This document shows, piece by piece, positions 1 through 53,763 of a stretch of 53,763 nt of DNA. The notes under the pieces are model-generated. The model saw only the letters and a program-made list of their open reading frames with translations, was not told the DNA's origin and ran no database searches. This DNA is from an uncultured Saprospirales bacterium (GTDB lineage Bacteria; Bacteroidota; Bacteroidia; Chitinophagales; Saprospiraceae), in assembly GCA_913061325.1 (NCBI GenBank), contig CAJXUU010000003.1:1-53763 (forward strand), read 5' to 3'. Each line of letters begins with the position of its first letter. Position 1 is the first letter of the stretch. A program made the position numbers and the translations under genes.

Positions 1-1
1 G

Positions 2-589
2 AAAAAAAAGAAGGACAAAAAGAAAAAAGAAGTCTTTGATCCAACTTTTGATAAAGAAAAAGCAAAACTAAAAATGTTTGACCCCAGAGGAGTACAAACA
101 TTGTTTAGAACACTTTCTCGAAATCATTATAATCTGCTAAAAATGGTAGATAATAAAGCAAGTATAGTTCTAACCATCAATTCCATTGTGATTTCATTAA
201 TTATGGGAGCAATGTATGTTGCTCTAGAATCGGATAGAGCTATCATAGAGGTTAGCTCTAAAATACTGCTCAGGTTTAGTATGTTGTCAATGATTTTTGC
301 ATTAATCAGTATGTTACCACATCGATATCTTGGTAAAAAATTTAATGAAAGTGGGTATAAAGGGAGCCTTTACGCTGCAAATTTTGCAAAACAAACACTA
401 CCTGAATTTCAAGCCGAAATTCAAAGAATTATGACTAATGGAGAAACCGTTTATGATGAAATGGTAAAAGATTTGTATTTCTTAGGGAAGACTATTGATA
501 GGAAACAAAAATTGTTAATGATATCTGTTTTCATTTTCTTAATTGGATTAGTCTCCACCATGATATATTCTTTGGCAAATGGATTGTAA
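2..589 (+). CDS. PycTM-like (Pycsar effector-type) membrane protein, 5' truncated by window edge
   Basis: The reading frame is open from base 2, so the gene starts before the window; the first internal ATG (74) is probably not the start. The visible 195 residues begin with a Lys-rich charged stretch, as expected for a linker, and then a helix-rich segment RNHYNLLKMVDNKASIVLTI running into a hydrophobic helix. This NH-x(n)-D-KAs-ILL-IN layout is typical of the PycTM (DUF5706-like) domain. Two more hydrophobic segments follow, around residues 88-105 and the C-terminal 20 residues. Established: PycTM proteins are membrane effectors of cyclic-pyrimidine (Pycsar) anti-phage systems, and in Bacteroidota the same domain is often fused behind an HD phosphohydrolase domain. 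Inference: the Lys-rich segment is the linker of such an HD-PycTM fusion. The missing N-terminus would decide. No cyclase gene is visible downstream. Confidence 0.6.
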   Translation, partial: KKKKDKKKKEVFDPTFDKEKAKLKMFDPRGVQTLFRTLSRNHYNLLKMVDNKASIVLTINSIVISLIMGAMYVALESDRAIIEVSSKILLRFSMLSMIFALISMLPHRYLGKKFNESGYKGSLYAANFAKQTLPEFQAEIQRIMTNGETVYDEMVKDLYFLGKTIDRKQKLLMISVFIFLIGLVSTMIYSLANGL

Positions 590-815
590 ATGTTTGAAAA
601 AATGATGATTATCGTTTCTCTGGTATATTTATATGACAAGCATAATTCTATTGAATGAAGATGGAGCTCACGAAGGAGAAACCAAAGGAGAGTTTATCTA
701 AAGTCTAAGGTCTTTCTCTCTAAAGAAAAACCACCTTAAAATCATGGTAGTTGTTTAAATTGGAAACTATAGAGCGTCTTTGTATCTTATAGTGAAGGAG
801 ATAATCTCTTTATGA

Positions 816-858
816 ATACTCATGAGAAAATGAGTATCCTAATATTCTATTAACTTTG
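816..858 (+). promoter_or_regulatory. Possible promoter with overlapping 8-bp inverted repeat
   Basis: TAACTTTG at 851-858 matches the Bacteroidota -7 box TAnnTTTG and lies 46 bp before the ATG at 904. No TTTG is found at the usual -33 spacing. Instead an 8-bp inverted repeat ATACTCAT/ATGAGTAT (816-823, 830-837) with a 6-nt loop occupies that place and could be an operator. The rest of the 590-903 gap shows no credible coding region. Weak support. Confidence 0.25.
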
Positions 859-903
859 AATCTCTGCGGGTTGACCGCTTGGACGCTTACGTAAAAAAAA
901 ATC

Positions 904-1128
904 ATGAAATTAAACTTACTTTCTTGCGACGCTGCAAAACCAGATAGAAGAGCAATCTCTCGTTGTATAGCTGAGATCGCAGTTGATGTAGACGACTATA
1001 CGGCCAGCGAACTCACAGGTATAATACTAGATGGAGATCCAGTAGATATTGAGTTGGCAGATAAAAACACAAGTTCTGCATTTAGAGCACTTCGGAAACT
1101 AGGTATTGACTACGAGATTGTTGAGTGA
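904..1128 (+). CDS. Small protein resembling the ribosomal L7/L12 C-terminal domain
   Basis: This 74-residue acidic protein has no signal peptide or membrane segment. The order of elements is like the L7/L12 C-terminal domain: a Lys/Arg-containing helix (residues 12-28), a second helix, a G-D-P-V-D-I strand aligned with the family's G-x-P-V-x-I, then an A-F-R-A-L-R-K-L-G helix and a final strand DYEIVE that parallels the K-L-E-x-A-G-A-x-V-E-L ending. It lacks the L7/L12 N-terminal dimerisation domain, so it is not the ribosomal stalk protein. Only 16 nt separate it from the reductase-family gene at 1145, which suggests co-transcription. The family likeness was made by eye and the cellular role is unknown. 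Confidence 0.55.
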   Translation: MKLNLLSCDAAKPDRRAISRCIAEIAVDVDDYTASELTGIILDGDPVDIELADKNTSSAFRALRKLGIDYEIVE

Positions 1129-1144
1129 TTTAGCTCTTGCACGA

Positions 1145-2008
1145 ATGAAAATAGGAATAATCGGAATCGGAGCTATTGGAAGTGTGCTTTCGTTATCACT
1201 TCAGGAGTCTAATGAATTATTCTATTTCAATAGATCTAAAAGAGAAAAGTTATCAGTTGAAAATAGCGGGGTTATTGAAAATAGGGAAATCGTTTTATCT
1301 GATTTTAACATAAGAGAAAAGCTTGATTGGCTTATAATCTGCATAAAGGAATATCATATAGAAGGTGCAATCCAGTCAATTATCAAATTAATACATCCCG
1401 AAATTAAGATAGCAGTTATACGAAATGGCCTTGACCTAAAAAGACCATATATTGATTATCTAGATGAAGAAAACATACTAGAATGCATCATTGACTGCCC
1501 AACTCAAATTAACCCCAACGGTGGATATATACAATATAATGTACCTCGAATCCTTACATCTGTAAATAAGAACTTCAAGGAGTTTAAGGCTCTATTTCAA
1601 AAAAGTAGGATTGAGATTAATGAAACTAGAGATTTCCATACGGAGAAATGGAAGAAGATTATTGAAAGTAGCTCATTGGGTGGATTACTTTCAGTTATGA
1701 ATGATACTTGTAAGGTGTTTCAGGATGTAAAAACGATAGAGTTATATAAAAAGGTTGTTGAAGAAGGAATAAATGTTGCAATTGCCGACGGTGCTGATAT
1801 TCAACATGATTTTAAAGACACGCTGATGAATAAATTACTTACATACCCAAGTACAAAAGGCAGCTCTATGTTAACAGATAGAATCAACGGAAGACCGATA
1901 GAGTGGAATGCAAAAAATGGAATTATATCAAGAATCGGAAAACAGAAGGGTATGAAGACTGATCTAAATGATCTTTTATGTCTTTTGTTGAGAAGGATAA
2001 ATGTCTAG
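1145..2008 (+). CDS. Ketopantoate reductase (ApbA/PanE) family oxidoreductase
   Basis: The ATG at 1145 is chosen because it places the Rossmann motif GIIGIGAIGSV at the very N-terminus and leaves a 16-nt gap after the upstream stop; a TTG start at 1106 would overlap that gene. The 287-aa product fits the family (about 290-310 aa). Visible family landmarks are the N-terminal NAD(P)-binding GxGxxG, an NGLD segment near residue 97 (family NGL), a K-W-K-K helix in the region of the catalytic lysine, and a C-terminal SSML-x-D-x(4)-RPIE block corresponding to the conserved SSM-x-D and substrate-binding Glu. Established: family members reduce 2-dehydropantoate to pantoate for coenzyme A synthesis, but many paralogues act on other 2-oxo acids. 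No other pantothenate gene is nearby, so panE is not assigned. Confidence 0.8.
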   Translation: MKIGIIGIGAIGSVLSLSLQESNELFYFNRSKREKLSVENSGVIENREIVLSDFNIREKLDWLIICIKEYHIEGAIQSIIKLIHPEIKIAVIRNGLDLKRPYIDYLDEENILECIIDCPTQINPNGGYIQYNVPRILTSVNKNFKEFKALFQKSRIEINETRDFHTEKWKKIIESSSLGGLLSVMNDTCKVFQDVKTIELYKKVVEEGINVAIADGADIQHDFKDTLMNKLLTYPSTKGSSMLTDRINGRPIEWNAKNGIISRIGKQKGMKTDLNDLLCLLLRRINV

Positions 2009-2072
2009 TTACATTGTTTTTTGACATAGCGATTTGCCAATTCAAAATGGCAGAACAAGTCCAACACATCAA

Positions 2073-2257
2073 CCAAGTGGCTTGCGAAGTCAAGTGGCTT
2101 GCGAAGCAAACACGTCGGCTAGTATAGAGAATTGCAAATTCTCGGGCTAGCAAACATGTTGGTCAGTATAGCAAAATTCAATTTTTCGGGCTGACCAAGT
2201 GGTTTACGAAGTAAACACGTAGATCATTGTAGTGAATTGAAAATTCACGGGATGATG
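2073..2257. repeat. Cluster of three structured hairpin repeats with compensatory stem changes
   Basis: Type 1 hairpins have a GAA loop: GCTTGC-GAA-GCAAAC (2097-2111, one mismatch) and GTTTAC-GAA-GTAAAC (2202-2216), plus a partial copy at 2077-2090. Type 2 hairpins are nested. The outer stems are GCTAG/CTAGC (2118-2122, 2147-2151), TTGGTCAG/CTGACCAA (2159-2166, 2191-2198) and ATCAT/ATGAT (2223-2227, 2252-2256). The inner stems are GAGAATT/AATTCTC, AAAATT/AATTTT and GTGAATT/AATTCAC. The constant linkers are roughly AGTATAG before and CGGG after the inner stem. The stems differ between copies yet still pair, which indicates selection for structure. The cluster lies between two convergent genes (stops at 2008 and 2325), so transcription termination or a REP-like role is possible. 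Confidence 0.75.
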
Positions 2258-2278
2258 AACCAAATCCACAAATCCACA

Positions 2279-2318
2279 ATTCAACAATTCAAGCATTCAA
2301 GCATTCAAACATTCAACA
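2279..2318. repeat. Short degenerate TTCAA/CATTCAAGC tandem repeats
   Basis: Degenerate 5-10 bp direct repeats (ATTCAAC, CATTCAAGC, CATTCAAAC) sit immediately 3' of the stop codon of the minus-strand peptidase gene. A similar tract (ATTCAACA, ATTCAATAACTC) lies at 9632-9667, just 3' of the MMPL exporter gene. They are non-coding low-complexity DNA of unknown role. Confidence 0.6.
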
Positions 2319-2324
2319 CATAAA

Positions 2325-5300
2325 CTATCTCACAACAAATACTTTCCTATTAATTCGTGTACCGTTTTCAAAGGTTATTTGCAGCGCATAAACCCCATTC
2401 TCCACTTGAGAAACATCCAAAACAGAATCTCCCTTATCATATTCTCGAATCAACTTACCTTCAAAGGAAACCAATCGTAAAGACTCCATTTTAGAATTCA
2501 CACCCGTTAAATCTAGATATAGCAATTCTGTAGCTGGGTTTGGGAATATCCTCACGCTCTCATAAATTTCTTCGTGCAAGCTTGAAAGTATAAACTCAGC
2601 TGTAGATTCGCAACCGTTACTATCAATAACTGATATGTACAGAACATTGTCAGAGTTAATTGTTGTAATGTTGTAAGGTTCTAGGCCGCCTGTAACGATT
2701 AACTGATTATTTACAAGCTCTATAACTATAGGAGCTGGCGCTACCACTTCAAAGTCAAAAGTTTCAAAACAACCTAAGCTATCAGTAACGACAACATTAT
2801 ATATTCCCGACGAAAGAGAATCACCATCGAAAGAATAAGTATAATCATCCTCAGAGCCACTAATTGGTGCAAAGACAGCTGAACCATAATCACCATGACA
2901 TAACGGTTGAGTCACTTCAATGGAAATATCTATAAGCTCACTTTCCATGATTAAAATTTCACCTTCAATTATACATTCAGAAGAATCAGTTGCGATTAGA
3001 TTTAGCATTCCACCTTCGGAAATTATTACTTCATCAGAAACACTGATTGCTATCCCATTAAAAACCCAAGCATAAGTTTCATAATTCTCTTCGGTATATA
3101 ATGTAGTCGTGGTACCAGAGCAGAAACTTGCGCTTCCTACAATGTTGGTTGTAGTTTCAAATATTTCAATCATCATGCTTGACTCGTTAGCACATTGGTC
3201 TAATTCTGGGACAAATGAATACTCAAACTGGCCAGTATCGGATGCATCTATTTCTGTTGGAAACCAAGATCCGTCAATAGCATTATCAGAAGACGATGGT
3301 AAGATGTTTACTTCATTACTTTTGCAATATTGTGTTGGTATTGTAAATTCTGGGGTGAGAAATTCTTCCACATCGAAACAATCACTTCCATAATATAAAA
3401 TAATAATGTCGCTCAAGGCTTGCTCTATCTTGCTTGCTTTGGTTTCATCATATGTTTCCGCGGTCAACTGATACCAACCCGCACCAAAATCAAACTGAGT
3501 GCCTGAGTAGTCTAAAAAATTAGGATTTAGTTCATTCCCAAATTCCACGAACTCATCGTAATTTGATGGAATCAAATCTCTGTACTGATGCAGTTTAGAT
3601 TTTATTGACATTGGTAATGCGAGGTTGTTAGCCTCCATTAGTTGGGCTAACGCTTCCTGATTATTGGGATGTATTCCCCAAAAATGAAATAAAGGTCTTA
3701 GGTCCACACCAGCTGCTTGCGACATTCGGAAAATCCGATCATCTTGTTCTTGGTTATTTACAGGAAAAGGAGAACCCATGTCTGCGGCATCACTTTCGGA
3801 TTTCCAAAATTTTTCCAATGCTTCCCATCCGTATAACTCCACAATGTCTACATAATGGGCATAACCTCGATGCTGGTATCGCACTTCATTCTTAGTGCAA
3901 CCGCAAGTATTTCTTGGATCTCCCTCATGAAAGGTGTCTGCAACTAACCGAGTCCTGGTTGTGTTGTCTTTTGTTGAAGTATAATTGTAAGAAGGTCCAA
4001 ATGATTTTTGAAACGCTTCATCTAATGAATAATCGAAACACTTATTGAGTACAGGTACATATAGAAAATTTACAAGTGCTTCTGTTTCACCAACAAATTT
4101 TGAAATTGCTACCTCATGTCCAAGCTCATGAAAATGAATATCTTGATCATATTGAGGACCTCTCAAAATATTATGATTTGGTAATCCATTTGTGGCGCTA
4201 TTGGGGTTGTATGGCGTATTTGACATTGGGTATCCAGGATGGTATGCAGAACCTCTAATGACCACATCAAATTGTAAGTAGTTCTTATGTCTATCAGTAA
4301 TTCTTGGTCTACCTAATAAATCCGAAACCGCATCCATCGATTTATCCCAATTCTCTAATAAAGTTTTAGGGTCCTCAAATTCGTAAATCCAACTAGTAGG
4401 CACCTGCATCATAAATTTATCGGTCTCAAAATCCGTCCAAGGCGCAGCATGTTTACGTTCCACTTCCAGCCAATCAGACATAGAAGTTTCATGAAAGGTT
4501 TTTTTAGAATAAAATGGAGACCTCACTACATTTTTAAGCGAAATATCTAAAATGCCCTCATCTACGCCTAATGGAATCTCCAAGTAAACTCCACCACCTA
4601 AAGGATGTGCAATCTTTGTTACTACTTCATTGACATCATAAGTAATAGAAACTCGATCAAGTCGACTGTACTTATTTTTATTATCCAAATTCCAAAAGTG
4701 AGCTCCTACCCTAATCTTGATTCCTTTTCCTATTAATGCAACTGGGAGCGTAATTTCTGCGATACTTCCAGGAGCTAGATAACACCCTGTTGGTCGTATA
4801 ACATTAGGATTACCTATCGTAGCCCATGGTTGAGATCCAGTGGCGAGTAAATAGGAACACTTAACGGTTGCATTTTCAATAACTTCAGAATTATCAGGAA
4901 CATCTACAAATCCCGGAAAATAATGAGACGTCTGGAAATATTTTCCTTCTAGTAAGCTTTGATCATCCATCAACCAGGCTTGGCTATAGGTGTGATCAAT
5001 AAGACCTTGATGAATCAATATTATATTTCTGTGCAAGTTTAATCCGTCAGAAGCATATGCCCTATTGAATCCATTTTGAGTATTTGCAGAAGTAAATAAA
5101 GCTCCATATATCTCCTCAAATAAGTCCAAAAGTTCAAAAGATTTTGATATCGATTCCATATCAGTAGATAATACAGCCATATGTTGGACTAGTATATCAT
5201 GATTCTCATTAAAATCAGAATCACTCAAAACGATCTCACCGTTAATATGTTTACTCAAACTTGTGATGACTTCGATATACTCTTTTGAAGAAATCTCTGT

Positions 5301-5411
5301 ACTAAGAGCCGGAACTTCTATGGGCATTAAAATATCAATTGAAGAAGCAATATTTATAAATGAGCTCAACATTAATAGAAGGCAAACAGTTTTTTGGATT
5401 GTGTTAGACAT
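2325..5411 (-). CDS. Secreted M60-like (mucin-type glycopeptidase) metallopeptidase with T9SS sorting domain
   Basis: The start at 5411 gives a clean signal peptide (MSNTIQKTVCLLLMLSSF, then INIASS); a longer frame from 5456 would only add a charged leader. The product is 1028 aa. Residues about 190-300 carry the PTGCYLAPGS and LGGGVYLEIP segments typical of the N-terminal part of M60 domains. HELGH at residues 428-432 with a downstream ETEALVN acidic residue forms the gluzincin HExxH...E zinc site. After the catalytic region come an Ig/PKD-like segment (about 755-820), a SprB-like repeat (about 829-895) and a C-terminal T9SS type A tail (about 949-1028) starting at IFPNPA. Established: M60-like (PF13402) enzymes cleave O-glycosylated mucin-like proteins. 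Inference: it is exported by the T9SS and acts on extracellular glycoprotein. The exact substrate is unknown. Confidence 0.85.
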   Translation of the reverse strand: MSNTIQKTVCLLLMLSSFINIASSIDILMPIEVPALSTEISSKEYIEVITSLSKHINGEIVLSDSDFNENHDILVQHMAVLSTDMESISKSFELLDLFEEIYGALFTSANTQNGFNRAYASDGLNLHRNIILIHQGLIDHTYSQAWLMDDQSLLEGKYFQTSHYFPGFVDVPDNSEVIENATVKCSYLLATGSQPWATIGNPNVIRPTGCYLAPGSIAEITLPVALIGKGIKIRVGAHFWNLDNKNKYSRLDRVSITYDVNEVVTKIAHPLGGGVYLEIPLGVDEGILDISLKNVVRSPFYSKKTFHETSMSDWLEVERKHAAPWTDFETDKFMMQVPTSWIYEFEDPKTLLENWDKSMDAVSDLLGRPRITDRHKNYLQFDVVIRGSAYHPGYPMSNTPYNPNSATNGLPNHNILRGPQYDQDIHFHELGHEVAISKFVGETEALVNFLYVPVLNKCFDYSLDEAFQKSFGPSYNYTSTKDNTTRTRLVADTFHEGDPRNTCGCTKNEVRYQHRGYAHYVDIVELYGWEALEKFWKSESDAADMGSPFPVNNQEQDDRIFRMSQAAGVDLRPLFHFWGIHPNNQEALAQLMEANNLALPMSIKSKLHQYRDLIPSNYDEFVEFGNELNPNFLDYSGTQFDFGAGWYQLTAETYDETKASKIEQALSDIIILYYGSDCFDVEEFLTPEFTIPTQYCKSNEVNILPSSSDNAIDGSWFPTEIDASDTGQFEYSFVPELDQCANESSMMIEIFETTTNIVGSASFCSGTTTTLYTEENYETYAWVFNGIAISVSDEVIISEGGMLNLIATDSSECIIEGEILIMESELIDISIEVTQPLCHGDYGSAVFAPISGSEDDYTYSFDGDSLSSGIYNVVVTDSLGCFETFDFEVVAPAPIVIELVNNQLIVTGGLEPYNITTINSDNVLYISVIDSNGCESTAEFILSSLHEEIYESVRIFPNPATELLYLDLTGVNSKMESLRLVSFEGKLIREYDKGDSVLDVSQVENGVYALQITFENGTRINRKVFVVR

Positions 5412-5857
5412 ATCAGAGATTTTATTGGAATCTAAATTAGTTTGGGCAAAGTACAAATTATTAGTTTATTCATTGATTGAAAAAGTTGGAAATATTTATT
5501 GTGAATTGTATTTCTAACTAAAATCACTTCAAAGATTATTACTGGCTGATTAAGTGCTGATATGTGTAGTCTAATCATAAGAAGCACTATTAATTTTTGT
5601 AATCGATCGTCCGATCAAGTGATTGTCACTATTACAAGTAATATCAATAAACAATAATAGAAAATGCCTATTGATTTAGTTGGTTATTAAGTTGTTTAAA
5701 GTTCATAGCTTAGTTAGGTGTCTCACTTTTTGTATTATTTTGAATAATAATATATTTTATAAATAGTTTGCATTTAATTTTGTATCTAGGTACTGAACAG
5801 ATGTCTATGAAATAAATTACTACACTTATTACAGTCATTCTCTTATACTCTAACATT
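5412..5857. other. Divergent intergenic region
   Basis: This 446-bp AT-rich gap separates the divergent peptidase and VOC genes and so should hold both promoters. A -7-like box TAATTTTG lies at 5775-5782 on the plus strand, but no TTTG is found at the proper -33 distance. No convincing coding region, repeat or RNA structure is seen. Confidence 0.5.
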
Positions 5858-6265
5858 ATGGCAAAGAATAAACATCCAATGAAGATCGCAATGGTCAGTG
5901 TAATGGTCGAAGATCCAGTAAAAGCATTTCAATATTATACTAAAGTATTAGGTTTCGAAGAAGTGATGTATGATCCAGCAAATTATCTTGCAATCGTAAA
6001 GTCTCCTCTAGTTCCAGATGGCGGTGTGATATTACTCGAACCTACAGAACCTGGTGGAATTCCAATCGCCAAAGATTTCAAAAATAAGATTTATGAAATG
6101 GGTTTACCTGTCATTTCTTTTAGTGCAGAAGATCTAGCTGAAACGGTCAAAGAATTAAAAGCAAAAGGGGTTAAATTCAAAAAAGATCTTACCAAAACAG
6201 ATTGGGGATATGAAGCAGTTTTTGATGACGATAATGGCAATTTCATTCAGTTGATAAAATACTAA
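5858..6265 (+). CDS. VOC (glyoxalase/bleomycin-resistance) superfamily protein
   Basis: This 135-aa single-domain protein has the usual VOC length and layout. An N-terminal MVSVMVEDPVKAFQYYTKVL segment is the beta-alpha motif with the conserved D-P-x-K-A-x-x-F-Y/Y-x-x-x-L-G-F. A central GGVILLEP strand follows, and the C-terminus reads FDDDNGNFIQLI, where the D-x-x-G-N-x-x-x-L block normally provides a metal or substrate ligand. The substrate cannot be told from sequence; such proteins include dioxygenases, isomerases and resistance proteins. Only 5 nt separate it from the SRPBCC gene, so the two are probably one transcript. VOC/SRPBCC pairs are common in small stress or detoxification operons. 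Confidence 0.85.
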   Translation: MAKNKHPMKIAMVSVMVEDPVKAFQYYTKVLGFEEVMYDPANYLAIVKSPLVPDGGVILLEPTEPGGIPIAKDFKNKIYEMGLPVISFSAEDLAETVKELKAKGVKFKKDLTKTDWGYEAVFDDDNGNFIQLIKY

Positions 6266-6270
6266 TTGCT

Positions 6271-6723
6271 ATGAAAACACTAAATTTCAAAATCGAAATC
6301 AACGCTAAGGCTGAAGAAGTGTTTCAGACAATGATCGATCCAGTCCATTTATTAGAATGGATGGCAGTATTTAGCGCTGATAGTTCTTTCGAGGGTAGAT
6401 GGGAGAAAGGAGAGTCCGTCATTTTTAAATGTTTCAATGAAAAAGGAGAACTGTGTGGATTGGCATGCAAAATAGAAGATTTGATTCCTAACAAACTAAT
6501 CCATATTCAACCTTATGGTATGCTAGAGAACGATATATTATATGACAGTGGAGAGAAGGTTCTAGGCTTGAATTCTACTTATGAAAAATATCTTTTTAAG
6601 CAGAAAGAAAACACAACTGAGTTAATCATCGAAGCTTCTGCGATGGATGATCACGTTCAGTTTTTTAATGAAACCTGGCCTATTGCATTGCAGAGAATTA
6701 AGTCTATTTGCGAAAATAATTAG
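6271..6723 (+). CDS. SRPBCC (START/AHSA1-like) domain protein
   Basis: This 150-aa cytosolic protein matches the SRPBCC fold as found in AHSA1-like bacterial proteins. It opens with the strand FKIEINAKAEEVFQTMIDP, a typical I-x-A-x-x-x-x-V-F/W start. A W-E-K-G-E segment follows at about residues 45-49 (family W-x-x-G), then alternating strands and a long C-terminal helix that starts near ETWPIALQRIK. The fold binds hydrophobic ligands in a deep cavity, but the ligand is unknown. It follows the VOC gene by 5 nt and ends 20 nt before the stop of the convergent dipeptidase gene. Confidence 0.8.
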   Translation: MKTLNFKIEINAKAEEVFQTMIDPVHLLEWMAVFSADSSFEGRWEKGESVIFKCFNEKGELCGLACKIEDLIPNKLIHIQPYGMLENDILYDSGEKVLGLNSTYEKYLFKQKENTTELIIEASAMDDHVQFFNETWPIALQRIKSICENN

Positions 6724-6743
6724 TGTTAAAATCTGATCAAATT

Positions 6744-7976
6744 CTAAATCCCAGCACGCTCCACGGCATTCCAAACTCTGAATAAGTTTTTATAACACAT
6801 CTTAGAAACATCTTCTTCTGAATAGCCGCGCTTGAGTAGTTCTTCGATGAGATTAGGGTAGTCAGATACATCTTTGAGTCCTGTAGGTAGACTATCACCA
6901 ACACCATCATAATCAGAACCAAATCCAACATGATCTACACCAGCTAGTTTGACTATATGGTCAATGTGGTCTACTACTTTTTGTACATCACTATAGATGT
7001 TTGGATATTCAGCTTCGAACTTTTTTATAATTATTTTTCCTTCTTCACTATCTCCAGTTACATTTTTATCATCGAGCAGTTTTCTTAACACATCTCTTCT
7101 TTTGTCTCTTTCTATTGTGATATTACCATCTATAAATGTCGAGCCAAAATTTACCATGATAACACCTCCATTTCTTCCCATTTCGGTAATCATGTCATCC
7201 GCCATATTTCGCTCAAAATCTGGCACATACTTCCTAACAGAAGAGTGAGAAGCTATTACGGGTAAAGTGGTAATCTTCATTACATCCCAAAATGTACTAT
7301 CAGAGACATGAGAAATATCAACCATAATACCGACTCGATTCATCTCTTTTACCACGTCTTCACCGAAAGGACTCAATCCATTCCATGTCCGAATAGTATC
7401 ATAAGAAGAATCACAAATCAAATTCACTTTAGAATGTGTCAATGTGATGTAGGAGATACCCCTTTTATTAAAATAAGCCACATTTGCAAGGTCATTTTCT
7501 AAGCCTGATCCATTTTCCATACCCATTGGAAGAGCAACTTTACCAGCTGCAAATGCTTTCTCTACGTCTTGCGGTTTATGCGCAATCATGAATTTATCAC
7601 TATTTTCTTTTGCGATATACTCTATCATATTGATTAAGGTATCAGCCAGTGCTTTCGAAGCACCCTCTTCCTTTTGTTTTGAAGCGGGAAGATAGATAGA
7701 CATGAATGGAGCATCCAGACCACCTTTTCTAGCTCTTACAAAATCAAAATCACCTTTATCAGACTGTACAGGAATGCCGACATACTCCTTCTCTAATCTG
7801 AAGTTTTTCACTTTCAACCTGTAGGGTAGGTCAACATGTCCATCCACTATGATATACTTTTGAGCTAGCAAATTTGCTTTTTCGGATAATGGAGTAGTTC
7901 CATTTTGAACAGCTTTTTTCGTTGAGCAGCTAGTGATTATTATCAATAAAAAGAAGGAAAGAATAGTATATTTCAT
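6744..7976 (-). CDS. M19 (membrane/renal-type) dipeptidase, lipoprotein
   Basis: The start at 7976 gives MKYTILSFFLLIIITSCS, a signal peptide with a lipobox-type Cys; an upstream in-frame ATG at 8060 adds 28 residues that would spoil it. The product is about 410 aa. Peptidase M19 landmarks are visible in order: VDGHVDLPYRL (His-x-Asp zinc ligands), MGMENGSGLE (the bridging Glu), DISHVSD and ASHSS (two His ligands), and GFGSDYDGVG near the C-terminus. Established: M19 enzymes are binuclear zinc hydrolases of dipeptides, sometimes D-amino-acid or beta-lactam containing. Inference: membrane-tethered periplasmic dipeptide or peptidoglycan-fragment turnover. It is probably transcribed with the TonB-CTD gene upstream, with an 80-nt gap. 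Confidence 0.9.
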   Translation of the reverse strand: MKYTILSFFLLIIITSCSTKKAVQNGTTPLSEKANLLAQKYIIVDGHVDLPYRLKVKNFRLEKEYVGIPVQSDKGDFDFVRARKGGLDAPFMSIYLPASKQKEEGASKALADTLINMIEYIAKENSDKFMIAHKPQDVEKAFAAGKVALPMGMENGSGLENDLANVAYFNKRGISYITLTHSKVNLICDSSYDTIRTWNGLSPFGEDVVKEMNRVGIMVDISHVSDSTFWDVMKITTLPVIASHSSVRKYVPDFERNMADDMITEMGRNGGVIMVNFGSTFIDGNITIERDKRRDVLRKLLDDKNVTGDSEEGKIIIKKFEAEYPNIYSDVQKVVDHIDHIVKLAGVDHVGFGSDYDGVGDSLPTGLKDVSDYPNLIEELLKRGYSEEDVSKMCYKNLFRVWNAVERAGI

Positions 7977-8056
7977 GGAGAAGTTTTTCTTACACAAGTA
8001 ATTTTTTATATCAGCTAATGTAACTATTATCAATTGTAAATCCGAAGATTGAAATT

Positions 8057-8557
8057 TCAATACTTAATTGTATAACTATATCCTCCTGTATCTGTTTTTT
8101 TATCAACCTTTTTTGGAGTCGAAGTCACGGTATATACAATTTTTTCAATCTCTTTAGGAGCATTATGTACATTCTTAGGAGTATTGTGTACTATCAGTTT
8201 TGGCTCTGTTGGAGCTTGTACAACTTTCTTTTTTGGTAATCTGAAATTGATCTTTATTGATTTATTAAATTTGATCTTCAACTTTCTAGGATTCTTACCT
8301 ACATAGAACTTTAGTTTTGATACGATTCGTTGTGCTTCTTCATCACAACCATAACCTAAGTGACTAAGTACCCGAGATGATACAACTTTCCCTTTATAGT
8401 CTACTTCGTATTTGAGATATACTGTTCCTTCGATTTTGTTTTCAAGTGCTGAGTCGGGATATTTTATTTCTTTAGCTATGAATTCTCTCAATGCTTTGAG
8501 TCCCCCTATGTAAGTAGGCTTTTTTATGAAATGTTTGTCATTTGCTTTTTTCTGCAT
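8057..8557 (-). CDS. TonB C-terminal domain protein lacking a membrane anchor
   Basis: The 166-aa product starts MQKKANDKHF and soon enters a TonB-CTD-like domain (residues 12-105). The features are an aromatic plus GGLKALREFI helix, KYPDSALENKIEGTVYL, the D-Y-K-G-K-V-V turn, a G-C-D-E-E-A helix and a final strand with the INF ending seen in Bacteroidota TonB domains. There is no N-terminal transmembrane helix and no proline-rich spacer before the domain, so it cannot be a complete energy transducer. After the domain is a Lys/Pro-rich tail with a duplicated H-N-T/A-P-K motif. Such stand-alone domains are frequent in Bacteroidota and their function is unclear. Confidence 0.75.
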   Translation of the reverse strand: MQKKANDKHFIKKPTYIGGLKALREFIAKEIKYPDSALENKIEGTVYLKYEVDYKGKVVSSRVLSHLGYGCDEEAQRIVSKLKFYVGKNPRKLKIKFNKSIKINFRLPKKKVVQAPTEPKLIVHNTPKNVHNAPKEIEKIVYTVTSTPKKVDKKTDTGGYSYTIKY

Positions 8558-8593
8558 TGATTGTAGCTATAGTTATCCAATAAAGGTACTAAA

Positions 8594-9527
8594 TCAATCA
8601 CAGAATTGATAACCTAAACCAAACTCCAAGCTTGGATTTACGATTACAGCAATTTCAGAATTCAAATTGAAATCATATGAAAAGATACCAGTGAAGCGTC
8701 CTAAATCCGCCCCAAGGTTTACATTGAATATTTTATTGTTTACATAACCTACCCCAAATATTACACCGTTTGACTTACTGTCTGTAATGAGTTTGAAATT
8801 ACTGTTAAAAGAGATATTTCTACGATTAAGTGTTTTATGGAATCTAACTTGTGGTTGCCAAAATAGATTGTCGAAGACCTTTGTACTACCCATTGCTGAT
8901 ATAATCAAAGTGGTAGGAATAGGTTCAGAATTAGAACCTAAAAAGGAAATATTAGGTTGATTTAAATCTTTAATACTTACTCCGACTCTTAGATATTCAT
9001 TTGAGCTTTTTATTAAGGAATAAGAAAGGCCAATTTCAATTTCTGGATAAATGAAATCATCGATAAAAGACCCTCCTGGTAAATTAGGATTGAATCCTGT
9101 AGAATCTATTTGACTTGGCCATCTTATGTCATCATTAGAGATCTTCTGTTGTGATAAAGTGAAACCTAATCCAAAAGACAGAAACTGTTTTATTTCATTT
9201 TTATTTGATATCAATCTATTTATAGGATGTAAGGATACTACCAGAATTATTATTAATTATTGATCTATTAAAATGCATTAACCTTCCTCCAATGCCAATG
9301 TAATCACCATTTTTTAGATGTATGGGTTGATCATAAGATAAGTAGCCATAGTCAGTAGTTACAAGATGGAAGGACTTAAAAGAAGTCTGCAATCTAGGTC
9401 CACAACTATTACCAGTGAAACTTGCATTATCCTGTATCTGATTTTGATTGATATTTGAAAAGTACTGATATTGTCCAAACGCAGGTATAGTACATACAAT
9501 AAGTAGGATAGCTAATAGATGTTTCAT
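8594..9527 (-). pseudogene. PorP/SprF-like T9SS outer-membrane protein, split by a frameshift
   Basis: Two abutting minus-strand frames together make one PorP/SprF-like protein. The N-terminal part (9527 down to 9216) has a signal peptide MKHLLAILLIVCTIPAFGQ followed by the family pattern of a start region with N-x-x-x-F-T-G, and it stops at SILTSYK-TAG. The C-terminal part continues one frame over from about 9214 with FLSFGLGFTL, normally found a few residues after the ...SYA segment, and ends with beta-strand-rich GLGYQF. The joined length is about 310 aa, which is family-like. PorP/SprF proteins anchor or partner T9SS substrates at the outer membrane. The break is a single-nucleotide shift around 9214-9222 and could be a true pseudogene, a sequencing error or recoding. 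Confidence 0.7.
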
Positions 9528-9631
9528 AGTGATTGTTTGCTTGATCCTAATATCGCCAAAATGTAATAAACGTTGCAAATGAAAACAGAGTACTTCAATA
9601 TATATATAAGCTAGTGTTTGAAACCTTCGAG

Positions 9632-9667
9632 ATTCAACAATTCAATAACTCAATAACTCAACAATTG
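9632..9667. repeat. Short degenerate ATTCAACA/ATAACTC tandem repeats
   Basis: Imperfect direct repeats (ATTCAACA, ATTCAATAACTC, AATAACTC, AACAATTG) lie just 3' of the stop of the minus-strand exporter gene. They resemble the 2279-2318 tract in composition and in position relative to a gene end. Confidence 0.5.
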
Positions 9668-9672
9668 CCTTA

Positions 9673-11916
9673 TTAATCTTTCAATATATTTCTCATCAAT
9701 ACAGGTAATAAAAATAAATCACAAATCAAAGCAGCAACTAAAGTAACAGATATCAACATGCCCACTGTCACTGAAGGCGGATGATTACTGAACAACATCA
9801 CCAAGAATCCAAAAAAGAGAATAATTGTTGTAAAAGTGATTGCTTTTCCTGTCTCTTTAAAAGTGATTTTGATAGACTCCTCTACAGTATTTTTGGCAAC
9901 CCTAGCTAGTTTGTATTTACTTAAAAAATGGATAGTATCATCAACTGCTATTCCAAAAACAACTGCGAAAATGATTGACACGCCAGCTTCCAATTCTATA
10001 TTAAAAAAGCCTAAAAGTCCAGCGGCAAATATAACAGGTACAAAGTTAGGTACTAGAGCTACTATTAACATCTTCCAATCACGGAATAATAATGCCATCA
10101 AGAGACTTACAAGAATAAGGGCAATCAATAGGCCTTGTAGGAGATTATCTCTAATATATTCTGCATTTTTATCTATAAGTAACCCAGTGCCAGTCCTCTT
10201 AACACTGATCATACTTGTGTCTATGTTTTGATAGATCCATTGATCTATTTCTTCCCCTTCTTTCTTTATACTCTCCGCTCCAATATCAGCTATTCTAGTA
10301 GAGATTCTGGTTTTCTTTTTATCCTTACTGATCATGACGGAAGATTCACTTCCCGCCATCCTCTCGACGAGTTTTTTTGATTTATTGAAATCACGTTCTG
10401 TCTTTGGAAATTTGAAGGCATCCACTCTATTGCCGCTATTCATTCGTTCGAGACTTTTGTATATAGTACTCATTCCGATGATAGATCTGAAATTTGGGTT
10501 TTCATACAGTTTATCCTCTATTTTGGAAACTTCTGACAACACTTCATAACTATCAGCGGTCAAGCTGTCATCTTTTACTGTAATGGCAAATTCGATAGGT
10601 CGGAATCCACTATATTTTTTTTCGAAATAAAGGAAATCATCAGTCAATTGAGCATTGATTGGTAGGCTATCTTCTACACTGTAGTTCATTGTAATTTTAC
10701 TCATGCCATAGAAGCACATCGCTACAAATACGACAGAAATACCAGTGATTAATTTACCGTGAGAAAGCGTTTTTCCATACCATGAAGTCATGAGTCTGTT
10801 CCAGAAGTCATTCTCCGTAGTCTCTTTAATAATCTGATCTTTTGAAAATAATGTAAGAAGACAAGTAGTAAAGAATATGACTGTAAAATATGCCACTAAA
10901 ACACCTAGAGCAGCATTAGCGCCAAAGTCTCTTATCGGGCGTACATTAGAAGTCATCAAAGTAGCAAACCCTATAGCCGTAGTCACAGAAGTAAAGAAAG
11001 TAGCCAGTCCAATTTGTCTTATTGTCACTATCATGGCACTTCGTTTATCTTTTCCTCGCTTCAGCTCATCTACATATTTAGACATGATATGGATCACATC
11101 TGAAGTACCCACGATCAGCATGAGTACAGGATATAATGCAGCCATGATATTCAGTTCTCTCCCCAACATACCTATGATACCCAAAAAATAAAGTAATCCT
11201 AGACCAATAGAAGTTAGTGCTATCCAAACTCCAATCGGCTTTCTAAAAATAAGCATGAGAATAAATATAATTAACACCCCAGATATTATTGTTGACGTTA
11301 CGATCTCATTTTTTTGCATTTCTACCAATTCATCTTGGAAGTAGGCTCGTCCTAGCAAGTGTGTTTCTTGGAAATTATATTTATCTCTTAATACCTTGAC
11401 GGCTGTCATCATTTCTTTGGACTCTTGAAGACCAATGGCATCGATTGTTCGAGCTGTAATAGCCATGGATTGGCCATCTGCAGCTATGAAGTTATTCACG
11501 AACCGCTTGTCAGATAGTATGTTTTCTTTGTCAGACGCATACCTGTCCGGTTGATCTATGTGAATTATTGGAATAGTGTTTATCCCAAATGGGGTCTTTA
11601 CCGGATAATCCATCGTTGTAAGCGATTGAACTTTGGTCACATGAGGCACATCTCTTAGTTCCAATGTAAACTCATGAAACTTCTTGAGAAACGCCTCGTC
11701 AAAGACAGTCGGTTCATTATCAATAGCTACCAGAAGAAAATTATCGTCGGTTTCAAATTCCTTAATAAAAGATTGAAAAAAATCTAAATCAGGATCTCCT
11801 TCGGGGAAAAATTGCTCAAAATCAAAAGCAAATTTTAAATGATAAACCTGGTATGCAGAAATCGGAATTAGAAATATGAAAGCTGCAATTATGTATTTTC
11901 TGTAATCTAAAAACAT
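9673..11916 (-). CDS. MMPL/RND-superfamily exporter
   Basis: The 747-aa protein has the duplicated RND layout: one N-terminal membrane helix (residues 7-25), a periplasmic domain (about 30-200), five helices (about 206-355), a second repeat starting with a helix near 388-407, another periplasmic domain, and five helices from about 587 to the end. The two halves carry the matching transmembrane motifs GTSDVIHIMSKY (270-281) and GIAVDDTIHFLSKY (second half), whose Asp residues are characteristic of proton-driven RND transporters. No membrane-fusion protein or outer-membrane channel gene lies next to it, which suits the smaller MMPL/patched-like branch (about 700-850 aa) rather than AcrB-type pumps. 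Cargo is unknown; lipids or hydrophobic compounds are common for the branch. It is transcribed divergently from htpG. Confidence 0.88.
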   Translation of the reverse strand: MFLDYRKYIIAAFIFLIPISAYQVYHLKFAFDFEQFFPEGDPDLDFFQSFIKEFETDDNFLLVAIDNEPTVFDEAFLKKFHEFTLELRDVPHVTKVQSLTTMDYPVKTPFGINTIPIIHIDQPDRYASDKENILSDKRFVNNFIAADGQSMAITARTIDAIGLQESKEMMTAVKVLRDKYNFQETHLLGRAYFQDELVEMQKNEIVTSTIISGVLIIFILMLIFRKPIGVWIALTSIGLGLLYFLGIIGMLGRELNIMAALYPVLMLIVGTSDVIHIMSKYVDELKRGKDKRSAMIVTIRQIGLATFFTSVTTAIGFATLMTSNVRPIRDFGANAALGVLVAYFTVIFFTTCLLTLFSKDQIIKETTENDFWNRLMTSWYGKTLSHGKLITGISVVFVAMCFYGMSKITMNYSVEDSLPINAQLTDDFLYFEKKYSGFRPIEFAITVKDDSLTADSYEVLSEVSKIEDKLYENPNFRSIIGMSTIYKSLERMNSGNRVDAFKFPKTERDFNKSKKLVERMAGSESSVMISKDKKKTRISTRIADIGAESIKKEGEEIDQWIYQNIDTSMISVKRTGTGLLIDKNAEYIRDNLLQGLLIALILVSLLMALLFRDWKMLIVALVPNFVPVIFAAGLLGFFNIELEAGVSIIFAVVFGIAVDDTIHFLSKYKLARVAKNTVEESIKITFKETGKAITFTTIILFFGFLVMLFSNHPPSVTVGMLISVTLVAALICDLFLLPVLMRNILKD

Positions 11917-12080
11917 GTAGTCGTTGTTGAATTATCGAAGTAACAACTTGAAATGGAAAATGGAGTTAAATTGAAAGTCTTTTTTATAAAAAAAATATGG
12001 TGCATATTAAGAATTGTGATTTCAATTGTCAAATATAGAATTCGAAATTCAAAATTCGTCATTCAAAACCCCGTCATCCC

Positions 12081-12121
12081 TGCCATTTTGACACCAAATT
12101 TCCAAATGGCATACATGTTGA
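12081..12121 (+). promoter_or_regulatory. Sigma-54-like promoter with upstream inverted repeat for htpG
   Basis: TGGCA at 12107-12111 and TTGA at 12118-12121 reproduce the spacing of sigma-54 -24/-12 elements (TGGCAC-N5-TTGC), with the last C replaced by A. The -12 element ends 33 bp before the htpG ATG. The -24 element overlaps the right arm of an 8-bp inverted repeat TGCCATTT/AAATGGCA (12081-12088, 12104-12111). A TGCCA-TTT-TGACA segment at 12081-12093 could be an activator site. No CIRCE element is seen. Inference only. Confidence 0.4.
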
Positions 12122-12154
12122 CTATCTATTGCTGTAAACTAAAAATCAATAGCA

Positions 12155-14023
12155 ATGGCTAAAGGAAAAATATCAGTACAAACGGAAAACATATTTCCGA
12201 TCATCAAGAAGTTTTTATACTCTGATCAGGAGATATTCTTGAGAGAATTAGTCTCAAACGGGGTAGATGCAACTACTAAAGTAAAAACCTTAGCACTTAG
12301 AGGTGAAGTGAAAGGTGAAATTGGAGATACGACTATCGAAGTATCTGTAGATAAGGAAGCTAAAACATTAACTATATCTGATAAGGGTATAGGAATGAGC
12401 AAAGAAGAGGTAGAAAAGTATTTGAATCAAGTTGCTTTCAGTTCTGCAGAAGAATTCTTAGAAAAATATAAAGACGATGCAAGTATCATCGGTCATTTTG
12501 GATTAGGATTTTATTCTGCTTTCATGGTAGCTGATAAAGTAGAAGTTGTCACGAAGTCATTCAGAGAAGAAGATGGAGCAGTTAGGTGGACATGTGATGG
12601 TGACCCAGAATATGATATCGATGATGCAGAAAAAACAAGCAGAGGTACAGATATCATCCTTCACATTAGCGACGATAGTGTAGAGTATCTTGAAGAAAAC
12701 AGAATCCAACAGTTATTGGATAAATACTGTAAGTTCTTACCAGTATATATTAAGTTCGGTACTAAGATCGAGACGACTTACGAAGGAGAAGGTGATGACA
12801 AAACTGCCATAGAAACGGAAGTAGATAACATTGTAAATAATCCTGAACCATTATGGAAAAAGTCTCCTAATTCAATCACTGATGAGGAGTATAAAGCATT
12901 CTATAATGAGCTTCATCCAGCGAGTCAACCTCCATTATTCTGGATTCATTTAAATATAGATTACCCATTTAACCTAACAGGGGTACTATACTTTCCTAAG
13001 TTAGTAAACAGTGTAGAAGTCCAGAAAAATAAAATTCAACTATACAGTAATCAAGTATATGTTACGGATAATGTACAAGAGATCGTACCTGAGTTTTTGA
13101 CACTTCTTCATGGTGTAATTGACAGTCCTGATATCCCATTGAATGTGAGTAGATCTTACCTGCAATCCGATAGAAATGTGAAGAAGATTACTTCTTATAT
13201 TACTAAAAAAGTGGCTGAGAAGTTATATTCACTTTTCAAAGATGACAGAACAGAGTTCGAGAATAAGTACAGTGAAGTAGGGACATTTATTAAATATGGA
13301 ATGATCTCAGAAGAGAAATTCAATGAGAAAGCACAGAAATTTGTGTTACTGAAGAATCTTGATGGAAAGTTCTTTACACTAGAAGAATATAAAGCTAAAG
13401 TAGAGGGAACTCAGAAAGATAAGAATGATAAAATTGTCTATCTATATACTACTAGCCCGAAAGAACACTACAGTTATATACAGTCTGCTAAGGCGTATGG
13501 ATACGACGTGCTAGAGTTTGATAATGTTATAGATAACCATTTCATGCAAAACTTAGAATATAAGGAAGGTGGAGTGACATTCGTAAGAGTAGATTCGGAC
13601 ACCCCAGATAACTTAGTACAGAAAGATGAGACCAAGGAATCTGTTTTAAGTGATAAGGAAGTAGAGAAGGTGAAAGAATTATTTACAACGGCACTTGGCG
13701 ATCTTCAAGGAGGTCAGATAGATGTGAAACCGCTTTCTCCAGATGATCATCCAGTATTGATTACAAAGCCAGAATTCATGCGTAGAATGAAGGAAATGCA
13801 AGCAATGCAAGGAATGGATCTCGGTGGAATGCCTGATATGCACAATGTTGTAATCAATACGAATCACCCGTTGATTGTAGAGAAGTTATTGAAAATGAGA
13901 AGTGCAGATAAAAAAACTGACTTCGCCCAATATCTTCATAATCTTGCTAAGCTTAATCAAAATATGCTTAAGGGTGAAGACATGAGTAAATTCATCGCAA
14001 AGAGTATTGAGTTTATGTCGTAA
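12155..14023 (+). CDS. htpG: Molecular chaperone HtpG (Hsp90)
   Basis: The 622-aa product is full length for bacterial Hsp90 and starts MAKGKISVQTE. The N-terminal GHKL ATPase motifs are present: EIFLRELVSNGVDATTK (catalytic Glu and Mg-binding Asn, about residues 28-43), DKGIGMSKEE (about 76-85) and GHFGLGFYSAFMV (about 112-124). The middle-domain segment LNVSRSYLQSDRNVK (about residues 330-344) contains the conserved Arg that contacts ATP gamma-phosphate. The C-terminal part has a Met-rich stretch near MRRMKEMQAMQGMDLGG, typical of Bacteroidota homologues. It acts as a cytosolic ATP-dependent dimeric chaperone. It has its own promoter-like site upstream and a hairpin terminator downstream, so it appears monocistronic. 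Confidence 0.97.
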   Translation: MAKGKISVQTENIFPIIKKFLYSDQEIFLRELVSNGVDATTKVKTLALRGEVKGEIGDTTIEVSVDKEAKTLTISDKGIGMSKEEVEKYLNQVAFSSAEEFLEKYKDDASIIGHFGLGFYSAFMVADKVEVVTKSFREEDGAVRWTCDGDPEYDIDDAEKTSRGTDIILHISDDSVEYLEENRIQQLLDKYCKFLPVYIKFGTKIETTYEGEGDDKTAIETEVDNIVNNPEPLWKKSPNSITDEEYKAFYNELHPASQPPLFWIHLNIDYPFNLTGVLYFPKLVNSVEVQKNKIQLYSNQVYVTDNVQEIVPEFLTLLHGVIDSPDIPLNVSRSYLQSDRNVKKITSYITKKVAEKLYSLFKDDRTEFENKYSEVGTFIKYGMISEEKFNEKAQKFVLLKNLDGKFFTLEEYKAKVEGTQKDKNDKIVYLYTTSPKEHYSYIQSAKAYGYDVLEFDNVIDNHFMQNLEYKEGGVTFVRVDSDTPDNLVQKDETKESVLSDKEVEKVKELFTTALGDLQGGQIDVKPLSPDDHPVLITKPEFMRRMKEMQAMQGMDLGGMPDMHNVVINTNHPLIVEKLLKMRSADKKTDFAQYLHNLAKLNQNMLKGEDMSKFIAKSIEFMS

Positions 14024-14052
14024 AAAATAACTTGATAAAATTTGAAAAATTG

Positions 14053-14084
14053 AAAGGATCACATCAGTATTGGTGTGGTCCTTT
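14053..14084 (+). terminator. Terminator-type hairpin after htpG
   Basis: A 13-bp stem AAAGGATCACATC / GGTGTGGTCCTTT with two G-U pairs and the 6-nt loop AGTATT lies 30 nt after the htpG stop. A T-rich stretch follows. Confidence 0.8.
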
Positions 14085-14187
14085 GTTATATTATATCCGT
14101 TTTGTTTTATATCTTTTTTCTAAGTTGTCGAACGTTTAATATTCGCTAGGTAGTTATTCTTATATTCAGTATACATATATTTACAAC

Positions 14188-16311
14188 TTGGAAACCAAAC
14201 CCAACATACTCGACACCACGATAGAATATATCAAAGGAATCGGCCCTGCAAAAGCAGAGTTGATGCAAAAAGAGTTGAAGGTGTTTCGAGTAAGAGATCT
14301 ATTGGGAGTATATCCATTCCGATATGTAGATAAGACTAAATTTCATGTCATTAAAGATCTTACCACTGATGGAGATACAGTTCAACTAAAAGGTCAGCTG
14401 GTCAGTTTAGAAAAAATCAAAGGGAAAAACAATCGATTCCGACTTCAAGGTTTGTTGAAAGACAGTACTGGTTTTATGGAATTGATATGGTTTCAGGGTG
14501 TCAAATACTTGACAAATATTCTCAAAGAAGGAGAAGACTATGTAGTCTATGGTAAAGTAAATATCTACAAAGGAAAGAAAACCATCACTCACCCTGAAAT
14601 GGAATCTGCTAGAGCACGAGCGGCGGATCAACTCCAATCTACCTTTGATCCTGTATATCCATCTTCTGAAAAACTAGATGCGAGAGGACTTGACAGTAAA
14701 GGACGCAGGAAGATCATAAAAACTATACTGACCAAACTTTCAGAAGCGGAAGTAGTAGAAAATATGCCTCCTTATCTAATAGAGAAGTTGAAACTGTGCA
14801 GTAGGTTCCAAGCATTACATTGGATCCACTTTCCAAAGAGTGCAGCCGAGAAATCATTAGCAATCAACAGACTCAAATTTGAAGAATTGTTCTTCCTTCA
14901 ATTAAGACTGTTACTCGGGAAAGAGAACAGAAAAAAGAAACTCAAAGGCGCAATCTTCGATACCGTGGGAGAATACTTCAATAAGTTTTTCAAAGAAGGA
15001 CTAAAGTTTGAGCTTACGGGTGCTCAAAAAAGAGTAATCAAAGAGATCAGGGCAAACATGGGCCATGGCGTCCACATGAATCGATTACTCCAAGGAGATG
15101 TAGGCAGTGGTAAAACGGTAGTAGCTTTTATGACCATGCTTCTCGCAAAAGATAATGGTTACCAAGCATGTATGATGGCACCTACGCAGATCCTAGCACA
15201 GCAACATTATGAAGGCATTAGTGAACTTGCAGAACCACTTGGATTGAGTGTAGGTTTTTTGACGGGTTCGGTAAAAGGTAAAGGCAGAAAAAAGACCTTA
15301 GAACTTCTTGCAAATGGTGAAATAGATATCTTACTTGGAACTCATGCATTGATAGAAGATCCAGTAGTTTTTCAAAATTTGGGACTTGCCATTATAGATG
15401 AACAACATCGATTTGGAGTAGCCCAAAGAGCAAAGCTGTGGAAAAAAAATAGAGATATCGCTCCACACGTATTGGTAATGACAGCTACACCAATTCCCCG
15501 TACACTTGCAATGACCGTATATGGTGATCTCGATGTATCGGTGATAGATGAAATGCCTCCAGGCAGAAAATCCATCCAAACTGTTCATAAGTATGAATCC
15601 GCTCGTCCCAAAGTGATCAACTTCATGAGAGCTGAGATAGACAAGGGGAGACAGATTTATGTAGTCTATCCTTTGATAGAAGAATCTGCCAAACTAGACC
15701 TTCAAGACCTGAACAATGGATACGAACAGCTACTTCAGTTCTTCCCTATGCCCCAATACCAAATGAGCATCCTCCACGGAAGAATGAAAGCAAAAGACAA
15801 AGACTTCGAGATGGAGCGATTTACCAAAGGAATCACTCAAATAATGGTAGCTACAACAGTCATAGAAGTAGGAGTCAATGTACCTAACGCCTCCGTGATG
15901 ATCATAGAAAATACAGAACGGTTCGGTCTTTCGCAACTTCACCAACTAAGAGGTAGGGTAGGTCGAGGAGGCGAACAATCTTACTGTATTCTCATGACAG
16001 GCAACAAACTTTCTAAAGAAAGCCGAGAAAGAATCGCCACCATGGTAAGAACAACCAACGGATTCGAAATAGCCGAAGCAGACCTCAGACTCCGAGGTCC
16101 CGGTGATATAGAAGGTACCATGCAAAGTGGCATCATGGATCTAAAACTAAGTAGTATAGTACATGATACCGCTATCCTCAATGCTGCCAGATACTATGCA
16201 GAAGCCATCGTCAATCGCGATCCTGATTTAGAACATGAAACTCATCAAGCGATGAAAGCCTATATGGGCAGACGGGCGCAGCGTGCTAAAATTTGGGGTA
16301 GGATTAGTTGA
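14188..16311 (+). CDS. recG: ATP-dependent DNA helicase RecG
   Basis: The 707-aa protein matches RecG in length and order. The TTG start at 14188 is preferred because it keeps LDTTIEYIKGIGPAKAELM, the normal N-terminal wedge-domain opening; the first ATG would remove about 25 conserved residues. Walker A GDVGSGKT is at about residues 303-310, Walker B/DEQH at about 404-407 followed by RFGVAQR, and motif III MTATPIPRTLA follows. The C-terminal helicase lobe includes VATTVIEVGVNVPNA and QLRGRVGRGGEQSYC, and the RecG C-terminal region ADLRLRGPGDIEGTMQSG is intact. RecG remodels stalled replication forks and Holliday junctions in the cytosol. It is unlinked to its neighbours functionally and probably has its own promoter in the 14085-14187 gap. 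Confidence 0.96.
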   Translation: METKPNILDTTIEYIKGIGPAKAELMQKELKVFRVRDLLGVYPFRYVDKTKFHVIKDLTTDGDTVQLKGQLVSLEKIKGKNNRFRLQGLLKDSTGFMELIWFQGVKYLTNILKEGEDYVVYGKVNIYKGKKTITHPEMESARARAADQLQSTFDPVYPSSEKLDARGLDSKGRRKIIKTILTKLSEAEVVENMPPYLIEKLKLCSRFQALHWIHFPKSAAEKSLAINRLKFEELFFLQLRLLLGKENRKKKLKGAIFDTVGEYFNKFFKEGLKFELTGAQKRVIKEIRANMGHGVHMNRLLQGDVGSGKTVVAFMTMLLAKDNGYQACMMAPTQILAQQHYEGISELAEPLGLSVGFLTGSVKGKGRKKTLELLANGEIDILLGTHALIEDPVVFQNLGLAIIDEQHRFGVAQRAKLWKKNRDIAPHVLVMTATPIPRTLAMTVYGDLDVSVIDEMPPGRKSIQTVHKYESARPKVINFMRAEIDKGRQIYVVYPLIEESAKLDLQDLNNGYEQLLQFFPMPQYQMSILHGRMKAKDKDFEMERFTKGITQIMVATTVIEVGVNVPNASVMIIENTERFGLSQLHQLRGRVGRGGEQSYCILMTGNKLSKESRERIATMVRTTNGFEIAEADLRLRGPGDIEGTMQSGIMDLKLSSIVHDTAILNAARYYAEAIVNRDPDLEHETHQAMKAYMGRRAQRAKIWGRIS

Positions 16312-16364
16312 GTAATTCTATTGAATACTCAAGATTTGCACATATTGCCATCCACTACAGTTAT

Positions 16365-16411
16365 TTATATATGTTAATTATTTGTAATATGTAATTAATT
16401 TTATATCTTTG
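16365..16411 (+). promoter_or_regulatory. Bacteroidota-type promoter and shared AT-rich box upstream of giant gene 1
   Basis: TTTG at 16381-16384 and TATCTTTG at 16404-16411 are separated by 19 bp, an exact match to the Bacteroidota primary-sigma consensus TTTG-N19-TAnnTTTG. The -33 element lies inside an AT-rich box (16365-16399) that is nearly repeated upstream of the next giant gene at 22167-22202. The -7 box ends 34 bp before the ATG at 16446. Confidence 0.7.
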
Positions 16412-16445
16412 CTTCAATATGTTGATGTCTTTATGATTTTTTAAA

Positions 16446-19400
16446 ATGAATAAAGTGCCGACTCAATGGTCTCAAAATAAAAAACTCAATCCTATTCTCA
16501 TGAGGAAAACTAACCCTTTTTTGAATTTAGTATCGCTGTGTGCAATACTAATTATTTGTCTTTTTTCAATTTCAGTAAACGGACAACAACAATTCGATGT
16601 AGCACTCACAAAAACTACAGTCACTGATGCTCCTGTTAAGTATGGAACATCTATTCCATTCAATTTAACGATCTACAATCAAGGTTTAGATACCATTATG
16701 AACGTAGAACTTATTGACCATTATGGTGATGGTTATGAATTTCAATCTGGAATTAATCCTGATTGGACTCCGCACCTAACCATTGTAAATGCTGTTATAA
16801 CTACATATACAGAAAAAATCCCACCTAACGAATCTAGGATCGTTACAGTAAACTTTATAGCGAGGCCTGGAGATGCAAGAGAAGACTGGATTAATACAGC
16901 TGAAGTTGTTGACTTTACAGATATATTTGGTGTCAGTCGAGAAGCGGAAGACTTGGATTCTACAGGAGATGAATTTCCTGATAATGATGCAGGAGGTCTT
17001 CTTGGAAGTTTTGCCGATAACGAAATTGATGGTGATGGCACAGGAGCTATCAATGATGGAATGGCAGCTACAGACGAAGATGATCATGATAGAGATACTA
17101 TTCAAATATTTGATTTAGCACTAACCAAAGTATTAGACCCAATAACGGGATATAGTTATGGAGACACCCTCACATTTACTACAACAGTCTATAATCAAGG
17201 AAATATTAGAACTAGAATAGTTAGAGTAAGGGATATTGTTCCTGAGGGTTATATTAATCCAATTGCAGAAAATGTAGCGGCTGGTTGGTCTAGTGATGCT
17301 GCTAATCCAGCATACACGTTTGCTGTAATAGAACCTTTTTCTCAAGTAGAAATAGAGTTGAAATTAATTTTAGACCCCACACAAGCAGATGGAAATGCAT
17401 GGGTCAACTTTGCAGAAATTATTGGAGCAAGATTTGATAATAACGGAAGCCCTGGTGGTTCAATTGGAAATAATATTGATGCAGACAGTGAAATGGCATC
17501 TAATTCTGATGGCGAAAAAAGCGTCGGTCAAGGTGATCCTGATGATGATAATATTGGCAATACATCAGTAAACCCAGGAGATCAAGATGATCATGATCCT
17601 GCGGAACCAGAAGTTTTTGATTTAGCACTTATTAAAGAAAGAGCAACTGCTTTATCTAGTTTCAATTATGGAACACCGATCGATTATTCATATACAGTGG
17701 TGAATCAAGGAAATATGGCTGCTACTGATATTATCCTAAGTGATAGTCTTCCATGCGGTGCAATGTTTGAACAAGCACTAAACCCAGATTGGTCATATAA
17801 TCCTTCAACGAGAATAGCAACTAGAACTATTGCAAACTTTCCGAATCCACCATTAGAGCCTTTAGTACAAGGCCTTAATGCTCATCAATTTATTGATACG
17901 TTGGTGTTGACAGTTATAGCATGTTTCGAAGATCAAGAAACTGCATGGACAAACTACATGGAGATTAGCCAAGCTTCGAATGCCAATGGAATACAAACCG
18001 TTGAGATTGATGGTGTTTTTGATACTAACTTTAAAAATGATGCAGGAGGTATACCACTTACGGATACAGATAATGCTCTTGACGGAATAGGAATTATTGA
18101 TGAAGATAATCATGATGTTGAATTGCTTCAAGTTTTTGATTTAGCTCTTAAAAAAGAATTAATAACAGCAGGCCCATACACAGAAGGCCAAGATCTGGAT
18201 TTTAGAATCAGAGTATATAATCAAGGGAATATTGTCATAAAAGACCTAGTAGTTGAAGATTTTGTCCAGGAAGGTTATGGTTTCGTTCTTGCTGATAATA
18301 CAGCTTTTGGTTGGACAAATTCGTATACTGTAAATACTATTAATGGACCTACTACCTTCCCTGATACATTGAATGTAATGAATGATATTTTTCTAGCTAC
18401 AGAGGATAGTGTAGATATTATGATAAGACTGCAACTTGAATTAGATGGAACTGATATCTCTGATTGGTATAATTATGCTCATGTATGGGTAGCTACCGAT
18501 ACAGTCGGGAATAACAGATTTGATGATGCAGATAGTAATCCATTTATGACAACTGAACTTGAACTATCTGTAATTCCAGGTAGCCCAGAGGACGATAATA
18601 TTTTCTCACCAGGTAAGGCAGTTAATCCAGCGGTAGAAGAAGATGATCATGATGTGGCAAATGTTTCATATTTTGATTTATCATTGACAAAGACCTTAAC
18701 ATCTACTCCTTCTGCATTTGGTCAGCAGGTCACTTTTGATATTGTGGTGAAAAATGAAGGTGTACAGTTTGCCCATGATATAACTGTTACAGAACACCTT
18801 CCATGTGGTTTGACTTTTAGTAACGGAAATAATACGGGTTGGGCAGTGAATGGCTCGACTGGAAATCCTGAATATTTTTACACAGATACATTATTTGCAG
18901 GAGAAGAAGTAACAATTCCAATCTCATTAACCATTGAAGAATGTTTGACGCCAACTATTGATTCATATAGAAATGTAGCAGAAATTTCCGATGCTTTAAA
19001 TGATAATGACGTGACTGGAGATGATCAGGATAGTACTCCTGATGATAATCCTAATAATAATGATGATGGAGAGGATGATATTGATGATGCTCTTATAGTA
19101 ATATTTGACCTATCGTTAACAAAAACAATTTCAAGTCTTCCAGCTAACTTTATGGTGGGTTCACCAGTGTCCTATAATATTGTAGTGACTAATGAAGGAA
19201 ATACACCAGCAACGAATACTGAAATTACAGATTACCTACCATGTGGTCTTGATTTTTCTACATCTGGAAATGCGGGTTGGAGTGAAGATGGAATTACCGG
19301 AAATATATCATTTGTAATTACGCCAGTAATAAACCCTGGAGAATCTATCACAGTGCCATTAACATTGACAATAGGTAGTTGCGCTGGAGTTCCTCTCGAC

Positions 19401-21965
19401 TTAGATAACTTAGTTGAGATTTCTATAGATAATGGACCAGTCGACGATTTCGATTCTACGCCAGATAATGGAGATCCTGATGAAGATGATATAGACATAG
19501 CACCTTTAGATTTCTTTGACCTAAGTTTACAGAAGAATCTATTGACAAGTACTAATAATTTGTCGTATGGTCAAGATCTAGTCTATGAAATCATTGTAAC
19601 TAATGAGGGGACAATACCTGCGACCTCATTTGAGGTAACAGATTATCTTGCATGTGGACTAGGCTTTACACCTAATAATGGATGGACATTGGATAACCAA
19701 ACAGGTTTTGTGAAAAGAACTATAAATACGCCTCTTGCACCTGGACAAAGTATGACTCTTAATCTTGCATTGATTTTAGAGGAATGTGCCAACCCGACTG
19801 CATCAGCATGGTACAATGTGGCAGAGATTAGTGAAGCTAATGATCCAGACGGTCCAGCAGATGATGAAGACAGTACACCTGACAATAATGATCCTAACGA
19901 AGATGATCAAGATGATGCTCCTTTAGATGTTTTTGATTTAAGTCTAATAAAAACGGTTGTCAATACTCAAACTGTCTATGAATTAGGGCAGGATGTAACT
20001 TATAATATTGCAGTAACTAATGAAGGAAATGTTGTAGCTTCTTCGATAACAGTTACTGATTATATCCCTTGTGGAATGAGTCTATCATCTAATAATACAC
20101 TTAATTGGAATATTAACAGTTCAGGTTATGCGGAGTATACAATCCCTACTTCTATTGGACTTGGAGCTACCGAGAACATATCAATTATATTAACAGTCGA
20201 GGAGTGTGCAATGGAAACTGGAGTGCGAAGAAATATTGCTGAGATATCAAGTAGCCCGGAAGATGTAGATAGTACACCTGATGGATTTCCAACCAATGAC
20301 CCTGATGATGAAGATGATATTGATGACGTAGTAATTAATGTAAATGTAGGATCTGTAATCGGAGATTTTGTTTTCAATGATTTAGATGGAGATGGAATTC
20401 AAGATAATAATGAACCAGGTATTTCAGGTGTTATGGTGACTCTATATACAGAAGGAGGTAATGTTGTGGCAGTTTATGAGACTAGTGCTGATGGATTATA
20501 TCAATTCGAAGAAATCGATGCTGGGGATTACTATATAACATTTGAGGTAGACGAAGATTTTATCCCATCGCCACCAAATGCAGGAAATGATGACAATGAT
20601 AGTAATGTAACAGAAGACAATGGACCGGGGAGTACCTCTACATTCGAAGTAATTTCTGGTCAAGATGATCTTACTATTGACGGTGGATTCTTCATATGTT
20701 CATTGATCAAAGGTGTAACATACTATGATATCAATGAAGATAATATCAGACAATCGACAGAAAATGGAATTAACGGACTAGTTGTCAATCTCTACAGAAA
20801 AATAAATGGTCAAAATATACTTTGGGATAGTGAAACTACTCACCATGATTATGATACACCTTCTGATGACGGAATCTGGGATTTCTGTGTTGGACCAGGC
20901 CAGTATTTTATTGAAGTAGTTATGCCACCTATTGGATTAGTGAGAGTAATACCTTTTGTTGGTGGACCTAATTATGATTCTGATATCAACAATGCAAATG
21001 GACCAAATACAACTCCTACATTCCCAATATATCCAGGTGGATCAAAAACAGACCTAGGAGCAGGATATTATCCAATGGCAACTGTTGGTAACAGAGTATG
21101 GTTGGATGAAAATGCAAACGGTATTCAAGAAGACAATGAACCTAAAGTAGCAGGTGTAACGGTACAAGTTTATAACATGGATCATGAAATGATTGATCAA
21201 GCCATTACCAATGCAGAAGGAGTCTATACAGTAGAATACTTAATGCAAGAAGAGTACTACCTTAAATTTGAAGCGCCAGAAGGATTTGGATTTACATTTG
21301 CTAATACTACAAGTGATGATATGGATAGTGATGTTAATCATTCTATGGGTCTTAATACTACAAGCCCTAGATTCTTTAATCCTGGGGATAAAATAAATAA
21401 CGTAGACGCTGGTATTGTGAATGGTGTACTACCAGTTGTATGGACTGATATAAATGTGTTTAAAGAAGAAAAGCATAATTTACTCACATGGAGAACAGGC
21501 CACGAATTGAATGTAGAAAACTACATTATCGAAAGACGACTTGGATCAGAAGATAGATTTATCGATATAGGAACAACAAAAGCAGCAGGCAATAGTAATG
21601 TCGAGCAAATCTATAATTTCATTGATGAAGATATCTCTACTGAGAATAAATATTATTATAGAGTACGCCAAATAGACTTTGATGGTAAATATTCATACTC
21701 TAATATTGTTGTAACTGAACGATTAGGAAATGGACGTTATAACATGTATCCTAATCCAACAGCGGGAAGGTTGAATATTGAAGGTCACTTTGATGAAGAT
21801 GAAAGTTATTCTGTACAAGTAATCAATAATCTTGGACAAGTTGTAATTCAATCTAGTGCTCCAGAAAACGGAGTTGAGTTAGATGAATTGCCAAATGGAG
21901 TATACAGTATTCTCATCAAGAAAGATCATGAAGTAATTCATCAAGATAAGATCATAAAATTATAG
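16446..21965 (+). CDS. Giant secreted DUF11/SdrD-B repeat protein with T9SS tail (giant 1)
   Basis: The 1839-aa product is predicted to be exported. The hydrophobic signal core LVSLCAILIICLFSISV is followed by NGQQQ; an ATG at 16500 would give a shorter signal peptide, but the TTAAAATGAA context at 16446 resembles that of giant 2. Eight DUF11-like Ig modules of about 150-190 aa each begin with FDxxLxK (FDVALTK, FDLALTK, FDLSLTK and similar). They are joined by Asp-rich linkers such as DDNPNNNDDGEDDIDD, probably calcium binding. Three SdrD-B/Cna-B-like modules follow at about residues 1301 (FNDLDGDGIQDNNEPG), 1420 and 1547 (WLDENANGIQEDNEP), then a short Fn3-like segment (about 1667) and a T9SS type A tail from YPNPTAG (about 1767). 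Inference: a surface stalk or adhesin. It heads the three-gene giant cluster. Confidence 0.85.
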   Translation: MNKVPTQWSQNKKLNPILMRKTNPFLNLVSLCAILIICLFSISVNGQQQFDVALTKTTVTDAPVKYGTSIPFNLTIYNQGLDTIMNVELIDHYGDGYEFQSGINPDWTPHLTIVNAVITTYTEKIPPNESRIVTVNFIARPGDAREDWINTAEVVDFTDIFGVSREAEDLDSTGDEFPDNDAGGLLGSFADNEIDGDGTGAINDGMAATDEDDHDRDTIQIFDLALTKVLDPITGYSYGDTLTFTTTVYNQGNIRTRIVRVRDIVPEGYINPIAENVAAGWSSDAANPAYTFAVIEPFSQVEIELKLILDPTQADGNAWVNFAEIIGARFDNNGSPGGSIGNNIDADSEMASNSDGEKSVGQGDPDDDNIGNTSVNPGDQDDHDPAEPEVFDLALIKERATALSSFNYGTPIDYSYTVVNQGNMAATDIILSDSLPCGAMFEQALNPDWSYNPSTRIATRTIANFPNPPLEPLVQGLNAHQFIDTLVLTVIACFEDQETAWTNYMEISQASNANGIQTVEIDGVFDTNFKNDAGGIPLTDTDNALDGIGIIDEDNHDVELLQVFDLALKKELITAGPYTEGQDLDFRIRVYNQGNIVIKDLVVEDFVQEGYGFVLADNTAFGWTNSYTVNTINGPTTFPDTLNVMNDIFLATEDSVDIMIRLQLELDGTDISDWYNYAHVWVATDTVGNNRFDDADSNPFMTTELELSVIPGSPEDDNIFSPGKAVNPAVEEDDHDVANVSYFDLSLTKTLTSTPSAFGQQVTFDIVVKNEGVQFAHDITVTEHLPCGLTFSNGNNTGWAVNGSTGNPEYFYTDTLFAGEEVTIPISLTIEECLTPTIDSYRNVAEISDALNDNDVTGDDQDSTPDDNPNNNDDGEDDIDDALIVIFDLSLTKTISSLPANFMVGSPVSYNIVVTNEGNTPATNTEITDYLPCGLDFSTSGNAGWSEDGITGNISFVITPVINPGESITVPLTLTIGSCAGVPLDLDNLVEISIDNGPVDDFDSTPDNGDPDEDDIDIAPLDFFDLSLQKNLLTSTNNLSYGQDLVYEIIVTNEGTIPATSFEVTDYLACGLGFTPNNGWTLDNQTGFVKRTINTPLAPGQSMTLNLALILEECANPTASAWYNVAEISEANDPDGPADDEDSTPDNNDPNEDDQDDAPLDVFDLSLIKTVVNTQTVYELGQDVTYNIAVTNEGNVVASSITVTDYIPCGMSLSSNNTLNWNINSSGYAEYTIPTSIGLGATENISIILTVEECAMETGVRRNIAEISSSPEDVDSTPDGFPTNDPDDEDDIDDVVINVNVGSVIGDFVFNDLDGDGIQDNNEPGISGVMVTLYTEGGNVVAVYETSADGLYQFEEIDAGDYYITFEVDEDFIPSPPNAGNDDNDSNVTEDNGPGSTSTFEVISGQDDLTIDGGFFICSLIKGVTYYDINEDNIRQSTENGINGLVVNLYRKINGQNILWDSETTHHDYDTPSDDGIWDFCVGPGQYFIEVVMPPIGLVRVIPFVGGPNYDSDINNANGPNTTPTFPIYPGGSKTDLGAGYYPMATVGNRVWLDENANGIQEDNEPKVAGVTVQVYNMDHEMIDQAITNAEGVYTVEYLMQEEYYLKFEAPEGFGFTFANTTSDDMDSDVNHSMGLNTTSPRFFNPGDKINNVDAGIVNGVLPVVWTDINVFKEEKHNLLTWRTGHELNVENYIIERRLGSEDRFIDIGTTKAAGNSNVEQIYNFIDEDISTENKYYYRVRQIDFDGKYSYSNIVVTERLGNGRYNMYPNPTAGRLNIEGHFDEDESYSVQVINNLGQVVIQSSAPENGVELDELPNGVYSILIKKDHEVIHQDKIIKL

Positions 21966-21988
21966 TAAAATTTTTAGATTAAATATAT

Positions 21989-22027
21989 ATCCCCTCAAAG
22001 GCTTAAATGAACTTGAGGGGATTTTTT
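21989..22027 (+). terminator. Rho-independent terminator after giant 1
   Basis: A stem CCCCTCAA / TTGAGGGG (21991-21998, 22013-22020), flanked by AT/AT pairing and followed by a run of six T, lies 25 nt after the stop codon. Confidence 0.92.
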
Positions 22028-22140
22028 ATTTTATTATTATTCGGGTTATTATATAATTATCCTTTCCTAAAAATTAATATTGAATACTCTACATATCAAA
22101 TCTTTAGATATGCTAATATTTCTCTTTATTTGACTACTTC

Positions 22141-22225
22141 ATCACATATAGTTAATTAATAATACATTATATATGTGATTAATTTGTAATATGTTATTGA
22201 ATTACAATAAAACTTAATATATTTG
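22141..22225 (+). promoter_or_regulatory. Promoter/operator region of giant 2
   Basis: A 10-bp inverted repeat ATCACATATA / TATATGTGAT (22141-22150, 22170-22179) overlaps a 36-bp box (22167-22202) that closely matches 16365-16399 upstream of giant 1. TATATTTG at 22218-22225 fits the -7 box TAnnTTTG, with TTG 18 bp upstream (22197-22199). The upstream flank also shares a 12-bp string TATTGAATACTC with the region before giant 1. Confidence 0.5.
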
Positions 22226-22575
22226 TAACTAAGTAATTTTCTGTTTAGAAGATTTCCAAGAAGTAAGATCAATTCTTACTTCTGATATCCAACCTAGTTT
22301 GACACAAGTCAGCATAATGATGCTATGGAATAGAACCGCTATAGTAAATCAGCTCATAAGATTGTAATTATGTAAATAGACATTAGCATTAATGTTTAGG
22401 TTCTAAAATCCACTTTTACAATTAATAGCTCAAAGTTTCACTATAGGTAATTGGAACTAGACGAAGTCTCTAGTACGAAACTCCTATGTGCATATCTGAA
22501 GAGTATTCTGATTTACTGAAATTAATAAGTACTCCATCCGTAATAGGATATTTAATAAATCAGTAATTGGTTAAA
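22226..22575 (+). other. Long 5' leader of giant 2
   Basis: About 350 nt separate the predicted promoter from the ATG, with no credible coding region. The leader contains a perfect 8-bp hairpin GAAGTAAG / CTTACTTC (22260-22282) and a second hairpin built on ACTAGA / TCTAGT around a CGAAG loop (22456-22474). GTGCATATC at 22488-22496 and TAATAGGA shortly before the start codon recur in the leader of giant 3. A structured untranslated leader is plausible, but I recognise no known riboswitch. Confidence 0.4.
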
Positions 22576-25500
22576 ATGAAAAAAACATTAACGTTCCGAA
22601 TTTTAAAAGTAAGATCTACAAAGCAGGTATATGCATTACTTCTGTTTTGTGCCTTTTTGGTTCCAAATGCCTTGTTAGGACAATGTATTCCAGAAGTAAC
22701 AAATTTTCCTATTGATATCACTATCAATGACAATGATGAATGTACGTCGATTGTTACTTGGACAGAACCAACGTACTCAATTAACTGTGATGACTTTTCT
22801 GAGTCATTTGATATAGCAAATTGGGCATTAAATGCAAATGGACAGGATGGGTCTGTGAATACAGCTGGAGCTCCAACTGCAGTTTCGATTTTTGGCTCTG
22901 AAGATGGACCTAACAATGTAAATACGAATACTGATTATTGTATAACCATACCTTTTGATGGTAACATCAATTTCGACTGGACTGCATCGGTAATGCCTCC
23001 TCCGGCTGGAGCACAATTAAGAAATGATGAACCAGCATATTCAATTGATGGGGTAGAGACAAGATTAAACGTTCTTGGTACTCCTGTGGGTAATAATATT
23101 ATGACAGAATCTGGATCTATTACTAGCTTAGCTGTTACTGCAGGCCAAGAATTCTGCTTTAGAGTAAGGTCAAACAACAGAGGTGCTGAATCAACGCTTG
23201 ATATCTCTAGTTTTTCGTTTGAAATTACTCAAATAGAACAAACTGATGGAGCAGCATTGAATAGTGTTCAGTCTATAGGTGACTATGTTATCGAATATAC
23301 TGTTCCTAATTGTGATGGTACTACAACTGAATGTGAGTTTATGGTTACAGTTGAAGAATCAATAGATCCAGTAATTACATGTCCAATGGACATAACCATG
23401 AATGCGGATATTGATAGATGTACCGCAGTAGTATGTTTTGATGTAGAAGTTACAGATAATTGTGATCCGATACTTCCAGTTGACATTCCTGGATTTGAAT
23501 TTCTTGGAACAGATGATGGACATAATTACTTTGTGTCATCACCATTCAATGCTTTGAGCTGGGAAGATGCAAATGCTGCTTCTTCTTCTATTGGAGGCCA
23601 TCTTGTGGTTATTACCAGTGAAGATGAACAGGATTTTCTTAGTGATAATTTAGATATTGGATTATATAGAATAGGATTGAGATATTCTCCTAGTTTAGGA
23701 GAATTCAAATGGGTGAATGGTGAACCGTTCGTATATGAGAATTGGGGAGATGATCAGCCAGGTGGAATTCTGGAAGGAGACTATGTATTCAATCTCGATT
23801 TTAATGGGAGTCCAATTGATGGATGGTATGATGCACCTCCTATTTTGCCATTGAGATATATTGTAGAAATTGAAACTTACCAGACAGAATTATTAGCTGG
23901 TTTACCTGCAGGATCTAATTTTCCTGTTGGAATTACTGAGGTAACTTACAGAGGTCTTGATGCTAGCGGTAATGCTGATACTTGTAGTTTTAATGTAAGA
24001 GTTATAGACAATCAAGCTCCAATCATAGATTGTCCAATGGATAGTATTGTTCAACTGGCTGCTGAACAATGTGATACTATAGTAACATTTGATGATCCTC
24101 TATTTACTGATAACTGCCCGGATGCTATAATCACTCAAATTGCTGGGTTACCATCAGGATCACAATTTCCAATAGGAGAGAATATTATATCATTCGAAGC
24201 GCGAGATACAACAGGTAATGCTGATACTTGTACTTGGAGTGTTATTGTCAATGAATATATACCAAATGGACTTCTTTGTAATGGAGAAATTAACTTCTCG
24301 ATTGACGAAGAATCTTGCTCGGGCGAATTATTACCTAGTATGCTTATTGATATTACGTCTATAGGTTGTGCTGACAGTTGCACGATTACCGTAAAAGGAG
24401 CCGATGGAATAAAAAGACCAGCGATCTTCTCTACAGATGATATCGGTAAAACTTATGAATACGAAATATGCTGTGGCGGCATCTGTTGTTGGGGAATTGT
24501 AAATGTTGAGTTCAAATTTGATCCAGTTATAGAATGTGTTGCAAATGATACATTATCATGTACACAAGCATTCGATGAGTCAACTATTCGACCTGATATT
24601 AGCTTGTCTTGTGCTCCCGCTACATTGTTATTAATTGATGAAGAAATTGAAAACCTTAATTGTGATACATTTTTCACCGCTAAGATGGTGAGAAAATATA
24701 CTGCAGTTGATATATATGGAAATACATCTGATACATGCGAACAGACAATTTTCTTGAGGAGAACGAATCTGGATAGTATTAGCCCTGTGCAACCATTCGC
24801 AATATTTAATGACGAAGCATTAAGCTGTAGTAGTGGATTTGCTACGACAAATCAAGGATATCCATATCCCGCCTTGTCAGTCACAGGAGCGCCAAGGCTA
24901 AGAGTTAAGGGAGGTGGATTTATAGATTTATACCCATTTGAGTCAGCATTAATCTGTAATGGTTTTGCAGATTATAAAGATGAAATCATGACAGGTAGTA
25001 CAAGTTGTGTTACCAAAATAATAAGAACATTTACAATTGGAGAATGGTGGTGTGGCAGCACAAATGAAAGAACATTCAAACAGTTAATAGAAGTAGTTGA
25101 TTTTGACGGGCCAGATATTACTTGTCCAGCGAATATGACTGTAAGTACTGGATCCTTTGAATGTGCAGCTTCTGTGTCATTTCCTTTGCCAACAGGTGAG
25201 GATGCTTGTAACAATGATCTAATTTATAACATAGCAACTCCGGTTGGAGATATTGAAAATTATAATGGAGAATCATTCACATTACCAGCGGGGCTTCATA
25301 CGATTAATTATGCCGTGTATGATGCATGTGAACAAGGCAGTTTCTGTTCATTTACAGTTACAGTAGTAGATAATGCAGATCCGATTGCGATATGTGATCA
25401 ATTTACAGAAGTGAGTCTTTCGTTAGAGACGCTAACGTATGTACCTGCAGAATCAATCGATGATGGCTCATTTGACGAATGTGGTCCTGTAACACTAAGT

Positions 25501-28059
25501 GTAGCAAGAATGGATGACCCTGGATTCGAAGACTTTACAGGATTTGGACCAGAAATAGATATCACTTGTGCCGATGCTGGTCAAACAATAATGGTAGGAT
25601 TATTAGTAACGGATGCAGGCGGAAATACGAATATGTGTATGGTGTCTGTAGCAGTGAAAGATAAAGTAGAAGCACAGATGGTGTGCCCTATAGATACGAC
25701 AGTAGAATGTAATTTTGCATTCGATCCAGATAATCTAAGCGCATTCTTCGGCGAGGTTCAGATATATGATAATTGCCCAGCGGCGAATACCATAGATGAA
25801 ACTTTAGTAGGAGACCTAAATTCATGTGGAAGTGGTGTGTTGATTAGACAAATTACACTACTCAATGCACAAGGATTACAAACAGATTATTGTGAGCAGA
25901 CAATCACATTTGCAAATGGATCTCCTTTGGATTACAGTGATATCACACCTCCTAACTCACCAGTAGAAGTTACAGGATGTGGCATCGGAGCATTAGAAGA
26001 TGCAGATGTTAGAATGCCAATCATACCTGAAGGTGTTTGTCAACAAGTTGCGATATCTATTGATAATGATACGTTCCCATTCACAGACGAAGGAGCATGC
26101 CTTAAAATCATAAGAACATACAAAGTAATCGACTGGTGTATAACTGATGGATATGGTTCGGCGAGTGATCCATTCGAATTTGAGCAAATCATCAAAGTGA
26201 GTAACTCTGTGAAACCTACCTTTACGAATGTATTTGCAGATTCTACATATTGTAGTTTTGCAGGGGACTGTGGAGGAATAACTGTAATTGGATTAACAGC
26301 CACATCTTCGGATGATTGTACAGTTGATAGTGATTTGATCAGAAAGTACGAAACTAGAAATGCAGATGGAATAGTTGTGAAATTTGGCAACGGACATGAT
26401 GCGAGTGGAGATTATGAACTTGGAGACTTTACAGTAAGGTTTATAGCAGAAGACAAGTGTGGTAATCAACAAGTAACAGAATCTACATTCTCGATCATAA
26501 GTTGTAAGCAACCAGTACCATATTGTCTTGATGGCATAAGTACATCAATCACATTAATGGATCCAGATAATGATGGATCATTTGAATCGATGGTCATGTT
26601 GACTCCAGAATTCTTTGATGCAGGAAGTTATCATCCGTGTGATTTAGATGTAACACTAAGCTTCTCTTCGGATATTACAGACCAGCAAATCATATTTGAT
26701 TGTGGTGATATAGGAGAGCAAGAAGTTCAATTATGGGTAACAGATTCAAATGGAAATCAAGATTTCTGTATAGCTAGCCTTGATGTACAGGATACTGAAG
26801 GATTGTGTAACGGTCAAATGGAGCCAGTAGACATTCAAGGAAGAATCTACACACCTGCAGATGCTGAGTTGAACGAAGCAATAGTTCAATTAATCAGCGC
26901 AGAAATGCAAGAGAAAATGACTGATGAGAATGGCGAATACAGATTCATGGATATGCCACAAGGAGGCTACTACAGTGTAGTGCCACATAAAGATGATGAT
27001 GTACTTAACGGTGTATCTACACTTGATTTAGTAATGATTCAGAGACATATCCTAGGCATTGCAGAGTTAGATGAGGCATACAAATACATAGCTGCCGATA
27101 TCAATCATGATGATAGATTAACCGCTACTGATTTAGTAACACTTAGGAAAACAATCTTAGGGATCAATACTCATTTCACAAACAATACAAGTTGGAGGTT
27201 CATAGATGAGCAACATGTATTCGAAGATGAGACTGACCCATGGTCTGCACCATTCGCTGAATCTTATGATATCGAAGGATTGACTGAAGATATGTGGATA
27301 GACTTCGTAGCTGTGAAAGTAGGTGATATCAATGGCAATGTAGATGCAAATCTACAAGCTGGAATTATCTCTGAAACAAGAAGTGCTCAATCTTTGATCA
27401 TGACGCTTCCTAATACATATGTAGAAGAAGATAAAGTATACGAAATTGAAGTGCTCACATCAGATGCTATCAACCTGAGAGGATTACAAGTTGCCTTCTC
27501 TCTTAATGGATTAGAAATAGTAGAGATCAAGCAAGGATCAATGAATATCAAATCGAATGACTTCGTAACTACAGATAACGAACTAAAAATGAGTTATGCC
27601 AATGCAGTTGGTGACTATGCTCAAGCAGATGATGTCTTATACACACTTGTATTGAGAGCCAAATCAGATGGTCACCTTTCAGAAATGATAAGGATCGATG
27701 ATAAATCTCTAAATGCAGAAGCTTACTTAGGGTCAAATCTTAAAGTAGGATCTGTAGAAATCGAATGGAGAGATGATGAAGTAGTTGTGCCAGTAGAATT
27801 AATGGTTGTAGGTTCTGTATCACCAAATCCATGGAGATCTCAATCAGAAATCAATTTTGAGATTCCAAGAGAAGGATCGGTAAGCTTAACAGTACGAGAT
27901 GTAAGCGGAAGAGTAATATTTACTAATTCTGATTACTTCTCAGCCGGTAAGCAGTCATTCACTATTACAAATGATGATGTAAAAATTGCTGGTTTACTTC
28001 TCTATGAGTTGACTTTCGGAGATCAAGTAGTACATAAGAAAATGATCAGAATCGAGTAA
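22576..28059 (+). CDS. Giant secreted HYR-repeat protein with C-type lectin, dockerin/cohesin-like modules and T9SS tail (giant 2)
   Basis: The ATG at 22576 (1827 aa) is preferred to an upstream TTG because MKKTLTF opens the signal peptide, which ends near LLGQ. HYR modules repeat through the protein (motifs xxCPxDIT, TDNC, GLPAGSNFPVG, GNADTC). Residues about 303-437 form a C-type lectin-like domain (WEDANAASSSIGGHLVVIT ... FKWVNGEPFVYENWGDDQPG) that appears inserted inside a HYR module. The C-terminus holds a CarboxypepD_reg-like domain (about 1416-1475), a dockerin-like pair of EF-hand repeats (NGVSTLDLVMIQRHILG and AADINHDDRLTATDLV, about 1476-1533), a cohesin-like beta domain (about 1606-1733) and a T9SS tail (SPNPWRS, about 1743-1827). 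Inference: a calcium-binding surface protein with possible glycan binding. It is separated from its neighbours by terminators. Confidence 0.85.
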   Translation: MKKTLTFRILKVRSTKQVYALLLFCAFLVPNALLGQCIPEVTNFPIDITINDNDECTSIVTWTEPTYSINCDDFSESFDIANWALNANGQDGSVNTAGAPTAVSIFGSEDGPNNVNTNTDYCITIPFDGNINFDWTASVMPPPAGAQLRNDEPAYSIDGVETRLNVLGTPVGNNIMTESGSITSLAVTAGQEFCFRVRSNNRGAESTLDISSFSFEITQIEQTDGAALNSVQSIGDYVIEYTVPNCDGTTTECEFMVTVEESIDPVITCPMDITMNADIDRCTAVVCFDVEVTDNCDPILPVDIPGFEFLGTDDGHNYFVSSPFNALSWEDANAASSSIGGHLVVITSEDEQDFLSDNLDIGLYRIGLRYSPSLGEFKWVNGEPFVYENWGDDQPGGILEGDYVFNLDFNGSPIDGWYDAPPILPLRYIVEIETYQTELLAGLPAGSNFPVGITEVTYRGLDASGNADTCSFNVRVIDNQAPIIDCPMDSIVQLAAEQCDTIVTFDDPLFTDNCPDAIITQIAGLPSGSQFPIGENIISFEARDTTGNADTCTWSVIVNEYIPNGLLCNGEINFSIDEESCSGELLPSMLIDITSIGCADSCTITVKGADGIKRPAIFSTDDIGKTYEYEICCGGICCWGIVNVEFKFDPVIECVANDTLSCTQAFDESTIRPDISLSCAPATLLLIDEEIENLNCDTFFTAKMVRKYTAVDIYGNTSDTCEQTIFLRRTNLDSISPVQPFAIFNDEALSCSSGFATTNQGYPYPALSVTGAPRLRVKGGGFIDLYPFESALICNGFADYKDEIMTGSTSCVTKIIRTFTIGEWWCGSTNERTFKQLIEVVDFDGPDITCPANMTVSTGSFECAASVSFPLPTGEDACNNDLIYNIATPVGDIENYNGESFTLPAGLHTINYAVYDACEQGSFCSFTVTVVDNADPIAICDQFTEVSLSLETLTYVPAESIDDGSFDECGPVTLSVARMDDPGFEDFTGFGPEIDITCADAGQTIMVGLLVTDAGGNTNMCMVSVAVKDKVEAQMVCPIDTTVECNFAFDPDNLSAFFGEVQIYDNCPAANTIDETLVGDLNSCGSGVLIRQITLLNAQGLQTDYCEQTITFANGSPLDYSDITPPNSPVEVTGCGIGALEDADVRMPIIPEGVCQQVAISIDNDTFPFTDEGACLKIIRTYKVIDWCITDGYGSASDPFEFEQIIKVSNSVKPTFTNVFADSTYCSFAGDCGGITVIGLTATSSDDCTVDSDLIRKYETRNADGIVVKFGNGHDASGDYELGDFTVRFIAEDKCGNQQVTESTFSIISCKQPVPYCLDGISTSITLMDPDNDGSFESMVMLTPEFFDAGSYHPCDLDVTLSFSSDITDQQIIFDCGDIGEQEVQLWVTDSNGNQDFCIASLDVQDTEGLCNGQMEPVDIQGRIYTPADAELNEAIVQLISAEMQEKMTDENGEYRFMDMPQGGYYSVVPHKDDDVLNGVSTLDLVMIQRHILGIAELDEAYKYIAADINHDDRLTATDLVTLRKTILGINTHFTNNTSWRFIDEQHVFEDETDPWSAPFAESYDIEGLTEDMWIDFVAVKVGDINGNVDANLQAGIISETRSAQSLIMTLPNTYVEEDKVYEIEVLTSDAINLRGLQVAFSLNGLEIVEIKQGSMNIKSNDFVTTDNELKMSYANAVGDYAQADDVLYTLVLRAKSDGHLSEMIRIDDKSLNAEAYLGSNLKVGSVEIEWRDDEVVVPVELMVVGSVSPNPWRSQSEINFEIPREGSVSLTVRDVSGRVIFTNSDYFSAGKQSFTITNDDVKIAGLLLYELTFGDQVVHKKMIRIE

Positions 28060-28091
28060 TTACCCCTCATTACTTATCTGAATAAAATAAT

Positions 28092-28125
28092 GTGGAAGTT
28101 GTCTTAAATGATGGCTTCCGCTTTT
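28092..28125 (+). terminator. Terminator hairpin after giant 2
   Basis: A 12-bp stem GTGGAAGTTGTC / GATGGCTTCCGC with several G-U pairs and the loop TTAAAT is followed by TTTT. It begins 32 nt after the stop codon. Confidence 0.75.
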
Positions 28126-28823
28126 GTTTGAACAATCAATAAACATGTTTTCTTTTAGCAGTCCAATCTTTGAGGATTATTCATTCATGTCTTTTATGAC
28201 TGGTCATTTATGTAAAGTAATCGACACTTTATCACATAAAATGATTAAATAATTTAATAATCAATAGATGTAATCCCCAGTATTAAATATTGGTCTCGTT
28301 TTTGCAATAATTCGAGATATGATTAAATAAGATAATACTTGATTTATAGGTTATAATGATAAATACATATTACAATATTTTCCCATTTGTCTTCCGTTAA
28401 AATTATATTTATTACATATATTACATTTTAATAATATGTTCAATTACTCACAAATAAAAATTATGAAAAATCAATTAAAAAAAACTCCTTCTTTTGACCG
28501 TTTGATCTTGATCATTTAAACTAATAACATCTTCACCCTTCACCTTTCACCCTTCATCTTTTTTGAAGTGATGCATAAAGTAATATTTACAGCAATACTT
28601 GATGTCACTTATTTATTATTGAATTAAGCTTAGGCTTGATTTGAAATTGAAATAGCAAAAGCTAAATGGAATTGGTATGCCATTAACGTGCATATCCAAG
28701 AAGTTTGCTAAAGGTAAAATATTGGATGTGATATATCCAGTTGAAAAGAAATAATAAAGCGTATTGCTCAAAATAAAACGAGTAAGACTTAAATAATTAA
28801 TAGGAATAATACAATCGGTCATA
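28126..28823 (+). other. Long upstream region/leader of giant 3
   Basis: This 698-bp AT-rich region has no credible gene. A box at 28411-28440 (ATTACATATA ... AATATGTT) matches the giant-2 box at about 21 of 30 positions and lies 384 bp before the ATG, almost the same distance as in giant 2 (about 380 bp). GTGCATATC (28688-28696) and a TAATAGGA string close to the start codon also recur. A CCAGTATT/AATATTGG palindrome lies at 28277-28293, and a CTTCACCC-type degenerate repeat at about 28533-28562. No -33/-7 pair was found with confidence. Confidence 0.4.
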
Positions 28824-31800
28824 ATGAAAAAACCACTAATCTTTTTTTGCACAATCATTGCTACGGGACTATCACTTTCATCTTTTAAGGTAGATGATAG
28901 GTTTACTGAATTCAAAATTGATAAATGTATAGAATATGTTGATGAGAGCGTGAATTGCTCAGATGATACTGCGCCAATAGAGGTTAAGCCTGCACCAATG
29001 CCTCCTTATGATTTGGAGACTATGCAAAATGGCTCGTTAATTATTGATATGGGGCAAACACCTCAGACCATTAATAATACTTTGAAAGCATATGGTCTTG
29101 TGTATCGACTTACATCAGTGAAGAACATACCTGTAAAGTGGGTGATTAATCCTTCGAAAACTAAAGATGGTATAGATTTCACCTATAATGGTGTTAATTA
29201 TAGAGGAGCACCGTTTATTGTGCCTGGTGAATTTGTTACCCCAGAAATATTGACTTTTGTAAATAATTTTGTAGCAAGTACAAATCTAAATGTTGTGCAG
29301 ACAACAAGTGCTGTTGATGTTCCAGTATATTCTACCATTAATTATTATCCAAGGTGGACGCTTGATGCAGCTAATGGAGGTATTTCGCAAGGATATATTG
29401 ATAATGCTGGTATACCACAAGGTGCATATAATTTCAAAGATCCTCAAGATCTAGATTGTTGTGATCAATTGTTTGCGATGCCACATGCTGATCCTGAGTG
29501 GAATACACATAGCAATTTATATTTTTGGAATTTGGATTGTAGTGGAGGAATCTGGGCAGCATGCCACGCTGTGAGTGCTCTAGAGAATTCATTTAATCCG
29601 GCAAATCCATCTGAGCAAATGAACTTTTTGTCTAATAAAACAGGAGTTGCAAACCCAGGAGATTACCCTTGGGCGGAAAACAGTCTTATACTATGGGGTG
29701 ATCACAATGATGGGAGTATACCTCCTCCGTATATTAATGAATCAACTGCCAGTGTACCTGGACCTTTATCGACAACATATAATGCGCATCCAGCAATGCA
29801 ATACTTAGGACTTTTAGATGGGTCTATGGAGAATGGTTCAGAGCAGACGTATTTGCCTTATAATGGTACATCATGGAGAACATCAACTGCTATTCCAATT
29901 TATGATGATTCTCACGATGATATAATTAATGGAAATTCTCCTGGGCGAGCAGCTAAAGTTGCTTTTGGTGAAGGATTTGGAGATAGTAATAGAGGTAAAG
30001 TAATGTATGAGGCTGGGCATTCCCATAATAAAGCAAGTGATCCAGAAAATGTAGGAGCTCAAAGAGTTTTTCACAATTATTCTTTATGGGCTTTAGAGGC
30101 GACTAAAATATCTATAGGAAATTTAGTGCCAGCAAATACCAACATTGAAAAAAATATGAATCAAGCATTTATGCTTGATTCCGCACCATCAGGCGGAGCA
30201 GGGATGGCTTATAATTACGAATGGTCGGTAACGCCTGCGTCTGCAGGAACTTTCGATAATCCATTCTCTTCAAATCCTACTTTTACTTCTACTGGAACAG
30301 GACCATTTCCTATTGAAGCGTTGATTTCAGTAAAAGTTACAGACAATTGTGGGACAAATGTTGCATTTAATAGTACACCTTTAACCATTACTAATGGACC
30401 ACCGTCTATTACTCCTGTAGATGATATGATAACAATTTGTGAAGATTATTGTCTTGAAGATATTGATGTTTTAGCAAATGATTTATTTTCTGGAACTACA
30501 TCTCCTAACACATTAACCATCACGAGTATATCTCCTGCAAGTGCTAGAGTAACTGTTGAATCTGGTACAATGTTGAAGTATTGGCCATCATTAGATAATA
30601 TTACAGATATAACGGTTACATATCAAGTCTGTGATGCATCTTCGATTTGTAGTACTACCGATGGGACTTTGACTATAGATATTCTTGCTGATGCTTGTGC
30701 CGCGGGAGAAGTTTGTATTCCTACTGGTTCTGCAACTGGAGATTTTATTTATGCCTTATCTGGTAAAGACGGAGCTACACATTTTGAAAGGTTCCAAGTA
30801 TCAACAGGGAATTGGACCAACAATTTGCCTAATCTTCCAGCGGGAGATGATGAGGGGGCTTCTTTAGCTTTAGATGATGATTATGTATATTATATAAGAG
30901 GTGAAAGTCAAGATGATTTTTATAGATTTGATATTGCAAATACTACCTGGGACCCAGCACTTACATCTTTACCTGCGAATTTAGGAAAAGGATCAGATAT
31001 GGTAATACTGGATGACTTTATATACGTGGTAAGAGGTGAAAATCAAGACGATGTGTACAGGTACCAGATCTCAAACAATACATGGACCACCATTACATCT
31101 GGCGCAGATCCTGTTGAAAATGTAACAAAAGGTACGGCATTGGTTACAGATGGTACAGATCTTTATCTATTTAGAGGTAAAGATCAAGACGATATTTATA
31201 AGTATACAATTGGTACCAGCACATGGTCTGTTTTAACAACAACACCTTCGAATATGGGTGAAGGTGATGGAGAATATGCAGATGGCTACCTTTATTACAT
31301 TAACCCAGGAGAAGGAGGGGCTACAAGATTTTTTAGTCGTCTAGAATTAAGTAATATAGGAGCAGGCTGGGAATCTCTTACCCATTTTAACGGTCTTTTC
31401 GGAACAGATGATAAAAACAATCTTTCTATAGGTTTTGATGGGACATATTTCTATGTCACTGAAGGTGATAATCAAGATCAGTTTTTAAGATATGAATATA
31501 ACATGTCAGGTGGTACATGGACAGAATTAGCCAATCCAGATTTTAATTGGAGAAAGCCAGGATCAGGAATTGCTATACTTTCAGGAAGTTTATCTACCCC
31601 TTGTGATGCGCCTTGCAACAGCTGTGTGACTGCATATCCTGATGCCATAGATGATGGTACTCTTGTCATAGATATTTCTACTGACTCAGATATCGATATA
31701 GATCTTACTACAAATGATGATGAACCAAATGAACAAGATGTTATCATTACTACAGCTTTAAATGATGCTGATCTTATTGCTGCATCTAATGGAACTTTAA

Positions 31801-34800
31801 CAGTAATTAACCTAATGGGTACCTATAACATTGGAACCATGGGTTTTGATGAAGGAAATAATATCACTTACACACCAGATCCTGGATTTGTTGGTTTAGA
31901 AACATTTGAATATAGAATTTGTGATTCCGATTGTCGATGTGATGTGGCAACAATCACTATTGATGTTCAAGCTGCCGGGCCAATGACAACACCAGATCCA
32001 ATTGGACCATTTAGTACATGTGAACCATTGTTGATAGATGTTCTTTTAAATGATACGGATCCAAATGGGGGAAGTTTGATTATTACGTCTGTTCAATCTA
32101 CTTTTATGGGAGCAAATCTATCAAATTTAGGAGCATTATTGGAAATAGTATCTACAGGCGGTATTCAAGTTGTTAGATATACTCCTCCATCCACCATTAC
32201 AAGTACAAATGATATGTTCACATATACAGTAGATAATGGATTTGGAACAGCAACAGAAACAGTGACTATAATAATAGATGCAAATTTATATGTGAATTTA
32301 CCCCCTACTCCTATGAATGATGTTGCAGAACCTATTATTGCTGGTGATGTAGCATATATTCCTATATTGAGTAATGATACAGACCCAGAAGGATATGATC
32401 TTGAAATTGGCTCTACAACAACTGATTTACTCAATTCTATAAACTTTAATAGTGCGTATACAGGCCCAGCATTAGTAGCAAATGATGTATTTAGCATAAG
32501 CCCAACAGGTCAAATAGGTTTTACACCGCCCTCAGGATATTTGGGTACAGTCACATTTATATATCAAGTTTGCGATATTCCTGATCCTGGTACTGGATGT
32601 GTCCAAACTCCAGAATGTAACACTGCAACCGTAGAAGTAGATGTATATAATCAAGCACCAATTGCATTTGAGGATAATACGTCTACTGGTACTGATCAAA
32701 TGATAGATATTTCAGCCTTAGAAAATGATACAGAACCAGATGGTAATCCATTTGACACTACAGGGATAATGGTAGGAGATGACATTAACCTAACTGGTAT
32801 GGGGTCTACAGCTTTAGGTGGAACTGTAGTTGTTAATGCAAATGGAACCATAAAATACACTCCACCTGTTGGAGTTTCTAATGTCACAGACATGTTTTTT
32901 TATAAAGTTTGTGATGAATTAGATGATACAGTAATTTCTTCTTCAGCAGCAATGGACTCTTCTAAATGTGACATTGCTTTAGTAACCATAGATATAACAG
33001 AACCTATTGATTTAAATGTAAACAAATCAGTTTCTCCATCTTTTATTTCTTCATTGCCTCAAAATATTATATATACAATTGTAGTTGAAAACTCAAGTAT
33101 ATCCGAAGCAACAAATATTAGTTTGGATGATGATTTACCTTCAGGAGTAGTTTTTGTAAGTGCATCTCCTTCTCAAGGATCATACGATGATGTTTCAGGA
33201 AGTTGGTTTGTAGGAACACTGACAGCCACAGATGGTTTATCTGGTGGCACGGATGAAGCTACCCTTGATTTAGTAGTGACGCTTAATGATGTAAATGACT
33301 CATATAATTTTGTTCAAGTAAACAATGCAGATCAATCCGATACTGACTCTTCTCCAAATAATAATATGTCAGGAACACCTGCCGAAGATGATGAATCTTC
33401 AGCATTAGTATTGGCAGATGCAGATTTAGCAATTGTAAAAGACAATGCGCAGACAGAATATACACCAGGAGATCCTGTAACCTATACTATTACAGTAACA
33501 AATAATGGTCTATTAGATGTAGTAGGAGCCACGGTAACGGATAATTTCCCTGCCATTTTATCAAATATAATGTGGACAGCAGTAGCCAATGGAAATGCTG
33601 CGATACAAGGAGCAGCGTCAGGCTCAAGTGATATCTTATCACTAGTAAATATAGAATCAGGACCCGGAAATTCAATTGTATTTACAGTTATAGCGGATAC
33701 AGACTCAGGTGCTTCAGGCAATTTAGTAAATACTGCAACAGTAGCAACTCCTGTTGGAGTTAATGATTCTGATCCTTTTAATAATACGTCAACCGATACA
33801 GATACACCTACTATAGTTTTTGCAGATCTAGGTATCGTAAAAGACAATGGCCAAACAGAATACACACCAGGAACATCGGTGACCTATACATTGACAGTAA
33901 CAAATGACGGACCATTAGATGTAGTAGGAGCAACAGTAGCCGATGTATTCCCATCAGAGTTATCAAATGTGATATGGAGTACAGCAGTTACAGGAAATGC
34001 ATCTGTACAAATACCAACATCTGGTGTAGGAGATATCTCATCATTGGTAGATATCGAAGCCGGAGCGGGTAACTTTATAGTATACAGCATCACAGCGGAT
34101 ATTTCTGCGAGTGCAACTGGAAACTTAGTAAATACAGCAACAGTAACAGCTCCAGTAGGAACAACAGATCCAGATCCAACTGATAATACGTCAACAGATA
34201 CGGATACTCCAAATCCGATAGCGGATATAGGTATCGTAAAAGACAATGGACAGACAACATATATACCAGGAACATCAGTGACTTATACAGTGACAGTAAG
34301 TAATGTTGGACCATCTGATGTAGTAGGTGCAGCAGTAGCAGATCTATTTCCATCATCATTATTAAATGCAATGTGGAGTACAGCAGCTACAGGAAATGCT
34401 TCTGTACAAGGAGCTACTACTGGCTCAGGAGATGTTTTTTCATTAGTAAATATCGAAGCGGGTGTTGGTAACTTCATAGTATATACCATCACCGGCGATA
34501 TTGATATGGGGGCAACAGGTAACTTAGTAAATACAGCAACAATAACAGCTCCAGTAGGAACAACAGATCCAGATCCAACTGATAATACATCAACGGATAC
34601 AGATACACCGGACCCAATGGCGGATTTAGGTATCGTAAAAGACAATGGCCAAACAGAATACACACCAGGAACATCGGTGACCTATACATTGACAGTCACA
34701 AACGACGGACCAACAGATGTAGTAGGAGCAACAGTAGCTGATATATTCCCATCAGAATTATCAAATGTGACGTGGACAACAGAAGCGACAGGAAATGCTT

Positions 34801-37800
34801 CTGTAGAAATACCAACATCTGGTGCTGGAGATATCTCATCATTGGTAGATATCGAAGCAGGAGCGGGTAACTTTATAGTGTATACCATCACAGCGGATAT
34901 TGCTGCAAGTGCAACAGGTAACTTAGTAAATACAGCAACAATAACAGCTCCAGTAGGAATAACAGATCCAGATCCATCTGATAATACATCAACAGATACA
35001 GATACACCGGACCCTATGGCAGATTTGGGTATCGTAAAAGATAATGGACAAACAATGTATACACCTGGAACATCGGTGACCTATACAGTAACAGTGACCA
35101 ATGATGGACCTACTGATGTAGTAGGAGCGGTAGTTACAGATAATATGCCAGCGGCCTTGTCAAATGTAATGTGGACAGCGGTGGCCAATGGTAGTGCCTC
35201 AATAGCAAATGCCTCAGGTTCTGGGAATATTTCAGAATTAGTAGACATAGAATCAGGCGCGGCAAATTCAGTAGTGTATACAATTACAGCTGATATTGCA
35301 GCTGGAGCGACAGGTGACTTGGTAAATACAGCGAACGTTACACCACCAGTAGGGACAACAGATCCTAATCCTACAAATGATATGTCAGCGGATACGGATA
35401 CACCAGATCCGATGGCTGATTTGGGTATAGCAAAAGACAATGGTCAAACGATGTATACACCGGGAACATCAGTGACTTATACAGTGACTGTAACCAATGA
35501 TGGACCATCTGATGTAGTAGGCGCAGCAGTTACAGATCTATTCCCGTCCGAATTATTAAATGCAATGTGGACAACAGCAGTTACCGGAAATGCCTCATTA
35601 CAAGGAGCAACAACAGGCTCTGGTGATGTCTTTTCATTAGTAGATATCGAAGCGGGTGCAGGTAATTCTATAATTTACTCTATCACAGGTGATATTGCAG
35701 CTGGGGCAACAGGTAATCTATCAAATACAGCAACAGTTACAGTACCAGTAGGAACTACAGATCCAGACCCATCTGATAATACATCAACGGATACGGACAC
35801 ACCAGACCCAATGGCGGATTTGGGTATTATAAAAGACAATGGACAGACTACATACGTAGCGGGAACATCAGTTACCTATACATTGACAGTAACAAACGAC
35901 GGACCAACAGATGCACTAGGAGCAACAGTAGCGGATATATTTCCATCAGAATTATCAAATGTGATGTGGACAACAGTAGCAACAGGAAATGCTTCATTAC
36001 AAGGAGCAACATTTGGTTCTGGAAATATTTCTTCCTTAGTAGATATCGAAGCTGGTGCGGGAAACTTTATCGTTTATACGATTACAGCCGATATTGATGC
36101 AAGTGCAACAGGTAACTTGGTGAATACAGCAACAGTTACAGTACCAGTAGGAACAACAGATCCAGATCCAACTGATAATACATCAACGGATACGGACACG
36201 CCAGACCCAATGGCGGATTTGGGTATCTTAAAAGATGATGGACAAACTGAATACAATCCAGGAACATCAGTTACCTATACGATTACAGTAACAAACGACG
36301 GACCATCTGATGTATTAGGAGCAACAGTAGCCGATATATTCCCATCAGAATTATCAAATGTGCTGTGGACAGCAGCAGCCAATGGTAATGCTTCAATAGC
36401 AAATGCCTCAGGTTCTGGGAATATTTCAGAATTAGTAGACATAGAATCAGGTGCAGCAAATTCAGTAGTGTATACAATTACAGCTGATATTGACCCTGCG
36501 GCAACTGCAGATTTGGTAAATACGGCAACCGTATCTACACCAGTAGGGACTACAGATCCAAACCCTTCAAATAATACTTCTACAGATATTGATACAGGAA
36601 TAATAACTAATCCTTCTATTCAGGTTACGAAAGCATTAACTGATCTAGAAGAACAAGCTAACGGAGATGTAAAACTGACTTTCGAATTGGAAGTTACTAA
36701 TACAGGAGATACTTATTTAGAAGATATTACGCTTACAGATCCATTATCTTTCATTCCAGCCGCTGATCCAGCTTCTCAGAATATTTCTGTGATAGTGAGC
36801 AATATTTCTGCTGATACACCTCCAACAGCAAATGATCCAGGGTATGATGGAGATAGCGATATTAATATACTTGTTGGTAATGATGGAGTAATGCAGCCTG
36901 GACAATCATTTACTGTGACACTCATGGTAGAAGTAAATCCGACTCTTTTCTCTATGCTACCACAGCCGGTTACAAACCAGGCGGATGCTGGTGGTATTCC
37001 AAATGATGTAGGAGGGAATGTTTATATTAATCCTTTGACAGGAGTACCATATGTAGCAGGTGAGGTTCAAGATCTTTCTGATGATATGACAACAGATAAT
37101 CCAGACGGAGGTACACCAGAAGATCCTACACCTATTATAATTCCAGGAAAAATTGACTTATCAAAACAACTTAATAGTATTGCAAATCCTGCAGTTAGTG
37201 GACTGGCAGGAAATGTAGATGCGTCATATACATTCAATATATGTAATACTGGAGGATCAAATATATCTGGTCTTAGTTTAGAGGATAATATTAATAATGA
37301 ATTTGGTAGTGGTTTTGTAGACATAACGACTTCTCCTGTAATAGGAGTAAGCACTGCAACCCTGGACCCTACAGTCTCAAACAGTTATACAGGATTTTCA
37401 CCTAATCTAAACATGCTAGTTGGCACAGATGGAGTACTTGCTCCAGGAGAATGTGTAAGTATTATGCTTACTGTAGAAATTGATTTGGATATGATGCCAG
37501 ATCCTGCAGAAAATCAAGCAACAGCAACTGCCAACGATGATGGTACTGGAGAGACAACTACCGACGACTCTGATAATGATGCACCTACAGGCACACCAAA
37601 CGGTGATACCACAGGTGACGATCCAGATGATCCTAATAGTGATGATGATGATCCAACACCATTCCCACCTACACCGTCAATTGATGTAGCAAAGAGTGTC
37701 AACACATTAAATAATTCGCCTACAAATGCAACAAGTTACTATGTAACCTACAGGCATGTAGTTCAAAATACTGGTAATACTGTATTAGAGAACTTAAGCT

Positions 37801-40800
37801 TGACAGATGATATCGTAACGATTTTATGTGGCGGATATGTAGGTACTACAAATATAAATGTACTTAATGTAGATGCAGATACACCCCCAACCTCAGCTGT
37901 TGCAACAACAGTTATGAATGGATTGAATGATGCATTGAATAATGATGGGCTGCTAAATCCAGGAGAATCATTCATTGTAGATATTACAGTAGAAATGGAT
38001 AATTCAATGACCACTTGTCCACAACCATTCCTTAACCAATCAACATCTGAAGGACTTCCTACAGATGGAGCGGGGACTCCTCTTGTAGATCCAGCTGATG
38101 GTATGGATTACATGGACGGAGATATAACAGATACCTCAGATAGTGGTACAGATGCTGATGGTGCTAACAATGGTGCGCCAAATGACACTGGTGGATATGA
38201 TGATCCAACACCTCTAAGCGTAGCTGGAATAATAGGAGTAGTGAAATCAATCACTTCGACTACCGTTGCTGCTAGCGGTATTGCAGGGAATTATGATGTA
38301 ACTCAAGTATTCTATATTGAGAATACCGATGGAAATAATATAATAAATATCCAATTGACAGATGATCTAGCTGTTCAATGGGGTAGCGCTTTTGTAGGTG
38401 TTACTACTGCGCCAGTTGTGACAACAGTTGGTGCTGATGGAGCTACAACAGACCCTACAGCAAATGCTGCATATGATGGAGTATTTGACGTTAATTTATT
38501 GAGTACTGACGGAGAGTTGTCACCAAGCGAATTTATTAGAGTAACACTAGTAACAGAAATCAATGCGAGTGAAGTAGGTACAAATGGACTTATGAATCAA
38601 GCAACAGTAACTGGTATCGATGAAAATGGTGCGATGCTAACAGATCTATCTGATGATAGTACTTCATCAGGATCGGCAAACGATGAAGATGCAGATGGAG
38701 ATAATCCAGGAGGAGCTGGAGATGATGGTGCTATGGGTACTAATAACCCTACACCATTACTCATACCTGAGATAAGTACGACCAAAGCTGTGATCAATAC
38801 TCAACCAGCAGCTAGTGGAACAATTGGAAATTATGACGTAACCTTTGAGTTCATACTTCAAAACACAGGTACTACAATACTTGAAGACATATTTTTGGAT
38901 GATGATTTTGCCATTCAATTAATACCGGCATTTGTAGGCGTTACAGTAGATGCAATAATTACTTCTTCAGGGGCATCTGAAGATCCAATAACTGGAACTG
39001 GCTCAATGTTACTTGCAGGTGACGGAACACTTCTACAAGGAGAATCTGTTACAGTACAAGTAGTTGTAGAGTTAGACGCAAGTATGGTTCCAGCAACAGG
39101 TTTAAGCAATCAAGCAACAGCGATAGGATCTCCGACTGATGGTATGGGTAATACCTTGCCAGATCCCAATGACCCTGCAGGTGTAACTCCACTAGGAGAT
39201 GTCAACGATTTATCAGATAGTGGACAAGATCCAGATGGAACAAATCCAGACGAGCCAGGAGATATGGGAACACCAGATGATCCAACACCAATAGTACTAC
39301 CAGGTGAAATAGCTTTAACAAAGACTTTATCATCAGTACCAGTACCTGCAACAAGTGGGTTGATAGGTAATTATGATGCTAGCTATACCTTTGAAATTTG
39401 TAATATAGGTGGTGTAGACTTAATAAATATAGACTTAGTAGATGATTTAAGTAGTGAGTTTGGCGCTGGATATGTGGGCGTTACGACTTCACCATCGGTT
39501 AGTTTAGCAGGAATAAATGTTAGTTTAGCGGATCCTACTGCCAATAGTGGATTTACAGGATATAGTCCAAATAATAATTTATTGAATGGAGATGGAGGCC
39601 TTGAAGTAGGCGAATGTATCGAAGTAAATATGACAATAGAGGTAGATGCAGGACTGATGCCAGATCCAGCATTTAATCAAGGAGAAGCGACAGGAGAAGA
39701 TCCGATGGGAGAAGACGTAAGTGATCTTTCAGATGATTCAACAGATTTAGATGGAGATATGACACCGGACAATGAGTCGGGCGGAGGAGATGATCCTACA
39801 GAATTCCCACCAATTCCTGAAATCAGTGTTACCAAGAATTTGGTAATGAATGAAGTGCAAGAAGATGGAGATGTTAAAATGACTTTTGATTTCATCATAG
39901 AGAATACGGGTAATACGTATTTAGATATGTTGACTTTAACAGATCCGCTATCGTTTTTACCAGCGGCAAATCCATCGAGTCAAAATATAACAGTAGCGGT
40001 AACAAACTTAAGTTCAGATTCAGCTCCGACTACAAATAGTGGAAGTTACAATGGGGTAGGTGACATAAATCTTACTTTAGGCACAGATGGATTAATGGGA
40101 CCAAACCAGCAGTACAAAGTTACGATGATGGTAGAGGTAAATCCAATAACATTTGCCTTGGTAATGCCACAGCCAGTAACAAATCAGGCAATAGCAAGTG
40201 GAATACCTACAGATGATATGGGTACACCAATCAACGATCCAACAACAGATGTGCCATATGCAATGCCAGTAATGGATACATCAGATGATGGAATAGATCC
40301 TAATACAGATAATCCAGGATTTCCGGGAGATATGGGTACTCCAGATGATCCTACACCAATAACATTACCAGGAGTAATAGCGGTAGAAAAGACATTGGTA
40401 ACAATAGTACCAGCTATTGCAGTAGGAAATGCCTTAGCTGACTACACTTTTGAAGTATGTAATATAGGTGGAGTGACCCTATCGAATCTAAATTTACTAG
40501 ATGGTTTAAGCAGTCAATTTGGAAGTGGTTTTGTAGGAGTAACTAGTGCACCTAGTATAACAGGAGGTACGACTACAGCGACAACAAATTCTGGATATAC
40601 AGGATTTTCTCCTAATGTAAATATGTTGAATAACAATGGCTTGCTTTTGGTCGGCAATTGCTTTACAGTAAGTTTACAGGTAGAGTTAGATATGGACATG
40701 TTGCCAGATCCAGCGGAGAATCAAGCTGAGGCAACAGGAGATGACCCTTTAGGAAATACAGTAACAGATCTATCAGATGATGCAACTGATATAGACGGAG

Positions 40801-43800
40801 ATACAATTCCAGATAATGAAACTGGTGGAGAGGATGATCCTACAGGACTTCCATTTTTCCCAAATATTCAAGTAGCAAAGAGTATAAATACAACAGTAGC
40901 TTCACCAATAGCGGATCACTATTATGTGACTTATAGACACGTAGTAGAGAATGTTGGAAATACAGTACTAGAAGAATTCATATTAACAGATAATATGATA
41001 ACAGCATTGCAAGGTGGATATGTTGGAACAATAGATATCAATGTGTTGACGGGAAGTCCAGCAGCGATGAACTTACCAGTAGCAAATGCGATGACGACTG
41101 TGATGGATGGGGTAAATAATTCATTAGATGGAATAAGTGGTTTACTCAATCCAGGAGAACAATTTATCGTAGATATTACAGTAGAAGTAGATGTAACAGC
41201 AATAATTGGAACACAGCCACTATTGAATCAATCGACTATAGAAGGGACACCAACAGATGGCTCAGGGGTAACATTAACAGCGCCAGATACAGGCGCTCCT
41301 TATATGACAGGAGATGTAACAGATATCTCAGATAGTGGAACAAACCCAGAGAGTAATAACCCTGGAGCACCTAATGATTCAGGAGGATCAGATGATCCGA
41401 CACCATTGAGTTTGCCAGGTCAAATAGGAGTAGTGAAAACTATTACAGGAACAACACCATCAGCAAGTGGTGTTTTAGGTAATTATGATGTTACAATAGA
41501 TTTTGTGATCGAGAATACTGGAAGTGTTAACTTGACGAACATAGATCTATCAGATATGCTTTCAGCTCAATGGGGAAGTGCATATGTGGGAGTAACCATA
41601 ACGCCAGTAATTACAGTAGCGGGAGGAGATGTGACAACAGCAGATCCAACGGTAAATGCGAGTTATAATGGTGATTTGGACAGTGAGATGTTAAATGGAG
41701 ATGGAGAATTATCACCGGATGAACAAATTACGGTGCAATTAGTAGTAGAAGTAGATGCAAGCGAGTCACCAGCGGTAGGATTAGAGAATCAAGCGACAGC
41801 GAGTGGATCAGACATATTGGGCAACGAAATTACAGACTTGTCAGATGATAATACAGGATCAACGGATCCAGCAGATCCAGATGGAGAGAATATGGATGGA
41901 GAAGGAAACACTCCAGGTGGGACGAATGACCCGACTCCATTATTGATACCAGAAATTAGAACAACAAAAGAAGTTGTAAACTTAACTCCTTCTGCAACGC
42001 CAGGAAATAGTTATTTAACCTTCTCTTTTGTTATAGAAAATACAGGAACAACACCACTTACCGATATTAGATTATCAGACGATATGGTGCAACAATTCAA
42101 TGATGCATGGGTGGGTGTTGTAACTAGTCCAATGATTATATCATCATCGGCGACCACAGATCCAGTCATGGACAATCCATGGAATGGAGGTAATGGAAAT
42201 GGATCAATATTTCAGTTTAGCGGAGACAATATGTTTAACAATAACACAGGGGTAATGTTACCTGGTGAAGTTGTAGTTGTAGAAGTTACCATTGAAGTGA
42301 TTAATCTTAATATTGATAATCCACAAACTAATAGAGCAAGGGTTAGAGGTGATGTGCCTGATGGAAATACAGTACAGGATAATTCAGATAGTGGAAATGA
42401 TCCAACAGGAACAAACCCGGATGAACCAGGAGATACAGGTGGACCAAATGATCCGACTCCAATACCTCCAATACCTTCAATTAATGTTGCTAAATCCATA
42501 AGTAATATTTCGAATGCATCAAGTGGAGTAGAAGGTAACTTTGATGTGGAATATACTTTTATAATCCAAAATACAGGTACTGCTACTTTAGATAATGTGA
42601 GTTTAATGGATGACATTCAGTCTCAAATTGGAGGAGCATTTATAAGTGTTATGAATGGACCAACTATTGATGGTGCAAGTACAGCTGCAGTTACTGGAGG
42701 ACCAAATGCTGCATATGCTGCATCAGGAATGCAAACAGAATTATTGGATTTGACTGGAGATTTAGAGAGATTAGAAACTATTGTAGTAACTGTAACAATT
42801 GAAATTGACCCAGATGCTGATGGTATAATTTATAACAGTGATTTTGAAATGGAGAATCAGGGTACTACTTCAGGAGATCCTCTTGATATCAATGGTGATC
42901 CATTGATAGGAGTTGATGGAAACCTCGTAGACCCAGTCACAGATGATTCAGATAATGGAATTGATGCAACGACAGATAATGGAGAAGGAGGATTTGACGA
43001 TCCAACACCTCTTCTATTACCAAGTATTGGAGTAGCTAAATCTATTGCAGAAGTTGTTGAAGCGTCAAGTGGAATTGAAGGTAACTTTGATGTTACCATT
43101 AAATACGTAGTAACAAATGCTGGAAATACAGTACTAGCGCATATAAGTTTAGTTGATAACATTATGGCACAATGGGGAACACCATTTATTGGTGTCACCA
43201 CTATGCCAAATATTACAACGAGCAACGTTTCAGTAGGGCCAAATGAAAATGCTGGTTATGCGGGTATTGCAGATTTATTAGTGCCTGCGATGACTGATAT
43301 GATGGAACCAGGACAATCGTTTATGGTAGAAATTACTGTGGAAGTAGATCCTAGTTTATCGGGAGGAATGACATTAATGAATCTAGCTACAACAATGGGA
43401 ACACCTTTAGATCCAGATGGAATTCCGATTCCAGGTGTAACAGTCACAGATGATTCAGATAATGGTGTAAATCCAACTGGAACAAATGAAGAGGGAGGAA
43501 GTGACGATCCTACACCACTTGATTTACCAAGTATTGGCTTAGCCAAAATGGGAGGCACGGCTGTTCCAGTAGTAGGGATGCCAGGCTTTTATGATATTGA
43601 TTATACATTTATAGTTGAAAATACAGGAAATATTGTTTTAAATGAAGTTTCACTAATAGATGACTTTGGTGGACAATTTGGTTCAGCATTTGTCGAAATC
43701 ACAAGTGCACCAATGATTACTGGAGGGACAGCAGCTGTACCAGGAGGCACAAACCTTGGGTATTTAGGACTTGCCGCTCCAAATAATGAAATGTTGAATG

Positions 43801-46800
43801 GAGCAGGTATTCTTGAGCCTCAAGAAAACATTATTATTAGTCTTACAGTTAGAGTAGATGCTACTGTTGTAAGTGACCCTAATAATTCATTGACAAATCA
43901 AGCATTAGCAACTGGTATTGACCCAGATGGGAATCCGGTAGAGGATGAATCTGATGATGGAAGCGATCCAGAAGGTGGAGATGATCCAACAACAACAACT
44001 TTACCTTGTTATACTGAAATTGTGTGTCCTTCTGTTGGAAGTGATATATTAGTTAGTAACGATTTAGGATGGTGTGCAGCAATTGTGAATCTTCCATTGA
44101 CAACTGTAAATTCAAATTGTGCAGGAGTTGATGATGGAGATGTTCAATATATGCTATCATTAGATGCTGTAAATCCAGCAACAAATATTACAGTGATAGC
44201 TAATACATGGATTACTGGTCAGCCAAGTGGGTTGATGTTTGCTGAAGGAACTACAACTATTACTTTTAGAATAGATCCTACAGCAATACCTGGAACAGCA
44301 ACAGTCGATCCAGCTACATGTGGATTTAATGTTACAGTTGTTGATAAACAAAATCCGACAGTTATCTGTCAGGATATTAATGTCTACCTAGATGCTAGTG
44401 GAACTGCAACAATTTCCGCAGCGGATATAGATGGTGGAACGACAGATAATTGCGATACACCAATATTAAATATCGATATATCAAATTTCGATTGTAGTAA
44501 CTTAGGATTAAACAGTGTAACACTTACAGCACAAGACAGTGAGGATAATATTGATTCTTGTGTTGCTTCAGTTTTTGTACTTGATATTATTCCACCAACT
44601 ATTCAAATGGTTGCTGAGAATGATACTGTTGATTGTGACGGGACTGGAAACTCAACTGATTTAGCAGCATGGTTAAGTAATAATGCTGGAGCGACGTTTA
44701 CAGATAATTGCCCTTCTGTAATTGAAACTTCTTATGTTTTAATTCAAGATACTAACCAATGTGGTCTAACGGGAGTAAATACATATTTATTTACAGTTCA
44801 AGATGGAAGCTCAAACTCGGTTAATTATGAAGCAAGTTTCATAATCCAAGATACATTAGCACCAACATTGACAGCGATGGCGATGCCTTTAGAGGTAGTA
44901 TGTGATGGCGATAATAATGTAACAGAGTTGTTAGATTGGTTGAATGATAATGGAGGCGCGACAGCTTCAGATATTTGTGGTACTGTAACATGGAGTAATG
45001 ACTATGGACAAGTAGATGCTGGCGCATGTCAAGGTACAGGCAGTATTACGGTTACGTTCACAGCGACGGATGCGTGTGGTAATTCTACACCGACAACAGC
45101 GACGTTGACGATATTGGATGAGGTAGCACCTTATTGGACGATAGATCCACAAGATGTAACCTTCGAGTGTAATGATAGCATTGATCCATTGATGCAGATC
45201 GAGACATGGTTGGGCGCACAAGGATTTGGAGATGCAGCGGATAGTTGTAGTGTAGTAACCTATTCTAATGATTATGTAGCATTAACACCAACATGTGGAG
45301 CGACAAGTAATGCAGGAACTGCGTTAGTGACATTCACGGCAACAGATGCGTGTGGAAATGCAACACCAAGAACAGCAACAGTAACAGTAGTTGATATGAC
45401 TGCACCGATCATCACATCTCCATCGATCGATGAGACAGTAGAGTGTGATGGAGGAGGAAATGCAGCGGAATTAGCGGCATGGTTAGCGATGAATGGCGGC
45501 GCGACAGTATTAGACATGTGTAGTGATACAACATGGAATACACCGATTTTACTAGAAACAATAGACAATTGTGGCGGAACACAAGAATTAATATATGCCT
45601 TCAGTGCACAAGATGCATGTGGAAATCAATCAGATACGACCATAGCGAGTTTCATAATAATAGATACGACATCACCGAGCATGGATACCGAAGCTATGGA
45701 TATGTCAATCAACTGTAATGGGACAGGAAATACAATGGATCTACAAACTTGGTTGGATGACAACGGAGGAGCGGAAGCATCAGATATCTGTGGAACAGTA
45801 TCATGGGAGTATGACTTGATCCAAGAAAGTGATCTATGTGATTTGACAGGAAGTGGCACGTACAGATTTACAGCTACAGATCAATGTGGCAACACAAGTA
45901 CGACAGAAGCAACCTTTGAGATCACAGATACAGAAGCACCGATGCTCACAGCAACAGCGATGGGTATAGAAGTAGTATGTGATGGAGATAATAACATTAC
46001 AGAATTACTAGATTGGTTGAACAGTAATGGAGGCGCAACGGCAACAGATAATTGTAACGATGTAACATGGAGTAATGACTATGGACAAGTAGATGCTGGC
46101 GCATGTCAAGGTACAGGCAGTATTACGGTTACGTTCACAGCGACGGATGCGTGTGGTAATTCTACACCGACAACAGCGACGTTGACGATATTGGATGAGG
46201 TAGCACCTTATTGGACGATAGATCCACAAGATGTAACCTTCGAGTGTAATGATAGCATTGATCCATTGATGCAGATCGAGACATGGTTGGGCGCACAAGG
46301 ATTTGGAGATGCAGCGGATAGTTGTAGTGTAGTAACCTATTCTAATGATTATGTAGCATTAACACCAACATGTGGAGCGACAAGTAATGCAGGAACTGCG
46401 TTAGTGACATTCACGGCAACAGATGCGTGTGGAAATGCAACACCAAGAACAGCAACAGTAACAGTGGTTGATCTGACGAAGCCAGATGTAAGTAATCCTG
46501 CTACTGATATGACAGTAGAATGTGACGGTGCTGGAAATACGAATGAACTCAATGCTTGGTTAGATGACTATGCAGGTGCATCATGGGATGACACTTGTGG
46601 AGATGTAACTCCAAATGATCCAATCCTACTGACTACAATAGAAGGATGTGGATTGACCAATGAGATGAGATATGCCTTTACGGCGACTGATCCATGTGGT
46701 AATGTATCTGATACTACTATAGGAATCTTCATTATAGAAGATACAACACCACCTACAATCAATCCTGATGCTATGGATATGACAGTGGAGTGTGATGGCA

Positions 46801-49800
46801 TAGGTAATGATACAGAGCTTGATACATGGTTAGATAATATGGCTTCAGCAGGTGCAACAGATGCATGTTCTAATGAAGCAATTATTGTAGAATGGGATCT
46901 TGTAACAGAAGAGGATTCTTGTGGAATTACGGGTATTCAGGAGTACAGATTCACATTTATTGATAATTGTGGAAATAGTAGCACAACTGAAGGGTCATTT
47001 ACAATAGAAGATACTACTCCTCCTGTAATCATGGGCGGAATGGACTACTTTGGCGAATGTGATCAATCTAATGCAAATAACGACGACGAGCTATTAAGTT
47101 GGTTAAATAATAGAGGTGGATCAACAGCAGAAGACATGTGCGGTTCTATCGTATGGTCAAATAACTATGACGTAGCTAACTTCGAAGACGGATGTAATGA
47201 CAGCAGAAGTATTGATGTAACATTCATTGCAACGGATGAATGCAGTAACGAATCTGAAATCACATTGAACTTCAGTACAGGTGACAATACGCCACCAGTA
47301 TTTACAAATTGTCCGAGACCACCAGTTATTGTGGATGCACCAGAAGGATGGTGTAGTGCATTTGTTAATTTCTCATTACCTCTAGCAACTGATAATTGCG
47401 GAGAGCCAATTGTAGAACAAACTGACAGTACTGGTTTCAGTACAGGTGATTTATTCCCTGTTGGACTTACGGTATTAGAATTTACGGCTACTGATTCTTG
47501 TGGAAACGAGACGATGTGCGAAATGAAGATTGTAGTTAATGATTTCCATACACCACCAACGATCACATGTCCTGCGGATGTAGAGACAGTAAGTGATCAA
47601 GGAGAGTGTGGAGTAGTAGTCAATAATATAGCACCAACGGCAGAAGATAACTGTCCTGATAATCTCGCCATCATATACGAGGTGAAAGATGAGTTCGGAG
47701 TGACAATCGAAGAAGGTATCGAAGATGCGAGTGGAACAGAATTTCCTGGAGGAACTAGTACGGTAACATATACAGTATTTGACCAACCGATCGTATTGAT
47801 CACAGAAGTATTGCAAGATGGTACGACATCAGGCATTGAGATTGGAAATCTTGGTCCTGCAACGATGGATATCACTTGTGCGACTGTGACTAGAATATCA
47901 GCAACAGATACAGTATCATTCATTCTACCGACTGGTACATCACTAGCGGTAGGGGATGTATACACGTATGACTTCCCAGATGCAATAGCGGCGGGCGAGC
48001 AAGCAACATATCAATTGTTATTCCTTGATCGAGTAGTTGACGAGTTGACGATCAATAATGGTCAGCTTGACGGTGAGAATATATTCAGAATAGACCCAGT
48101 AGACAATGATAATCCGTCAGACTGGATGGTAGCGAATGATTGTAGTCCAGGAAGTTATGGTACTTACAATCCTGAGTTGCCAATATTTACAGACAATGGC
48201 AGCAATGCATCGTTCCAAAGCGAAGCACCTAGTATGACACAATGTAGCTTTACAGTTACAGTGGTCGATATCGAAGCGCCGATGTGTGCTACCCAAGACA
48301 CGATGACATTCACCAATATGGCGATTGTTATCGAAGATGGTACATGCGCAATAAGCTCACAAGTAATCGTCGAAGCTGGAATTGTAGGAGATGTGAATAT
48401 TCAGGATTTCTTAGCGACGATAGATAATGCAGGAGCAATCACAGCATTACTCGAAAGTCCAGAAGGAACTGAAATTGTACTCTTTAGCGGATTGTGTGAT
48501 GGTACTGAGAATATCGATGTATCTATCGATGATCAAGCAGTCTCAAACATCCAAGGTGCAAGTTGTAGTCCACTAGGGAATGGAAATGCATACAAACCGA
48601 TGGATGCATTCAAAGCATTCTATGGTGAAGAAGCTGAAGGAATATGGACATTATCGGTCTTTGCTGATAGTCCTGTGACAGGTTCACTTAATAGTTGGAC
48701 ATTAGAAGTATTGACCAACGAAGCTTATGCTCAGATGGATACGATAATTTCGAATGATCCAACAGTATGTGAGGCAGAATTTACTTGGATACACCCAGTA
48801 TTCGTGGATAACTGTTGTGAAGGTTCGATGACGGTACAGTATGACTTCTCAAATGCAGTGACAGGTATTACGAGCACAGAGACTGATAATATTCTTACAG
48901 CAAGTGGATTCATCGATTTGGATGGAACAGAGGTGACAAGAACATTTGAAGTAGGTGTGACAGTAATCACTTATACACTGACTGACCTTGGAGGAATTGT
49001 AAGTTCATGTGGATTCACAGTGACGGTGAATGATGACGAGCCACCAATGTTCCCTGATGGGTGTGAAGACCTAACGATCTTCCTAGAACCAGGAGAATGT
49101 GAAGGTATGTTACCTTTTGCCAACATTCCTGATGTGACAGATAATTGTGGTGTTGATAGCATTGCTTATTTCCTCAATGGAGAGCAACTAGATATAGGTT
49201 ACATCCCTATCGGAGAAAATGCAGTGACACTTATAGCAACAGATATATATGGTAATATGGACAGCTGTACATTCAATTTGAACGTGGTAGAATTCATACC
49301 AGATAATAATACAATGTCTTGTAACAATTCGATCAACTTATCATTAGGTGTAGATTGTATAGCAATATTGACCGCAGATATGATACTCGAAGGAGGACCA
49401 TATAGATGTTATGATAACTATTGTATAGAAGTTACTACAGCTTCAGGTATAGTTGTAGATGCAACATTTGATATTACTGATGTTAATCAAACATTTACAG
49501 TAAGCATTACAGATTGTCTAGGTAGCGGTAATAGTTGTTGGGGTACAGTAACTATTGAAGAGAAACTTCTTCCAGAAATAGAATGTCCTGCAGATATCAA
49601 TTTGTCTTGTAATCAAGACCCTAACGAAAGGTTTGAAGATGGACATCCTCTAGCAGGACAATTAATCTCCGGTGAAGCTAGTCTTTTGACTTGTGAAGCA
49701 AATGCGACAATCACTTTTATTGATGATGTATTAGACGGAGGAGAATGTGGAGATCCTAGAGTTCAAATCTTGAGAAGATGGAGAGTAACTGATAATGCTG

Positions 49801-52800
49801 GCAACTCTGCTACGTGTGATCAGCTGATTACTGTCTTACCATACGATCCAGCGGATGTAGTGTTCCCAGGAGACTTTATTTTACAAGATGCATTTAGTTG
49901 TTCTTTAGTAGATACAAATCCTGAGATTATCCAACCTGATAGTACTGGAAAACCTACTTTAAGTGAACAATCAATATTTGGAAATAGCTACTGTGATATC
50001 AATATTAGTTTCTGGGATGAAATATTCCAAGACGCTAACTGTGTATCAGGATATGAGATCCATAGGCACTGGGGTATATCGAATGAATGTATGCCGATTG
50101 TGGATGGTGTAAATCCATTGAAGCATATCCAGAGAATAAAGGTGGGAGATATTTCAGCACCTACTTTATATGATCTCGATGATGTAACCTTGAGCACTAA
50201 CGTATGGGATTGTTTCGGAACATACGTATTGCCAGAAGTAGTACATGAAGATGATTGTAGTAATTATACTGTAAAGTGGAACGTGTCATATGGACAAGTG
50301 GATGAAGGGGTATTATATAATTTACTTCCAGGAGCAACAGAAGTAACTGCAAGAGTCACTGATGCCTGTGGCAATGTTGCTAATAGTTCGTTCATAATAA
50401 CTACATTGGATATTACCTCTCCAACAGCAATTGCTCTACAGAATATTGTTATCAGTTTGACATCATCTTCTGAGGCAGAAGGTTCTGCAAAGTTATACGC
50501 AGCAAGTGTTGACAATGGAAGTCATGATAATTGTGGTGATGTATGGGTTGAAATTAGAAGAGAGTCAGACGAATGTGAAGTTTCAGGAAATACTACTTAC
50601 AATGCTGATGGACACTTTAATGATGGTAGTTCGAATCCAAATAGTCCAAATTATGACTCAGATGGAGGCCAATTTGTTAAATTCTGTTGTGATGATATAT
50701 ACAATGCAACAGTTGACATTGACGAAGATGGTGTACTTGATCCAGGATATGTAAAAGTATGGATGCGTGTATGGGATGATGGTGATGGTGATGGAATCTA
50801 TGGATCAGAAGGAGATAACTTTAATGAAGCTTGGTCATTTGTAAAAGTGGAAGATAAGTTAGCACCTCAGATTACATGTCCGCCAGATGTGACAATCACT
50901 TGTGATATGGATAGAGAAGACCTCGATGTGGTAGGAGCTGCAACTGGCTTCGGGTCATGCGGACCAGCGGAGATCGAGTACAATGATATCATTGTTAATC
51001 TATCAACATGTAACGAAGGATTTATAAGAAGAAGATGGAGCATTGTTGGTAGGTCGGATATATTCTGCGATCAGAATATCGTAATTGAAGGTATAGAAAG
51101 TACGCCTGTATCTGTAAGTTTCTCACAAGTGGGTGACTTCACAGCAGAGGGATGTCCTGACAATATCGCAATTGGTGAACCAACTTGGTCTGGAAGTCCA
51201 TGTGATCAGATTGGATATACTGTTGAGACAGATACCTTCTTATTTGAAGATGGAGCTTGTTACAAATTATTGAATCACTACACTGTAATAAATTGGTGTA
51301 CTTACGATCCAAATGATGCAAATCCAATAGGTATTTGGGAACATACACAAGTAGTGAAAGTAACTGATAATACATTACCAGTTATTGAAGATTGTGAAGA
51401 TCAGATGTATGCCGTAAATGATCATGGCGATAGTGATGATGATGGAAATACATGTGAGGGTATGATCACCTTAGTAAATATTGCAACAGATCCGGGTAGT
51501 GAGAATTGTCCTACAGGATGGTTGAAGTGGCAAGTATTTGTTGATCTATGGGGAGACGGTACTAACGATTATGAGTTTAGTAGTTTCTTACCACCATTTG
51601 ATAATAACTTCAATGATTCTAACAATAATGGTATTCCAGATAAATTTGTGGCGCCAACAGCAAATGGAGAACAAGTAAGTATTCCATTGCCAGATATTGA
51701 AGGCAGCATGAGTAATCATAAAGTAACTTGGAAGGTAACTGATGGATGTCAAAATGTGACTTCTTGTAGCACCAACTTTATGGTTGTAGATAAGAAAGCA
51801 CCAACACCGTATTGTATTAATGTTAGTTCAGCTGTAATGGCGAGTAATGGTACATTAGACATTTGGGCTGTTGACTTCAATCTAGGTTCATTTGATAATT
51901 GTACAGCGGATGAAAATCTGAGATATACATTTACAGATGTTGCACCTGAAGATGATACTAGTTATGATGAAAGCAGAATGTCATCAAGTAGAGTTTTTAC
52001 ATGTGAAGACGTAGAAAATAGTCCTGTAGCGGTAATGATGTATGTTTGGGATGAGAAAGGGAATTACGATTTCTGTGAAGTTTATTTATCAATCTTGGAT
52101 AATGGAATTGCATGTGGGGAAGGGGCTACTATTGCTGGTAGATTAGCAAATGTAGAAGGAGAAGGTCTTGAAGATGTTGATGTTATACTTAATGCAATAC
52201 TACCAGAATATCCTAGAACTGGATATTCTGATGAGGATGGTATGTATACATTCTTAGGAGCTCCGATGTCGAACATTTATGAGATCACTGCCCAAAAGAA
52301 CAATGACTATACAAATGGAGTAAGTACATTAGATTTAGTGATGATCCAAAGACATATCTTAGGATTGGCTGAATTTGATTCTCCATACAAAATGGTAGCT
52401 GGAGATATAAACAGCGATGAGAAATTGAAAGCAAGTGATCTAGTTGAGTTGAGAAAGTTAATCTTAGGAGTGATCTTAGAACTGCCGAATAATGACAGTT
52501 GGAGGTTTATCGATCAAGATCAAACATTCACAGACATACTCGATCCATGGCCATTAGTTGAGTCTATAGAGTTAGAGACTACAGAAGATGATATGATGAA
52601 CAATGATTTTGTAGCTGTAAAAATTGGAGATGTAAATGGAAACGCTACAATGAATCTTACAGGGATAGCTCAAAGCGAAGTGAGAGGTGCACCGTTTGAA
52701 ATGTATTACAACGACAGAATAATTAATGAAGGCGAAGTTGTTGAATTAACAATACATGGTGATGAAAAAGCTGAATTGTATGGATATCAATTCACAATTG

Positions 52801-53357
52801 AGTCTGATGGATTGTCATTCATCGATGTGGCTGCAGATGCTGTACCTATGAAAGAAAGTAATGTAGGTGTATTATCTAAATCAGTAATTACGGTATCATA
52901 TGGGGATGTCACACCAATAAATGTGTTAGAGGATAAAGCGTTATTCACTATGAAATTTAAAGCTGAGAGATCTGGATACATAAGTGAAATGATAGACATG
53001 ACGAGCCTCGTAACTCCAAGTGAAGCTTACATATCAGATGCACTTAATGCGAAAGGTATAATACTGACTGCGAAACGAGATGCAGAAACATTATCTACTA
53101 ACGCATTATACCAAAACGAGCCGAACCCATTCAAAGATAAAACGATGGTTGGATTCGAATTGGCGGAAGCTGGAGAAGTTACATTTACAGTGACTGATGT
53201 TGCCGGTAAAGTATTGAAAGTAGTAAATACAGAAGGGGTGAAAGGATTCAACTCCATTCCATTAGATGCTGAGGAATTCGGAATTACTGGTGTACTGTAT
53301 TATACATTGGAGAGTAATGATTTCACAGAGTCTAAGAAGATGATAATTGTGAGATAA
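28824..53357 (+). CDS. 8177-residue T9SS-exported multidomain surface protein (giant 3)
   Basis: A single uninterrupted frame of 24.5 kb starts with the signal peptide MKKPLIFFCTIIATGLSLSS. In order it holds an unassigned N-terminal domain (about 40-470) with GKVMYEAGHSHN and AQRVFHNYSLWALEA; a PKD-like and a cadherin-like module (about 453-632); a kelch-like propeller with repeated RGExQDDxYRY blades (about 633-926); four cadherin-like modules with LxNDTDPxG (about 933-1394); DUF11 modules (about 1395-2593); fourteen roughly 177-aa modules (about 2598-5063); a HYR pair; ten ECDG modules (about 5260-6160); and HYR modules with a lamin-tail-like insert (about 6323-6473) and a P-domain-like insert (about 6489-6640). 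It ends with dockerin-like (about 7826-7910) and cohesin-like modules and a T9SS tail (NEPNPFKDK). Inference: a cell-surface fibre or adhesin. The stop codon is followed by a strong terminator. Confidence 0.88.
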   Translation: MKKPLIFFCTIIATGLSLSSFKVDDRFTEFKIDKCIEYVDESVNCSDDTAPIEVKPAPMPPYDLETMQNGSLIIDMGQTPQTINNTLKAYGLVYRLTSVKNIPVKWVINPSKTKDGIDFTYNGVNYRGAPFIVPGEFVTPEILTFVNNFVASTNLNVVQTTSAVDVPVYSTINYYPRWTLDAANGGISQGYIDNAGIPQGAYNFKDPQDLDCCDQLFAMPHADPEWNTHSNLYFWNLDCSGGIWAACHAVSALENSFNPANPSEQMNFLSNKTGVANPGDYPWAENSLILWGDHNDGSIPPPYINESTASVPGPLSTTYNAHPAMQYLGLLDGSMENGSEQTYLPYNGTSWRTSTAIPIYDDSHDDIINGNSPGRAAKVAFGEGFGDSNRGKVMYEAGHSHNKASDPENVGAQRVFHNYSLWALEATKISIGNLVPANTNIEKNMNQAFMLDSAPSGGAGMAYNYEWSVTPASAGTFDNPFSSNPTFTSTGTGPFPIEALISVKVTDNCGTNVAFNSTPLTITNGPPSITPVDDMITICEDYCLEDIDVLANDLFSGTTSPNTLTITSISPASARVTVESGTMLKYWPSLDNITDITVTYQVCDASSICSTTDGTLTIDILADACAAGEVCIPTGSATGDFIYALSGKDGATHFERFQVSTGNWTNNLPNLPAGDDEGASLALDDDYVYYIRGESQDDFYRFDIANTTWDPALTSLPANLGKGSDMVILDDFIYVVRGENQDDVYRYQISNNTWTTITSGADPVENVTKGTALVTDGTDLYLFRGKDQDDIYKYTIGTSTWSVLTTTPSNMGEGDGEYADGYLYYINPGEGGATRFFSRLELSNIGAGWESLTHFNGLFGTDDKNNLSIGFDGTYFYVTEGDNQDQFLRYEYNMSGGTWTELANPDFNWRKPGSGIAILSGSLSTPCDAPCNSCVTAYPDAIDDGTLVIDISTDSDIDIDLTTNDDEPNEQDVIITTALNDADLIAASNGTLTVINLMGTYNIGTMGFDEGNNITYTPDPGFVGLETFEYRICDSDCRCDVATITIDVQAAGPMTTPDPIGPFSTCEPLLIDVLLNDTDPNGGSLIITSVQSTFMGANLSNLGALLEIVSTGGIQVVRYTPPSTITSTNDMFTYTVDNGFGTATETVTIIIDANLYVNLPPTPMNDVAEPIIAGDVAYIPILSNDTDPEGYDLEIGSTTTDLLNSINFNSAYTGPALVANDVFSISPTGQIGFTPPSGYLGTVTFIYQVCDIPDPGTGCVQTPECNTATVEVDVYNQAPIAFEDNTSTGTDQMIDISALENDTEPDGNPFDTTGIMVGDDINLTGMGSTALGGTVVVNANGTIKYTPPVGVSNVTDMFFYKVCDELDDTVISSSAAMDSSKCDIALVTIDITEPIDLNVNKSVSPSFISSLPQNIIYTIVVENSSISEATNISLDDDLPSGVVFVSASPSQGSYDDVSGSWFVGTLTATDGLSGGTDEATLDLVVTLNDVNDSYNFVQVNNADQSDTDSSPNNNMSGTPAEDDESSALVLADADLAIVKDNAQTEYTPGDPVTYTITVTNNGLLDVVGATVTDNFPAILSNIMWTAVANGNAAIQGAASGSSDILSLVNIESGPGNSIVFTVIADTDSGASGNLVNTATVATPVGVNDSDPFNNTSTDTDTPTIVFADLGIVKDNGQTEYTPGTSVTYTLTVTNDGPLDVVGATVADVFPSELSNVIWSTAVTGNASVQIPTSGVGDISSLVDIEAGAGNFIVYSITADISASATGNLVNTATVTAPVGTTDPDPTDNTSTDTDTPNPIADIGIVKDNGQTTYIPGTSVTYTVTVSNVGPSDVVGAAVADLFPSSLLNAMWSTAATGNASVQGATTGSGDVFSLVNIEAGVGNFIVYTITGDIDMGATGNLVNTATITAPVGTTDPDPTDNTSTDTDTPDPMADLGIVKDNGQTEYTPGTSVTYTLTVTNDGPTDVVGATVADIFPSELSNVTWTTEATGNASVEIPTSGAGDISSLVDIEAGAGNFIVYTITADIAASATGNLVNTATITAPVGITDPDPSDNTSTDTDTPDPMADLGIVKDNGQTMYTPGTSVTYTVTVTNDGPTDVVGAVVTDNMPAALSNVMWTAVANGSASIANASGSGNISELVDIESGAANSVVYTITADIAAGATGDLVNTANVTPPVGTTDPNPTNDMSADTDTPDPMADLGIAKDNGQTMYTPGTSVTYTVTVTNDGPSDVVGAAVTDLFPSELLNAMWTTAVTGNASLQGATTGSGDVFSLVDIEAGAGNSIIYSITGDIAAGATGNLSNTATVTVPVGTTDPDPSDNTSTDTDTPDPMADLGIIKDNGQTTYVAGTSVTYTLTVTNDGPTDALGATVADIFPSELSNVMWTTVATGNASLQGATFGSGNISSLVDIEAGAGNFIVYTITADIDASATGNLVNTATVTVPVGTTDPDPTDNTSTDTDTPDPMADLGILKDDGQTEYNPGTSVTYTITVTNDGPSDVLGATVADIFPSELSNVLWTAAANGNASIANASGSGNISELVDIESGAANSVVYTITADIDPAATADLVNTATVSTPVGTTDPNPSNNTSTDIDTGIITNPSIQVTKALTDLEEQANGDVKLTFELEVTNTGDTYLEDITLTDPLSFIPAADPASQNISVIVSNISADTPPTANDPGYDGDSDINILVGNDGVMQPGQSFTVTLMVEVNPTLFSMLPQPVTNQADAGGIPNDVGGNVYINPLTGVPYVAGEVQDLSDDMTTDNPDGGTPEDPTPIIIPGKIDLSKQLNSIANPAVSGLAGNVDASYTFNICNTGGSNISGLSLEDNINNEFGSGFVDITTSPVIGVSTATLDPTVSNSYTGFSPNLNMLVGTDGVLAPGECVSIMLTVEIDLDMMPDPAENQATATANDDGTGETTTDDSDNDAPTGTPNGDTTGDDPDDPNSDDDDPTPFPPTPSIDVAKSVNTLNNSPTNATSYYVTYRHVVQNTGNTVLENLSLTDDIVTILCGGYVGTTNINVLNVDADTPPTSAVATTVMNGLNDALNNDGLLNPGESFIVDITVEMDNSMTTCPQPFLNQSTSEGLPTDGAGTPLVDPADGMDYMDGDITDTSDSGTDADGANNGAPNDTGGYDDPTPLSVAGIIGVVKSITSTTVAASGIAGNYDVTQVFYIENTDGNNIINIQLTDDLAVQWGSAFVGVTTAPVVTTVGADGATTDPTANAAYDGVFDVNLLSTDGELSPSEFIRVTLVTEINASEVGTNGLMNQATVTGIDENGAMLTDLSDDSTSSGSANDEDADGDNPGGAGDDGAMGTNNPTPLLIPEISTTKAVINTQPAASGTIGNYDVTFEFILQNTGTTILEDIFLDDDFAIQLIPAFVGVTVDAIITSSGASEDPITGTGSMLLAGDGTLLQGESVTVQVVVELDASMVPATGLSNQATAIGSPTDGMGNTLPDPNDPAGVTPLGDVNDLSDSGQDPDGTNPDEPGDMGTPDDPTPIVLPGEIALTKTLSSVPVPATSGLIGNYDASYTFEICNIGGVDLINIDLVDDLSSEFGAGYVGVTTSPSVSLAGINVSLADPTANSGFTGYSPNNNLLNGDGGLEVGECIEVNMTIEVDAGLMPDPAFNQGEATGEDPMGEDVSDLSDDSTDLDGDMTPDNESGGGDDPTEFPPIPEISVTKNLVMNEVQEDGDVKMTFDFIIENTGNTYLDMLTLTDPLSFLPAANPSSQNITVAVTNLSSDSAPTTNSGSYNGVGDINLTLGTDGLMGPNQQYKVTMMVEVNPITFALVMPQPVTNQAIASGIPTDDMGTPINDPTTDVPYAMPVMDTSDDGIDPNTDNPGFPGDMGTPDDPTPITLPGVIAVEKTLVTIVPAIAVGNALADYTFEVCNIGGVTLSNLNLLDGLSSQFGSGFVGVTSAPSITGGTTTATTNSGYTGFSPNVNMLNNNGLLLVGNCFTVSLQVELDMDMLPDPAENQAEATGDDPLGNTVTDLSDDATDIDGDTIPDNETGGEDDPTGLPFFPNIQVAKSINTTVASPIADHYYVTYRHVVENVGNTVLEEFILTDNMITALQGGYVGTIDINVLTGSPAAMNLPVANAMTTVMDGVNNSLDGISGLLNPGEQFIVDITVEVDVTAIIGTQPLLNQSTIEGTPTDGSGVTLTAPDTGAPYMTGDVTDISDSGTNPESNNPGAPNDSGGSDDPTPLSLPGQIGVVKTITGTTPSASGVLGNYDVTIDFVIENTGSVNLTNIDLSDMLSAQWGSAYVGVTITPVITVAGGDVTTADPTVNASYNGDLDSEMLNGDGELSPDEQITVQLVVEVDASESPAVGLENQATASGSDILGNEITDLSDDNTGSTDPADPDGENMDGEGNTPGGTNDPTPLLIPEIRTTKEVVNLTPSATPGNSYLTFSFVIENTGTTPLTDIRLSDDMVQQFNDAWVGVVTSPMIISSSATTDPVMDNPWNGGNGNGSIFQFSGDNMFNNNTGVMLPGEVVVVEVTIEVINLNIDNPQTNRARVRGDVPDGNTVQDNSDSGNDPTGTNPDEPGDTGGPNDPTPIPPIPSINVAKSISNISNASSGVEGNFDVEYTFIIQNTGTATLDNVSLMDDIQSQIGGAFISVMNGPTIDGASTAAVTGGPNAAYAASGMQTELLDLTGDLERLETIVVTVTIEIDPDADGIIYNSDFEMENQGTTSGDPLDINGDPLIGVDGNLVDPVTDDSDNGIDATTDNGEGGFDDPTPLLLPSIGVAKSIAEVVEASSGIEGNFDVTIKYVVTNAGNTVLAHISLVDNIMAQWGTPFIGVTTMPNITTSNVSVGPNENAGYAGIADLLVPAMTDMMEPGQSFMVEITVEVDPSLSGGMTLMNLATTMGTPLDPDGIPIPGVTVTDDSDNGVNPTGTNEEGGSDDPTPLDLPSIGLAKMGGTAVPVVGMPGFYDIDYTFIVENTGNIVLNEVSLIDDFGGQFGSAFVEITSAPMITGGTAAVPGGTNLGYLGLAAPNNEMLNGAGILEPQENIIISLTVRVDATVVSDPNNSLTNQALATGIDPDGNPVEDESDDGSDPEGGDDPTTTTLPCYTEIVCPSVGSDILVSNDLGWCAAIVNLPLTTVNSNCAGVDDGDVQYMLSLDAVNPATNITVIANTWITGQPSGLMFAEGTTTITFRIDPTAIPGTATVDPATCGFNVTVVDKQNPTVICQDINVYLDASGTATISAADIDGGTTDNCDTPILNIDISNFDCSNLGLNSVTLTAQDSEDNIDSCVASVFVLDIIPPTIQMVAENDTVDCDGTGNSTDLAAWLSNNAGATFTDNCPSVIETSYVLIQDTNQCGLTGVNTYLFTVQDGSSNSVNYEASFIIQDTLAPTLTAMAMPLEVVCDGDNNVTELLDWLNDNGGATASDICGTVTWSNDYGQVDAGACQGTGSITVTFTATDACGNSTPTTATLTILDEVAPYWTIDPQDVTFECNDSIDPLMQIETWLGAQGFGDAADSCSVVTYSNDYVALTPTCGATSNAGTALVTFTATDACGNATPRTATVTVVDMTAPIITSPSIDETVECDGGGNAAELAAWLAMNGGATVLDMCSDTTWNTPILLETIDNCGGTQELIYAFSAQDACGNQSDTTIASFIIIDTTSPSMDTEAMDMSINCNGTGNTMDLQTWLDDNGGAEASDICGTVSWEYDLIQESDLCDLTGSGTYRFTATDQCGNTSTTEATFEITDTEAPMLTATAMGIEVVCDGDNNITELLDWLNSNGGATATDNCNDVTWSNDYGQVDAGACQGTGSITVTFTATDACGNSTPTTATLTILDEVAPYWTIDPQDVTFECNDSIDPLMQIETWLGAQGFGDAADSCSVVTYSNDYVALTPTCGATSNAGTALVTFTATDACGNATPRTATVTVVDLTKPDVSNPATDMTVECDGAGNTNELNAWLDDYAGASWDDTCGDVTPNDPILLTTIEGCGLTNEMRYAFTATDPCGNVSDTTIGIFIIEDTTPPTINPDAMDMTVECDGIGNDTELDTWLDNMASAGATDACSNEAIIVEWDLVTEEDSCGITGIQEYRFTFIDNCGNSSTTEGSFTIEDTTPPVIMGGMDYFGECDQSNANNDDELLSWLNNRGGSTAEDMCGSIVWSNNYDVANFEDGCNDSRSIDVTFIATDECSNESEITLNFSTGDNTPPVFTNCPRPPVIVDAPEGWCSAFVNFSLPLATDNCGEPIVEQTDSTGFSTGDLFPVGLTVLEFTATDSCGNETMCEMKIVVNDFHTPPTITCPADVETVSDQGECGVVVNNIAPTAEDNCPDNLAIIYEVKDEFGVTIEEGIEDASGTEFPGGTSTVTYTVFDQPIVLITEVLQDGTTSGIEIGNLGPATMDITCATVTRISATDTVSFILPTGTSLAVGDVYTYDFPDAIAAGEQATYQLLFLDRVVDELTINNGQLDGENIFRIDPVDNDNPSDWMVANDCSPGSYGTYNPELPIFTDNGSNASFQSEAPSMTQCSFTVTVVDIEAPMCATQDTMTFTNMAIVIEDGTCAISSQVIVEAGIVGDVNIQDFLATIDNAGAITALLESPEGTEIVLFSGLCDGTENIDVSIDDQAVSNIQGASCSPLGNGNAYKPMDAFKAFYGEEAEGIWTLSVFADSPVTGSLNSWTLEVLTNEAYAQMDTIISNDPTVCEAEFTWIHPVFVDNCCEGSMTVQYDFSNAVTGITSTETDNILTASGFIDLDGTEVTRTFEVGVTVITYTLTDLGGIVSSCGFTVTVNDDEPPMFPDGCEDLTIFLEPGECEGMLPFANIPDVTDNCGVDSIAYFLNGEQLDIGYIPIGENAVTLIATDIYGNMDSCTFNLNVVEFIPDNNTMSCNNSINLSLGVDCIAILTADMILEGGPYRCYDNYCIEVTTASGIVVDATFDITDVNQTFTVSITDCLGSGNSCWGTVTIEEKLLPEIECPADINLSCNQDPNERFEDGHPLAGQLISGEASLLTCEANATITFIDDVLDGGECGDPRVQILRRWRVTDNAGNSATCDQLITVLPYDPADVVFPGDFILQDAFSCSLVDTNPEIIQPDSTGKPTLSEQSIFGNSYCDINISFWDEIFQDANCVSGYEIHRHWGISNECMPIVDGVNPLKHIQRIKVGDISAPTLYDLDDVTLSTNVWDCFGTYVLPEVVHEDDCSNYTVKWNVSYGQVDEGVLYNLLPGATEVTARVTDACGNVANSSFIITTLDITSPTAIALQNIVISLTSSSEAEGSAKLYAASVDNGSHDNCGDVWVEIRRESDECEVSGNTTYNADGHFNDGSSNPNSPNYDSDGGQFVKFCCDDIYNATVDIDEDGVLDPGYVKVWMRVWDDGDGDGIYGSEGDNFNEAWSFVKVEDKLAPQITCPPDVTITCDMDREDLDVVGAATGFGSCGPAEIEYNDIIVNLSTCNEGFIRRRWSIVGRSDIFCDQNIVIEGIESTPVSVSFSQVGDFTAEGCPDNIAIGEPTWSGSPCDQIGYTVETDTFLFEDGACYKLLNHYTVINWCTYDPNDANPIGIWEHTQVVKVTDNTLPVIEDCEDQMYAVNDHGDSDDDGNTCEGMITLVNIATDPGSENCPTGWLKWQVFVDLWGDGTNDYEFSSFLPPFDNNFNDSNNNGIPDKFVAPTANGEQVSIPLPDIEGSMSNHKVTWKVTDGCQNVTSCSTNFMVVDKKAPTPYCINVSSAVMASNGTLDIWAVDFNLGSFDNCTADENLRYTFTDVAPEDDTSYDESRMSSSRVFTCEDVENSPVAVMMYVWDEKGNYDFCEVYLSILDNGIACGEGATIAGRLANVEGEGLEDVDVILNAILPEYPRTGYSDEDGMYTFLGAPMSNIYEITAQKNNDYTNGVSTLDLVMIQRHILGLAEFDSPYKMVAGDINSDEKLKASDLVELRKLILGVILELPNNDSWRFIDQDQTFTDILDPWPLVESIELETTEDDMMNNDFVAVKIGDVNGNATMNLTGIAQSEVRGAPFEMYYNDRIINEGEVVELTIHGDEKAELYGYQFTIESDGLSFIDVAADAVPMKESNVGVLSKSVITVSYGDVTPINVLEDKALFTMKFKAERSGYISEMIDMTSLVTPSEAYISDALNAKGIILTAKRDAETLSTNALYQNEPNPFKDKTMVGFELAEAGEVTFTVTDVAGKVLKVVNTEGVKGFNSIPLDAEEFGITGVLYYTLESNDFTESKKMIIVR
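33418..36600 (+). repeat. Eight tandem ~399-bp DUF11 repeats within giant 3
   Basis: Units begin near 33418, 33822, 34221, 34620, 35019, 35415, 35814 and 36212, each opening with a variant of ADLGIVKDNGQTxYTPGTSV. The period is 133 residues (399 bp) and always a multiple of three. DNA identity between neighbouring units is very high, with long identical stretches, which indicates recent expansion or homogenisation. Confidence 0.9.
36616..44008 (+). repeat. Fourteen ~530-bp modules arranged as a higher-order super-repeat
   Basis: Modules start near 36616, 37150, 37678, 38230, 38770, 39306, 39820, 40373, 40863, 41420, 41952, 42477, 43021 and 43531, each opening with a variant of xIxVxKxxxx. 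Linkers are Asp-rich (DDPTP, DLSDDGxDPDGDNP). Modules 1-5 match modules 7-11 one to one in subtype, giving a super-period of about 3.19 kb. Confidence 0.85.
44984..45388 (+). repeat. 405-bp exact direct duplication, copy 1
   Basis: This stretch reads identically to 46061-46465 over 405 bp (135 codons) with a constant offset of 1077 bp, exactly four modules. Sequence flanking it on both sides diverges at once. Confidence 0.9.
46061..46465 (+). repeat. 405-bp exact direct duplication, copy 2
   Basis: This is the partner of 44984-45388. Base 46060 and base 46466 are the first differences on each side. The duplication is in frame and spans a module boundary. Confidence 0.9.
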
Positions 53358-53391
53358 GCAGTAGCTCTTAATTGAGTTGGAGAATAAATAC

Positions 53392-53426
53392 AGCCCTTCT
53401 GCATTCGCTTGTAGAAGGGCTTTTTT
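53392..53426 (+). terminator. Rho-independent terminator after giant 3
   Basis: A perfect 9-bp stem AGCCCTTCT / AGAAGGGCT with a 12-nt loop runs into six T, 34 nt after the stop codon. Confidence 0.95.
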
Positions 53427-53552
53427 GATTTGCCATGGTCTTTTACACAGGAATAATTAGGACGGAATGGTTAGCCGTCCAGCTAAGTTCGTCAGCCATT
53501 CATATTTATGAAAATTGATCATATCGCTCAGAGCAATCATCTCAAAAAGCAC

Positions 53553-53585
53553 ATATGTCGGACATCTCGAAGATGTCCGACATAT
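53553..53585. repeat. Perfect 15-bp hairpin repeat, copy 1
   Basis: ATATGTCGGACATCT and its exact reverse complement are separated by the 3-nt loop CGA. The first 16 bases recur at 53711-53726. The hairpin lacks a T-run, so it is not an ordinary terminator. Confidence 0.85.
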
Positions 53586-53708
53586 TTCACATAATCAAGC
53601 AATACTCTCCCACGACTCTATCTCCATTGCAATCCTTTCAATGTCTGTAGGGCAAAAAAGGTAAGGAATGGAAGAATAGAAGAAAAGAATGAATGGACAA
53701 TCAAAATC

Positions 53709-53744
53709 AAATATGTCGGACATCTCAATAAATCCGACATATTT
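53709..53744. repeat. 12-bp hairpin repeat, copy 2
   Basis: AAATATGTCGGA and TCCGACATATTT form a 12-bp stem around a 12-nt loop beginning CATCTC. The left arm plus the start of the loop match copy 1; the right half is shorter. The 53427-53763 region shows no credible gene. Confidence 0.85.
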
Positions 53745-53763
53745 ATATGAACTTAAATACATC

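Follow-up and report, generated by a model that had tools for sequence, protein, structure and literature searches.

A nested domain repeat in a predicted isopeptide-type stalk of an uncultured Saprospirales bacterium

Super-repeats are best known in muscle proteins. In the titin A-band super-repeats, a module resembles its counterparts in the other blocks more closely than it does the modules beside it, and titin and nebulin both contain more than two block copies. For nebulin, researchers have described a super-repeat unit of seven domains (PMC1553488). Among bacterial proteins, fibrillar-adhesin stalks are built from DUF7507/CLIPPER_2 (PF24346) and DUF11/CLIPPER (PF01345) domains, and these two families have been reported to alternate often in tandem (PMC12617251). 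The words "duplication" and "higher-order" are absent from the main text of that paper, and our literature searches found no published account of block repeats in CLIPPER_2 arrays and no publication on DUF11 in Saprospiraceae. In this work, we analysed a 53,763-nucleotide stretch of DNA from an uncultured Saprospirales bacterium (the window), which encodes an array of 14 modules (Table 1). This array resembles the fibrillar-adhesin stalks in its predicted Ig-like sandwiches, its Lys/Asp/Asn set, its tandem arrangement and its place in a long, presumably surface-exposed protein, and it resembles the periscope proteins (SasG, Rib, Sgo_0707; PMC8201768) as a candidate bacterial surface stalk of tandem domains.

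Host protein and module family

The array lies in a protein that consists, in order, of a hydrophobic N-terminus, a kelch-like region, Big_9, the DUF11 array, the 14-module array, a HYR-like array and a T9SS sorting domain. The C-terminal sorting domain scored 30.1 bits against TIGR04183 (cut-off 23), which marks the protein as T9SS cargo, and 19.3 bits against PF18962, below its cut-off of 27. The protein would be a giant surface protein exported by the type IX system, with a nested (higher-order) repeat in its stalk, and it may act as a stalk or adhesin.

DUF7507/CLIPPER_2 (PF24346) matched the whole array with 203.8 bits (gathering score 27), and at E<=0.01 it matched 22 of 23 modules when the nine modules of a Portibacter lacus array were added to the 14 of the window. 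In single-module scans of modules 1-10, four of the ten (1, 5, 7 and 10) passed 27 bits and six scored 15.7-25.3. The AlphaFold2 model of module 10 (pLDDT 82.6) contains beta strands and one eight-residue helix, and VIA-align matched it to CLIPPER 9ifr with Z 8.6 (rmsd 3.1, 119 residues), to the SpaD pilin with Z 9.8 and to a TRAP subunit with Z 10.4; matches to integrin, AP2 mu2 and macroglobulin folds were taken as common sandwich likeness. A profile of the modules had no match among PDB sequences at E<=0.1. As modelled, the beads of the stalk would be DUF7507/CLIPPER_2-like Ig sandwiches with a Lys-Asp-Asn set, joined by acidic linkers, and each module is 159-186 aa long. K6, D42 and N121 are invariant in all 14 window modules, and across 70 modules of seven arrays the triad positions hold K in 68, N in 70, D in 52 and E in 18. 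A one-residue alignment shift is possible in the latter, because E is followed by D in the cases inspected. By the spacing given in Table 1 of PMC12617251, the three residues are candidates for forming an isopeptide bond, and the intramolecular bond itself is predicted from the same residues.

Table 1. Positions of the host reading frame, the neighbouring repeats and the modules in the window
Feature	Position	Strand	Remarks
ORF	28824..53357	+	8177 aa
Additional DUF11 match	33009-33368	+	outside the eight-unit DUF11 array
DUF11 (CLIPPER) array	33423..36593	+	8 units, ~399 bp each, directly 5' of the 14-module array
14-module array	36615-44006	+	in ORF 28824-53357
Module 1	36615..37148	+	type A; partner 7
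Module 2	37149..37676	+	type B, class X; groups with 6 and 8
Module 3	37677..38228	+	type C; partner 9
Module 4	38229..38768	+	type D, class X; partner 10
Module 5	38769..39305	+	type E; weak partner 11
Module 6	39306..39818	+	type B, class X; closest to module 8, not 12
Module 7	39819..40373	+	type A
Module 8	40374..40862	+	type B, class X
Module 9	40863..41420	+	type C
Module 10	41421..41951	+	type D, class X; structure modelled alone and together with module 9
Module 11	41952..42476	+	type E; without the insertion present in module 5
Module 12	42477..43022	+	type F; closest in window 13; on Ig cores with Portibacter module 9
Module 13	43023..43529	+	type F
Module 14	43530..44006	+	end of array
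Local two-module repeat	39212-39809 vs 40280-40853 (span 39212..40853)	+	67% DNA identity, offset 1068 bp

Module order and divergence in the window

The original prediction held that a block of six modules had been duplicated, with modules 1-6 paired to 7-12. Mean protein identity is highest at lag 6, where it reaches 48.3%; the other eleven lags lie between 29.6 and 38.9%, with lag 1 at 35.9%. From 200,000 shuffles of the order, p was 8e-5 for lag 6 and 0.0012 when the highest of lags 1-8 was taken. The pairs 1-7 to 6-12 are spaced 3204, 3225, 3186, 3192, 3183 and 3171 bp apart and share 58%, 49%, 60%, 59%, 48% and 36% of their residues, and a DNA match at offset 3183 joins 37737-38487 to 40920-41678. 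Neighbouring modules are 28-45% identical in the 14-module matrix, which was used instead of a BLASTP self-comparison that returned no off-diagonal rows in the array, perhaps from the program's handling of self-hits. Greater likeness between modules at the same position than between neighbours, the mark of a super-repeat, holds in five of the six claimed pairs and fails for 6-12.

The module phylogeny, which had been put forward as the check, recovered 1-7 (100/100), 3-9 (100/98), 4-10 (87/95) and, weakly, 5-11 (52/82), but it placed module 2 with 6 and 8 (98/96) and grouped the neighbours 12 and 13 (95/92). Four pairs hold, the last weakly; the single best partner of module 5 is module 10 (49%) rather than 11. 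Pair 2-8 is blurred by module 6, which is the closer relative of 8 (88/85); the 1068-bp-offset repeat corresponds to modules 6 and 8, each with its upstream flank. Pair 6-12 has the expected spacing, yet it was rejected (AU p 0.0008). The super-repeat is real, in two copies among the 14 modules, with one wrong pair among the six and a smaller order beneath it. Its unit departs from a simple block of six, because module 6 shares the type of 2 and 8 and module 12 is not a copy of 6.

An assembly artefact in the window was rejected, because the five good pairs share just 55-62% of their DNA. The statement that DNA is more diverged than protein does not hold in raw percent, but synonymous positions have reached saturation: where two copies share a residue, their codons agree as often as expected at random in all five pairs (z -0.8 to 0.5). 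The block is older than the DUF11 array in terms of divergence, as 28 pairs of DUF11 units have a dS of about 0.2-1.4 against saturation in the module pairs, but this comparison dates the last homogenisation and not the origin.

The Portibacter lacus array and the age of the duplication

The nine modules of Portibacter lacus follow the order B-A-B-A'-B-C-D-E-F, unlike that of the window. Its modules 5-8, a single B-C-D-E series, group with the first copy in the window as sisters of modules 2-5 (100/97, 95/82, 94/91, 96/90), and the second copies of the window fall outside. Among eleven AU tests in total, pairing within the window only was rejected for B (p 0.0001) and D (0.017) and not for C (0.18) or E (0.22), and a {2,6,8} group excluding Portibacter was rejected (p 0.0002). 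At the residues that distinguish the first from the second window copy, Portibacter B (57:9), C (40:15) and E (66:16) side with the first block, and those in D are divided 24:27. On Ig cores, Portibacter D groups with module 10 (93/71), not 4, and the signal that it is a mosaic of both window copies is only suggestive (p 0.017 in one of four modules). Type A departs from this pattern, as modules 1 and 7 are sisters with Portibacter A outside (92/91); module 1 with Portibacter 4 gave AU p 0.063 and with Portibacter 2 gave 0.257. That window modules 6, 7 and 8 are the respective orthologues of Portibacter 1, 2 and 3 was neither established nor rejected (AU p 0.175, 0.219 and 0.116). The duplication is therefore probably older than the split of the two arrays, because Portibacter 5-8 are sister to window 2-5 with the second copies outside; a block duplication in the window lineage after that split is disfavoured by the tree, the AU tests and the copy-telling residues.

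The match between the two proteins is confined to the array region, the N-terminus not matching, and the block may therefore have moved between genes. This mobility and the differing Portibacter order would fit a fusion, in which recombination brought together two genes or arrays that each had an A-B-C-D-E series; the blocks would then be paralogues rather than an in-gene tandem duplication. We consider this unlikely, as the six spacings are closely alike (3171-3225 bp) and a type-C profile found no match in the window's genome outside the ORF (8 of 30 candidates scored). We think it likely, instead, that the array is a nested domain repeat of an isopeptide-type stalk, in which unequal recombination among modules of the same class copied an ordered block at a time when the window and Portibacter arrays had not yet parted. 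The ancestral array would have had two alternating classes, X (types B and D) and non-X (types A, C and E). Later, local events would then have followed: modules 6 and 8 may have exchanged or been copied at a two-module offset, 12-13 may have arisen in place and 11 may have lost its insertion, while Portibacter, whose gene runs past the end of its contig, would have retained one C-D-E series within the part covered. The analysis suggests that stalks of this kind can lengthen through the copying of several domains in order, and not of single domains.

Alternation across relatives and comparison with known stalks

Modules 2, 4, 6, 8 and 10 of the window form one clade, class X, with alternate modules of six further arrays from four other genera (SH-aLRT 92 among 107 modules; 83/81 among 70 modules on Ig cores only). 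No two X modules are neighbours within these seven arrays, the four-module order A-X-Z-X is common to three of the four other genera, and the A and X clades of the Ig-core tree keep their types at alternating places across genera. The X/non-X two-module order underlying the block, the occurrence of this order in other genera and the DUF7507/CLIPPER_2 family all go beyond what was first predicted. Alternation in all relatives was rejected, being significant (p<0.05) in 6 of 19 surveyed arrays, from three kinships; in the same survey, the even-lag excess was absent from L061 (33 modules), L089, L098 and L108 and merely 0.2 points in L083 and L094.

The even-lag pattern could have been selected, if neighbours of unlike class avoid cross-folding or if X and non-X modules fit end to end. 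The low identity between neighbours and the absence of X-X neighbours agree with this, as does a published proposal that neighbours diverge against misfolding (PMC4660218, PMC8201768). Nevertheless, DUF11 neighbours in the same protein are 63-79% identical, several arrays of the same family lack alternation, and same-class recombination yields an identical pattern without selection, so that we regard selection as a genuine but less probable possibility. Somewhat more doubtful, and offered only tentatively, is the broader idea that many CLIPPER_2 stalks of Saprospirales are built on a hidden X/non-X alternation predating the genera and grow only by even numbers (2, 4 or 6 modules), because the X/non-X step is a structural unit.

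A younger parallel within one genus is found in G607 (assembly of 1070 contigs), where four pairs of modules four apart share 90-96% of their protein sequence, with 81% DNA identity across 3170 bp; G594 has the same four-module offset with 69% DNA identity over 1129 bp. Module duplication one at a time, with selection for position-specific types in a ruler-like stalk, could also have given the same order twice, and the types kept in place over genera would suit it. It is very unlikely, as the lag-6 order is improbable by chance, the copies are homologous type by type in the trees, and the G607 copies, with the contig number of that assembly in mind, point to block copying.

Read as same-class block copying, the array would be a bacterial isopeptide-type stalk with a nested repeat whose smallest unit is an alternating pair common to several genera. 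Blocks in such stalks differ in age, the six-module block being saturated and the four-module one retaining 81% DNA identity, and thus offer a natural series for asking whether recombination of like modules or a need for unlike neighbours shapes such stalks. As in titin and nebulin, same-place modules of the window resemble each other more than their neighbours, but the array is bacterial, has only two block copies with 48-60% identity between them, and belongs to an unrelated domain family. Unlike the published alternation of CLIPPER with CLIPPER_2, the window alternates two clades of one family, built into four- and six-module blocks, and unlike known DUF7507/CLIPPER_2 and DUF11 stalks it combines long modules and acidic linkers with four of ten singly scanned modules above the Pfam cut-off. 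Periscope proteins have highly similar neighbours, whereas those of the window are 28-45% identical, which sets this array apart from them.

The super-repeat within a single giant reading frame

The product of the ORF that carries the array runs from a hydrophobic N-terminus through kelch-like and Big_9 regions, a DUF11 array, 14 Ig-like modules and an HYR-like array to a T9SS sorting domain. The original prediction placed a six-module block, duplicated at 3.18-3.22 kb, at 36616-43020, which corresponds to modules 1-12 of the 14. The measured spacing of the six pairs of modules six places apart (lag 6) is 3171-3225 bp, and their protein identities are 58% (1-7), 49% (2-8), 60% (3-9), 59% (4-10), 48% (5-11) and 36% (6-12). 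Mean identity is 48.3% at lag 6 versus 29.6-38.9% at the eleven other lags, and 200,000 shuffles of module order gave p 8e-5 for the lag-6 mean and p 0.0012 when the highest mean among lags 1-8 was taken. In an ML tree of the 14 modules (paired supports in brackets), the expected clustering of modules six apart was recovered for 1-7 (100/100), 3-9 (100/98), 4-10 (87/95) and 5-11 (52/82), but module 2 falls in {2,6,8} (98/96), with 6-8 nested within (88/85), and the neighbours 12 and 13 pair (95/92). The pair 6-12 was rejected as a block copy (AU p 0.0008), and module 6 is tied to module 8 because of a two-module copy found, together with a lag-6 copy, by DNA self-comparison. Thus, the order of module types is A B C D E B A B C D E F F G and not six clean pairs; at best five of the six ordered pairs claimed stand, and the interpretation as a block duplication holds in its main point.

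Coordinates of the array and of other features in the window
Feature	Position	Strand	Details
Single ORF	28824-53357	+	8177 aa; holds the whole super-repeat
Module array	36615-44006	+	cut into 14 modules of 159-186 aa each
Lag-6 DNA copy	37737-38487 vs 40920-41678		64%
Two-module DNA copy	39212-39809 vs 40280-40853		67%; offset 1068
Linkers of modules 6 and 8	39690-39818; 40740-40862		D-x-D-G-D-x-x-P-D-N stretch
DUF11 units 2-4 vs 5-7	34224-36593		best matches at three-unit offset; 83, 86, 80% DNA
Direct repeat, HYR-like region of same ORF	44849-45731 vs 45926-46808		888 bp; 82% DNA identity; offset 1077
Two presumed dockerin-like stretches	52300-52485		by motif; ahead of T9SS tail
ORF with eight DUF11 matches (genome search)	16446-21965		1839 aa
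Second ORF, after the 1839-aa ORF	22567-28059		1830 aa

Elsewhere in the window, giant repeat proteins stand side by side. The linkers of modules 6 and 8 share a stretch which we take to resemble thrombospondin type 3 calcium loops. No dockerin family was among the profile matches to the giant ORF at E<=0.01. The HYR-like direct repeat is a younger block copy, in which a long stretch looks identical in protein.

Alternation across genera and the Portibacter array

The super-repeat rests on an older two-module order common to several genera. Window modules 2, 4, 6, 8 and 10 belong to one clade, class X (SH-aLRT 92 in a tree of 107 modules; 83/81 for the Ig cores of 70 modules, and in 85% of 200 bootstrap trees), together with Portibacter 1, 3, 5 and 7; modules 2, 4, 6, 8 and 10 of locus L088, 3, 5, 7 and 9 of L086 and 3, 5 and 7 of L084, all in genus g189; and modules 1, 3 and 5 of both L090 and L102, from two further genera (g55, g205). 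Every class-X array (seven) alternates across the span of its X modules; since three share genus g189, with L090 and L102 from g55 and g205, the seven do not count as independent instances. The type A modules, 15 in number, also form a single clade (100/99; Ig cores), drawn from the window, Portibacter, g189, g55 and g205, and a four-module order A X Z X is readable in the last three. This unit is repeated in L088 (genome G607), with four pairs at 90-96% protein and 81% DNA over 3170 bp, a repeat to which assembly may contribute because the G607 assembly comprises 1070 contigs; in G594, which belongs to that genus too, the offset recurs at 69% DNA over 1129 bp.

We surveyed 19 arrays of at least five contiguous modules from 77 loci and the window; the loci were chosen because they matched, and the sample is not random. 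Even-lag identity exceeded odd-lag identity in 15 of 19 arrays, in 14 of 17 with six or more modules, and in 11 of 13 in a smaller earlier count. The excess reached p<0.05 in six arrays (window, L044, L062, L086, L088, L128), which represent three kinships: the window with Portibacter, g189, and genome G017. Identity at lag 2 was higher than at lag 1 in 14 arrays of the 19, four of them with p<0.05. In four arrays, one of 33 modules, the even-odd difference ran in the opposite direction. L061 (G025:C100), a 5916-aa ORF with 33 contiguous family modules and no even-lag pattern, is a counter-example to alternation.

Of 396 genomes in the order, 62 have matches to a module profile at E<=1e-8. Among 398 genomes of the family, the type-C profile gave E below 1e-100 in the window's genome and genome G068, and no other under 1e-25 (up to eight candidates per genome). 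A scan of named genomes gave a single locus, in Portibacter lacus YM8-076 (NZ_JAJNKA010000001.1; Haliscomenobacteraceae, Saprospirales in NCBI taxonomy), whose incomplete ORF extends past the contig end; the first nine of its ten modules read B A B A' B C D E F, and a tenth stands ahead of other repeats. Portibacter 5, 6, 7 and 8 are sister to window 2, 3, 4 and 5 (100/97, 95/82, 94/91, 96/90), with window 8-11 outside. The alternative, pairing within the window only, was rejected by AU tests for B (p 0.0001) and D (p 0.017), and was not rejected for C (p 0.18) and E (p 0.22). At residues that discriminate modules 1-5 (block 1) from 7-11 (block 2), Portibacter sides with block 1 by 57:9 (B), 40:15 (C) and 66:16 (E); for D the count is 24:27, one stretch resembles block 2 (p 0.017 in one of the four tests), and by Ig cores alone Portibacter D groups with window module 10 (93/71). 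Type A departs from the pattern, window 1 and 7 being sisters with Portibacter A excluded (92/91). From these sequence relationships we read the block duplication as having preceded the split of the window and Portibacter arrays, with local exchange afterwards. BLASTP matches between ORFs of the two regions (E<=1e-4) are confined to the array region; the array has therefore been combined with different partners.

Module family and putative isopeptide residues

DUF11 and DUF7507 have been renamed CLIPPER and CLIPPER_2 in a study which reports that the two often alternate in tandem, resolves the isopeptide bond in a CLIPPER crystal, and gives Lys, Asp and Asn for both (PMC12617251). DUF7507 was matched at E<=0.01 by 22 of 23 modules of the window and Portibacter, and four of ten window modules scanned singly scored over the Pfam cut-off. 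AlphaFold2 predicted a beta sandwich for module 10 (pLDDT 82.6), with a poorly predicted acidic tail (residues 144-168 below 50); modules 9-10 together gave 82.2 and pTM 0.71. VIA-align of the model gave Z 10.4 with a TRAP subunit, 9.8 with SpaD, 9.7 with BcpA and 8.6 with the CLIPPER domain 9ifr.

Every one of the 14 window modules has K6, D42 and N121, and their spacing and conservation suggest that they would form the isopeptide bond. Across 70 modules, K occurs in 68 and N in 70; at the middle position 52 modules have D and 18 have E, with class X accounting for 13 of the E. Those E inspected have D next, which leaves room for a one-position misalignment at these sites. Glu is aligned at the expected catalytic Asp in 13 of 18 class X modules of g189, g55 and g205 (L088, L086, L084, L090, L102), again with a Glu-Asp shift by one residue as a possible cause.

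Age of the block and probable mechanism of duplication

The block had been predicted to be older than the DUF11 array. Codons at shared residues of five lag-6 pairs coincide only as often as expected from codon usage (z -0.8 to 0.5), so their synonymous sites are saturated; the local pairs 6-8 and 12-13 gave z 1.7 and 2.9. DUF11 units of the same protein have dS of about 0.2-1.4 (28 pairs), and the block is therefore the more diverged, as predicted, a comparison that dates the last homogenisation only. Pairwise DNA identities suggest a three-unit block copy in the DUF11 array too, although the closest match of unit 3 is unit 1 (92% DNA).

The protein would be a stapled Ig-bead stalk exported via the type IX system, whose arrays would grow and shrink through recombination between modules similar enough to pair, i.e., of the same class; shifts would then be by even numbers of modules, with ordered blocks copied as a whole. 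Such same-class recombination is the most likely mechanism. We consider it quite probable that the array is a nested stalk repeat whose ordered block was copied in this way before the window and Portibacter arrays separated, our confidence being held down because pairing within the window alone is not rejected for types C and E and the evidence on D is divided. Alternation may also be selected, but the 63-79% identity between adjacent DUF11 units of this protein argues against a strict rule. Domain repeats in general are reported to expand often by several domains at once, seven for nebulin, and selection against aggregation is discussed as a possible contributor (PMC1553488).
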